A DNA stretch of 40,968 nt from positions 1-40,968 of the forward strand of contig JADFPP010000025.1 of the NCBI GenBank assembly GCA_022562275.1, read 5' to 3'. This DNA comes from Bacteroidota bacterium (GTDB taxonomy: Bacteria; Bacteroidota; Ignavibacteria; Ignavibacteriales; Ignavibacteriaceae). The notes beneath the pieces are model-generated. The model was not told the DNA's origin and searched no databases. It saw nothing but the letters and a program-made list of their open reading frames with translations. A program made the position numbers and the translations under genes. Below are positions 1-40,968 of the stretch, one piece after another (position 1 is the first letter of the stretch; the number at the start of each line of letters is the position of its first letter).

Positions 1-142
1 AATCGCAAATAGTAAACAGATATTAATTATAAACTGCAACTGTGCTAATCAATTTGTGATTAGTTTCACACATCTCTTCTTCTAATTGTTTAACAAAATT
101 TTAGTTTGTAAATTTCCCAATCAAATTTGAATTATTGTTATT

Positions 143-156
143 CTTATCCGGATAAG
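143..156. promoter_or_regulatory. Perfect 14-bp palindrome upstream of peroxiredoxin
   Basis: CTTATCCGGATAAG is its own reverse complement and lies 45 bases upstream of the first peroxiredoxin start. A TATAAA-like stretch follows near position 182. The position suits an operator or a transcription-start-proximal hairpin, but it does not match the PerR or OxyR consensus. A looser inverted repeat (CTAATC/GATTAG) lies near positions 45-63. Function is inferred from position only. Confidence 0.35.
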
Positions 157-201
157 TTTTTCATAAAAAATTGTTTTCTACTATAAAAAAAGGAGAATGT
201 T

Positions 202-681
202 ATGCCTATAAATGTTGGTGACAAAGCACCTGATTTTGAATTGTTCAATCAGGATGCTGAAAAAGTATCTTTAGGAGATTATAAGGGAAAGAATGTTGTG
301 CTATTATTTTTCCCGCTTGCAAACACTGGTGTTTGCACAACGGAAATGTGTACTTTCAGAGATGAATTAAAAGATTACGAAGGATTAAATGCACAGGTTT
401 TGGGGATAAGCATCGATAGTCCTTTCACACTTAAAATGTGGCAGGAAAAGAACAATTATAATTTTCCGTTATTAAGTGATTTTAATAGGGAAGTTTCAGG
501 TAAATACGAAGCACTTTATGACGTTTTCGCACCGGGTAAATTTGATTTTAAAGGTGTTGCAAAAAGATCAGCATTCGTAATTGATAAAGAGGGAGCAATT
601 AAGTATGCTGAAGTGTTAGAAGATTTTACCAAAGAACCAAATTATGAAGCAATAAAAAAAACCCTTGAAGAAATAAAATAG
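202..681 (+). CDS. Peroxiredoxin, AhpC/TSA family (BCP-like)
   Basis: A thiol peroxidase of 159 aa that would reduce H2O2 and organic hydroperoxides in the cytoplasm; there is no signal peptide. The N-terminal VGDKAPDFEL is typical of the family. The active site is T42-G-V-C45, where C45 is the peroxidatic cysteine; C50 lies five residues later, the C-x4-C spacing of BCP-type atypical 2-Cys enzymes, and R53 follows. The start is supported by AAAGGAG just upstream. The FFPLANTGVC active-site block differs from the FYPKDNTSGC block of the second peroxiredoxin downstream, so the two are divergent paralogs rather than a recent duplication. An AhpE-type assignment is also possible. Confidence 0.92.
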   Translation: MPINVGDKAPDFELFNQDAEKVSLGDYKGKNVVLLFFPLANTGVCTTEMCTFRDELKDYEGLNAQVLGISIDSPFTLKMWQEKNNYNFPLLSDFNREVSGKYEALYDVFAPGKFDFKGVAKRSAFVIDKEGAIKYAEVLEDFTKEPNYEAIKKTLEEIK

Positions 682-978
682 AAACTTTAGTAGAATAATG
701 AATAACGATTAAACCTGCCTACCGGCAGGCAGGGATTTTTGAACTCACCTTAGATAAAAGTTGTCATTCTGAATCCCGATTCATCGGGATGAAGAATCTT
801 ATTATTTGATTTCATTCATTTAAGATCAAGATATTTCGCTGCGCCTGTCTACCTCCAGGCTAGCTCAATGTAACAAAAGTTTGATTACCAGCAATATGAG
901 TTATAAACTATTTCTTCTGTTTTTCTTAAGTCGTTGATCCTTGTGTAGTTTTTAAACTATTTATCAGGAGATTTATTT
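682..978. repeat. Intergenic palindromic repeat cluster
   Basis: There is no gene here. Palindrome A is CCTGCC-TACC-GGCAGG at 714-729, followed by GGGATTTTT, so it could also end transcription of the peroxiredoxin. From about 761 to 870 lies an element whose left arm reads GTCATTCTGA...GAAGAATCT and whose right arm reads AGATATTTCGCTGCG...CTCAATG. A TCCCGAT/ATCGGGA palindrome (774-789) sits inside the left arm. A decayed copy of palindrome A (844-859, 13 of 16 bases the same) sits inside the right arm. I infer a MITE/REP-like family with palindromes nested in a larger inverted repeat. Confidence 0.6.
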
Positions 979-1443
979 ATGGTAGAAGAAGGGAAAAAAG
1001 CACCTGTCATTACATTAAACGATCAGGATGGGAAGAAAGTATCGCTTAATGATTTTAAGGGTAAAAATATAATTCTTTATTTCTATCCGAAGGATAATAC
1101 TTCCGGCTGCACATTAGAAGCGTGCAATTTCAGAGATGATTTTCCGAAGTTCAGCAATATGAAAGCCGTTATACTTGGTGTAAGTCCCGATTCTGTTGAA
1201 TCACACAAGAAGTTTGCAGTAAAATATAACCTGCCGTTCCGTTTGTTAAGTGATGAGAAAAAAAGCGTATTAAATAAGTACGGCGTATGGAAAGAAAAAA
1301 GCATGTATGGCATAAAATATATGGGTGTAGAAAGGTCAACTATTGTAATTGATAAAGTTGGTAAAATAAGAAAGATATTCAGGAAAGTTAAAGTGGCGGA
1401 TCATAACAAAGAAGTAATGGAAGTGCTTAAGGAACTAAAGTAA
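979..1443 (+). CDS. bcp: Thioredoxin-dependent thiol peroxidase, BCP type
   Basis: A 154-aa cytoplasmic peroxiredoxin. FYPKDNTSGC (residues 35-44) followed by TLEAC ending at 49 is the BCP signature: C44 is the peroxidatic and C49 the probable resolving cysteine, with R52 in NFRD close by. RSTIVIDKVGKI near residue 113 is the conserved beta-strand region. AGGAG lies upstream of the ATG. The stop codon directly abuts the GTG start of the pterin synthase gene, so it is likely co-transcribed with the pterin genes. Its own upstream gap is full of repeats, so the promoter cannot be placed. Confidence 0.93.
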   Translation: MVEEGKKAPVITLNDQDGKKVSLNDFKGKNIILYFYPKDNTSGCTLEACNFRDDFPKFSNMKAVILGVSPDSVESHKKFAVKYNLPFRLLSDEKKSVLNKYGVWKEKSMYGIKYMGVERSTIVIDKVGKIRKIFRKVKVADHNKEVMEVLKELK

Positions 1444-1860
1444 GTGGACGGGATAGTTTACATCACACGCAGGGAAATATTTGCTGCGGCTCACCGTCTA
1501 TTTAAACCAGAACTATCTGATGAAGAAAATCTTAAGTTGTTTGGGAAATGCAGCAATCCAAACTGGCATGGGCACAATTACACATTGGAAGTTGTTGTTG
1601 CGGGTGAAGTTGATCCGGGTACCGGTTTTGTGATGGATTTGAAAGAATTAAAAGAAGTGGTTCGAAAGAATGTAATTTCAAAAGTTGATCATAAAAACTT
1701 GAATTTAGACACTGACTTTATGAAAGATAAAATTCCCACTTCGGAAAATATAGTAATTGCAATATGGAATGAGTTGAAGGATAAAATAACAAAGGGCAAA
1801 TTATATTCTGTTAAATTATATGAAACAGAGAATAATTACTTTGAGTACAAAGGAGAATAA
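1444..1860 (+). CDS. 6-pyruvoyl-tetrahydropterin synthase family protein
   Basis: Expected to convert 7,8-dihydroneopterin triphosphate to 6-pyruvoyl-tetrahydropterin. At 138 aa it has the family's usual length. Zinc ligands are H17 (in FAAAH) and H42 and H44 (in HGHN). The catalytic triad is C36, D82 and H83, and E127 in YETEN is the substrate-binding glutamate. The cysteine motif is C-x5-HGHN, as in animal PTPS, rather than the C-x3-HGH of the queuosine enzyme QueD; this, with folE and an SDR next door, favours a biopterin role. GTG start, with AAGGAA nine bases upstream inside the preceding gene. QueD remains the main alternative. Confidence 0.85.
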   Translation: MDGIVYITRREIFAAAHRLFKPELSDEENLKLFGKCSNPNWHGHNYTLEVVVAGEVDPGTGFVMDLKELKEVVRKNVISKVDHKNLNLDTDFMKDKIPTSENIVIAIWNELKDKITKGKLYSVKLYETENNYFEYKGE

Positions 1861-1863
1861 AAA

Positions 1864-2430
1864 TTGAATAAAAATAATGTTGCGAAACTGGTAACAACTT
1901 TGATTACTGAAATTGGAGAAGATCCTAAAAGGGAAGGACTATTGAAAACTCCATCACGCGTGGCAAAGGCGTATGAGTTCTTAACAAATGGATATGAACA
2001 GGATATTGATAAAACAATGAACGGAGCCATCTTTAATGAAACATATGATGAGATGGTATTGGTAAAAAATATTGATTTTTACAGCCTGTGCGAACATCAC
2101 CTGCTTCCTTTTTACGGGAAAGTACATCTTGCATACATTCCTGATGGTAAGATTATTGGTTTGAGTAAAATTCCCAGAATTATTGAAGTGTTTTCACGCC
2201 GGCTTCAGGTTCAGGAGAGGATGACACAGCAAATAGCAGATACGATTAATAAATTTTTACAGCCGAAAGGTGTTGCAGTTGTTACGGAAGCGTATCATAT
2301 GTGTATGATGATGAGGGGTGTGCAAAAACAAAATTCATCGGCAACTACAAGTGCAATGTTTGGTGTTTTTAAAGAAGATGCAAGAACCAGGATGGAATTG
2401 CTTGATTTGATTTCTCATAAGAATCTTTAA
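1864..2430 (+). CDS. folE: GTP cyclohydrolase I (type IA)
   Basis: Hydrolyses GTP to 7,8-dihydroneopterin triphosphate and formate, the entry step to folate and tetrahydrobiopterin. At 188 aa it is a compact enzyme. All three zinc ligands are present: C76 and H79 in CEHH, and C147 in HMCMMMRG. Other conserved blocks are [11 protein letters not shown] near 24-34, GLSKIPRI near 99-106 and the [13 protein letters not shown] helix near 113-125. The TTG start lies three bases after the upstream stop, with AAAGGAG overlapping the end of the previous gene, indicating translational coupling. Because it sits between PTPS and an SDR, it may feed biopterin rather than, or as well as, folate. Confidence 0.96.
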
Positions 2431-2436
2431 TTATTT

Positions 2437-3141
2437 ATGGATAAAAAAGCGGGAATCTGGATTACTGGAGCTAGTTCGGGCATAGGAAAAGCTGCGGTAA
2501 AAGAATTTATTGCTATCGGTTGTAATGTTTTTGCATCGGCAAGAAGAGTGCCGGAACTTGAAAGATTGGTAGATGAGAATAATGGATCTCAAACTAAAAT
2601 CTTTCCTTGCAATGTTGCCTCACAAAAAAATGTTGAACAAACATTTAAAAAAATAATATCGGAGTTTGAAGTTAACTGTTTAATTAATAATGCCGGTATC
2701 ACATCCTTCAAAACTGTTGAGGAGAATTCAATAAAAGAGACTGATGATATTATCACCACAAATCTTCTTGGATCAATTTATACAATCAAATCTGTTTTAC
2801 CACATATGAAAAAAATTGGCGGTGGTACCATTATTAATGTCCTTTCTGTTGTAACAGAAAAGACGTTTCTAAACAGCGCTGTCTATACAGCTTCTAAAAT
2901 GGGATTGCTTGGATATACTAAAGTATTACGGGAAGAAGTTAGAGATTATAATATCCGGGTGATAAATATTATTCCCGGTGCAACTGAAACTCCAATATGG
3001 ACGAATGAAATGAGGAAGGAAAAGGGAGAAAGGATGATGAAACCAAGCAGTGTTGCCCGATTAATTGTGTCTGCATTTCTTCAAGCTGATAATTTAGTTA
3101 CCGAAGAAATAATTGTTCGTCCTGTGCAGGGTGATATATAA
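2437..3141 (+). CDS. Short-chain dehydrogenase, probable sepiapterin reductase
   Basis: A classical SDR of 234 aa. The nucleotide-binding motif TGASSGIG spans residues 10-17, NNAG spans 84-87, and the catalytic residues are S137, Y150 and K154 (YTASK). R37-R38 after the second strand suggests NADP(H). It starts six bases after folE. Two-step reduction of 6-pyruvoyl-tetrahydropterin to tetrahydrobiopterin would complete the pathway begun by the two preceding genes. The C-terminal EEIIVRPVQGDI resembles the tail I recall for Chlorobaculum tepidum sepiapterin reductase. The SDR assignment is firm; the substrate is inferred from context and that tail. Confidence 0.8.
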   Translation: MDKKAGIWITGASSGIGKAAVKEFIAIGCNVFASARRVPELERLVDENNGSQTKIFPCNVASQKNVEQTFKKIISEFEVNCLINNAGITSFKTVEENSIKETDDIITTNLLGSIYTIKSVLPHMKKIGGGTIINVLSVVTEKTFLNSAVYTASKMGLLGYTKVLREEVRDYNIRVINIIPGATETPIWTNEMRKEKGERMMKPSSVARLIVSAFLQADNLVTEEIIVRPVQGDI

Positions 3142-3146
3142 AAAAA

Positions 3147-3165
3147 GCCGGCATATGCAGCCGGC
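3147..3165. terminator. Bidirectional terminator between convergent genes
   Basis: A GCCGGC-ATATGCA-GCCGGC hairpin with an A-run on the left (U-run for the minus strand) and an A/T-rich right flank lies between the convergent SDR gene and the Spy-like gene. Confidence 0.7.
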
Positions 3166-3184
3166 ATTATAAAAACATCAGATT

Positions 3185-3652
3185 TTATTGATACTCTTTC
3201 ATCATCATTTTGTGTTTCATTTTTTTCATATTATGCCTTGAGTGATCGCGCATTTCATTAAAAATCTTTCTTTGGTCATCGGTTAGCAATTCGTACACAT
3301 CCATTTTATGATTTGCTATTGCTAATGCAATATTCTCCTTGGCATCACTAATTGATTTTACTTTACTGAGGAACTCATCTCTTGTATAATTTCCCCTTCT
3401 TTTAAGTTCCTTCATAGCAAGCATTTTCTTTTCGAGATCGGCTTTCAGATCAATCATTTCATATTTGTGATTGAAACGTAAATCCTGAACTGCTTCTTGC
3501 TGTGAATCGGTTAGGTTTAACTTTTCCATCATCATTTTTTGCTGAAAGCCTTGATGCATTTCTCGCTTTTCCATCTGACCATAAACAAATTGCGTTGATA
3601 TCAGTGCAATAAATAATATTACTGCAATGCCGGCCAAATTAAGTTTTTTCAT
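3185..3652 (-). CDS. Spy/CpxP-like periplasmic LTxxQ protein
   Basis: An envelope-stress periplasmic chaperone or metal-binding protein of about 155 aa. It has a signal peptide (MKKLNLAGIAVILFIALIST...), two LTxxQ-type motifs (LTDSQ and LTDDQ), an otherwise helical charged body, and a Met/His/Lys-rich C-terminus (MKKMKHKMMMKEYQ) that could bind metal. I place the start at the inner ATG (3652) rather than the ATG at 3664: GGAG lies six bases before the inner ATG, while the outer one has no SD. It is divergent from an ECF sigma gene and shares its promoter pattern, so it is the best candidate member of that regulon. Confidence 0.82.
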   Translation of the reverse strand: MKKLNLAGIAVILFIALISTQFVYGQMEKREMHQGFQQKMMMEKLNLTDSQQEAVQDLRFNHKYEMIDLKADLEKKMLAMKELKRRGNYTRDEFLSKVKSISDAKENIALAIANHKMDVYELLTDDQRKIFNEMRDHSRHNMKKMKHKMMMKEYQ

Positions 3653-3681
3653 TTTTTTCTCCATTTTTTATGAGTTTAATT

Positions 3682-3713
3682 CTTAGACAATGTATCAGGT
3701 GGAAAGGTTTAAA
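3682..3713 (-). promoter_or_regulatory. Predicted ECF-sigma promoter of the Spy-like gene
   Basis: Read on the minus strand, TTTAAACC (3713-3706), 15 bases, then TTGTCTAAG (3690-3682). The same two blocks with the same spacing precede the divergent sigma gene. An AAC-containing -35 and a GTC-containing -10 fit the general form of ECF-sigma promoters. Confidence 0.65.
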
Positions 3714-3722
3714 GATGTATAT

Positions 3723-3754
3723 TTTAAACCCAAAAGATTTTCATCTTGTCTAAG
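3723..3754 (+). promoter_or_regulatory. Predicted autoregulated promoter of the ECF sigma operon
   Basis: TTTAAACC (3723-3730), 15 bases, TTGTCTAAG (3746-3754), identical in both blocks and spacing to the divergent spy-side promoter. The two -35 blocks face each other nine bases apart, which makes the centre of the region an inverted repeat. The -10-like block ends 21 bases before the ATG at 3776, leaving a very short leader. Confidence 0.65.
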
Positions 3755-3775
3755 TTATACATATTCTAATTGCGA

Positions 3776-4330
3776 ATGACTGTAATTAAAAATGATCAGG
3801 AACTTATTGAAGAATTTATTTCCGGCAGCGAAAGCGCCTTTAATCGGTTGGCAAATCGTTATAAGGAAAAAATCTATTGGCATGCCAGGCGAATGACAGG
3901 AAATCACCTTGATGCTGATGAAATAGTACAGCAGGTATTATTAGTGATGTATAAGAAATTGAAAACTTTTAAATTTGGATCATCACTTTATACATGGATT
4001 AACAAAATTACTTCAACACGAAGTTTGAACTTGATAAAAAAAAATAAGTTGAGATCGTTCATCCCATTTAGTGAAAATATTGATAAGATTGGTGTAACCG
4101 AAGAAGATATAATAACTGATCTGGAAAGTAAGGAAAAATTGGACAAGATTCATAAATTATTAAAGAAAATATCTCCAAAGCAGAGAAGAGTATTTATCTT
4201 AAGAAATTTTGATGAACTAACTTATGATGAGATTTCAGAAATTACCGGTAACAGTGTTGGTACATTAAAAGCAAATTATTTTCATGCATTCAAAAAGTTA
4301 AAAGATATGGTTAAAGATGAAGAATTATGA
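3776..4330 (+). CDS. ECF-family RNA polymerase sigma factor
   Basis: A sigma-70 family protein with only regions 2 and 4, as in ECF sigmas, about 184 aa. Region 2 covers roughly residues 18-90, with DADEIVQQVLLVMYKKLKTF as the core-binding helix and SSLYTWINKITSTRSLN as the -10-reading part. Region 4 covers roughly 125-180, with SPKQRRVFILRNF and the helix-turn-helix YDEISEITGNSVGTLKAN. A TTG six bases upstream (3770) is an alternative start; neither has a clear SD, so ATG is preferred. The 3' end overlaps the anti-sigma gene by 14 bases. The shared promoters suggest it drives its own operon and the divergent Spy-like gene. The signal is unknown; envelope or metal stress is inferred from the partners. 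Confidence 0.9.
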   Translation: MTVIKNDQELIEEFISGSESAFNRLANRYKEKIYWHARRMTGNHLDADEIVQQVLLVMYKKLKTFKFGSSLYTWINKITSTRSLNLIKKNKLRSFIPFSENIDKIGVTEEDIITDLESKEKLDKIHKLLKKISPKQRRVFILRNFDELTYDEISEITGNSVGTLKANYFHAFKKLKDMVKDEEL

Positions 4331-4931
4331 TGAAATAGTTATCAGATACCTGGACAAACAGCTTTCTGAAAGTGAATTAAAAAAATTTGAAAGTGAACTA
4401 AAGAATAATGAGGATTTAAAAAAAGCACTTGATAGTTATCGTGAATTATCACAATTATTTTCAGAAGAAAAAAAACCAAATGTCAGGCAAGGCTATTATA
4501 ATGAAATAGTGCCTAAATTCAGGCAAAGAATGGAAAAAAAATCAAATACTTTTCCATCGCGGAAAATTGGTTTTGCTTTTGCAATTATTTTATTAGCAAT
4601 TGCATCATATTTCATACTCAATGTTAATGTGTTTATTCCTAAATCAGAAGAATTAACCTTACAATCAATTACCAAAAATATATCGGAAGACGAGCTGGGT
4701 GAATTGGCAGATTATGTTTCCGATGACTCATGGAGATTATTATCTGATAATAGCGATTACGAATTATTAAAAGAAGATGACTTAATTTTAGAGAGAATAG
4801 TAGAAAATATTTCCGATGTTGATCGTTTCAATCTTTTAAATGATTATCAGATTAATAATTTCTATTCCTTCATAGATGATGATGAAATAGAAAATGCATA
4901 CAATGAAATATTAAAAATTAGAATTTTATAA
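4317..4931 (+). CDS. Membrane anti-sigma factor (putative)
   Basis: A 204-aa single-pass membrane protein. The cytoplasmic N-terminus (MKNYDEIVIRYLDKQLSESE...) has the short acidic helical form typical of anti-sigma domains in Bacteroidota and Chlorobi. One TM segment (about residues 82-104, IGFAFAIILLAIASYFILNV) is followed by an acidic periplasmic part rich in Asp, Glu and Ser. There is no zinc HxxxCxxC motif, so it is not a ZAS-type anti-sigma factor. The 14-base overlap with the sigma gene implies coupled translation and supports a sigma/anti-sigma pair. Function rests on context and topology. Confidence 0.75.
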   Translation: MKNYDEIVIRYLDKQLSESELKKFESELKNNEDLKKALDSYRELSQLFSEEKKPNVRQGYYNEIVPKFRQRMEKKSNTFPSRKIGFAFAIILLAIASYFILNVNVFIPKSEELTLQSITKNISEDELGELADYVSDDSWRLLSDNSDYELLKEDDLILERIVENISDVDRFNLLNDYQINNFYSFIDDDEIENAYNEILKIRIL

Positions 4932-4941
4932 AGGCAAATAT

Positions 4942-5424
4942 ATGAAAACAGTTTTATTTATTATTGGAACACTGTTATTGTTTACATCCGCAGTTGCACA
5001 AATGCATGATGGGCCGCGGCATCATATGCGTGAAAAATTGGAGCAGCTGGAAAAAATAAAATTAATTGAAACACTAAATATGGATGAAGAAACAACCCTC
5101 AGATTTTTCTCCCGCCGTAATAAACTCCGAATGAAGGTAAATGAGATAAAAGAAAAAGGAGAATATAATTTTAAGCAACTGGATAGTATGCTGAAAGCAG
5201 GAAAATCATATACCGACGAAGAATTAAGATCTTTAATTGATGAAACTAAATCTATACCGCTGCAAATAGAAAAAACAAGATTGGAATTTATTAGTTCATT
5301 AAATGATATCTTAACCCTTGAGCAGATTGCCAGCTTTATTTTATTTGAAAGAAAATTTAAAGAGAAACTCAGAAACGTCCTGGTAAGAGATAGAACTCTA
5401 AAAAATTATAGAAAAAAGCAATAA
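4942..5424 (+). CDS. Periplasmic Spy/CnrX-like sensor protein (putative)
   Basis: A 160-aa secreted helical protein. The signal peptide is MKTVLFIIGTLLLFTSAVAQ, followed by a His/Met-rich MHDGPRHHM that could bind metal. The rest is charged amphipathic helices ending in LTLEQIASFILFERKFKEKL, the LTxxQ-type region seen in Spy/CpxP/CnrX-like proteins. It begins ten bases after the anti-sigma gene, with AAGGC as a weak SD, so it is the third gene of the sigma operon. By analogy with CnrYXH-type systems it could sense periplasmic metal or misfolding and act on the anti-sigma factor; that role is an inference. Confidence 0.72.
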   Translation: MKTVLFIIGTLLLFTSAVAQMHDGPRHHMREKLEQLEKIKLIETLNMDEETTLRFFSRRNKLRMKVNEIKEKGEYNFKQLDSMLKAGKSYTDEELRSLIDETKSIPLQIEKTRLEFISSLNDILTLEQIASFILFERKFKEKLRNVLVRDRTLKNYRKKQ

Positions 5425-5517
5425 ATCCTCTTTTAATATAAAAACCAATACTACAAAGATACTTTATTGTACTATTGATTTTAAAAATTTGGTTAGATAT
5501 TTTAACTCCTGTTTTTT

Positions 5518-5602
5518 GCGGGAGTGGTGGAATTTGGTAGACACGCTATCTTGAGGGGGTAGTGCCTTAATTGGTGTACGGGTTCAAGTCCCGTCTTCCG
5601 CA
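5518..5602 (+). tRNA. tRNA-Leu (GAG anticodon)
   Basis: The acceptor stem GCGGGAG pairs with CTTCCGC (one G-U). The D-arm contains TGGTAGACACG. The anticodon stem CTATC/GGTAG has loop TTGAGGG, giving anticodon GAG. A long variable arm, as in class II tRNAs, is followed by the T-arm ACGGGTTCAAGTCCCGT. The discriminator is A and the CCA end is not fully encoded. Confidence 0.95.
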
Positions 5603-5640
5603 CAATCCAAAATTCATTAATTTATTTAAGGATAATACAA

Positions 5641-6402
5641 ATGACAAAACTAACTGCCATCTTGCTGAGCTTATTTTTACTGATTCTTGCTGTCCATGCT
5701 TACTCACAAGATATGAATCCCGAAGCCGGGAAGCTCTATAATAAAGGCAACAGCTTGCTGAAAGCTGGAAATTATAAAGGAGCAATTGAAAATTATGATA
5801 AAGCCCTTGCTATTGAGAAGGATTATAGAACATACTATCAGAAAGGTGTTGCACAAAAAAAGACGAGAGAACTTGAAAATGCAAAAAGTTCTTTTGAAGA
5901 ATGCATAAAATTAAAGAATGATTTCTCGGGTAGTTACAATGCGCTCGGTGGTGTTTATTTTCAAATGGGAAATTACCTCGAGGCTATTAAGAATTTTGAG
6001 AAAGTTTTAACTTTAACAAATAAAGCAAGTATACAAAAGAAAGTAAAGAAAAATCTTTCACTTGCTTTATCAAAATTAGGTAACCAGGAATTAACCAACG
6101 GTAATGCTAAAAATGGTGTCGATTACCTGACTAAAGCCGTTGAATTTAGTAATTATGATGCCGCATATCTTTCTTTAGCAAAAATATATTCAGAATTGGG
6201 TGAATGGGATCAATCAATAGCTGCTTCTGAGGATGCTCTTAAGTATCGTTCAAAAATAAGTAAAGGCGGTCCGTATTATTATATGGGTATTTCCTATAAG
6301 GGAAAAGGCGATAATGATAAAGCTAAAAACATGTTTAAAAAAGCAAAAGGTGATGTAACATACAGGAAAACTGCTGAATATGAACTTAGTTTGTTAAACT
6401 AA
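5641..6402 (+). CDS. Secreted TPR-repeat protein
   Basis: A 253-aa protein with a signal peptide (MTKLTAILLSLFLLILAVHAYSQ). The mature part is built of TPR-like helical pairs: YNKGNSLLKAGNYKGAIENY near 31-50, YQKGVAQKKTRELENAKSSF, YNALGGVYFQMGNYLEAIKNF near 99-119, two more in the C-terminal half, and YYYMGISYKGKGDNDKAKNMF near 215-235. TPRs mediate protein-protein contact, so this is probably a periplasmic scaffold; no enzymatic motif is visible. It stands alone between a tRNA and a good terminator. The partner is unknown. Confidence 0.85.
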   Translation: MTKLTAILLSLFLLILAVHAYSQDMNPEAGKLYNKGNSLLKAGNYKGAIENYDKALAIEKDYRTYYQKGVAQKKTRELENAKSSFEECIKLKNDFSGSYNALGGVYFQMGNYLEAIKNFEKVLTLTNKASIQKKVKKNLSLALSKLGNQELTNGNAKNGVDYLTKAVEFSNYDAAYLSLAKIYSELGEWDQSIAASEDALKYRSKISKGGPYYYMGISYKGKGDNDKAKNMFKKAKGDVTYRKTAEYELSLLN

Positions 6403-6425
6403 TATTAATAGTACTTTTTATATTT

Positions 6426-6453
6426 AACCCTCGTAAATCGAGGGTTTTTTTTT
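6426..6453 (+). terminator. Rho-independent terminator after TPR gene
   Basis: AACCCTCG-TAAAT-CGAGGGTT is a perfect 8-bp stem followed by a run of T, 23 bases after the stop codon of the TPR gene. Confidence 0.92.
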
Positions 6454-6474
6454 GCTTCCATAAAAGAATATCAG

Positions 6475-7119
6475 ATGATTACAAAAACATCTCAACATAT
6501 AATAAATACTTTTGAAGAAGAGGATATACTCCCGCTTATTTGTGCCGCTGCTGCTCTAAGAGATGGAAAATATCTTAGAGCCTTAATTGAAAGAGCAAAA
6601 TTGATTGGTGTAAAAGAAAAACGGTTGTATGAATCTCTACTGCAGAATTATCTTTTTACGGGTTATCCATCAGCAATGATTTCATTAAAAATTTTAAAAG
6701 AGTATTGCCCAAAATTTGAAAATTATTCATATGAAAGCTGGGATCTAAATAAATACAGGCAAAGGGGTACAAAGAATTGCAAAAAGATTTACGGTAGAAA
6801 ATTTGAAAATCTTATTTCGAATGTTAAAAGTTTTTCACCGGAATTATCTGACTGGCTGTTGCTTGAGGGTTATGGTAAGGTACTGGGCAGGAAGGGGCTT
6901 TCACTAAAGAAGAGGGAATTGAACAACGTTTCGGTACTAACAGTATTAAAGTTTGAGGATCAGTTATTCTCACATATCAACGGGGCATTCAGAACAAAAT
7001 CAACAATTGATCAAATTAAAAAAGTAATTACTAATCTTAAAATATTTGGGAAAGCAGGCTTAAGCAGATTTGGGATTAGAGTGTTAAACAAGTATTTAAA
7101 ACAGAAGGGAATAGGATAA
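6475..7119 (+). CDS. Carboxymuconolactone decarboxylase-like protein
   Basis: A 214-aa soluble protein. The C-terminal half (about residues 130-190) carries the CMD-family pattern EGYGKVLGRKGLSLKKREL, then LTVLKFEDQLFSHINGAFR and a charged helix ending in IKKVI. The N-terminal half (LPLICAAAALRDGKYLRALI...SLLQNYLFTGYPSAMISL) looks like a second, more diverged CMD/AhpD-like helical repeat. The CxxC motif of AhpD peroxidase-type members is absent, so redox activity is unlikely. No pathway partners lie beside it. A hairpin at its stop codon probably ends transcription. Confidence 0.72.
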   Translation: MITKTSQHIINTFEEEDILPLICAAAALRDGKYLRALIERAKLIGVKEKRLYESLLQNYLFTGYPSAMISLKILKEYCPKFENYSYESWDLNKYRQRGTKNCKKIYGRKFENLISNVKSFSPELSDWLLLEGYGKVLGRKGLSLKKRELNNVSVLTVLKFEDQLFSHINGAFRTKSTIDQIKKVITNLKIFGKAGLSRFGIRVLNKYLKQKGIG

Positions 7120-7132
7120 TCCCGTTCCCTTC
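7104..7132. terminator. Hairpin overlapping a stop codon, convergent genes
   Basis: GAAGGGAA and TTCCCTTC form a perfect 8-bp stem around the stop codon of the CMD-like gene (stop at 7117-7119). The next gene, on the minus strand, ends at 7143. It can serve both strands; T-runs are weak. Confidence 0.5.
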
Positions 7133-7142
7133 TTAAAACCTA

Positions 7143-7751
7143 TTATATGAAATTAAAAATTATAAAAAGATCCAATGTAAAAGCAGTAACAGTGTCTTCC
7201 CCATCTTCTTTCCCGGTTAAGTTAAACCAACCATAACCTGCAAAAACATCTAAATTTATAAAAGGAACTATAGTTACTTCAGTTCCAATTCCTAACTGTA
7301 AACCAAATCTTGAGAATCCACCACCAATCTTTGTTTCATTTCCATTAATTGTTTCAGTAAGATCTCCAAAATTATTAAAAGTAAGATCTAAGAATAAATA
7401 AGGATCAAAGCCGGCAGGAATCGGAACAAAACTATATTGTAATCCTAAGCCCAATGATGAAATAGACTGTGAAAATTCAGTTATATCATCATTGCTGCTA
7501 AGATTATGATAGAGGAAAATTCCCCGGGGAGTAAATGGTATTAATGGTATATCAATTTTTGCAATTGCTCCAAAATTGTACTCGGAGGAAAACCCAAATC
7601 CATTCTGCGAGATATCATTAGTATAGCTGTCAGGGCCTTGAACACTTGTTAATCCGCCGCCCACACCTACTTTTATTGATTGGGCAGGAACTATTGAATT
7701 AAAAAAAAGTATTAAAAAAACTGAAAATAATATGAAAGAAATTTTCTTCAT
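7143..7751 (-). CDS. Outer-membrane beta-barrel protein (putative)
   Basis: A 202-aa protein with a clear signal peptide (MKKISFILFSVFLILFFNSIVPAQ). Gly-rich alternating strands follow: IKVGVGGGLTSV, FGFSSEYNFGAIAKIDIPL, SLGLGLQYSFVP, SRFGLQLGIGTEVTI, LDVFAGYGWFNL. It ends in a hydrophobic strand, LDLFIIFNFI. This is the pattern of small 8-stranded OmpW/OmpX-like barrels. GGAG lies just upstream of the ATG on the minus strand. It is a single gene divergent from the TPR operon. Whether it is a pore or purely structural is not clear. Confidence 0.75.
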   Translation of the reverse strand: MKKISFILFSVFLILFFNSIVPAQSIKVGVGGGLTSVQGPDSYTNDISQNGFGFSSEYNFGAIAKIDIPLIPFTPRGIFLYHNLSSNDDITEFSQSISSLGLGLQYSFVPIPAGFDPYLFLDLTFNNFGDLTETINGNETKIGGGFSRFGLQLGIGTEVTIVPFINLDVFAGYGWFNLTGKEDGEDTVTAFTLDLFIIFNFI

Positions 7752-8135
7752 TATATGCTCCTTTTATAAATTATCTGAAAAATGCTGCACAAATTAAGCC
7801 TAAAAATAAGCAAATGGCAAATTATGAAATAAATATGCAAATAGTTCTACAATTAGAAGAAAAGAGCCGTGCTTTTAATAAATATCTTTAAGTAATCATT
7901 TTAATTCATTATTTCCCTTGATTTTATAGGGATTATAAATTTATATTTAATTTAGTAAATAAAATTATTTCGTTTATTAGGTACGATAGACCGTAAATGT
8001 TTTATCTGCTAAAACCGGTAGAAATTAACTTTTTGGTTCTAATGTGCGTCTTATTTAGAGTGTGTTAAATTCGTTGTATAGCATATATACTTCATATGTT
8101 AATTATACTTATAAATTTTTAATTCATTAAGTCTG
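7752..8135. other. Intergenic region between divergent genes
   Basis: A 384-bp, very AT-rich spacer that must hold promoters for the barrel gene (leftward) and the TPR operon (rightward). I see no RNA gene, strong palindrome or ORF in it. Confidence 0.5.
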
Positions 8136-11111
8136 GTGATGCCAAAAAAACTGTTTTATCTCTTATTTCTTAGCTTTTTTTCTCTTTCGTATTCACAGAG
8201 TGTTACTCAAAAATTTACTGAAGCAATGGAAGAGTATTACCAGGCTAGATATGCAGATGCCTATTTAATTTTTCAGGATGTTTCTGATGATTATGGTATT
8301 GATGATGAGTTATATGCTTCAGCCAAATACTACGCTGCGGATGCCTTAATTAAATTGGGTGAAAAAGAAAAAGCCGCTATCGAATTAGAGTTTATAGTTA
8401 ATCATATCATCTGGTCGAATTTCAGGGAAAATGCGTTCTACCAACTTGGATTAATTTATTTTAGCACTAAATTGTACTCAACTGCAAGGGAAAGATTCCT
8501 ATCATTATTAAAGGAATTTCACGGCAGTAAATATACCGGTTCTGCAATGTATTGGATTGGAGAATCTTTTGCTGAAGAAGATAAATTGGATGATGCAATT
8601 GATTTTCTTCAAAAAGCAATTGAAGATAAAGAGAGTAATAACTTTAGAGATTATTCAATCTATGCAATCGCATCAGTGTACGAAAGAAAAGGTGATTATG
8701 AGGAAGCAGTTAAATATTATGATCAGCTTCTATCATATTATCGCAGCAGTACTTTACTGGTTTCCGCACAGATAAGGATCGGTATTTCTTATTTCTATCT
8801 GAAAGATTACCAATCTTCCATTCTTGAACTTAATAATCCTATACTAAATGATCTTCCGAATGATCTTTATGCTGAAAGTCTCTATTTGCTTGCTAATTCG
8901 CATTACCGGGTGCAGGAATATTCCGATGCGGAAAAAATTTACACAACGTTGATGGAAAAATTTCCGGAATCTGAAGTTATTAGAGATACTAAATACGGTT
9001 TAGCATGGTCTCTCTTCCAGCAAAAAAAATACAATTACGCTTTTATAATATTTGATAATCTAAGCGAGGGGGATGATAGTATTGCAGTCGAATCATATTT
9101 TTGGAAAGCTGAAGCTAAACGTTACTCTGGTAAGAATAATGAAGCAATAGTTATTTACAAAGCTCTTCTTTCTGAATTTCCATCAAGCTACATTATTCCA
9201 AGGGTAGAGAATCAACTTGGACTTTTATATTTCAAAGAGAACGATTTGAATCTATCAAAACGCTACCTCCTAATTGCAGCAACTTCTGAAGAAATTATTG
9301 TTCAAGCCAGGGCTTTTACTTTATTAGGAGAAATTGAATTAAATAAAAAACAATTTGCTTCTGCAAAAAATTATTTTAATTCTGCCGTAACAATTTCAAA
9401 CGAAAAAAGTGAAGTTCGTCTTCGTGCAATGCTTGGTTTGGGTTCTGCAATGTTTTATTTGGGCAATAACGACGAAGCGATATTATATCTGAATGAAATA
9501 TTAGCTGCATCGGCTGATTTTGAAAGAGACCGAGTTATTTATTATTTGGCAGAGAATTACTTTGCAAAGAAAAAATATAATGAGGCACTAAACAGATATA
9601 AAGTAATTGATACCCGGGATGATGATATAAAAAGATTATCTCTTTACGGTACAGCCTATTCCTATTTCAATCTCGGCGAATATGATAATGCAGCATTAAG
9701 GTTTTCAGAATATATAAAACTATATCCCGGTGATGAACGAATAACGGATGCCAGGTTAAGATTAGCCGACAGTTATTTTGGAAGTAAAAATTTTACAGCT
9801 TCCAGCAGGGTTTATAATCAATTATTTTCATCCGATAAATTATCATTGGATGATCCGTATGCTTATTATCAATATGCACAGTCGCTTTACAAATCGGGCA
9901 AAACAGAATCAGCAATAAATAAATTTTCAACTCTTCAGAAAAAATATCCTTACTCTAAATACGGTGATGTTTCACTTTATACAATTGGCTGGATTCGGTT
10001 TCAGAAAAACGATTATGAATCAGCGATAGATGATTACAGAAATGTGATGAGCGTATACTCCAATACATCTCTCGCCCCGGCTATCTACTATTCGATTGGA
10101 GATGCCTTCTTTAATATGGGTCGTTATGATTCTGCAATTGTTAATTATAGAAAAGTGCTGACTAATTATCCTTCATCAAGTTATGTATTTGATGCCGTAA
10201 ACGGAATACAATATAGTTATGTGGTTAAAGGTCATCCGGAAAAAGCCGTTGCATTGATTGACGGTTTTGTTGAACAGAACCCTTCATTAAAATTCTCTGA
10301 CCAGGTTTATTTTAAAAAGGGAGAACTTTATTACAGTCAGCGTGATTATGAAAATGCAAAAGAAAGCTATAAAGATTTTATAGTGAAGTTTAACAAAAGC
10401 AGTTTGGTGCCGGAAGCATATTACTGGGTAGGAAAGAGCGCTGATAATTTAGAACAGTATGATGATGCAATATTTTACTTTAACACTTTATTTCAAAAAT
10501 TTCCGAAGTTAGAGATATCTTCTTCGGCAGTTCTTGAATTAGGCTCAATTTATAATTCGTTGGAAAACTATGATGCTGAAATTAATATTTATAACGAAGC
10601 CCTAACTAAATTAAAAGGTTCTTCGGCTATACCTGAAATTTTATATATGAAAGGAATGACGTTCATTCTAACTGATAGTTTACAGCAGGCATACAATGTA
10701 TTTAGTGATGTTTCTTTTTATTACCGTGAATCTATATTTGCCGATAAATCAAAATTTGAAATGGGTTTAATAGATTTGGCTGCAAAAAGATTTGAAAATT
10801 CAGACAAATTTTTCCTTGAAATTTCCGAGAAACGGAATGATAACTTTGGAGCAAAGGCGCAGTATTATTATGGGCTTTCACTTTACGAGCAGGAAAATAT
10901 AAATGAAGCAATCTCAGCATTAGTTAGGATTCGCACCGTATTTTATGATTATGATGAATGGCTGTCTAAATCATATTTGCTTCTTGGCGATTGTTACGCT
11001 AAACTAAATGATAAAAGAAAGGCTGAAGAAATGTATAGAACTGTTATAAGTAAACACCGAAGCGATGAACTCGGTAATGAAGCAAGAGCAAAGTTGAAGG
11101 ATCTGAAATGA
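8136..11111 (+). CDS. Large secreted TPR protein
   Basis: A 991-aa protein with a signal peptide (PKKLFYLLFLSFFSLSYSQ) and almost nothing but TPR-like repeats from about residue 30 to the end, for example YASAKYYAADALIKLGEKEKA, YWIGESFAEEDKLDDAIDFL, YSIGDAFFNMGRYDSAIVNY near 655-675 and YWVGKSADNLEQYDDAIFYF. The spacing and the YPxSxY-type turns resemble YbgF/CpoB and BamD-type outer-membrane scaffolds. GTG at 8136 is immediately followed by ATG at 8139; either may start. The last four bases (ATGA) are shared with the barrel gene, so the two proteins are probably made together and may interact. Downstream Ton genes suggest a link to an energised outer-membrane machine. Confidence 0.85.
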   Translation: MMPKKLFYLLFLSFFSLSYSQSVTQKFTEAMEEYYQARYADAYLIFQDVSDDYGIDDELYASAKYYAADALIKLGEKEKAAIELEFIVNHIIWSNFRENAFYQLGLIYFSTKLYSTARERFLSLLKEFHGSKYTGSAMYWIGESFAEEDKLDDAIDFLQKAIEDKESNNFRDYSIYAIASVYERKGDYEEAVKYYDQLLSYYRSSTLLVSAQIRIGISYFYLKDYQSSILELNNPILNDLPNDLYAESLYLLANSHYRVQEYSDAEKIYTTLMEKFPESEVIRDTKYGLAWSLFQQKKYNYAFIIFDNLSEGDDSIAVESYFWKAEAKRYSGKNNEAIVIYKALLSEFPSSYIIPRVENQLGLLYFKENDLNLSKRYLLIAATSEEIIVQARAFTLLGEIELNKKQFASAKNYFNSAVTISNEKSEVRLRAMLGLGSAMFYLGNNDEAILYLNEILAASADFERDRVIYYLAENYFAKKKYNEALNRYKVIDTRDDDIKRLSLYGTAYSYFNLGEYDNAALRFSEYIKLYPGDERITDARLRLADSYFGSKNFTASSRVYNQLFSSDKLSLDDPYAYYQYAQSLYKSGKTESAINKFSTLQKKYPYSKYGDVSLYTIGWIRFQKNDYESAIDDYRNVMSVYSNTSLAPAIYYSIGDAFFNMGRYDSAIVNYRKVLTNYPSSSYVFDAVNGIQYSYVVKGHPEKAVALIDGFVEQNPSLKFSDQVYFKKGELYYSQRDYENAKESYKDFIVKFNKSSLVPEAYYWVGKSADNLEQYDDAIFYFNTLFQKFPKLEISSSAVLELGSIYNSLENYDAEINIYNEALTKLKGSSAIPEILYMKGMTFILTDSLQQAYNVFSDVSFYYRESIFADKSKFEMGLIDLAAKRFENSDKFFLEISEKRNDNFGAKAQYYYGLSLYEQENINEAISALVRIRTVFYDYDEWLSKSYLLLGDCYAKLNDKRKAEEMYRTVISKHRSDELGNEARAKLKDLK

Positions 11112-12694
11112 GATATTTATTAATAATATTATTCTTGCCGCTCTTGCAGATTTATTCCCAGGATGATAATCCATACGTAGAACTTCCTGATTTTGTTATA
11201 ACCGGACAGGATGTGATCTCCATAAAAAGAACTGAGAAGATCAAACCGGATCTTGTTTCAATAATAACAGAAAAATTTATTAAGCCCATTCATCTACCCG
11301 ATGAGCTTGGTTTGAGAAAGTTATCCAATCCCGTAACCGAAGATCTGAATATTCTTGATTCTTCTCAATATTCTCATGGAAGCCTGCAAGTAAAAGCTGG
11401 AATATATGATCTGCCCGATGCTAAACTTAGCTACTCTTATCCTTTTAAAAACGGGATATTCATGGCAAATATAGAAGGAATTTACCAACGTGCTTATGTC
11501 GATAACAGTGATCGTTATTCTTTTAATGGAGGTGTTGGAATAGATTATTCTTTGGGTATAATTGATGAAAGCTTACAAGGTACAAGTTTTTTCCTAGGAG
11601 GTGATTACTCTTCACTTTCACATAAATTATTTGCATCGGATGATCCGGGTAAAAAGCGAACCAAAAATATTGGTAATTATTCTTTAGGTATTAAAAATGT
11701 TTCGGGAAAGAAATTCATCTTTGATGTTCATTTTGATGATTATTTTACCTCACTTGTTGAAGACAATTTTTCTGAAAATCTGATTAGCACAACCGGCTTT
11801 GGATTACTTCAACTTTCCAGTGTTGGTATTGGATTGATAACAAATTATCAAAAGCAATTCCTGAACACTGATTCTCTGGAAAATGCAGGATCTGATTATT
11901 TCTTTTTCAGACCAACCGTTTCATTTGAACTTTTTAATTCGGTTAAAGCTAAAGTTGGATATTCATTTACAAATGCAGGCGGAGAAACTTTTAATAATAT
12001 TTTTGCCTCATTTGGATTAAGATTATCAAAAGACCTGGTATTAACCGGAGAGTTTGCTCCACAAGCTGAATTTGTTACTAGCGGAACACTATTAAGAAAA
12101 AACGATTATTTTAATTCAATACAACTTGATAGGGTGTTTTACAAAAAATCGAACTATTTTAATGCTGTTTTAAAATACGAATATGAAAACTATTACCAGA
12201 TAGATGCCGGGTTGCGTTATTACAAGTCAGGAAATTTTATTTACTATTCTGATTCTAATCTATCCGGACAGTTTGATATTTCCACCACCGATGCAAATGA
12301 ATATAATGGATACATCAATGTTTTATTTCATACCGGTCCTTATGGTGTGCTTTATTTTAATTTTGATTATTTCAGAATCAGAGATAAAAACGGCAACAGA
12401 CTTCCATATTATCCATCGCTTAAAAGTAATTTTACGTATGGTTACGAATTTAACGCTGGGCTGATGGGTGAAGTGCTGGTTGATTATTTTTCCAGCCGGT
12501 ATACTGATATTACAAATACAAGCAAACTGAATTCCTTTTTTGATTTAGGAATTAAATTAACTTATAAACTTCATCAGACATTTATTCTCAAGCTTGAATT
12601 GGCAAACTTGTTAGACAGAGATATCTTCTTATGGGAAGGTTATAAAGAAAAGCCATTTGATTTTTATTTGGGTTTCAATTTATTGTTTGATTGA
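11108..12694 (+). CDS. Outer-membrane beta-barrel protein, receptor-like
   Basis: 528 aa with a short signal peptide (MRYLLIILFLPLLQIYSQ). A segment near residues 25-33 (ELPDFVITG) resembles the plug or TonB-box-proximal region of outer-membrane receptors. From about residue 90 the chain alternates aromatic-ended beta-strands and turns: YSYPFKNGIFMANIEGIYQR, FLGGDYSSLSHK, VKAKVGYSFTNAGGE and the final FDFYLGFNLLFD. Overall it resembles a TonB-dependent receptor lacking a standard full plug. Translation is coupled by ATGA to the TPR protein, which suggests a complex. The ligand is unknown. Confidence 0.7.
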   Translation: MRYLLIILFLPLLQIYSQDDNPYVELPDFVITGQDVISIKRTEKIKPDLVSIITEKFIKPIHLPDELGLRKLSNPVTEDLNILDSSQYSHGSLQVKAGIYDLPDAKLSYSYPFKNGIFMANIEGIYQRAYVDNSDRYSFNGGVGIDYSLGIIDESLQGTSFFLGGDYSSLSHKLFASDDPGKKRTKNIGNYSLGIKNVSGKKFIFDVHFDDYFTSLVEDNFSENLISTTGFGLLQLSSVGIGLITNYQKQFLNTDSLENAGSDYFFFRPTVSFELFNSVKAKVGYSFTNAGGETFNNIFASFGLRLSKDLVLTGEFAPQAEFVTSGTLLRKNDYFNSIQLDRVFYKKSNYFNAVLKYEYENYYQIDAGLRYYKSGNFIYYSDSNLSGQFDISTTDANEYNGYINVLFHTGPYGVLYFNFDYFRIRDKNGNRLPYYPSLKSNFTYGYEFNAGLMGEVLVDYFSSRYTDITNTSKLNSFFDLGIKLTYKLHQTFILKLELANLLDRDIFLWEGYKEKPFDFYLGFNLLFD

Positions 12695-12724
12695 TTATAA
12701 ATATTTTTTTTAATTACTTTGTAA

Positions 12725-13090
12725 ATAACTAACTCAGGTTGACCGGCAAAATTTATAGTTAATAATAAACCGTTGTCCAAAGGACTCCTTTGGAGAAACA
12801 GTTGATATTAATGGATATTTATTTGCTAACCCACGACTTAAGAGGCTGTGTGATAATTATATGACAAATTAAAGAACTCATCACCAACCCCCTCTCTAAA
12901 AAAGAGAAGGGGTTAAAACAAGTAGCTTTCCAAGCTTTTTAAAAGTCCCTCTCTTAGTAAGAGAGGGATTTAGGGTGAGTTTGTTAATTTTAATACAGTC
13001 TCATAAGTCGTAGGTTACTATGAGACATTCTTAGTTTTTCAACTGTTTTAAAAGCTTTTAATAACAAGCGGTCAAGTTGAGTAACTAATA
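12725..13090. repeat. Long nested imperfect inverted repeat (MITE-like)
   Basis: Nearly the whole gap between the barrel gene and the HU/SPOR gene folds back on itself. Matching arm segments are TTGACCG (12739-12745) with CGGTCAA (13069-13075), AACAGTTGA with TCAACTGTT, and a 23-base block at 12827-12849 that matches the reverse complement of 12995-13017 at 20 positions. Inside are CCCCTCTCT/AGAGAAGGGG (about 12889-12912) and CCCTCTCTTAGTAAGAGAGGG (about 12947-12967) hairpins. A separate perfect palindrome, TCCAAAGG-ACT-CCTTTGGA (12776-12794), sits inside the left arm only. It looks like a decayed non-autonomous mobile element. Confidence 0.65.
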
Positions 13091-13125
13091 GTGCAGTAGT
13101 TAAAGATTCTAAATTATAATTTGAT

Positions 13126-14898
13126 ATGAAAACCAAAGCTGAACTTGTAAAAATAATTGTTGAAAAAGCCGCTGTTGCCGAGAGTGATGCAAAAGAATTG
13201 TTCGACTTCTTTTTGTCAAAAATTGCCGATACACTTCAAGTTGGAGATTCTGCAAAGTTCAGCGACGTAGGGTACTTTCATTTCAGAAAAGGTAAAATAA
13301 AAAAGGCGCAACCAAATGGAGAAAACGAAAAAATTGAATATCTCGATCTGGTTATTTTTTCATCATTGCCAAAGTTAGACATTGGCTCACTCGATAATCT
13401 TGTTTTTAGTATTCCTCAATCAACGTCGACAGAACAGAATAAATTGGATTCCCATTTTAGTCTTAGTGTTGGCAAGCCGGTGTTACCTCAGCTGCAGGAT
13501 AAAGATTCACTATTTTCGACACAGAATTTAACCAACGATGTTAATAGGGTGTTAGAAACAAAAGTTAATCGACTGCTTACAAATCTTAATACTGAAGAAA
13601 AGTTAAGTTCCGACAGCGAAATTATTTTAGTAGATATGAAGCAAATTAGTGATGATGAAGTTGATCTTAATTTGGATGAAGAAGTAAAGAAAAGGAGTGC
13701 TGTTAAAACATCCGAAACTAATATCCATAGTTCGGATAAATTAAAGAGTAAAGCAAAGGATTTCGGTAAAGATCTTTCCGAACAAATTGAAGAAGAAACA
13801 ATTCCCGATATAGATGAAGAAAGATATATAGAAATAAAAGAAAATAATGTTACAGCATGGAATTTTGGTAAAAGATATTGGGGAAATAATCAAAATTCAG
13901 TGATCAAAAATAAAATTGAGTTGGATGTAGTTAATCATGAGGAAGAACCGGATAAGGAAAGTATTTCAGAAGTTGAAAAAAAGTCCGGATTAACAGGTGA
14001 AGATAATACCTTTATTGAACAAACAGTTCAGGATGAAATAAAGAGAGATACCGATAATCAATCGATTCCTTATGATGAGAATATCGGGAATTATAAAAGG
14101 GTTAGATCTTTTAGCCAGGATTTAAGTAATGAATCTTCACCTAAAAAGATGAAAAGGATAAAAGGGCTCTTTAAGAAAATGGATTCCAGTGAGGAAAAAT
14201 TTTCTGAAAAAAATGGAAATGTTAAATTTATAAGAAAAACCGAGCTTATTCAGACTGAAGATGAGACTAAAATAAGTGATGAATTAAATGAACCGGTTAT
14301 AAAAAATGATCAGGATGAGGAAATAAAGTTTAACAGATCTGAAATAAAAAAAAGAAAAAAAGAGATTAAGAATAAAAATACTGGTAGAGTATTTTTTATT
14401 TTTTTTATAGCAACAATAATTATTAGCGCTGTTTTTTATTTTTTATATAAAAACGGCAGCGAACAAATTTCTGATATTGAAATTAACCTGCAGAATGAAA
14501 GAACACAGAATGCAACTTTTATAGAAAGGTCTTATAATATACCGGTTACCTATCCATACGAAAAACCGGCAGCAGAAATTCAGATAACCGGAATTGATGA
14601 ATCTATATTAGTTAAAACTGAAGAGCAATCAATAGAGATACAAAAAGTTGAAAAAAAATCGTCCGAAACCTCAAAACAAGTTGCAACCAATATTTACAAC
14701 TATGGCAATACATTCATTGTTCAGGTATCCTCCTATCGCTCAAAAAAAGATGCTGAAATTGAAGCTGCACGCTATACTGCTAATGGTTATAATGCATTCA
14801 CGGAAGACGCTATAGTAAAAGGTAAAACCTGGTTTAGAGTAAGGGTAGGAAATTTTAAAACATTAGAGGAAGCGATAAAATTCAGAAATTCAAATTAA
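13126..14898 (+). CDS. HU-like domain / TM / SPOR-domain fusion protein
   Basis: 590 aa in three parts. Residues 1-95 resemble an HU/IHF fold (MKTKAELVKIIVEKAAVAES, DAKELFDFFLSKIADTL, VGYFHFRKGKIKKAQ). A long acidic, probably disordered linker runs to about 415. One TM segment at about 420-442 (VFFIFFIATIIISAVFYFLY) and a C-terminal SPOR domain (about 528-590; FIVQVSSYRSKKDAEIEAAR, WFRVRVGNFKTLEEAIKF) follow. SPOR binds denuded septal peptidoglycan, so the protein would span the membrane with HU inside and SPOR in the periplasm. HU-SPOR fusions (HU-CCDC81-type) have been described in Bacteroidota. It lies 15 bases before exbB, so it belongs to the Ton operon. Confidence 0.82.
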   Translation: MKTKAELVKIIVEKAAVAESDAKELFDFFLSKIADTLQVGDSAKFSDVGYFHFRKGKIKKAQPNGENEKIEYLDLVIFSSLPKLDIGSLDNLVFSIPQSTSTEQNKLDSHFSLSVGKPVLPQLQDKDSLFSTQNLTNDVNRVLETKVNRLLTNLNTEEKLSSDSEIILVDMKQISDDEVDLNLDEEVKKRSAVKTSETNIHSSDKLKSKAKDFGKDLSEQIEEETIPDIDEERYIEIKENNVTAWNFGKRYWGNNQNSVIKNKIELDVVNHEEEPDKESISEVEKKSGLTGEDNTFIEQTVQDEIKRDTDNQSIPYDENIGNYKRVRSFSQDLSNESSPKKMKRIKGLFKKMDSSEEKFSEKNGNVKFIRKTELIQTEDETKISDELNEPVIKNDQDEEIKFNRSEIKKRKKEIKNKNTGRVFFIFFIATIIISAVFYFLYKNGSEQISDIEINLQNERTQNATFIERSYNIPVTYPYEKPAAEIQITGIDESILVKTEEQSIEIQKVEKKSSETSKQVATNIYNYGNTFIVQVSSYRSKKDAEIEAARYTANGYNAFTEDAIVKGKTWFRVRVGNFKTLEEAIKFRNSN

Positions 14899-14913
14899 TA
14901 AACAGGAAACAAT

Positions 14914-15570
14914 ATGGATCTTTTTGAAATATTCTTAAAAGGCGGACTGATAATATGGTTTATACTCGCTACTTCTATACTTGGGATGGCTGTTGTTATC
15001 GATCGGTTTATTGTTATTAGAAGAGCTAAAATAAATGTTCCTGCCTTCATGATAAGACTGCGGGGTTTAATAAAGAAGAATGATATTAGCGGAGCGGTAT
15101 CGGTATGTATGCAAGAGAAATCGCCGATTGCAAATATTATCAGGAAAGGTTTGAAGAAATATAAATTTGGACATAACAGGGTAAAAGAATCCATCGAAAA
15201 TGCTGGTAAGCAAGAAGTAAACAAGCTGGAAAAAGGATTATCTATATTAGCAACTATAGCGGGAGTTGCACCATTATTAGGTTTCCTGGGTACTGTGACA
15301 GGTATGATAAGTGCTTTTATGACGATTGAAGATCTTGCAGGCTCTGCAAATCCGAGCGATCTTGCAGGCGGAATATGGGAAGCTTTGCTAACAACCGCAT
15401 TTGGTTTGATAGTTGGTATTCCGGCGTTTGCATTCTACAATTATTTTGTTAATGGAGTTAAGAAATTAGTTGGTGATATGGAAACTGTTGCAAATGATGT
15501 AGTGGATACGTTACAAGATGCTTCGGGTGAAGTTGAATTAATTGAAGAAGAATTAGAAATAGATATTTAG
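14914..15570 (+). CDS. exbB: ExbB/TolQ/MotA-family proton channel
   Basis: 218 aa with three TM segments (about 10-30, 108-133 and 155-180). Family hallmarks are GVAPLLGFLGTVTGMISAF in TM2 and LLTTAFGLIVGIPAFAFYNY in TM3, with a cytoplasmic stretch (about 38-105) between TM1 and TM2. With ExbD it forms the inner-membrane channel that uses the proton gradient to drive TonB or TolA. The ORF is followed eight bases later by exbD. TolQ cannot be excluded from sequence alone; the TonB-like third gene favours the Ton reading. Confidence 0.92.
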   Translation: MDLFEIFLKGGLIIWFILATSILGMAVVIDRFIVIRRAKINVPAFMIRLRGLIKKNDISGAVSVCMQEKSPIANIIRKGLKKYKFGHNRVKESIENAGKQEVNKLEKGLSILATIAGVAPLLGFLGTVTGMISAFMTIEDLAGSANPSDLAGGIWEALLTTAFGLIVGIPAFAFYNYFVNGVKKLVGDMETVANDVVDTLQDASGEVELIEEELEIDI

Positions 15571-15577
15571 GAAAGAA

Positions 15578-15979
15578 ATGAATTTTAATGTATCAAATAA
15601 ACCATTAAGTGTTTTTAGTTTTTCTTCGTTAACGGATATTGTAATGCTGCTGGTAATCTTTTTTCTGCTTACAAGTCAATTTGTTATTCATACCGGAGTG
15701 AAGGTAAAACTTCCGGGCTCCCGTATCAATGAAAAATCTGAAACAACCCGGTTGATTGTTACCGCTACATCTGAAGGTGCAATTTATATTGGTTCCGAAC
15801 AAATCGGAATAGACCGACTTTCTGAGAAACTTAGGGAATTAAATGAAGAAAGTAAGGAGAATAATTTGATTATTCGTGCAGATAAAACAGTTCAGATTGA
15901 CCTGGTAATAAAAATAATAGATGCAGGAAAATCTATTGGTATAGCTAAGTTTACTATTGAAACTGAAAGGGAAAAATAA
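15578..15979 (+). CDS. exbD: ExbD/TolR-family protein
   Basis: 133 aa. A short cytoplasmic N-terminus, one TM (about 18-34, LTDIVMLLVIFFLLTSQF) with the essential protonatable D20, and a periplasmic domain ending in LIIRADKTVQIDLVIKIIDAGKSIGIAKFTI, the usual ExbD pattern. AGGAAAG precedes the ATG. Pairs with the preceding channel protein; thirteen bases separate its stop from the TonB start used here. Confidence 0.93.
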   Translation: MNFNVSNKPLSVFSFSSLTDIVMLLVIFFLLTSQFVIHTGVKVKLPGSRINEKSETTRLIVTATSEGAIYIGSEQIGIDRLSEKLRELNEESKENNLIIRADKTVQIDLVIKIIDAGKSIGIAKFTIETEREK

Positions 15980-15992
15980 TAGGAATAAACTA

Positions 15993-16691
15993 ATGAAAGT
16001 GAATAAAATTTCAAGTGCTTCATTCCTTTTATCTGTAGTGCTTCATACTGTCATCATCTTTGTTCTCATGATTCTAAATTTATCCTTCGATTATAAAACC
16101 TCTGAATATGTAGAAGTATCATTTGGTGTTTCTACAGAAATGGGTTCATCGGGTTCGAAGGATAGTGAAATTGAAAAAATAGAGGAGGTTGCAAAACCTG
16201 AGGAGAAAAGTGTAACAGAAAGTAAAAATAAAGAAGTAAAGGTAGTTGAACTTCCTGTTACTCAAAATACATCGGAAGAAAATATAATTAAACCTGCCGA
16301 AAAGGATGAAGAAGTTTCCATTGAAAATAAAACGAAAAATGATGAAGAAGATATTTCTAATCTATCTTCAACGGGGCAGGGAAATGAAGCCGAAGGAGAA
16401 GGCAGTTTTGGATTTGATATTGACTGGGGAGGCAAAGGAATCAGAAAAATATATAGTTTTACACTACCTGGGTATCCAAAAGGTGTAAAGAAAGAAATTG
16501 ATATAAAACTTCAATTCACAATATTACCGGATGGTACTATCGGTACCATTATACCTAAAATTAAAGCAGATACAAGATTAGAAAATGCTGCTATTAACTC
16601 ATTAAGGCAATGGAGATTTGAGGCGCTTTCTGCATCTCAAAAACAAGTAGAACAAAAAGCTGTTATTGTGTTTCCTTATCGTCTTCAGTAG
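15993..16691 (+). CDS. TonB-like energy transducer
   Basis: About 232 aa. An N-terminal TM anchor (SSASFLLSVVLHTVIIFVLM) is followed by a long Glu/Lys-rich periplasmic spacer (about 45-145), which takes the place of the Pro-rich spacer of E. coli TonB. The C-terminal domain (about 155-232: SFTLPGYPKGVKKEIDIKLQ, FTILPDGTIGTIIP, LENAAINSLRQWRFEAL, QKAVIVFPYRLQ) matches the TonB/TolA C-terminal fold. The frame is open upstream to a TTG at 15957 inside exbD, but ATG 15993 has AGGA eight bases before it and is preferred. The last 29 bases overlap the convergent minus-strand gene. Confidence 0.88.
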   Translation: MKVNKISSASFLLSVVLHTVIIFVLMILNLSFDYKTSEYVEVSFGVSTEMGSSGSKDSEIEKIEEVAKPEEKSVTESKNKEVKVVELPVTQNTSEENIIKPAEKDEEVSIENKTKNDEEDISNLSSTGQGNEAEGEGSFGFDIDWGGKGIRKIYSFTLPGYPKGVKKEIDIKLQFTILPDGTIGTIIPKIKADTRLENAAINSLRQWRFEALSASQKQVEQKAVIVFPYRLQ

Positions 16692-16962
16692 GCGGGGATT
16701 TGTAATAAAATCTATAGAAAAAAAATTCAATTGTTGTAAGTAGAGTTAGCGAAAAAGTATCTCTGTCAAAATAAATTCCGAATCCTTCCTTTTCCATTAT
16801 AAGTTTGGCTATCATTCCGGTAATTGTCCAGCCAACCACAAATAAAGTTACAATTAAACCCACATTCATCCATGCCTGAGAGATTCCTTCCTTCTGCCAT
16901 TTATTTGTAAATATGATGAGAATAAATATAAAATGTGATGTGAAAATAGCTGCAGTTATCAT
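16663..16962 (-). CDS. Small membrane protein, unknown
   Basis: 99 aa with two or three hydrophobic segments (MITAAIFTSHFIFILIIF; MNVGLIVTLFVVGWTITGMI; LTLLTTIEFFFYRFYY) and a charged C-terminus (PPTEDDKETQ). No family recognised. It starts one base after the stop of the preceding membrane protein, so it is the last gene of the minus-strand operon. Its 3' end overlaps the end of the tonB-like gene by 29 bases, leaving no room for a terminator between the convergent operons. Confidence 0.6.
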   Translation of the reverse strand: MITAAIFTSHFIFILIIFTNKWQKEGISQAWMNVGLIVTLFVVGWTITGMIAKLIMEKEGFGIYFDRDTFSLTLLTTIEFFFYRFYYKSPPTEDDKETQ

Positions 16963-16963
16963 C

Positions 16964-17473
16964 TTAAAGCTGGGGGCGATTTCGTTTATTTAGGATCGCC
17001 ATACCGATTAAACCGCCGATCATTCCAAATATGCTTAAAATAAAAAAGTTGCTGAGTGAAATCATAACTGCGTACAATGCTGAAAAACCATTTTGTTCAA
17101 TATCCTTAACCATTTCCTCCATTAAGTTCATAGATGCATCCATCAATGTGCCCAGGTTGAATTGTCTCATCATTTCTTCGGTTTGAGAGAGTCCTTGAAC
17201 AAGATCATTTGAGTGAGTAATATATGTAGTTAATAAGTCGAACATAATTGTAAATAGTGCCGCTACTAAGCCTGTCATTAATCCATAACTTAGTGCCCGG
17301 TTTAATTTAATTGGCGATTGGTCTCCCATGGATTTGTCATAAAGATAAATAGCTAAAAACGCTGCGGCGGGTACTATTAAGCAGCAGCTTAAATCTTTTA
17401 ATCCGGGAATAGTTGATAAAACAGCTGCCCCAAATCCAGTTACAATTGATGGGAAGTATTTTTTATAGTCCAT
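16964..17473 (-). CDS. Membrane protein, DUF4199-like
   Basis: 169 aa with about four TM segments: two in the first 55 residues (IVTGFGAAVLSTIPGL; CCLIVPAAAFLAIYLY), one near 65-85 (GLMTGLVAALFTIMFDLLTT) and one near 135-160 (FFILSIFGMIGGLIGMAIL). Between the last two is a soluble Met-rich helix (EEMMRQFNLGTLMDASMNLM). The layout, with a loop before a Gly-rich last TM, resembles DUF4199-type proteins of Bacteroidota, but this is a weak call. It overlaps the DUF2085 gene by 11 bases. Function unknown. Confidence 0.6.
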   Translation of the reverse strand: MDYKKYFPSIVTGFGAAVLSTIPGLKDLSCCLIVPAAAFLAIYLYDKSMGDQSPIKLNRALSYGLMTGLVAALFTIMFDLLTTYITHSNDLVQGLSQTEEMMRQFNLGTLMDASMNLMEEMVKDIEQNGFSALYAVMISLSNFFILSIFGMIGGLIGMAILNKRNRPQL

Positions 17474-17990
17474 ATTTTTTATCTTCCGCTAATAGAAACG
17501 AATTTTTTAATGTGTTTATTATATAGATTATTGTAATTGCACCGCACATAAGACCGGTTACAAATGTAAATGCTGCAGAATAATTATAAATGCCCAGGCG
17601 AATTGCTATTGCATCTACAATTAACGGTGCAGAAAAAAAGAAGAATGGTTTCAATCCCCACTTAACCTTGAATGGTTTAACTATCAATAGTATAATAAAT
17701 ATTAATGCGCCAAAGTAAAGTCCTGTACATCGTGTACAAACTAAAAGATGATTACTATCAATGAGTAATAAATCTGAACCGGTTTGATGGCAAACTAATG
17801 AATATGCATAGTTAAGTATTTCAGTAATTACCAACTTACCGGCAAAATTTGGACTAAGCAGTGGGAATATGATTCCTGCACACCAAATAAGTAAAAGGAA
17901 AAAAAGTAATAGTTTAACTGCAGTAAGTTTGAATGATACTTGCCGCAGTCTCCTTTCAACTATGGTGTATGTTATTGAAGTGCTATTCAC
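17463..17990 (-). CDS. DUF2085 family membrane protein
   Basis: 175 aa with about four TM segments. The DUF2085 signature is present: YSLVCHQTGSDL near residues 63-74 and LVCTRCTGLYFGAL near 84-97, with Cys and His residues that look like a metal or redox site. GTG start (17990) with no clear SD; it begins five bases after the NHL gene's stop and overlaps the next gene, so it is probably translated by coupling. Function of the family is not established to my knowledge. Confidence 0.8.
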   Translation of the reverse strand: MNSTSITYTIVERRLRQVSFKLTAVKLLLFFLLLIWCAGIIFPLLSPNFAGKLVITEILNYAYSLVCHQTGSDLLLIDSNHLLVCTRCTGLYFGALIFIILLIVKPFKVKWGLKPFFFFSAPLIVDAIAIRLGIYNYSAAFTFVTGLMCGAITIIYIINTLKNSFLLAEDKKYGL

Positions 17991-17995
17991 AAAAA

Positions 17996-18844
17996 CTACG
18001 AGGGAAAGAAAATAAGAATGGCATTAGTAGTGAGTACATATAGTTTGCTATTAAAAATAAGTGATGAAACGATCTTAATATCTTCATCAAACCCGGTAAG
18101 ATTTATTTTAATTAGCTTTTGTTCTTTTGAATTTAAATTAGATAAGTATATACTATCTTCAGAATTTACTGTAAGCCATTGGAATATAATCCTGATGCTT
18201 AACATTTCTTCGGGTGTCTCAATTTCATTTAATCCGGTACCGTAATTATCATATATATAAATATAATTTCCATCTATTACATAAATTTCGTTTTGCATAG
18301 AAACAGCCAATTGTTTAGGATTGGAAAGAGAAAAACTTCCGTAATCGTACCCACCAATTTTCTGAATAAAATTTCCAAACAGGTCGAACTTTAATATTCT
18401 AGTATTTTCAGAATCAAGTATATAAACATCACCCAAATTTGATAAAATTGCGCCAAGCGGATAGCCAAATCTCTCCTCTTCAATTTCACTCTCCCTTGAG
18501 TAAAACTGGAATATGAAATTCAAATTTTTATCAAATCTCTGTATTCTGTGATTGTTTTTATCAGTTACAAATACTCTTAGAGGATCTGCAAATATATCAA
18601 CCGGATCATCAAACGCATTTATTTCCCATCCGTAACCTCCTATAAAATTCAATAAGTTTCCTAACGTATCAAGCTGATATACTTCATCGGTAATGTTATC
18701 CGTTATAAAAACAACTCCGGTGGAATTTATATAAAAAGAGGTTGCGTTTTTAAATATGCCAATTGAACGCTCATACTGAAATTGCTGCGGATAAATTTTA
18801 GAACTAAGAATCAGTAAAAGAAATAATACAATTTTCAGGCACAT
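17996..18844 (-). CDS. Secreted NHL-repeat beta-propeller protein
   Basis: 282 aa with a signal peptide (MCLKIVLFLLLILSSKIYPQ). At least four NHL-like blades can be seen: FKNATSFYINSTGVVFITDN, PLRVFVTDKNNHRIQRFDKN, LGDVYILDSENTRILKFDLF and MQNEIYVIDGNYIYIYDNYG. Each ends in the typical IxxFDxxG-type strand. Such propellers act as periplasmic or surface binding proteins. First gene of a four-gene minus-strand operon with DUF2085 and two membrane proteins. No enzymatic residues are evident; the ligand is unknown. Confidence 0.82.
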   Translation of the reverse strand: MCLKIVLFLLLILSSKIYPQQFQYERSIGIFKNATSFYINSTGVVFITDNITDEVYQLDTLGNLLNFIGGYGWEINAFDDPVDIFADPLRVFVTDKNNHRIQRFDKNLNFIFQFYSRESEIEEERFGYPLGAILSNLGDVYILDSENTRILKFDLFGNFIQKIGGYDYGSFSLSNPKQLAVSMQNEIYVIDGNYIYIYDNYGTGLNEIETPEEMLSIRIIFQWLTVNSEDSIYLSNLNSKEQKLIKINLTGFDEDIKIVSSLIFNSKLYVLTTNAILIFFPS

Positions 18845-19219
18845 AATTAAATAATTTTATTTTGCATTTAATATTAAATAATATTGAATATAAAAGAAAC
18901 AGAGTTAGTTCTTTATCATCTGTTTGGAGAAGATCCATTATACGAGCATTAAAAATTTAAGTGGTATAATTTATGATAATAGGATAAAATTGTGTTTAAA
19001 AGAAGCAAATAACTACAATTACACTTTTAATATTAGAAAATTGTTGCAAGATTCAGTAGCGTTTATTACATTACTAATGAGAAGATGAGAATCCTATAAT
19101 CGTATGGCACAAATAGCCAATGAATTTAGGAGGACATACCTGCCAAATGAGGGATATGAATCTATAGATCGATCTTTCAAAAAGCTGCAAAATTATATTA
19201 ATTTACTTGGGAGCCCTGT
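18845..19219. other. Intergenic region with a 44-codon ORF
   Basis: A 375-bp spacer between divergent operons. On the plus strand ATG 19104 opens a 44-aa frame (MAQIANEFRRTYLPNEGYES...) that ends at 19238, 19 bases inside the next gene in another frame. It reads protein-like, but no good SD precedes it. A second short stretch near 18895-18955 reads ETELVLYHLFGEDPLYEH and stops. These may be remnants of an older gene or chance; promoters for both flanking genes must also lie here. Confidence 0.35.
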
Positions 19220-21556
19220 GTGGAAAAACTTTCTTTAAGATTTATTATATTGTGTTTATCCATTTCATTCTTATTTCTATTTATGGTACCGACTTTGGCA
19301 CAAGAAGAAGAGGAAGACGAAGAAGAAGTTTCTTTGGGCGAAACTCCAGAACTGAGAGTAAATAAACTTTCCGGTGATTTTATATTTGACGGTTCGAGTG
19401 GACCTGCATGGTGGAGTGCCACAGACTCAATTGCTAATCTCATTACAATTGAACCGGAGGAAGGAGGTGTGCCTGAAGGAGCAACAATCGTTAAAGTTTT
19501 TGCAAATGAGAATGACATTATTGTTGCCGTATGGTGCAAGGATAATGATACGGAGGGAATTGTATCTTTTTCCAAAGCACGAGATTCAGATCTAACGGAA
19601 GAAGATCATATATTACTTGTATTTGATACATTCCGGGATGGTCGTTCCGGTTATGTGTTTGCCGTAAATCCAGATGGAGCTCGGTTCGATGGACTTGTAA
19701 TCGAGCAGGGTGAGGATGTAAACGGCGATTGGGATGCGATTTGGGAAGCTAAAACATCACGTGATAATACAGGTTGGTATGCTGAGATCCGGATTCCAAT
19801 CAAGAGCCTTGGTTACAAAGAGGGGCTTACCGATTGGGGATTTAATATACAACGACGAGTTCAGCGATTACAAGAAACCAGTAGATGGGCTGGTGCTAAA
19901 CGCGACTTTGAAATTTACAAAACCAGCCGTGCAGGACTTCTTACGGATTTACCGGACTTTGATTTTGGGGCCGGATTAAGTATCCGTCCTTCTTTCACAG
20001 GAGATGTGACTGAGCCGGTACCGGGAGGTGCTTTCACAGGAGAGTTCAGTCTTGATGTAACTCAAAGAGTGGGTCCGAATCTTTTATCGGCATTAACAAT
20101 TAATACTGATTTTGCTGAGACTGAAGTGGATGTTAGACAGATCAATTTAACACGATTCCCTCTATTCTTTCCGGAAAAAAGAACCTTCTTTTTGGAAGGA
20201 TCGGATATTTTCGAATTTGGTTTGGGGTTGGATGAGGATAATCTGATTCCTTTTTTTAGCAGACGTATTGGTCTTGTAGGTCTCGGCGAAGACGATCAAT
20301 CGGAAATACCAATTAATGTTGGTGGCAAAATTAACGGTCGTGTTGGCAATACAAACATAACCGCACTGATTGTAAACACCCGGAAGGTAGATAGTCTTCA
20401 AATTGGTGATGCGGATGAGGATATTAAGATTCATGTACCGGAAACAACAATGGGTTCTTTCAGAGCAAGTCAAAATATTTTTGAAGAGTCATCGGTGGGG
20501 CTTCTCGGCACTTTTGGTGATCAACTTGGGCGATCCGATTCCTGGTCGGCTGGTTTAGATTTTACATACCGAACCTCTAATTTTATGGATGAAAAGAATT
20601 TTCTTATTGGCATTTGGGGATTGCTGAATGATCGGGAAGATTTACACGGTGAAAAATCTGCATTCGGGGTTAGGATTGATTATCCCAATGATTTATTCGA
20701 CATCAATTTTACTACGATACGAATTGGTGATGGTTTCGATCCTTCTTTGGGTTTTGTACCACGAAATAGTATTCATCTTTGGACCTTTACCGGAGAATAT
20801 AATCCCCGCCCTTCAGAACCATTAGGCATATTTGCAGAATTGTTACCACCACAATTAGTTCGACAGATGTTTTATGAATTATCCTTTACGTTATACAACA
20901 AACTTAATAATTCCGAATGGGAAAGTTACGAGGTATTGATAAAACCACTCGACTGGCTGTTCGAGAGTGGTGATCAGATTCAGGCCGGTATTCAGCCATT
21001 GGGTGACAGACCACCGGAAATATTTGAGATATCAGGTGATTTAGACATTCCTGCTTCCTCATATGAGTGGACGCGATACTTTTTAGGATTAACCACAGCG
21101 CAAAAACGCAGTATAAGCGGTGGAATTTTATGGGAGTTTGGCAATTACTATAATGGTACTCTGAACACCATCGAGGCAAATCTGGCATTTAAACCTTCAG
21201 CATTATTTACCGTAGAATTAACTGCAGAACTAAATAGTGGTACAGTGAAAGCACTGCCTGATGACTATGATGAAGAAGCAGAATTTGTATTAACAGAAAA
21301 ATCATTCACTGAGGATTTATGGGGTATCAGGCTGCTTCTCAATTTCTCACCTGATTTGCAATTGAGCAGTTTTACTCAGTATGATACTGAAAGCCGGGAG
21401 TTCGGTTCCAACAACAGGCTGCGTTGGACGTTCGATCCTCTGGGAGAGATATTTATTGTATATAATTATAATGCAATTCGGAAGAGAGAGCTTAATCGGT
21501 GGGAATTTGTTTCTCAGGAATTACCAATAAAAATCCAGTATACATGGCGTTTTTAG
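19220..21556 (+). CDS. DUF5916-like outer-membrane protein with CBM9-like domain
   Basis: 778 aa. GTG start, with GGGAG six bases upstream; the signal peptide runs to VPTLAQ and is followed by an acidic patch (EEEEDEEEV). Residues about 45-230 resemble the CBM9-like domain of DUF5916 proteins (LSGDFIFDGSSGPAWWSA, DDHILLVFDTFRDG-type strand, YVFAVNPDGARFDGL, WYAEIRIPIKSLGY). FPLFFPEKRTFFLEGSDIFE (about 313-332) is a strong family marker. The rest is a beta-barrel ending in IQYTWRF with the C-terminal Phe typical of outer-membrane proteins. First gene of the higher-GC island; substrate unknown. Whether it shares a transcript with the RND genes is unclear because 751 bp separate them. Confidence 0.82.
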   Translation: MEKLSLRFIILCLSISFLFLFMVPTLAQEEEEDEEEVSLGETPELRVNKLSGDFIFDGSSGPAWWSATDSIANLITIEPEEGGVPEGATIVKVFANENDIIVAVWCKDNDTEGIVSFSKARDSDLTEEDHILLVFDTFRDGRSGYVFAVNPDGARFDGLVIEQGEDVNGDWDAIWEAKTSRDNTGWYAEIRIPIKSLGYKEGLTDWGFNIQRRVQRLQETSRWAGAKRDFEIYKTSRAGLLTDLPDFDFGAGLSIRPSFTGDVTEPVPGGAFTGEFSLDVTQRVGPNLLSALTINTDFAETEVDVRQINLTRFPLFFPEKRTFFLEGSDIFEFGLGLDEDNLIPFFSRRIGLVGLGEDDQSEIPINVGGKINGRVGNTNITALIVNTRKVDSLQIGDADEDIKIHVPETTMGSFRASQNIFEESSVGLLGTFGDQLGRSDSWSAGLDFTYRTSNFMDEKNFLIGIWGLLNDREDLHGEKSAFGVRIDYPNDLFDINFTTIRIGDGFDPSLGFVPRNSIHLWTFTGEYNPRPSEPLGIFAELLPPQLVRQMFYELSFTLYNKLNNSEWESYEVLIKPLDWLFESGDQIQAGIQPLGDRPPEIFEISGDLDIPASSYEWTRYFLGLTTAQKRSISGGILWEFGNYYNGTLNTIEANLAFKPSALFTVELTAELNSGTVKALPDDYDEEAEFVLTEKSFTEDLWGIRLLLNFSPDLQLSSFTQYDTESREFGSNNRLRWTFDPLGEIFIVYNYNAIRKRELNRWEFVSQELPIKIQYTWRF

Positions 21557-22307
21557 TCAGGGAAAAAAGTATAAAAAGAGGAATATTGTAATATTTTATT
21601 AGCTATTCTGTTTTTTACTGACTCATTCTCAGAACGGGGTATTGAGGATCATAATTAATGTTATTTATTGCTTGTATGATAAAATAAATTATTTATCTTC
21701 TATATCATTGTATTTTTGAAAACTATACAATCATAATTTATTCATTGAGGGTTAATATAAATCTTGATACAACACCCGGTTGAATCGGAGTGTCACCGTA
21801 TTTTTCCTTTACTATATTTTGGGTAGAGAAATACATTTCTTTTTGCTGTAACCCGTTTAAATGAATAATGGTATAATTAATTTACTACTGGGATGAATAA
21901 TGTGATCTCAGTATATTTTACCAGGTTTGTGTAAATTATAATGAGGAGGCTTCCGGATGATTCGTTGGCTAATTTGCTTAAGTCTGCGGTTGGGATGGCT
22001 TGGAAGTCAATTTGGGTGGAGATGTGAATAATAAATGGCTTACTAGTATGAAAGTAAAAATTTCACAGTAAAGAATCAGTGGGAATTCTAAATTGTTGAT
22101 TCCAATTAAAAACCTCACTATAAAACAAGATCCGATGACTTAAGTGAATAATTTAAAGAGCCTGGTACGTGGTGATAAGTAAAATTTAATCTTTAAGAGT
22201 GGTTGGTAACAAAATGTTTCTTATAATACATGTAGTGGTATAACAATTGATAAGCTTTCAATAAAATATTATAGATATAATTTTATCTAAATAAAGGAAA
22301 TTCAAAT
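21557..22307. other. Long spacer with possible gene remnants
   Basis: 751 bp without an intact gene. On the minus strand 21738-21880 is open and reads INYTIIHLNGLQQKEMYF then STQNIVKEKYGDTPIQPGVV then SRFILTLNE and stop. It has no start other than an internal ATG at 21836. A GC-richer patch at 21941-22027 gives a 28-codon plus-strand frame (MRRLPDDSLANLLKSAVGMA...), while the opposite strand is also open there (about 50 codons). None is convincing alone; together they suggest decayed genes. The promoter of the downstream cluster should lie near 22150-22300. Confidence 0.35.
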
Positions 22308-23225
22308 ATGATATCAAGCGGTGTACATTATTCACCCAAAGTAAGCGCTATTAATTTAACACTAGTAATACTATTTGCCGGATGCAGCTACATAATTATT
22401 TCTAACGATCTGGTAAGAGCACAGAGTACTGAGAATACTGTGAAAGAGTTCGAAGAATTCGACTATAAAAACTTCGATCATCCTACTAAAATCAATAATG
22501 AATGGATGCCATTGACACCCGGAATGCAATATATCTATTTAGGGACGACAGTAGATGATGATGGTGTGACTCGTCCGCATCGGGTTGTAATAACTATTAC
22601 CGATTTAACCAAGGAGATTGATGGTATACCTACGGTTGTTTCGTGGGATCTGGATTTCAGTGCGGATGAACTGGTTGAAGCTGAACTTGCATTCTTCGCA
22701 CAAGATAATGATGGAAACGTTTGGCGTATGGGTGAATACCCGGAAGAATACGAAGAAGGAGAGTTCGTTGCAGCTCCGTGCTGGATTGCGGGCATAAAAG
22801 ATTCTAAAGCGGGAATTTCTATGAAAGGTGATCCACGGATTGGAACACGAAGCTATTCTCAGGGCTGGTCTCCATCAACGGGCTTTACAGATCGTGGTCA
22901 GGTAGACCAAATGGTAGAGAAGGTTTGTGTGCCTGTGGACTGCTATGATGATGTTTTGGTAATATTAGAGAACAGTCTCGCAGAACCTGATGCTCATCAA
23001 CTAAAGTATTGGGCGCGCGGTGTAGGAAACATTCGTGTTGGATGGAAAGGCGAAGGAGAAAAAACACAGGAAATTCTTGAACTGACTGAAATTAAAAAAC
23101 TCGGTTCAGATTTACTTGCAGAAGTTCGCGCAAAGGCTTTGGAACTTGAAAAGCATGCTTATGAACGAAGTAAAGACGTATATGGTCTTACGAAACCATT
23201 GATTGCAAAGAAAGGAAACCAGTAA
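22308..23225 (+). CDS. Secreted protein, paralog of the 33516-34253 lipoprotein
   Basis: 305 aa, exported: a hydrophobic stretch ending LFAGC (C26) could be a lipobox, or cleavage may fall after VRAQ. Family not named, but it is clearly homologous to the lipoprotein at 33516-34253. Shared pattern: a start-up strand ending in DxTKEIxGIxT, then ELxE, GNVWRMGEYPEEYEEGEFV (GDVFYFGEEVDFYKDGKVV in the paralog), W-A/L-G, A-G-I/L-x-M-x-G-x-P, and a late YWARGVGNIRVG / YAPGIGIIQD. It has an extra helical C-terminus of about 45 residues. AAAGGAA precedes the ATG. It is 57 bases from the first RND gene, so probably its operon partner, perhaps a periplasmic substrate-binding or accessory protein (inference). 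Confidence 0.7.
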   Translation: MISSGVHYSPKVSAINLTLVILFAGCSYIIISNDLVRAQSTENTVKEFEEFDYKNFDHPTKINNEWMPLTPGMQYIYLGTTVDDDGVTRPHRVVITITDLTKEIDGIPTVVSWDLDFSADELVEAELAFFAQDNDGNVWRMGEYPEEYEEGEFVAAPCWIAGIKDSKAGISMKGDPRIGTRSYSQGWSPSTGFTDRGQVDQMVEKVCVPVDCYDDVLVILENSLAEPDAHQLKYWARGVGNIRVGWKGEGEKTQEILELTEIKKLGSDLLAEVRAKALELEKHAYERSKDVYGLTKPLIAKKGNQ

Positions 23226-23235
23226 TAATAAATTT

Positions 23236-23286
23236 ATGATAGAGAAAAATTTTAATTTAAATATAATTATGGAGGTCAGATTATGA
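23236..23286 (+). other. Possible 16-codon leader ORF before RND 1
   Basis: ATG at 23236 opens a frame MIEKNFNLNIIMEVRL whose TGA overlaps the ATG of the RND gene (ATGA at 23283-23286). It has no SD of its own and contains the RND gene's GGAGG, so it may be fortuitous. The same arrangement precedes the second RND gene. Confidence 0.3.
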
Positions 23287-26200
23287 TGAAAAGGATTATT
23301 ATAGCGAGTATGAAGGTTCGACTCCTTGTTGCTACTGTTGCTGTGTTACTGATAATATTTGGTATTACACAGCTTACTAAGATTCCAATGGATGTGTTAC
23401 CTGAATTCTCCCGTCCTTATGTGGAAATTCAAACGGAAGCACTGGGACTTTCCGCAGCAGAAATCGAAGCTCTGATTACCACTCCAATGGAAGCGGATAT
23501 GCTTAATGGTGTTTCGTGGGTTGAAGAAATCCGCTCTGAATCAATTCCGGGACTTTCATCTATCGTTCTTATTTTTGAGCAAGGCACAGACATTATGAAA
23601 GCACGGCAAATGGTACAGGAACGACTTGTATCAATATTTGCGTTGCCCGGAGTCTCGAAACCACCGGTAATGCTTAATCCCTTGTCGTCGACAAGCCGTG
23701 TCTTAAAAATCGGATTATCCTCAGACGAACTTTCCCTGATCGAAATATCCGTTCTTGCCCGCTGGACTATAGTTCCCCATTTGATGGGTGTAACCGGTGT
23801 TGCAAATGTTTCCATTTGGGGACAACGCAAACGTCAATTACAGGTTTTGGTTGATCCCGAAATATTAGAGAAAAAAGGGGTTACTTTAAATCAGATCATC
23901 AGTACAACTGGTAATGCTCTTTGGGTATCTCCATTAAGTTATTTAAAAGCATCAACACCCGGCACCGGTGGTTTTTTCGATACTCCCAACCAACGACTTG
24001 GTATCCGACATGTTTTGCCGATTTCAACTCCAGAGCAACTTTCTCAGGTAGTTGTCGATGGCACGTCGCTGCGTCTTGGTGATGTAAGCGAGGTAGTGGA
24101 AGAGCATCAGCCACTCATTGGAGATGCTATAGTCGATGAATCACCAAACCTTATGCTTATTGTTGAAAAATTTCCGTGGGCTAATACCATAGATGTAACA
24201 GCAAAAGTAGAAGCAGCGTTGGTAAATCTACAACCAGGTCTCTCCGGTTTGAAGATGAATTCTACTCTTTTTAGACCGGCAACATTCCTGGAGGTAGCTA
24301 CCGGTAACCTGACAACAACATTACTAATTGGCGGTATTCTTCTAATACTTGCACTTTTTGCCTTTTCCCTAAATTGGCGATCTGCTTTGATCAGCATCGT
24401 GACAATTTTACTTTCAATTATCGTGGCTGTTACAGTACTGTATCTTCAGGATATAACCCCAAATATGATGATCATTGCAGGATTAATAATTGCTGTCGGT
24501 TTGATAATTGATGATTCAATAATCGACATTGAAAACATTAAACGACGGATTCAAGAGCATCGAGAGGAAGGCAGTAACAAAAACCTTGCTACTATTATAT
24601 ACGAAGCTTCCATCGAAATGCGCAGCCCGATTATATATGCCTCACTGATCATAGTGCTTGCCATGGTGCCTGTTTTCTTCTTAGAGGGTTTGTCAGGTGC
24701 ATTTTATCAGCCAATTGCATTGGCTTACATTTTGGCATTAGCCGCTTCATTTGTAACGGCACTCATAGTTACTCCGGCTTTAAGTTTATTATTATTAAAA
24801 AATGCATCATCTCTAAGCGTAAACTCCCCAATTACAAAAACTTTAAAAAAGGTTTACGACATTTTATTTATGTGGGCAACGCGAATTCCACGCACAGCTT
24901 TTGCAACAGTGTGTGTAATCATAGTTGTTGGCATTATTGCGGCAATGTTCCTCAGACAAGATTCAGTGATACCTGAATTTAAGGAGACGGATTTACTGGT
25001 TCGATGGGATGGTCCTTCGGGCACGTCACATCCCGAAATGAACAGGATTGCCACTCTTGTAAGCAGCGAACTGCGCTCAATTCCCGGTGTGCGTAATGTA
25101 AGTGCACTTATTGGAAGGGCAGTTTTATCAGACAAAGTTACAAATATCAATTCCGGTCAGATTTGGGTCAGTATTGATCCTTCAGCTGATTATGAATCAA
25201 CTGTTTCTTCTGTTAAGGAAGTTGTAAGGGGTTATCCGGGTTTGTCAAATGAGGTTCTTACGTATCTGCAATCAAAAGTTAGAGAAGAGCTCTCCGGAAC
25301 GAATGAATCACTAATAGTACGAGTTTATGGTGAGGATTTTAACATGATAAGAAGCGAGGCAGAAGAAATAAAAAATCTTCTTACCCAGGTTGATGGCATC
25401 GTTGAATCCAAAGTTCTTTATTATACCGAAGAACCCACTATAGAAATTGAAGTCGATCTTGAAGCGGCTAAACTTTATGGGCTTAAACCCGGAGATGTCC
25501 GCCGTGAATCAACAACTTTGGTATCCGGAATTTTGGTAGGCAACTTATTTGAAGAACAGAAAGTTTTTGATGTAGTGGTTTGGGGTGTACCTGAAACACG
25601 ACACAGTGTTACAAGCTTACGCGAACTTTTAATCAGTACACCAACAATGGGTTCTATACCTCTAAAAAATGTAGCTGATATCCGTATCGTTCCTGGCGTT
25701 GCCAATATTAAACGTGAATCAGTAATCCGTTACGTAGACGTTAGCGCTACCATTAACGGCGGTAATTATACAAGTATATCAGCCGACATTAATCGTATTA
25801 TTAGTGAATTTGACTTTCCCCTGGAGTACAGGGCAGAATTATTAGGAGAATACGCTGAAAACTTAGCTGCACAGGAACGTATTCTAGGTTTTGCAATTGC
25901 GGCAGCAATCTTGATTTTCCTTCTGCTTCAGGTGTTCTTCAGAAGCTGGAAATTAGCAACTGCTATCTTCCTGACTTTACCTATGGCACTTGTAGGTGGT
26001 ATTATAATCGCATTATTAAGTTCAGGCGGTCTTCTTTCACTTGGTTACTTTCTTGGATTTGTAACTGTATTTAGTATTGCTGTTAGAAACACCGTTATGC
26101 TAATTCATCGCTACCGAACTTTTGAAAATGATGGTAAGCAATCTTTTGGACCCGAGCTTATTCAGCAGGTAACTCGTGAAAGGGTTGCACCAGTGCTAAC

Positions 26201-26441
26201 AACGGCAATTCTTACATTTCTTGCTGTTTTGCCCATGGCTCTGTATGGAAATATAGCAGGACTCGAGATCGTACACTCGGCAGCATTAGTAATTTTGGGA
26301 GGTTTAATAACATCTACATTTTATACTCTGCTTGGTGTTCCGGCTATGTACCTGATGTTTGGATCCAGCCCGGAGCCGGAATTGAATTTTTTACCGGATT
26401 CTTTACCAGATTCTTTAGCAGCTGAAGGCAGAGGGTTGTAG
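23283..26441 (+). CDS. RND-family efflux permease (CzcA/AcrB-like) 1
   Basis: 1052 aa, the usual RND length: TM1 near 10-30, a large periplasmic loop, TM2-6 (about 335-535), a second loop, and TM8-12 (about 865-1035). TM4 reads GLIIAVGLIIDDSIIDIEN (400-418): the D410-D411 pair and E417 match the general RND proton-relay pattern, while the DFGxxxDG motif of heavy-metal CzcA/CusA permeases is missing. So it is CzcA-like in overall sequence but not an evident metal pump. MDVLPEFSRPYVEIQTEA follows TM1. GGAGG precedes the ATG. It is a clear paralog of the permease at 27008, and together they could form a mixed trimer as in MdtBC. Substrate unknown. Confidence 0.92.
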   Translation: MMKRIIIASMKVRLLVATVAVLLIIFGITQLTKIPMDVLPEFSRPYVEIQTEALGLSAAEIEALITTPMEADMLNGVSWVEEIRSESIPGLSSIVLIFEQGTDIMKARQMVQERLVSIFALPGVSKPPVMLNPLSSTSRVLKIGLSSDELSLIEISVLARWTIVPHLMGVTGVANVSIWGQRKRQLQVLVDPEILEKKGVTLNQIISTTGNALWVSPLSYLKASTPGTGGFFDTPNQRLGIRHVLPISTPEQLSQVVVDGTSLRLGDVSEVVEEHQPLIGDAIVDESPNLMLIVEKFPWANTIDVTAKVEAALVNLQPGLSGLKMNSTLFRPATFLEVATGNLTTTLLIGGILLILALFAFSLNWRSALISIVTILLSIIVAVTVLYLQDITPNMMIIAGLIIAVGLIIDDSIIDIENIKRRIQEHREEGSNKNLATIIYEASIEMRSPIIYASLIIVLAMVPVFFLEGLSGAFYQPIALAYILALAASFVTALIVTPALSLLLLKNASSLSVNSPITKTLKKVYDILFMWATRIPRTAFATVCVIIVVGIIAAMFLRQDSVIPEFKETDLLVRWDGPSGTSHPEMNRIATLVSSELRSIPGVRNVSALIGRAVLSDKVTNINSGQIWVSIDPSADYESTVSSVKEVVRGYPGLSNEVLTYLQSKVREELSGTNESLIVRVYGEDFNMIRSEAEEIKNLLTQVDGIVESKVLYYTEEPTIEIEVDLEAAKLYGLKPGDVRRESTTLVSGILVGNLFEEQKVFDVVVWGVPETRHSVTSLRELLISTPTMGSIPLKNVADIRIVPGVANIKRESVIRYVDVSATINGGNYTSISADINRIISEFDFPLEYRAELLGEYAENLAAQERILGFAIAAAILIFLLLQVFFRSWKLATAIFLTLPMALVGGIIIALLSSGGLLSLGYFLGFVTVFSIAVRNTVMLIHRYRTFENDGKQSFGPELIQQVTRERVAPVLTTAILTFLAVLPMALYGNIAGLEIVHSAALVILGGLITSTFYTLLGVPAMYLMFGSSPEPELNFLPDSLPDSLAAEGRGL

Positions 26442-26508
26442 AAATTGACTAATTTATTTTGAAAAAAATTAACAAGCTATAAATTGATAAAATAAATAGG
26501 AGTTATAA

Positions 26509-26946
26509 ATGAAACGAAATAATCGATGGATAATTGGCTTTCTGGTTCTTGCCGTTCTGCAATTTTGGTCATGCCAAAAAGAGGACAGATCCCCACAATT
26601 CATACCGCCATCCGAAGTGGAGGAGATCGAAGGATCGGATTTTAGTATTGTGACTTTAACCGAGAGAGCTATAGAACGCACAGGCATTCAAACCGCAACA
26701 GTTGGTGAAATGAGTCAATCGCCTCGGAGAAAGGTCATACCTTACTCAGCATTGCTATACGGACCAGAGGGACAAACCTGGGTATATACAAGCCCGCAGC
26801 CTCGTGTTTTTGTTCGGTATGTTGTTGATGTTGATTACATAAAGGGTGACATAGTAGTGCTCAATGATGGGCCGCCTGTTGGTACTGTTATAGCATCAGT
26901 GGGTGTAGCTATATTGTACGGCGCCGAATTCGAAATGGGACATTAA
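26509..26946 (+). CDS. Mini RND adaptor lipoprotein (membrane-proximal domain only)
   Basis: 145 aa. Signal peptide with C22 (LQFWSC) as probable lipidation site. The mature part contains only the two terminal pieces of a periplasmic adaptor (membrane fusion protein): an N-terminal strand segment FSIVTLTERAIERTGIQTAT (45-64), then directly VIPYSALLYGPEGQTWVYTS (76-95) and DYIKGDIVVLNDGPPVGTVI to the end. In full-length adaptors these pieces are joined by beta-barrel, lipoyl and coiled-coil hairpin domains; none is present. It would sit on the permease in the periplasm but could not reach a TolC-type channel. AGGAG precedes the ATG. It lies between the two permease genes with about 65 bases on either side. 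Confidence 0.78.
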   Translation: MKRNNRWIIGFLVLAVLQFWSCQKEDRSPQFIPPSEVEEIEGSDFSIVTLTERAIERTGIQTATVGEMSQSPRRKVIPYSALLYGPEGQTWVYTSPQPRVFVRYVVDVDYIKGDIVVLNDGPPVGTVIASVGVAILYGAEFEMGH

Positions 26947-26966
26947 ATTGACAATGGAGGATTTTT

Positions 26967-27011
26967 ATGAATTGTTGGATTTTTAATTACAAAGGAGGAG
27001 GTCTGCTATGA
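26967..27011 (+). other. Possible 14-codon leader ORF before RND 2
   Basis: MNCWIFNYKGGGLL, with its own TGGAGG seven bases upstream of the ATG. Its TGA overlaps the RND start codon (ATGA at 27008-27011). The codons for KGGG contain the AAAGGAGGAGG ribosome binding site of the permease. Position suggests translational coupling or a leader; it may also be chance. Confidence 0.4.
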
Positions 27012-30000
27012 TGCGATGGATTGTTGGCAAGAGCCTCAAGTTTCGTTACCTGGTAATAGCTATTGCTGCGGTGATGATATTTTTCGGCATTGGTCAGCTT
27101 AAAAATGTACCTGTGGATGTGTTCCCCGAGTTTGCGCCGCCGTTAGTGGAGATTCAAACTCCCTGCCTCGGACTTTCCCCCGAGGAAGTTGAAGCACTGG
27201 TTACAATACCCCTTGAGCAGTCGCTGCAGGGAATACCGGGGTTAGATGTTATGCGCTCAAAATCTGTTCCCCAGTTATCTGCTATTAAAATGATCTTCAA
27301 AGCTGATACTGACTTAATGCTTGCACGGCAAATGGTACAGGAACGTGTTTCACTAATAACTCCCAGCTTACCAACCTGGGCCAGTCCACCGATAATGTTA
27401 CCACCGCTATCGGCAACCAGCCGATGTATGAAGATAGGGATTTCATCAGATTCACTTTCAGTAATCGACCTTTCAATGATCACCTACTGGACAATAAGGC
27501 AAAGAATATTGACTGTTCCCGGTGTTGCTAACGTTGCAATATGGGGTGAACGATTGGAAATGCTGCAGGTAATGGTGGTTCCGGAACTGCTTCAAAAGCA
27601 CCAGGTTACACTTGATGAGGTTAAGAAAGCAACCGCAGACGCCCTTGATGTGGGCATGTTACAGTATTCGGATGGACATCATATTGGTACTGGTGGCTGG
27701 ATCGATACACCAAATCAAAGACTTCCCATACGCCATGTTTTACCACTCATCTATAAGTCAGATAAGGTAAACCCTGAACATCTTGCCAATGTGGTTCTAA
27801 GGGTAAAGGATGGTAAGACACTCCTGTTAAAGGATGTAGCCGAAGTTGTTATAGATCATCAACCGATGATAGGAGATGCTATAATTAACGATGATATTGG
27901 TTTACTGCTTATAGTAGAAAAATTTCCATGGGGCAACACTTTGCAAGTAACTCAGGGAGTGGAAGAAGCACTGGATGCCTTACGGCCGGGATTAGCAGGT
28001 ATTGACATAGATTCTGAAATTTTTCGCCCGGCAACTTTTATAGAAATGTCAATCGACAATCTGACAGAAGCACTACTTATTGCAAGCTTTCTGGTTATAA
28101 TGATTCTTTTTCTGTTTCTTTATGAGTGGCGGACAGCGCTAATAAGTAGTGTGGCAATACCGTTGTCTTTGATGGCTGGCGGTCTTGTACTTTTTCTCCA
28201 AGGCACAACAATTAATACAATGGTATTAGCGGGTTTTGTGATCGCTCTTGGTGCAGTAGTTGATGATGCGATAGTTGATGTCGAAAACATCATGCGTCGA
28301 TTGCGCCAGCATCGCAAAGAAGGCGGGAAGATGTCATTTGCCAGGATAATTCTTGAAGCCTCTTATGAAGTCAGGCATGCTATCATTTTTTCTACTATGA
28401 TTGAAGTGATAGCTTTATTACCAGTGTTTGTGATGGAAGGATTATCCGGTGCATTTTTTCAGCCCCTCGCTCTTTCGTATGCTATGGCTGTTGTAGCATC
28501 TACAGTTGTTGCACTAACCGTAACTCCGGCTATGAGCTATATCTTACTACGTAATGCACCTCTCGACAGGCGTGAATCACCACTTTTAACTGTGCTACAC
28601 CGCGGGTACGATTGGATTATTACCAGGGTTGTTAGAACACCACGATCATCATATATAACCCTTGGCGTTATAGTGCTTGCAGGTATGATTGTTCTACCGA
28701 GGCTTGGCCAATCTCTTCTTCCTTCATTTAAGGAAAGAGACTTTTTAATGCACTGGCTTACAAAACCGGGCACTTCCTGGCCAGAAATGAACCGGATTAC
28801 AATCCAGGGCAGTAAGGAATTACGCGAAATTCCCGGAGTACAAAATTTTGGTGCTCATATCGGACAGGCATTGATAATGGACGAAGTTGTCGGTATGTAC
28901 TTCGGTGAAAATTGGATAAGTGTTGATCCTGCAGTTGATTATGATGAGACTTTAAATAAAATACAGACAGTGGTTGACGGGTATCCCGGACTTTATCGTG
29001 ATGTACTAACATATTTAAAGGAAAGAATCAGGGAGGTGCTTACCGGCTCACACGAAGCAATTACTATCCGCATTTACGGCAATGAGTTGGATATCATGCG
29101 GAAAAAGGCAGATGAAGTAAAGGAAGCTTTTGAGGATATTCCCGGACTTATTGATTTACATGTGGAACTCCAGGAGGAGATTCCGCAAATTGAAATAACC
29201 GTAGATTTGGAAAAAGCGGCATTTTATGGCATTAAACCGGGAGATGTTCGAAGGGCAGCTACAACATTGGTAGCTAGTGAAGAGATGGGAGACATTCATA
29301 TTGCTCACAGAACGTATGATGTGAATGTCTGGAGTATTCCGGAAGCACGGAGTAGCCTGACTGATATTCGTAATCTGCTGATCGATATTCCCGGTGGAAA
29401 GTATATACATTTAAGTGATGTTGCTGATATAAGTATCAAGCCGACTCCTAATGTAATAAAACGTGAGAATCTGGCTCGTAGAATTGATGTTGGCGCTAAC
29501 GTTAAAGGACGTGATCTTGGTTCTGTTGTAAAAGATGTTGAATACGCTTTGGCTGGGATTGATTTCCCCCACGGGTATTACCCGGTGCTGCTTGGAGAAT
29601 ATACAGAACGACAAGCTGTTGCAGACCGTATGTTGATCTACGCCCTTATCGCTATGCTCGGGATTTTCTTTCTTCTCCATACATCCTTCAAAAGTGCACG
29701 GCTGGCAACTCTGGCATTCTTACTTCTACCCACTGCTTTAGTAGGTGGGATTCTAGCAGCATACATGGGTGATGGAGTTATTTCACTAGGATCGCTTGTT
29801 GGATTTCTAACCATTTTAGGAATAGCTGCACGAAACGGAATTTTGATGATCAATCATTTTCAGCATCTGGAAAAGTATGAAGGTGAAACTTTTGGACCTG
29901 CGCTTGTTATGCGTGGAGCGAAGGAACGGCTTGCACCTATATTGATGACTGCAACCACAACCGGACTGGCTCTTTTGCCCCTGGTTCTTGCCGGAAGTAT

Positions 30001-30145
30001 TCCCGGTAATGAGATACAACTTCCTATGGCTGTCGTTATCATGGGTGGTCTTGTTACATCTACATTACTCAACCTGTTCATTATTCCTCCTCTTTACCTG
30101 CGTTTTGGTGCCAAGCAGGCACAAGATATTGTTACTAATGGATAA
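27008..30145 (+). CDS. RND-family efflux permease (CzcA/AcrB-like) 2
   Basis: 1045 aa with the same architecture as the permease at 23283. MMRWIVGKSLKFRYLVIAIA begins TM1, followed by PVDVFPEFAPPLVEIQTPCL; TM4 reads GFVIALGAVVDDAIVDVEN (409-427) with D419-D420 and E426. As in its paralog, the DFGxxxDG metal-type motif is absent. The C-terminal TM11 segment GIAARNGILMINHF is typical of the superfamily. A very strong SD (AAAGGAGGAGG) precedes the ATG. The paralogs share most landmarks (EGLSGAFxQP, PGVANVxIWG, HVLPLI/HVLPIS), so they arose by duplication but are well diverged. Both flank the single mini-adaptor, and no TolC-type gene is in the window. Confidence 0.92.
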   Translation: MMRWIVGKSLKFRYLVIAIAAVMIFFGIGQLKNVPVDVFPEFAPPLVEIQTPCLGLSPEEVEALVTIPLEQSLQGIPGLDVMRSKSVPQLSAIKMIFKADTDLMLARQMVQERVSLITPSLPTWASPPIMLPPLSATSRCMKIGISSDSLSVIDLSMITYWTIRQRILTVPGVANVAIWGERLEMLQVMVVPELLQKHQVTLDEVKKATADALDVGMLQYSDGHHIGTGGWIDTPNQRLPIRHVLPLIYKSDKVNPEHLANVVLRVKDGKTLLLKDVAEVVIDHQPMIGDAIINDDIGLLLIVEKFPWGNTLQVTQGVEEALDALRPGLAGIDIDSEIFRPATFIEMSIDNLTEALLIASFLVIMILFLFLYEWRTALISSVAIPLSLMAGGLVLFLQGTTINTMVLAGFVIALGAVVDDAIVDVENIMRRLRQHRKEGGKMSFARIILEASYEVRHAIIFSTMIEVIALLPVFVMEGLSGAFFQPLALSYAMAVVASTVVALTVTPAMSYILLRNAPLDRRESPLLTVLHRGYDWIITRVVRTPRSSYITLGVIVLAGMIVLPRLGQSLLPSFKERDFLMHWLTKPGTSWPEMNRITIQGSKELREIPGVQNFGAHIGQALIMDEVVGMYFGENWISVDPAVDYDETLNKIQTVVDGYPGLYRDVLTYLKERIREVLTGSHEAITIRIYGNELDIMRKKADEVKEAFEDIPGLIDLHVELQEEIPQIEITVDLEKAAFYGIKPGDVRRAATTLVASEEMGDIHIAHRTYDVNVWSIPEARSSLTDIRNLLIDIPGGKYIHLSDVADISIKPTPNVIKRENLARRIDVGANVKGRDLGSVVKDVEYALAGIDFPHGYYPVLLGEYTERQAVADRMLIYALIAMLGIFFLLHTSFKSARLATLAFLLLPTALVGGILAAYMGDGVISLGSLVGFLTILGIAARNGILMINHFQHLEKYEGETFGPALVMRGAKERLAPILMTATTTGLALLPLVLAGSIPGNEIQLPMAVVIMGGLVTSTLLNLFIIPPLYLRFGAKQAQDIVTNG

Positions 30146-30248
30146 AGCAGGTTTCAAATATTAGAAACTATGGTGGATGGCGAATCTATTTTCGTCATCC
30201 CCATATATTTTTCAATTTACCTTTAACTTAACATAGGGAAAATTCAAT

Positions 30249-31442
30249 ATGCAAAAATTTTACTTTTTAAATAAACGGTGCAGGCAGCAAATGATTTATC
30301 ACAGGCTTTTTAGTTTTTGTATTACCGGTTTAATCTTTCTTTTTATTTTATCGCCGTCTTTGTTTGATGCACATGCTCAGACCGGTTTACTATCTGATAT
30401 TAAATTCTACGGTGATGCTCGTTTTCGCTATGAAAATACGTCTAACGTAGAACCAAATTCAATTTTACTTGAAGGTCGAAATCGCGCAGTTGTTCGTTTC
30501 AGAGGAGGGTTTCAAAAGAAAATTAGCGAAATTTTTAATTTTGGTGTGCGTTTAGTAACCGGTTCGAGTGACGACCCGAATACTGCAGATGTTACGTTAG
30601 GTAGTTTTGTCAACGATCTCGAAATCAGTTTTGATCGTCTTTATCTTAAAATGTCCAACAATAACTTTGCACTGTCCGGCGGTAAATTTGCGAATCCTTT
30701 TCAAAGAACCGATCTTGTCTGGGATGGTGATGTTAATCCTCAGGGCGTAACCGGTAGCTATACATTTAAAGGTTCAAAAAAATTTATTCCAAAAATCACC
30801 GGTATATTTTTTACAATTGATGAACATTCTGGAACCGACATTCCCGATAGTGATATGCTGGGTGGGCAGATACAGTTTTCTACTTATCCTTCAGAAGATC
30901 TGAGTATTTCCCTGTCAGGCGGTTATTATGATTATGATATAACAAATTTGAGTAAAAGCACTGCTGATGCCGGTGATACCCGGAGCAATAATGTAATATT
31001 CGACAGCACAGGGGCAGCAGTTGCATATCTTTCAGACTTCGATTTAGTTGATGTAATTGCGGTTCTGGAATATCGCGGATTTGGAGAACGTTTTCCAATT
31101 AAAGTTGTTGGAGATTATGTAAAGAACCTTGGAGCAGAAGTAGACGAAGACCAGGGCTATGCAGTCGATCTGTTTGTCGGACGTGCATCAAAGAAAAATG
31201 ATATAAGATTTCGATACGGATATTCGCAAACAGAAACTGATGCAGTATTAGCTGCTTTCTCTAACGATAATACAACAATTGCGACAAATTATATACAGCA
31301 TACTATAACATTCGACTATGTTGCTCTTGATAATATGACACTTAATCTAACATGGTATATTTATAAAAATAATATAGTAACCGGTCAGGAAACTAATGAA
31401 TTTATTTCGCGCCTGCGTCTGAATGCTGTTGTAAAATTATAA
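30249..31442 (+). CDS. Outer-membrane porin, Porin_5-like
   Basis: 397 aa with a signal peptide ending near AHAQ (about residue 44), preceded by an unusually long basic N-terminus; a second ATG at codon 15 could be the true start. The barrel begins IKFYGDARFRYENTS and continues RAVVRFRGGFQKKI, FNFGVRLVTGSSDDPNTADV, LEISFDRLYLKMS and ALSGGKFANPFQRTDLVWDG, the landmarks of the bacterial putative-porin family. It ends in a beta-strand, LRLNAVVKL. It follows the second permease by 103 bases and closes the likely operon before a terminator, so it may provide the outer-membrane exit instead of TolC (inference). Confidence 0.8.
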   Translation: MQKFYFLNKRCRQQMIYHRLFSFCITGLIFLFILSPSLFDAHAQTGLLSDIKFYGDARFRYENTSNVEPNSILLEGRNRAVVRFRGGFQKKISEIFNFGVRLVTGSSDDPNTADVTLGSFVNDLEISFDRLYLKMSNNNFALSGGKFANPFQRTDLVWDGDVNPQGVTGSYTFKGSKKFIPKITGIFFTIDEHSGTDIPDSDMLGGQIQFSTYPSEDLSISLSGGYYDYDITNLSKSTADAGDTRSNNVIFDSTGAAVAYLSDFDLVDVIAVLEYRGFGERFPIKVVGDYVKNLGAEVDEDQGYAVDLFVGRASKKNDIRFRYGYSQTETDAVLAAFSNDNTTIATNYIQHTITFDYVALDNMTLNLTWYIYKNNIVTGQETNEFISRLRLNAVVKL

Positions 31443-31765
31443 TTATTTAGGGATAGACAACTATGTGATCAGGGTTCAATTACAACTTGATTTCTAACAA
31501 TTTCTGTTGTAGATATACTATGCAAGGACGGTAGTTATTGGTGAAACCAAAAAAAGTAAAGGAAGTAACAGCTCTCAATCGTTTTATTAGAGAATTTAAA
31601 ACCTATGCTATCGGAATCGAGCCAATTCAAGATCAGAGATTACTGATAACAGAGTGAGAATCTATGGGGAAAAATTAAACAGATACTGTTGAAAAAGAAA
31701 TGTGCAGACTACGTTTTAATTCATACGTAATCTGCATTATTTTTTTAAGTAATTAAGGAAGAAAT
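31443..31765. other. Spacer with a 38-codon ORF of doubtful status
   Basis: 323 bp. A GTG-initiated frame (31541-31657) reads MVKPKKVKEVTALNRFIREF and continues to LLITE. There is no clear SD. No homology is claimed. A terminator occupies 31703-31746. Otherwise nothing recognisable. Confidence 0.3.
31703..31746 (+). terminator. Terminator after the RND/porin operon
   Basis: TGCAGACTACG and CGTAATCTGCA pair with a single mismatch, loop of 12, followed by TTATTTTTTT. It separates the porin gene from the 4-TM membrane protein 20 bases downstream. Confidence 0.8.
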
Positions 31766-32299
31766 ATGCAAAAGTTTTTTGCTGAAAATTTGATGCCGGT
31801 AAAGTATGGATTATTATTCTCATTGATTACCTTAGTTTACGGTTTTGGTTTAGGAGGAACATTCGGAGTATTCGAGGAGAATATTAAGAATCATTTGAAA
31901 AATAATGCAAGAGAGGTTTTAGCTACTGCTTACAATGGGGATGAAGCTAAGATGAAAAAAATAACAGATAAATCCTGGGTTTATTTCAAACGTGCACACC
32001 TGCATGCAAATGGACTCGGAACAGCATCTGTAGTACTCATTATACTCGTCTCGTTTTTACCAATCAGCAACAAAATTAAAAGCATCAATGCTATATTTCT
32101 CGGTGTCGGTTCACTTGGTTACTCTCTGTTTTGGATGCTTGCAGGGCTTAAAGCACCCGCCATGGGAAGTACAGGTCTGGCAAAAGAATCTCTGGCATGG
32201 TTAGCATTACCTTCATTAGGACTTTGTATTATAGGCTTAATAATGATTGTTGCCTTGGTGATTATGTCTTTATTTGTTAAAGGTGAAAAACAAACTTGA
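31766..32299 (+). CDS. Four-TM membrane protein, unknown
   Basis: 177 aa. TM segments lie near 13-33, 82-98, 106-128 and 148-170. Between TM1 and TM2 is a soluble stretch with a lysine-rich helix ending in KRAHLHANGLGT (about 71-82), where the H-x-H could bind metal or heme. LFWMLAGLKAPAMGSTGLAK follows TM3. No named family recognised. AAGGAAG precedes the ATG. It lies just after a terminator, so it has its own promoter or read-through expression. Its place between the RND cluster and the secreted Ig-like protein suggests, but does not prove, a shared role. Confidence 0.6.
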   Translation: MQKFFAENLMPVKYGLLFSLITLVYGFGLGGTFGVFEENIKNHLKNNAREVLATAYNGDEAKMKKITDKSWVYFKRAHLHANGLGTASVVLIILVSFLPISNKIKSINAIFLGVGSLGYSLFWMLAGLKAPAMGSTGLAKESLAWLALPSLGLCIIGLIMIVALVIMSLFVKGEKQT

Positions 32300-32311
32300 T
32301 AGCAATGATAA

Positions 32312-32350
32312 AAAAGTGTTCAACAAGCCCTTGGGCTTCTTCGTACTTTT
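32312..32350 (+). terminator. Probable terminator after the 4-TM gene
   Basis: AAGCCC-TT-GGGCTT forms a tight stem (32325-32338), and an outer AAAAGT/ACTTTT pair closes it, ending in TTTT. It starts about 13 bases after the stop codon. Confidence 0.6.
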
Positions 32351-32527
32351 AAAAGATGAATTACTATCTTAGTTATAAAGTTGCTCAATATCTAATTGTC
32401 TATTGTTCATGCACTTTAACTTTCTTAGCTTTTCGTACGTGATTATACAATACGATTTTTTCAGGTACACTCTGAAGTCAAATTCAGTTGCAGCCTGATT
32501 TCTAACTAATAAAGGAAGGAAATAATA

Positions 32528-33229
32528 ATGACAAAACGAATAAAGATTATTGGAGTATTGATTCTGCTTTTGAGCTCTCAATACCTTTTAACAGGATTTG
32601 CTCAGGAACCCGGTTCGTCTCAATTGTTTGCAGTTGCAAAAGTTCACTTTGAACAGAATGCAACGGATGGTGATGTCGAAGTCGTGTTCGAAATTAAAGG
32701 CGGTGATGAGGGTTTAGCGAATCTCAGAGTGGTATCACCGGATGGTAGGATAGTTATCGACTTCACAGCACCAGATGCCTCTACATTAGGAATAAGACAG
32801 TTTCGTTTTGAATCTCCCGAACCGAAAGATATAGAAGGCTTAAAGACAGCATACCCGGAAGGAGTCTATACATTTACCGGAGCTACATCAGACGGGAATA
32901 AATTCAAAAGTGTATGTACATTAAAACATAAGCTCCCCCCCACAGTTTCATTTCTTATACCTATGGCTGAGGAAGAAGACGTGAACATAGATAATTTAGT
33001 GATCACATGGACCCCTGTTGACAATGCAGCGGCATATAAATTAGAACTGGATCAAGAAGAGTTGGGTGTAAACATCCTGGTAAAACTTCCCGGAACAGTA
33101 GACAAGTTTGCTGTACCTGAAGACTTTCTCGTATCCAATACTGAATATACATTATCAATTGGTACCGTAACTGAAGATGGTAACATCTCTGTTGTAGAAA
33201 CAATGTTTACCACTGCCGGAGGTGAATGA
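32528..33229 (+). CDS. Secreted Ig/FnIII-like two-domain protein
   Basis: 233 aa with a signal peptide ending GFAQ. Domain 1 (about 35-130) is a beta-sandwich that begins AVAKVHFEQNATDGDVEVVF and contains VVSPDGRIVIDFTAPDAS. Domain 2 (about 137-230) looks like fibronectin type III: LVITWTPVDNAAAYKLELDQ, LVSNTEYTLSIGTVTEDGN. A single Cys lies near residue 125. AAAGGAAGG precedes the ATG. No enzymatic motif; probably a periplasmic or surface binding protein. Its neighbours are the RND cluster and the lipoprotein family, and it may belong to the same functional unit. Confidence 0.7.
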   Translation: MTKRIKIIGVLILLLSSQYLLTGFAQEPGSSQLFAVAKVHFEQNATDGDVEVVFEIKGGDEGLANLRVVSPDGRIVIDFTAPDASTLGIRQFRFESPEPKDIEGLKTAYPEGVYTFTGATSDGNKFKSVCTLKHKLPPTVSFLIPMAEEEDVNIDNLVITWTPVDNAAAYKLELDQEELGVNILVKLPGTVDKFAVPEDFLVSNTEYTLSIGTVTEDGNISVVETMFTTAGGE

Positions 33230-33240
33230 GGTTAGAGTTC

Positions 33241-33484
33241 AGGAGATGTTCTGCCTTTTGATTCAGTTTGATTCTGGTTCGGAAGAAGAAATATTTTTAT
33301 TGTCAGTGCTGCAGCGGCGTATCAATCGGGATACATTTTTCAAATCAATCTGTACTTTAGCTAAATTTATAAAACAGTTGAATTTGCTCCTGAGATAGGC
33401 AGAGTGTTTTTCGATATTACCATAGATATTATAACTGAACACATTAATTTTATCTACAGTCCTGTATTGAATATTAAAAACTAA
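33241..33484 (+). pseudogene. Possible gene remnant (low confidence)
   Basis: One plus-strand frame reads SGDVLPFDSV, stop, FWFGRRNIFIVSAAAAYQSG, YIFQINLYFS, stop, IYKTVEFAPEIGRVFFDITI, DIITEHINFIYSPVLNIKN, stop. Only two in-frame stops interrupt about 80 codons of AT-rich DNA, and the text looks like beta-strands of an outer-membrane protein. There is no start and no family match, so chance is a real alternative. Confidence 0.25.
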
Positions 33485-33515
33485 AATTATTTTTTTGTTA
33501 TTTAAGGAGGTTAAT

Positions 33516-34253
33516 CTGATTAAATCATTTCAGCCGGTATTAATAATTGTTATGATAGTTTCTATTTGGACTCTTGGTTGTGGAGACCCATGGAATTCTA
33601 ATGCTCATAATGATCCATCGTGGCAGAAAGAGTTTAATCTCTCCGAACGCACTCTGGTTCCAACAGGACGAAGCGATTATTTCATACTGGAACCCGGTTT
33701 TCAACTTGTTCTTGAAGGAACAGGCGGCTTCTTAGGCATGATCGATGAGAAACTGGTAATAACAGTACTGGATGAAACAAAAGAAATAAATGGTATCACT
33801 ACTCGAGTTATGGAGGAGAGGGAATGGAAAAACGATGAGTTGTATGAAGTTTCACGAAACTTCATTGTGATGGATAAGGAAACAGGTGATGTATTTTATT
33901 TTGGTGAAGAAGTTGATTTTTATAAAGATGGGAAAGTAGTTAATCATAAAGGCGCCTGGCTGGTTGGCGAGAACGATGCGACTGCCGGTCTTTTGATGCC
34001 CGGTAAACCAAAAGTGGGAATGAAGTACTATCAAGAGATCTCCCCCGGTAAGGCAATGGATCGAGCTGAGGTAATTGATATTGATCATACTCTTGAAACT
34101 CCTGCGGGCACGTTTTCAAAGTGTCTGAAAACAAAGGAGGGTTCGGCTCTTAAACTATACGAAAAGGAATACAAGAGTTACGCTCCCGGAATCGGGATAA
34201 TTCAAGATCAAAATTTGTATTTAACAAAATATGGATTCGTAGAAAATAACTGA
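33516..34253 (+). CDS. Lipoprotein, paralog of the 22308-23225 protein
   Basis: About 245 aa. The frame is open from TTG 33495, but that would place the strong AAGGAGG (33504-33510) inside the gene. The CTG at 33516 is five bases after it (an ATT at 33519 is also possible), so a rare non-ATG start is the best fit. It gives a short signal peptide with C22 in WTLGC as lipidation site. The mature protein shares its layout with the product of 22308: LDETKEINGITT, GDVFYFGEEVDFYKDGKVV, GAWLVGENDATAGLLMPGKP, KYYQEISPGKAMDRAEVIDI, ETPAGTFSKCLKTKE and YAPGIGIIQD. The fold appears beta-rich; function unknown. Confidence 0.7.
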   Translation: MIKSFQPVLIIVMIVSIWTLGCGDPWNSNAHNDPSWQKEFNLSERTLVPTGRSDYFILEPGFQLVLEGTGGFLGMIDEKLVITVLDETKEINGITTRVMEEREWKNDELYEVSRNFIVMDKETGDVFYFGEEVDFYKDGKVVNHKGAWLVGENDATAGLLMPGKPKVGMKYYQEISPGKAMDRAEVIDIDHTLETPAGTFSKCLKTKEGSALKLYEKEYKSYAPGIGIIQDQNLYLTKYGFVENN

Positions 34254-34414
34254 CAAAATGATTAAAAAATTACGCAGGTAATTGATATTACAATCTATTT
34301 AAACCTTGCAGGGCGGCGATTTAGAATTCTGTAATGTTTATATGGGTTGAATATTTAATTTTATTTTTCCATTAAATAAATTATAATTCATAATAAAATG
34401 GGCGGATTAACTTG

Positions 34415-35089
34415 ATGGTCAATAAAATACTTTTAATTGTTCTTTCTTTAATATTTTTCTATCCGGGCTTTAAGACAATAGCCCAAAAAAAATCCTTGCA
34501 GGATTTTGATTTTGAAGAAAGCAAAGAAAATAGTCTCCCCGATTACTTCCAGGAAGGGATAACAGGCGTATGGAAAAAAACTCAGTGGCTTGTCAAGAAC
34601 ATAAATGGAAACAAGGTACTTGCTCACATTGGTTTTTGGGAAGATGATCCTGATGGAGTCTTTCCTGTTTGCTGGATCAAGGATGGAAAAGCCAGAGATT
34701 TTACTCTGTCTGTTAAGCTTTATCCTGTACATCCTCCCGTCGAAATAAAACATGCTGTTCATGATGGGGCAGGAATTATTTTTCGTTTTAAGAATACGAA
34801 CAACTACTATCTTCTACGGTCTGTTCCACTTGAAACGCGAGTGCGTCTGTACAAGGTGGTAAATGGAAAGAGAAAATTGCTTTCGGGAAAAAATTTGGAA
34901 ATTGAATTGGATAAATGGCATGAGCTAAAGATCAAAATAATCGGGCAGTATTTTACAGCATACTTTAACGGTGAGGAACTATTCAAGTTTGCAGATTCAA
35001 CATTCAGTGAAGCAGGGGCATTTGGTCTTTGGTGTAAACCAAACAATGTTACTTATTTTGATGACCTTTCTGCAGAGATTATAAATTAA
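34415..35089 (+). CDS. Secreted jelly-roll protein (DUF1080/LamG-like)
   Basis: About 224 aa with a signal peptide ending FKTIAQ. The body has the concanavalin-like fold pattern of 3-keto-disaccharide-hydrolase (DUF1080)/LamG domains: DFTLSVKLYPV (strand), GAGIIFRFKNTNNYYLLRSV near 111-130, WHELKIKIIGQYFTAYFNGE near 170-189, and a C-terminal FGLWCKPNNVTYFDDLSAEI. TTG at 34412 directly before the ATG is an alternative start. It probably binds carbohydrate or another polymer; no catalytic residues can be assigned. Last gene of the accessory island. Confidence 0.72.
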   Translation: MVNKILLIVLSLIFFYPGFKTIAQKKSLQDFDFEESKENSLPDYFQEGITGVWKKTQWLVKNINGNKVLAHIGFWEDDPDGVFPVCWIKDGKARDFTLSVKLYPVHPPVEIKHAVHDGAGIIFRFKNTNNYYLLRSVPLETRVRLYKVVNGKRKLLSGKNLEIELDKWHELKIKIIGQYFTAYFNGEELFKFADSTFSEAGAFGLWCKPNNVTYFDDLSAEIIN

Positions 35090-35394
35090 TAATTTCTCAT
35101 CTTTTATTTGAAAAGGTAAAGAGTTACACTTATTTATTATCCAAAGAAATTTTCCATATAAGATCTTGGTGTCTCGGTTATTAAATTGTTCGTATTCGCA
35201 ACAAAATTCTTAACCCCGTTCATTTATTATCAAACTTTTAAAAGGTTATTCCGAAATCAGGATTGAATAGTACAATTAGGAATTATACAGTTTCAGTCAT
35301 TAATTTAATTAAGCTTTGTAGGGTTCTGTCCTCTTCTGTTAAACAACAGCCGTCTTTACAGAGAAGTGGGAGTAAGACTATTTATTCTTTCCGA
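35090..35394. other. Intergenic region, nothing recognised
   Basis: 305 bp between the ends of convergent genes. AT-rich. I see no ORF, RNA gene or strong hairpin. Confidence 0.5.
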
Positions 35395-35616
35395 TTATCG
35401 GGTAAATACGTAAAGAACGAAATAAAAAAATGCTAAAAACCAAATAAAACCCATCGATAACATAAAAAGCAGCTCTTTCTCCTTAAGTATATTATATTTT
35501 TCGAGTATATTTGATTTACTGCTGTCATGTACTCTTTCATATTTCTTAGATTTGACAACATCTCCGGCTATAATATCAAATGGTTCTAACACTGTTCCAT
35601 TAATTGATTTTTCCAT
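35395..35616 (-). CDS. Small single-TM protein
   Basis: 73 aa: a polar N-terminal half (MEKSINGTVLEPFDIIAGDV then KSKKYERVHDSSKSN) and one C-terminal TM segment (about 50-70, LLFMLSMGFIWFLAFFYFVL). No family recognised. A strong AAAGGAG lies upstream of the ATG on the minus strand, which argues that it is a real gene. It stands alone, with a complex palindrome about 120 bases upstream. Confidence 0.6.
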   Translation of the reverse strand: MEKSINGTVLEPFDIIAGDVVKSKKYERVHDSSKSNILEKYNILKEKELLFMLSMGFIWFLAFFYFVLYVFTR

Positions 35617-36170
35617 TTATTTTCTCCTTTCCGCAATTATTACCGAACTTTAAAATAATAATTGAGCTATGATTAGTTTTCTCATTATTTATTTAATTAT
35701 TATCAATATTACACAATTGTTATGCCAATATACTTGATAAAATTTTGAGACAATGTGATTGTCATCAAGTAATGTAAACTGTAAAAAATACTATTTCTTT
35801 GTACAATTGAGTAGATTCTAAAATATAACAAATACCGTGAATCAAGGATGTAATAAAGTCTGATTAGTTTTTATGCAAACGTTGTCGTCTTCTGAAGTAA
35901 AAAATGGCGGTAAAATAGTGAATGATTGAACTGAAACACACCATTCAAAAATCATTTTATATCAATTTGTATAAAGAGATAAATTAAATTTCTTTCTCAT
36001 CCAATAACTTTCCCCCTTTCATCTGTTAATGTACTTTTCTTAGTTCTACTATGGCAGGGAATGAATGGCAACTACCATTATTATTTTCAACTACTGATGC
36101 TATTACTACTGAATTAATTTGGCTTGTAAATTCTAATCAAGTGTTCATTAATATTAAATTTATCTCTTCA
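35617..36170. other. Intergenic region with double palindrome
   Basis: 554 bp, very AT-rich. At 35732-35770 an outer ACTTGAT/ATCAAGT pair surrounds an inner GACAAT-GTG-ATTGTC palindrome (35749-35763). It could be an operator or terminator. No ORF seen. Confidence 0.45.
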
Positions 36171-37634
36171 TTATTTGAGTAATACCATTTTTCTTGTCTC
36201 GATAAAATCCCCTGCTTCCAGATGATAAAAGTAAATTCCACTCGGTAATTCTTTTGCTCTGAATTCTATCTGGTAACTTCCTGCGGGAGATACTTCACTT
36301 AATAAAGTTCTTACCTCTTTACCCGAAATATCAAAAACTTTTATTGTTATAAAACTTAGTTCCGGAATTTGGTATTTGATGAATGTAATTGGGTTGAATG
36401 GATTGGGGTAATTCTGCATTAAAGCATAACGGGTGATTATATCTTTCTTCGATTCTACTCTTATTGTTGGGGCAATGGGAGAGAACTTAAAGTCTGTGAT
36501 AACAATTTCAACTTCATCTTCATGTGCAGGGGGCTGACTATTAAAGAGCCAGAGATTTATTCTGATTGTTTCCTTTGCTCGATTTGGAATATTCGGTCCA
36601 ACATAAGTCCAGGAATTAATAGTGGATCTATACGGTTCTATCTCTCGATGATTATTAAAGCTAAGAAAATTAATCGATTCACTTGCCCAATTTATTCTAT
36701 GCGTAGATGAACTTCCGGTGTTGGATACCCTCCATCTCTTAATATTACCGGGAATGTTTGACGGCTGTACAACATACTGTGCATTCATGCTATCCTTTAC
36801 ATTTCCCCATCGTGAAAATTCAATATCAATTTCATTATGATTTTTATTATTAGCATCGTCATCCCAAGTAAATAAACCCAGAACAGCATTTTCGTTTATC
36901 TCATTAAGATTAGTAGAAATTTCAAAAGAGTATCTGCCATAGCCTAAAGATTCCTTTAGTATTACTTCAGAACAATACCAATTCTCATTTCTTTTAATGA
37001 TTTTAAGATGCAGGTTATCCTCCGCATCTACCCATACATTTTCATTGTGATCAGAAAAAAAATTGTTTCCGGGATTAGTTAATTTTATATCGTTTTTAAC
37101 CCACCATTGGTAACCGGAAAATTTTATAAAGCGTGGATTACGTTTTGTATCTACAATAGCAGCAGCAATTTTGTTAAGTGAGTCGGGTAATAAATCTAAA
37201 CCATCTGCCAATGGGGGCTTAAATCCATCGTGTACCAGAAAAGCCCGAATCCTTGTTGTAAATCTATCATTACCCCCGGTAGTAATATCTACCGACCATG
37301 TTGAGTCAGGTTGTATGGTAGTTAATGCCTGAGTAAATCTGGGTTTTATCCACCATCCTGTATCTTCTACAAAAATATAAACTGCAACTTTAAAATTCTT
37401 GGTATTAATATTCCTAACCCTGCCTGTTAAATTTTTGCTGCTGCCGTATGGCGGTACAAAGGTAAATTCTATAACCGGATTATTGCTAGAGGATGGTGAT
37501 ACTTCTCGTAAGTTCTGACCGGCATAATTGTGAAAGTCTCCCGGATATAAGAGAAAAAACAACGATAATATAAACCAATTAACCCGTAGCGGAAAGCCGT
37601 GATTTATAAGGAATCTGCAAAAATTATTTCTCAA
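36171..37634 (-). CDS. T9SS-sorted glycoside hydrolase, family 16
   Basis: 487 aa. TTG start; the export signal is the hydrophobic stretch about 19-31. Residues about 53-135 form an N-terminal beta-sandwich (VIEFTFVPPYGSSKNLTGRV). The GH16 domain spans about 175-385 and has the catalytic motif E268-I-D-I-E272 in HNEIDIEFSRWG, with E268 as nucleophile and E272 as acid/base, so it is likely active on a beta-glucan or related polysaccharide. The last 97 residues are a T9SS sorting domain (YALMQNYPNPFNPITFIKYQ ... GIYFYHLEAGDFIETRKMVL). It would be secreted and anchored outside. No SD is visible; the LacI regulator nearby could be related but has no operator here. Confidence 0.9.
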   Translation of the reverse strand: MRNNFCRFLINHGFPLRVNWFILSLFFLLYPGDFHNYAGQNLREVSPSSSNNPVIEFTFVPPYGSSKNLTGRVRNINTKNFKVAVYIFVEDTGWWIKPRFTQALTTIQPDSTWSVDITTGGNDRFTTRIRAFLVHDGFKPPLADGLDLLPDSLNKIAAAIVDTKRNPRFIKFSGYQWWVKNDIKLTNPGNNFFSDHNENVWVDAEDNLHLKIIKRNENWYCSEVILKESLGYGRYSFEISTNLNEINENAVLGLFTWDDDANNKNHNEIDIEFSRWGNVKDSMNAQYVVQPSNIPGNIKRWRVSNTGSSSTHRINWASESINFLSFNNHREIEPYRSTINSWTYVGPNIPNRAKETIRINLWLFNSQPPAHEDEVEIVITDFKFSPIAPTIRVESKKDIITRYALMQNYPNPFNPITFIKYQIPELSFITIKVFDISGKEVRTLLSEVSPAGSYQIEFRAKELPSGIYFYHLEAGDFIETRKMVLLK

Positions 37635-38064
37635 GAACGAACTCGTAATTTCTTATATCAGAGAGCATAAAGATTTAAAGTAAAACTTAACTATAAATAA
37701 ATCTAGAATTGTTATACAAATATAAAATAAATTAGTAATAATAGTAAAATGAAATATACCGGTTGAGAATTATCTTTCGCTTCTAAGTTTCTTAACAGCA
37801 CAAGATCAATGATGCACAAGAATTGCATAAAATCTATATTCAAAAGTGAAATGATTATGTGAATAGTCTTTCGTATTTTTTACTTTATTTTGCAGTCCTT
37901 AAACCAGTTTATCATCCAGTTTTATTCTTAAGTAAATTGTTTTTACAATGACTCATCTATATATTTAAAACTTAAAAGCTCTTTGGTTCTGTAATTAGTT
38001 ATGTGTCTAACTCAGCATCATTTCCATAATGCTGCGCACAGGCTTGGACAAAATATTTTGCACA
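37635..38064. other. Intergenic region, nothing recognised
   Basis: 430 bp between the GH16 start and tRNA-Glu. It should carry the GH16 promoter (minus strand) and the tRNA promoter. No ORF, repeat or LacI-type operator seen. Confidence 0.5.
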
Positions 38065-38138
38065 GGCGCGTTCGTCTAGTGGCTTAGGACGCCGCCCTCT
38101 CAAGGCGGAGATCACGGGTTCAAATCCCGTACGCGCTA
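38065..38138 (+). tRNA. tRNA-Glu (CTC anticodon)
   Basis: Acceptor GGCGCGT/ACGCGCT (one G-U), D-arm GTCTAGTGGCTTAGGAC, anticodon stem CCGCC/GGCGG with loop CTCTCAA (anticodon CTC), T-arm ACGGG-TTCAAAT-CCCGT, discriminator A. CCA is not encoded. Confidence 0.95.
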
Positions 38139-38161
38139 CATAGGTAAAAAAAAATTTTACA

Positions 38162-38217
38162 GGAGATCACGAATTCTCCCGAAGGGACTCCTTCGGAGGA
38201 ATCCCATACGCGCTACA
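38162..38217 (+). pseudogene. tRNA-Glu 3' fragment with palindrome in the T-loop
   Basis: GGAGATCACG (38162-38171) and AATCCC-TACGCGCTACA-like sequence (38200-38217) repeat the 3' part of the intact tRNA-Glu. At the place of the T-stem/T-loop, 28 bases (38172-38199) with a CCGAAGG-GACT-CCTTCGG hairpin have been inserted. It cannot be a functional tRNA. Confidence 0.8.
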
Positions 38218-38239
38218 GATCTATAAGTTATTGATTAAT

Positions 38240-38312
38240 TGTCCCGTGGTGTAATTGGCAACACGTCTGACTCTGGATCAGAAGAGTCCAGGTTCGAACC
38301 CTGGCGGGACAA
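38240..38312 (+). tRNA. tRNA-Gln (CTG anticodon)
   Basis: Acceptor TGTCCCG/CGGGACA pairs fully; anticodon stem TCTGA/TCAGA with loop CTCTGGA (anticodon CTG); T-arm CCAGG-TTCGAAC-CCTGG; discriminator A; CCA not encoded. Confidence 0.95.
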
Positions 38313-38630
38313 CATTAAAAATAAAGGGATTTTGATGTGGGGGAGATTTCCTAAAACTAATTAAAAATTATCGCGTGGTGCAATTGGCAACACGTCTAAC
38401 TCTGGATCATCCCGATTTTATCGGGACAGGTTCTTCCATTGGAACTCCTTCGGAGGAACCCTGGCGGGACAACATTAAAAATAAAAGGATTTTGATGTGG
38501 GGGAGATTTCCTAAAACTAATTAAAAATTATCGCGTGGTGTAATTGGCAACACGTTTAACTCTGGATCATCCCGATTTTATCGGGACAGGTTCTTCCATT
38601 GGAACTCCTTCGGAGGATCCCTTGTGGGAC
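38311..38630 (+). repeat. Two 160-bp tandem repeats derived from tRNA-Gln
   Basis: Units 38311-38470 and 38471-38630 have the same length and differ at only a few positions. Each holds a spacer (starting AACATTAAAAATAAA) and one damaged tRNA-Gln copy. They directly follow the intact tRNA-Gln gene. Confidence 0.9.
38369..38472 (+). pseudogene. tRNA-Gln pseudogene 1 carrying two palindromes
   Basis: Starts TATCGCG instead of TGTCCCG, so the acceptor stem no longer pairs. After CTCTGGATCA, the 3' anticodon stem and variable region are replaced by a TCCCGAT/ATCGGGA palindrome (38410-38426). The T-loop, between CAGGTTC and GAACCCTGG, has gained a sequence ending ACTCCTTCGGAG. Total 104 bases against 73 for the intact gene. 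Confidence 0.85.
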
Positions 38631-38632
38631 AA
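38529..38632 (+). pseudogene. tRNA-Gln pseudogene 2 carrying two palindromes
   Basis: Nearly the same as pseudogene 1 and exactly 160 bases further on. It has extra decay near the 3' end (CCCTTGTGGGAC in place of CCCTGGCGGGAC). The palindromes are at the same places, so they were present before the tandem duplication. Confidence 0.85.
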
Positions 38633-39222
38633 CTAAAACTGGCTAATAACTCAACTTCGCATTCGATATTCTAAAAAGAATGCATTTAATTTCTCTCTGA
38701 ATTTCGTTCGAATTTGAAATCAAGATCTTTAGTGAAATATATTTCTATCAAAAAATTTCAAAGAGGAAATTATTTCATTCATTAGTAATACCATTTCACA
38801 AAATTATCTTAGTTCAATTAACCTTTCATTTATCCAATTACTATACTTTATGCGAGATATTCCTTTAAAACAAATAACACCTAAAGTCACACAAAGATTC
38901 TTGAGACAACTTATATGAGAAAAAAAAAGGAGCTGCTCTCTATTATCGTATATTGAAAGCTAGCTTTACAAAAACGATTGAATTGGGATATATAGGGGAG
39001 AATCCAGTCGAAAAAAATTAAACTACGCAGGATTGAGAAGTCCTTTCCTATCTTAATTACTGAGTGTAAGTCGGAAATCATTATAGAATGTATACCCAAT
39101 ACGATTTAAAAAACTTTTTTTTTATCAGCTGTTGATACTAGAATGCGATTAGGTGAAGTGCTTTGAGAATCCGATAAATAAATATAAATTTTATTCCATT
39201 GAACTTTTCGCTGCAATAGTGG
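38633..39222. other. Gene-free region between pseudo-tRNAs and LacI operators
   Basis: 590 bp of AT-rich sequence. A 62-codon minus-strand frame at 38911-39099 has no SD and no protein-like features. No RNA gene or further palindrome of the tRNA type is seen. Confidence 0.5.
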
Positions 39223-39234
39223 TTAAACGTTTAA
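39223..39234. promoter_or_regulatory. LacI-type operator, distal
   Basis: TTAAACGTTTAA, a perfect palindrome with central CG, 155 bases upstream of the lacI-type start. It matches the core of the proximal operator, so DNA looping between the two is possible. Confidence 0.75.
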
Positions 39235-39336
39235 ACAAATTATTGATTTCGCTTCTTAAAAATTTCTTATAATTGTTGTAAAAAAGAACTTAAACAAACC
39301 TGTTTAATTTTTTTTATAAAAATACCTAAAAAATAC

Positions 39337-39365
39337 TTGACTTGAAATAAATATTATAGTATTAT
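39337..39365 (+). promoter_or_regulatory. Predicted promoter of the LacI-family gene
   Basis: TTGACT (39337-39342), 17 bases, TATTAT (39360-39365), close to the general sigma-70 consensus. The proximal operator begins three bases after the -10 box. A half-matching palindrome, TTAAAC-AAACCT-GTTTAA (39290-39307), lies upstream of the -35. Confidence 0.6.
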
Positions 39366-39367
39366 CG

Positions 39368-39381
39368 GTTAAACGTTTAAC
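39368..39381. promoter_or_regulatory. LacI-type operator, proximal (autoregulation)
   Basis: GTTAAACGTTTAAC is a perfect 14-bp palindrome with the central CG step typical of LacI/GalR operators. It covers the expected transcription start and lies seven bases before the ATG, so the regulator should repress its own gene. Confidence 0.82.
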
Positions 39382-39388
39382 TAGAATT

Positions 39389-40411
39389 ATGAATTCAACT
39401 ATAAAAGACGTCGCCTATAAAGCTAATGTATCTATTGCTACAGTATCATTAGTAACAAATAATGGCGGACGTATATCGCAGGAAACTCGTAGAAGAGTTT
39501 TAAAAACGATAAAAAAATTGGATTATCACCCTTCCAGATCAGCACGCGGATTAGCATCACGTAAAACGGGTAAAATTGGATTTATTTTAACAGAGGAGCA
39601 TTTTTTACGTACTGAACCTTTTTATTCCAGAGTTTTTCTCGGTGCAGAATTCGAGGCTAGTAAGAAGGATAATTATGTATTACTTGCAACAGTAAACTCT
39701 TCATTCAAGAAGAATGATCCTTTACCAAGATTTGTTTTAGAGAGAAACTATGATGGAGTTGTAATTGCTGGTAGGGTTCCGGATGAATTGCTGAACGCCC
39801 TCTTAAAATACAAAATGCCTATTGTTATCATTGATTACATTCCTCACATGCAGGATTTTCCAAGCATCCTCATTGACAACTTAAGAGGAGGAATGTTGGC
39901 TACTGAATACCTTATAAACAATGGTCATAAGAACATTGCCTTCGTAGGGGGTGAAATATCACACCCAAGTATAATGGAAAGATTACAGGGTTATAAACTA
40001 GCACTAGATAGAGCTAATATTAATAATGGCAATGGACTTGTGGTTACTAATGATGAATATCTATCAAGGCAGAATGGATATAAATCAGCTGAAATATTAT
40101 TTAACCGGAAAAAAAATGTAACTGCCATATTTGCATCCAACAATGCTACTTCTATCGGAGTTATGCAATACCTAAAAGACAATAACCTTAATATTCCTGA
40201 TGACATTTCACTAATTGGTTTTGATGATGTTGAAGCGGATATGTTGATAGATCCTCCTCTAACCACCATAAGAGTACCTAAGTTGGAAATGGGCACAGAA
40301 GCTGTTCAATTACTTAGGAATATTATTAAAACAGAAAGTACTACTTCAAAGAAAATAATAGTTCCGATTGAATTGATAGTAAGAAAATCTGTAAAAAAAT
40401 TAAATATTTAA
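39389..40411 (+). CDS. LacI/GalR-family transcriptional regulator
   Basis: 340 aa. The N-terminal helix-turn-helix IKDVAYKANVSIATVSLVTN (5-24) is followed by a hinge helix (SRSARGLASRKT, about 49-60). The sugar-binding, periplasmic-binding-protein-like domain runs to about 335, with typical strings FVLERNYDGVVIAG, GHKNIAFVGGE, AIFASNNATSIGVMQYL and DISLIGFDDVEADMLIDPPL. Two perfect palindromic operators lie upstream, one directly over the promoter. A secreted protein gene follows after a terminator, and a GH16 enzyme lies upstream on the other strand, so control of polysaccharide use is likely. The effector cannot be told from sequence. Confidence 0.93.
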   Translation: MNSTIKDVAYKANVSIATVSLVTNNGGRISQETRRRVLKTIKKLDYHPSRSARGLASRKTGKIGFILTEEHFLRTEPFYSRVFLGAEFEASKKDNYVLLATVNSSFKKNDPLPRFVLERNYDGVVIAGRVPDELLNALLKYKMPIVIIDYIPHMQDFPSILIDNLRGGMLATEYLINNGHKNIAFVGGEISHPSIMERLQGYKLALDRANINNGNGLVVTNDEYLSRQNGYKSAEILFNRKKNVTAIFASNNATSIGVMQYLKDNNLNIPDDISLIGFDDVEADMLIDPPLTTIRVPKLEMGTEAVQLLRNIIKTESTTSKKIIVPIELIVRKSVKKLNI

Positions 40412-40741
40412 CATAATATATTTATTCATAGATATAGTGGATTTAATAAAAAAAGATTGTTTGGATTAATTGAATATCAGATGTGGAGCCTGGCACCTCT
40501 AATAATATTAGCAAGCCTTAACAAAAGTGAGAAATGTAAAGGAGATTTCCACATCTTTATCGGAGACTCTGAGTTTGAGTCTCCGGTTTTTGGGAGTATA
40601 AAAATTGGAAGAATTATAATACGTACTGAGGTTTGAAAAATTATTTAATATTATTTAATTTAATAAGGATGTTAACTATACATACAATTCACTATGGTAA
40701 TTACTTAATTATCTATTTTATCAACCAACAAAGGAGTAAAT
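40412..40741. other. Intergenic region with terminator and inverted repeat
   Basis: 330 bp. AGATGTGGA (40479-40487) and TCCACATCT (40548-40556) are perfect inverted copies 60 bases apart, directly before the terminator. They could close a larger RNA structure. No LacI-type operator is seen before the next gene. Confidence 0.5.
40561..40591 (+). terminator. Rho-independent terminator after the LacI-family gene
   Basis: CGGAGACTC-TGAGTTT-GAGTCTCCG, a perfect 9-bp stem followed by GTTTTT. Confidence 0.92.
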
Positions 40742-40968
40742 ATGATTAATTGGTCATCAAAAAATTTCGTGTGGGGAATAATGCCAATCCTTCTATTTAT
40801 AGTAGTTTCTGCCGGTAACATTACGGCACAAATCAGTTCAATCGGAGGATTTGAAGGAGATTTACCAAGTTATTGGACGAAGGGAACAGAGCCATCGGGT
40901 TCAACACTTGAATGGGCTACTGATCAGTCAAGATCAATGGGTAAATAACTAAAGATCACTAAGGGAGT
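40742..40968 (+). pseudogene. Secreted protein, 5' part, with in-frame stop
   Basis: Starts with AAAGGAG upstream and a signal peptide (NFVWGIMPILLFIVVSAGNI then TAQ). The mature part reads FEGDLPSYWTKGTEPSGSTL and LEWATDQSRSMGK, then TAA (40946-40948). The same frame continues LKITKG to the window edge. The text across the stop, SRSMGK-x-LKITKG, reads as one continuous domain, like the N-terminal carbohydrate-binding-type domain of large secreted proteins in this group, so TAA may be a nonsense change of a Ser codon (TCA). The rest lies outside the window. Confidence 0.6.

Follow-up and report, generated by a model that had tools for sequence, protein, structure and literature searches.

Two roles are ascribed to the adaptors of RND pumps, stimulation of the permease and engagement of the outer-membrane channel, and a passage of a 2015 review considers that the two might be split (PMC4338810). 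Passages of the same review give MdtB2C as the precedent for a division of labor between two permeases and describe TriABC as requiring two different adaptors. Passages of a 2024 survey (PMC10872679) report that, among 6205 RND proteins, tandem permease genes occur in one HAE-1 clade only; permeases separated by the gene of an adaptor may have gone uncounted there. Loss of domains from an adaptor is also known: in BesA of Borrelia, according to a section of PMC3807786, the hairpin alone is lost, the lipoyl, barrel, and membrane-proximal (MP) domains are kept, and BesC is the channel partner. A literature search for lipoyl-lacking or MP-only adaptors matched no paper; other searches gave BesA and EmrA as cases of domain loss. 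Closest in sequence to the locus described here are single-RND HME-like systems of Hymenobacter, Methylomonas, sphingomonad plasmids, and genomes G072, G105, and G253, each with one permease, a longer adaptor, and, in 9/9 loci, an adjoining TolC-type gene (annotated in 5 and identified by Pfam OEP in 4).

Here, we analyzed a 40,968-nucleotide stretch of DNA (the window, on contig C146) from an Ignavibacteriaceae genome, in which two RND permease genes flank a gene for a very short adaptor (the stub).

Gene cluster

The initial annotation had given the order secreted protein, RND1, 145-aa protein, RND2, porin, and all five open reading frames (ORFs) were recovered at the positions it had claimed (Table 1). 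Those of RND1, the stub, and RND2 are intact, and the two large ones each give a full-length match to ACR_tran in Pfam (E values of 6.6e-172 and 4.9e-212). Shine-Dalgarno-like purine runs were seen by eye 5' of these three genes; a promoter scan returned 33 sites against 41.3 in shuffles. A search for the gene order, as that annotation had proposed, found DUF5916, secreted protein, RND1, 145-aa stub, RND2, and porin in the same order in JADFLR010000005.1 (L008; the same locus as in G140), a same-genus assembly separate from that of the window. Because the order recurs in a separate assembly, the cluster is not a product of chance or artifact.

Table 1. Features of the cluster (window coordinates)
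Feature	Position	Strand	Remark
Secreted protein, 305 aa	22308..23225	+	Paralogue of the 33495-34253 protein
RND1 permease, 1052 aa	23283..26441	+	Proton relay kept, acidic/His cargo cluster mostly lost
RND1 residues about 215-227, with 11-residue insertion (DN docking-arm region)	23925..23963	+	
Stub: MP-only adaptor, lipoprotein-like, 145 aa	26509..26946	+	G132 aligns to AcrA G363
RND2 permease, 1045 aa	27008..30145	+	Family-type cargo cluster and proton relay kept
RND2 residues about 215-227, with same 11-residue insertion	27650..27688	+	
Terminator-like hairpin, 10 pairs, between RND2 and porin	30175..30200	+	
Porin, 397 aa, PF16930 Porin_5	30249..31442	+	
Secreted protein, fn3 only below cut-off, conserved neighbor	32528..33229	+	62% identical in L045
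Secreted protein, RND-associated family, second copy in cluster	33495..34253	+	

The secreted proteins at 22308-23225 and 33495-34253 belong to one family, which was found in six genomes and in five of them is encoded no more than about 3 kb from an RND gene. An AlphaFold model of the 252-aa secreted protein (four sequences) was too poor for use, at a pLDDT of 43.2.

The porin had been considered a partner for delivery to the outer membrane, and comparison with the sister species speaks against this idea. The corresponding slot in L008 holds a protein of another Pfam family, Porin_O_P (PF07396), and in the window the gene lies downstream of a terminator-like hairpin; hairpins of this kind are about as frequent in the region as expected (11 against 10.0). 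We set the porin aside as a part or partner of the machine, to which, judging from these gene contents, it probably does not belong.

A short adaptor that aligns as the MP domain alone

Against a profile of nine relatives' adaptors, the stub matches in two collinear pieces totaling 82.5 bits: residues 12-76 align to profile positions 9-73 with 28.6 bits, and a second match, with 53.6 bits, pairs residues 76-145 with positions 274-343, so that the N end and the C end are represented and the middle is absent. The N-terminal MP piece extends to about residue 66 and the C-terminal piece covers about 76-145; these pieces alone align, and the barrel, lipoyl, and hairpin domains are missing. On these alignments, the stub is both ends of an RND adaptor of ~400 aa fused directly, that is, an MP domain without barrel, lipoyl, or hairpin, as the initial annotation had read it. 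MAFFT and HMM alignments agree on G132 as the equivalent of AcrA Gly363, a residue that a passage of PMC6975555 calls ultra-conserved and assigns to an RND-binding box of the MP domain. A lipobox-like LQFWSC was noted by eye. The window stub had no Pfam or NCBIfam family match at an E value of 0.1 and was not among the matches of a TIGR01730 scan at 0.01; the two other stubs (L008 and G298) had no Pfam match at 0.01. A plasmid search with the stub returned five records, each of them an annotated adaptor subunit from Hymenobacter, with 0/5 covering 80% of the query. Its AlphaFold model was poor (pLDDT of 45.4, two sequences).

The stub is present in three genomes of one genus, at 72% and 44-46% identity, with the same boundaries and intact frames. 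By simple pairwise counts, dN/dS is 0.45 between the window and L008 (Fisher p=0.0016) and 0.27 against G298 (p=2.8e-8 from the window and 1.1e-8 from L008). The stub is under purifying selection and, since three genomes of the genus have kept it so, is no recent defect. Given the longer adaptors and TolC genes of the closest single-RND relatives, it arose by internal deletion. According to the initial annotation, a full-length adaptor in this place in relatives would make the stub a deletion. Half of that stands, in that the adaptors are longer in all nine single-RND loci; the other half does not, as the shortened form has been retained under selection. No relative was seen that combines two permeases with a full-length adaptor. 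The longer adaptors outside the genus are also what a degraded, nonfunctional remnant would leave us to find, but shared boundaries, open frames, and significant purifying selection make this explanation highly improbable.

In G298, the stub is intact (46% identity, a lipobox-like motif, and a C-terminal GH), and no RND1/RND2-like permease was found near it or elsewhere in the one contig of that genome; nor did tblastn at an E value of 10 detect RND remnants near it above chance. The sole RND match (E value of 1e-20) lies at 121384-124461, next to an HlyD-type adaptor of its own. Retention of the stub where no such permease was found is an observation against a role in pumping only. One could suppose that the stub has a function unrelated to RND pumping, its place between the permeases being secondary or a relic. 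We consider this very unlikely: wherever the permease pair was found, in two genomes, the stub gene separates its members, and the residues conserved in the stub match those of the MP domain in pump adaptors. The G298 genome is, moreover, rated only 80% complete, so the permeases may be missing from the assembly.

Adaptors and channels elsewhere in the genome

No TolC-type gene had been noticed in the initial annotation, and a contig-wide scan of C146 agreed, with no OEP match at an E value of 0.001; there was also no RND_mfp match at 0.01. Contig C56 of G140 likewise had no OEP match. With a stub reduced to MP and no OEP or full-length adaptor match, a tripartite pump cannot be built from the genes on C146, as had been proposed. 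Looking farther for an adaptor or TolC gene that might serve the permeases gave a mixed answer. Both exist on other contigs of the window genome (OEP genes on C65, C41, and C110; full-length adaptors on C65, C41, C110, and C135), so complementation in trans is possible, but each full adaptor adjoins a transporter gene of its own (RND on C110, C41, and C135; ABC_tran and a MacB-type permease on C65). That these adaptors and channels could serve in trans is an observation against a conduit-free pump.

The stub might then combine with a full-length adaptor from another locus in one mixed ring, as in TriA/TriB, to form a tripartite pump with a shared TolC. Channel sharing is plausible for C135, where an RND gene and adaptor occur without OEP on the contig. 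We nevertheless judge a mixed ring unlikely, in view of the dedicated transporter beside each of the four full adaptors, the lack of any match between the stub and another adaptor of the genome at an E value of 1e-3, and the loss from the stub of the barrel and lipoyl domains, which, in the part of PMC3807786 on this interface, make the CusB-CusB contact.

The permease pair

RND1 and RND2 form one clade (98/97; tree of 13 sequences) and, on this placement, are sister duplicates of one HME-like permease. An 11-residue insertion is common to both and absent from 15/15 other permeases aligned. In our reading of the alignment, it falls in the loop equivalent to the AcrB trimer-assembly loop; loops protruding from the AcrB docking subdomain are reported as essential for trimer assembly in a passage of PMC8277102. 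The closest permeases, from the single-RND systems, are 50-55% identical to RND2 and 42-47% to RND1. The best-scoring NCBIfam model for both is TIGR00914 (HME, CusA/CzcA), far above the MdtB and MdtC models, with scores (436.9 bits for RND1 and 561.8 for RND2) below the cut-off of 701.45.

The proton relay is retained in both proteins (D410, D411, R935, R967, and T974 in RND1): the equivalents of AcrB D407, D408, R971, and T978 are kept, and the position of K940 is R, as in 9/9 relatives aligned. Six cargo-site positions, H582, H617, E626, E634, E672, and E676, are present in RND2 and in 6/6 single-RND relatives; of these, one is kept in the window RND1 and two in the L008 RND1. The acidic/His character of the site suggests a cationic or metal-like cargo. 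The CusA-type methionine triad is not conserved, being R/S/E in RND1 and H/F/E in RND2 and all six of those relatives.

A kept relay with a mostly lost cargo cluster in RND1 resembles, by analogy, the division of labor in MdtB/MdtC. As an observation against such a split, the losses in RND1 are not confined to the cargo site and are spread over 154/433 family-invariant positions. In the bins covering 551-700, which hold no insertion, 35/81 invariant residues are lost in RND1 and 15/81 in RND2 (p=0.001), and outside this region RND1 lacks 119/352; a concentration test gave p=0.20, from a table that counts insertion columns as invariant, and the loss in 551-700 is not clearly concentrated. An apparent loss in RND2 at 201-250 (p=0.0004) was rejected as an artifact of 17 insertion columns counted as invariant (450 versus 433).

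RND1 has the longer stem (0.96 versus 0.5) and keeps fewer of the invariant residues (279/433 versus 338/433), as might be expected if RND1 and RND2 were separate homotrimers for different cargo, with RND1 a specialized duplicate and the stub serving both or RND2 only; the changed site of RND1 is as compatible with a different cargo as with lost cargo binding. We regard separate homotrimers as rather unlikely, since co-assembly agrees with the order of the genes and with the arm insertion common to both permeases. RND1 is also not decaying (dN/dS of 0.18, with 0.13 for RND2).

Proposed mechanism

We tentatively propose, as quite possible although short of probable, a pump in which two RND permeases share a natural MP-only adaptor, with a mixed trimer, no conduit, and release into the periplasm. 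RND1 and RND2 would most likely share one trimer, an idea drawn indirectly from their origin as sister duplicates, the shared docking-arm insertion, and the loss of cargo residues in RND1 only. RND1 would act mainly in proton coupling and RND2 in cargo binding. The stub, presumably lipid-anchored in the periplasm, would pack on the porter domains at the normal MP-domain site and may supply the contact that activates the pump, to which its Gly363-type residue would belong; as it has no barrel, lipoyl, or hairpin domain, it could neither build a conduit nor engage TolC, and cargo would exit into the periplasm. A point against the proposal comes from the account given in part of PMC4338810, in which binding of TolC first stimulates the adaptor and the adaptor then activates the transporter; a stub unable to meet TolC would have to be active by itself. 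A broader version, in which the locus encodes a non-spanning, independently evolved heteromeric HME-like pump whose MP collar activates without a conduit and whose cargo passes to the periplasm, where the secreted proteins encoded alongside might receive it, is more doubtful.

A natural MP-only adaptor, if true, would make it directly testable whether the activator and conduit (tunnel-building) roles of adaptors can be separated; the permease pair, if true, would mean that the MdtBC-type arrangement had also originated independently here.

Comparison with known systems

The single-RND HME-like systems share with the cluster the adaptor family from which the stub derives, and differ in having one permease, a longer adaptor, and TolC. 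In 5/5 Pseudomonadota adaptors of these systems the lipoyl domain, and only this domain, is lost, so the family appears to erode repeatedly, pointing to stepwise domain loss within one adaptor family. BesA is likewise an adaptor that has lost domains, but it retains the lipoyl and barrel domains that are gone in the stub. Among solved permeases, the nearest are ZneA (E values of 8e-108 for RND2 and 9.6e-82 for RND1) and CusA (3.4e-97 for RND2); unlike the cluster, CusCBA and ZneCBA are tripartite with full adaptors. MdtABC and MuxABC are alike in having two duplicated permeases (about 50% identical) with one adaptor and in the proposal that one permease couples protons and the other binds cargo. 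Those systems belong to the HAE-1 family and have directly adjacent permeases, a full-length adaptor, and a TolC-type channel, whereas the cluster, although its paired permeases also stem from one duplication, scores best as HME rather than HAE-1, appears to stem from a separate duplication, and carries an MP-only adaptor gene between its permeases.

Results

The cluster, on contig C146 of a genome of 3.4 Mb in 148 contigs, comprises five open reading frames (ORFs) in series, two of which encode full-length permeases (Pfam ACR_tran), here called RND1 and RND2. No match to OEP (the TolC-type channel family) or to RND_mfp was found on C146, in agreement with the initial annotation, which had reported that no TolC-type gene is present.

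Features of the cluster, its surroundings, and the stub of genome G298
Feature	Coordinates	Strand	Length (aa)	Gap to next ORF (bases)
ExbB, ExbD, and TonB_C proteins in series (Pfam)	14914-16691
DUF5916 protein	19220-21556
Secreted protein	22308-23225	+	305	57
RND1	23283-26441	+	1052	67
Stub	26509-26946	+	145	61
RND2	27008-30145	+	1045	103
Porin	30249-31442	+	397
Secreted protein	33495-34253		252
Secreted protein, Por_Secre_tail sorting domain; Glyco_hydro_16 match just below cutoff	36171-37634
Stretch of low synonymous divergence from L008	23283-27907
Stub of G298 (locus L046), frame intact	9824-10318

The 145-aa protein between the permeases (the stub) carries, by eye, a signal peptide and a lipobox-like LQFWSC; at E 0.1, neither Pfam nor NCBIfam gave a match to it. 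In an alignment with the ~400-aa adaptors of single-permease relatives (G105, G072, G253, and Hymenobacter), residues 1 to ~66 of the stub correspond to their start and its last ~70 to their end, and the ~250 residues between these pieces are missing. A profile of nine relatives' adaptors matched the stub at 82.5 bits in two collinear pieces (AcrA, 50.0; CusB, 40.7; MdtA, 35.9), which together with the alignment bears out the earlier proposal of two adaptor end pieces joined directly. Three glycines invariant across seven aligned sequences are all present, and two methods agree in aligning stub G132 to AcrA Gly363, which an excerpt of PMC6975555 describes as ultra-conserved and within binding box 9 of the membrane-proximal (MP) domain. 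These alignments identify the 145-aa protein as an MP-only adaptor.

Stub searches matched 5 of 164 genomes in the order sample, and three of these matches are stubs, all from one genus: the window, G140 (72%), and G298 (46%). Three other genomes of that genus (G297, G299, and G300) had no stub match. Two of 6 matching genomes in the phylum sample (n = 296) and 2 of 11 in a profile search of the class sample (n = 391; G298 absent from the 11) carry stubs; the three samples overlap, and the searches also covered plasmids. All matches outside the genus were open frames of 355 to 606 aa; the C-terminal part of the stub matched all of them but G650, which was matched by the N-terminal part, and G105 was matched by both. 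A genome-contig scan, which detects close relatives only, returned the single record JADFLR010000005.1, the G140 locus (L008). By pairwise counts, 31.8 of 106.4 synonymous versus 50.2 of 328.6 nonsynonymous stub sites changed between the window and L008 (p = 0.0016), and 71.1 of 102.3 versus 121.9 of 320.7 between the window and G298 (p = 2.8e-8). The stub is old and under purifying selection.

G298, a one-contig genome rated 80% complete, fits less simply. No permease occurs in the 20 kb surrounding its stub, no RND1 or RND2 homolog was found in the contig, and an RND2 search at E 1e-20 returned a single distant permease (27 to 31% identity) adjoining its own HlyD-type adaptor. Either the permeases are absent from the assembly or the stub does another job there.

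RND1 and RND2 share 48% identity and form a single clade in a 13-sequence tree (support, 98/97), with stem lengths of 0.96 and 0.5, respectively. Both, in the window and in L008, carry an insertion of 11 residues at position 216, which the alignment places in the DN docking-arm region; it is absent from all nine other permeases compared and from AcrB, CusA, MdtB, MdtC, and two same-genome permeases. In AcrB, loops protruding from the docking-arm subdomain into the neighboring protomer are reported, in an excerpt of PMC8277102, to be essential for trimer assembly. The proton relay (equivalents of AcrB D407, D408, R971, and T978) aligns intact in both permeases. Six cargo-site positions (H582, E676, H617, E626, E634, and E672), two of which align to CusA M573 and M672, are identical in RND2 and all six single-RND relatives; in the same order, RND1 has R, E, L, K, Q, and S in the window and R, E, H, R, Q, and S in L008. 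The CusA M623 equivalent is F in RND2 and the relatives and S in RND1. Of 433 family-invariant positions, RND1 keeps 279 and RND2 keeps 338.

No second permease pair was seen outside the genus in the phylum and class samples, where neighborhoods of distant matches were read for three genomes (G203, G255, and G228), each with a single permease adjoining an adaptor-sized ORF. Outside the genus, RND1 was matched best by single permeases (44 to 47% identity) in the phylum sample, and RND2 by G105 (52%; next, 39%) in the class sample.

Window-L008 synonymous divergence (dS per 150 codons) was 0.25 to 0.41 in RND1, 0.38 in the stub, and 0.43 to 0.50 over the first 300 codons of RND2, rising thereafter to 0.73 to 1.50. 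The flanks on both sides are highly diverged (upstream DUF5916 gene, 1.47 to 2.54, with one saturated bin; downstream secreted protein, 1.26 to 1.46). We infer that the RND1-stub-RND2 core was recently exchanged between lineages; the 89% RND1 identity between species would therefore be partly due to exchange.

Among the best 15 of 145 records, the plasmid permeases nearest RND2 were from Methylomonas (54%), Hymenobacter (51 to 52%), and sphingomonads (48 to 50%). Nine single-permease loci were compared: five annotated plasmid loci, all with adaptor and TolC annotated, and one unannotated plasmid locus (L076) plus G072, G105, and G253, all with an OEP protein adjoining the pump (Pfam). The four Bacteroidota adaptors (397 to 419 aa) match HlyD_3 and HlyD_D23 above cutoff. 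Four of the five Pseudomonadota adaptors (314 to 346 aa) have no Pfam family, and that of Novosphingobium matches HlyD_D23 below cutoff. All five align without both lipoyl halves and keep the hairpin, barrel, and MP segments, names that we assigned by comparison with AcrA and a presumed domain order. Since the lipoyl domain was lost in these adaptors, the MP-only stub marks the far end of a trend in a family that has repeatedly lost domains. The annotated start of the Methylomonas adaptor is probably late, an upstream in-frame stretch resembling a signal peptide. The lipoyl-less adaptors (L063, L064, L076, L077, and L078, on Methylomonas and sphingomonad plasmids) nevertheless have TolC genes alongside and possibly constitute an undescribed adaptor class.

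The 305- and 252-aa secreted proteins are paralogs of an unnamed family found repeatedly near RND pumps (also at L091, L092, and L093); at L092 and L093 a PepSY_like protein (Pfam) lies close to a member. The 252-aa family occurs in 5 of 164 order-sample genomes at E 1e-5, each with a copy no more than about 3 kb from an RND gene. One further genome, G219, came from the phylum sample (4 of 282 genomes at E 1e-10); the 20 kb examined there contained no RND match, giving 5 of 6 genomes overall. The DUF5916 protein upstream of the cluster keeps its position in L045/L008 (70% identity). The porin, earlier suggested as a delivery partner, was set aside as a machine part: its slot holds PF16930 in the window versus PF07396 in L008, and a terminator-like hairpin of 10 pairs lies between RND2 and the porin, although hairpins of this type are not overrepresented across the region.

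Discussion

Excerpts of published work tie transporter stimulation to the adaptor C-terminal (MP) domain (PMC4338810) and TolC engagement to the hairpin (PMC3807786). On the simplest reading, the stub would activate a permease without building a conduit, RND1 and RND2 would form a mixed trimer carrying it, and cargo would be released to the periplasm. The RND1/RND2 residue pattern resembles the split proposed for MdtB (energy) and MdtC (cargo) in an excerpt of PMC4338810, yet an altered RND1 cargo would have the same appearance. A literature search of open-licence papers found no MP-only adaptor. Among known reductions, BesA lost the hairpin only (PMC3807786) and EmrA lost the MP domain.
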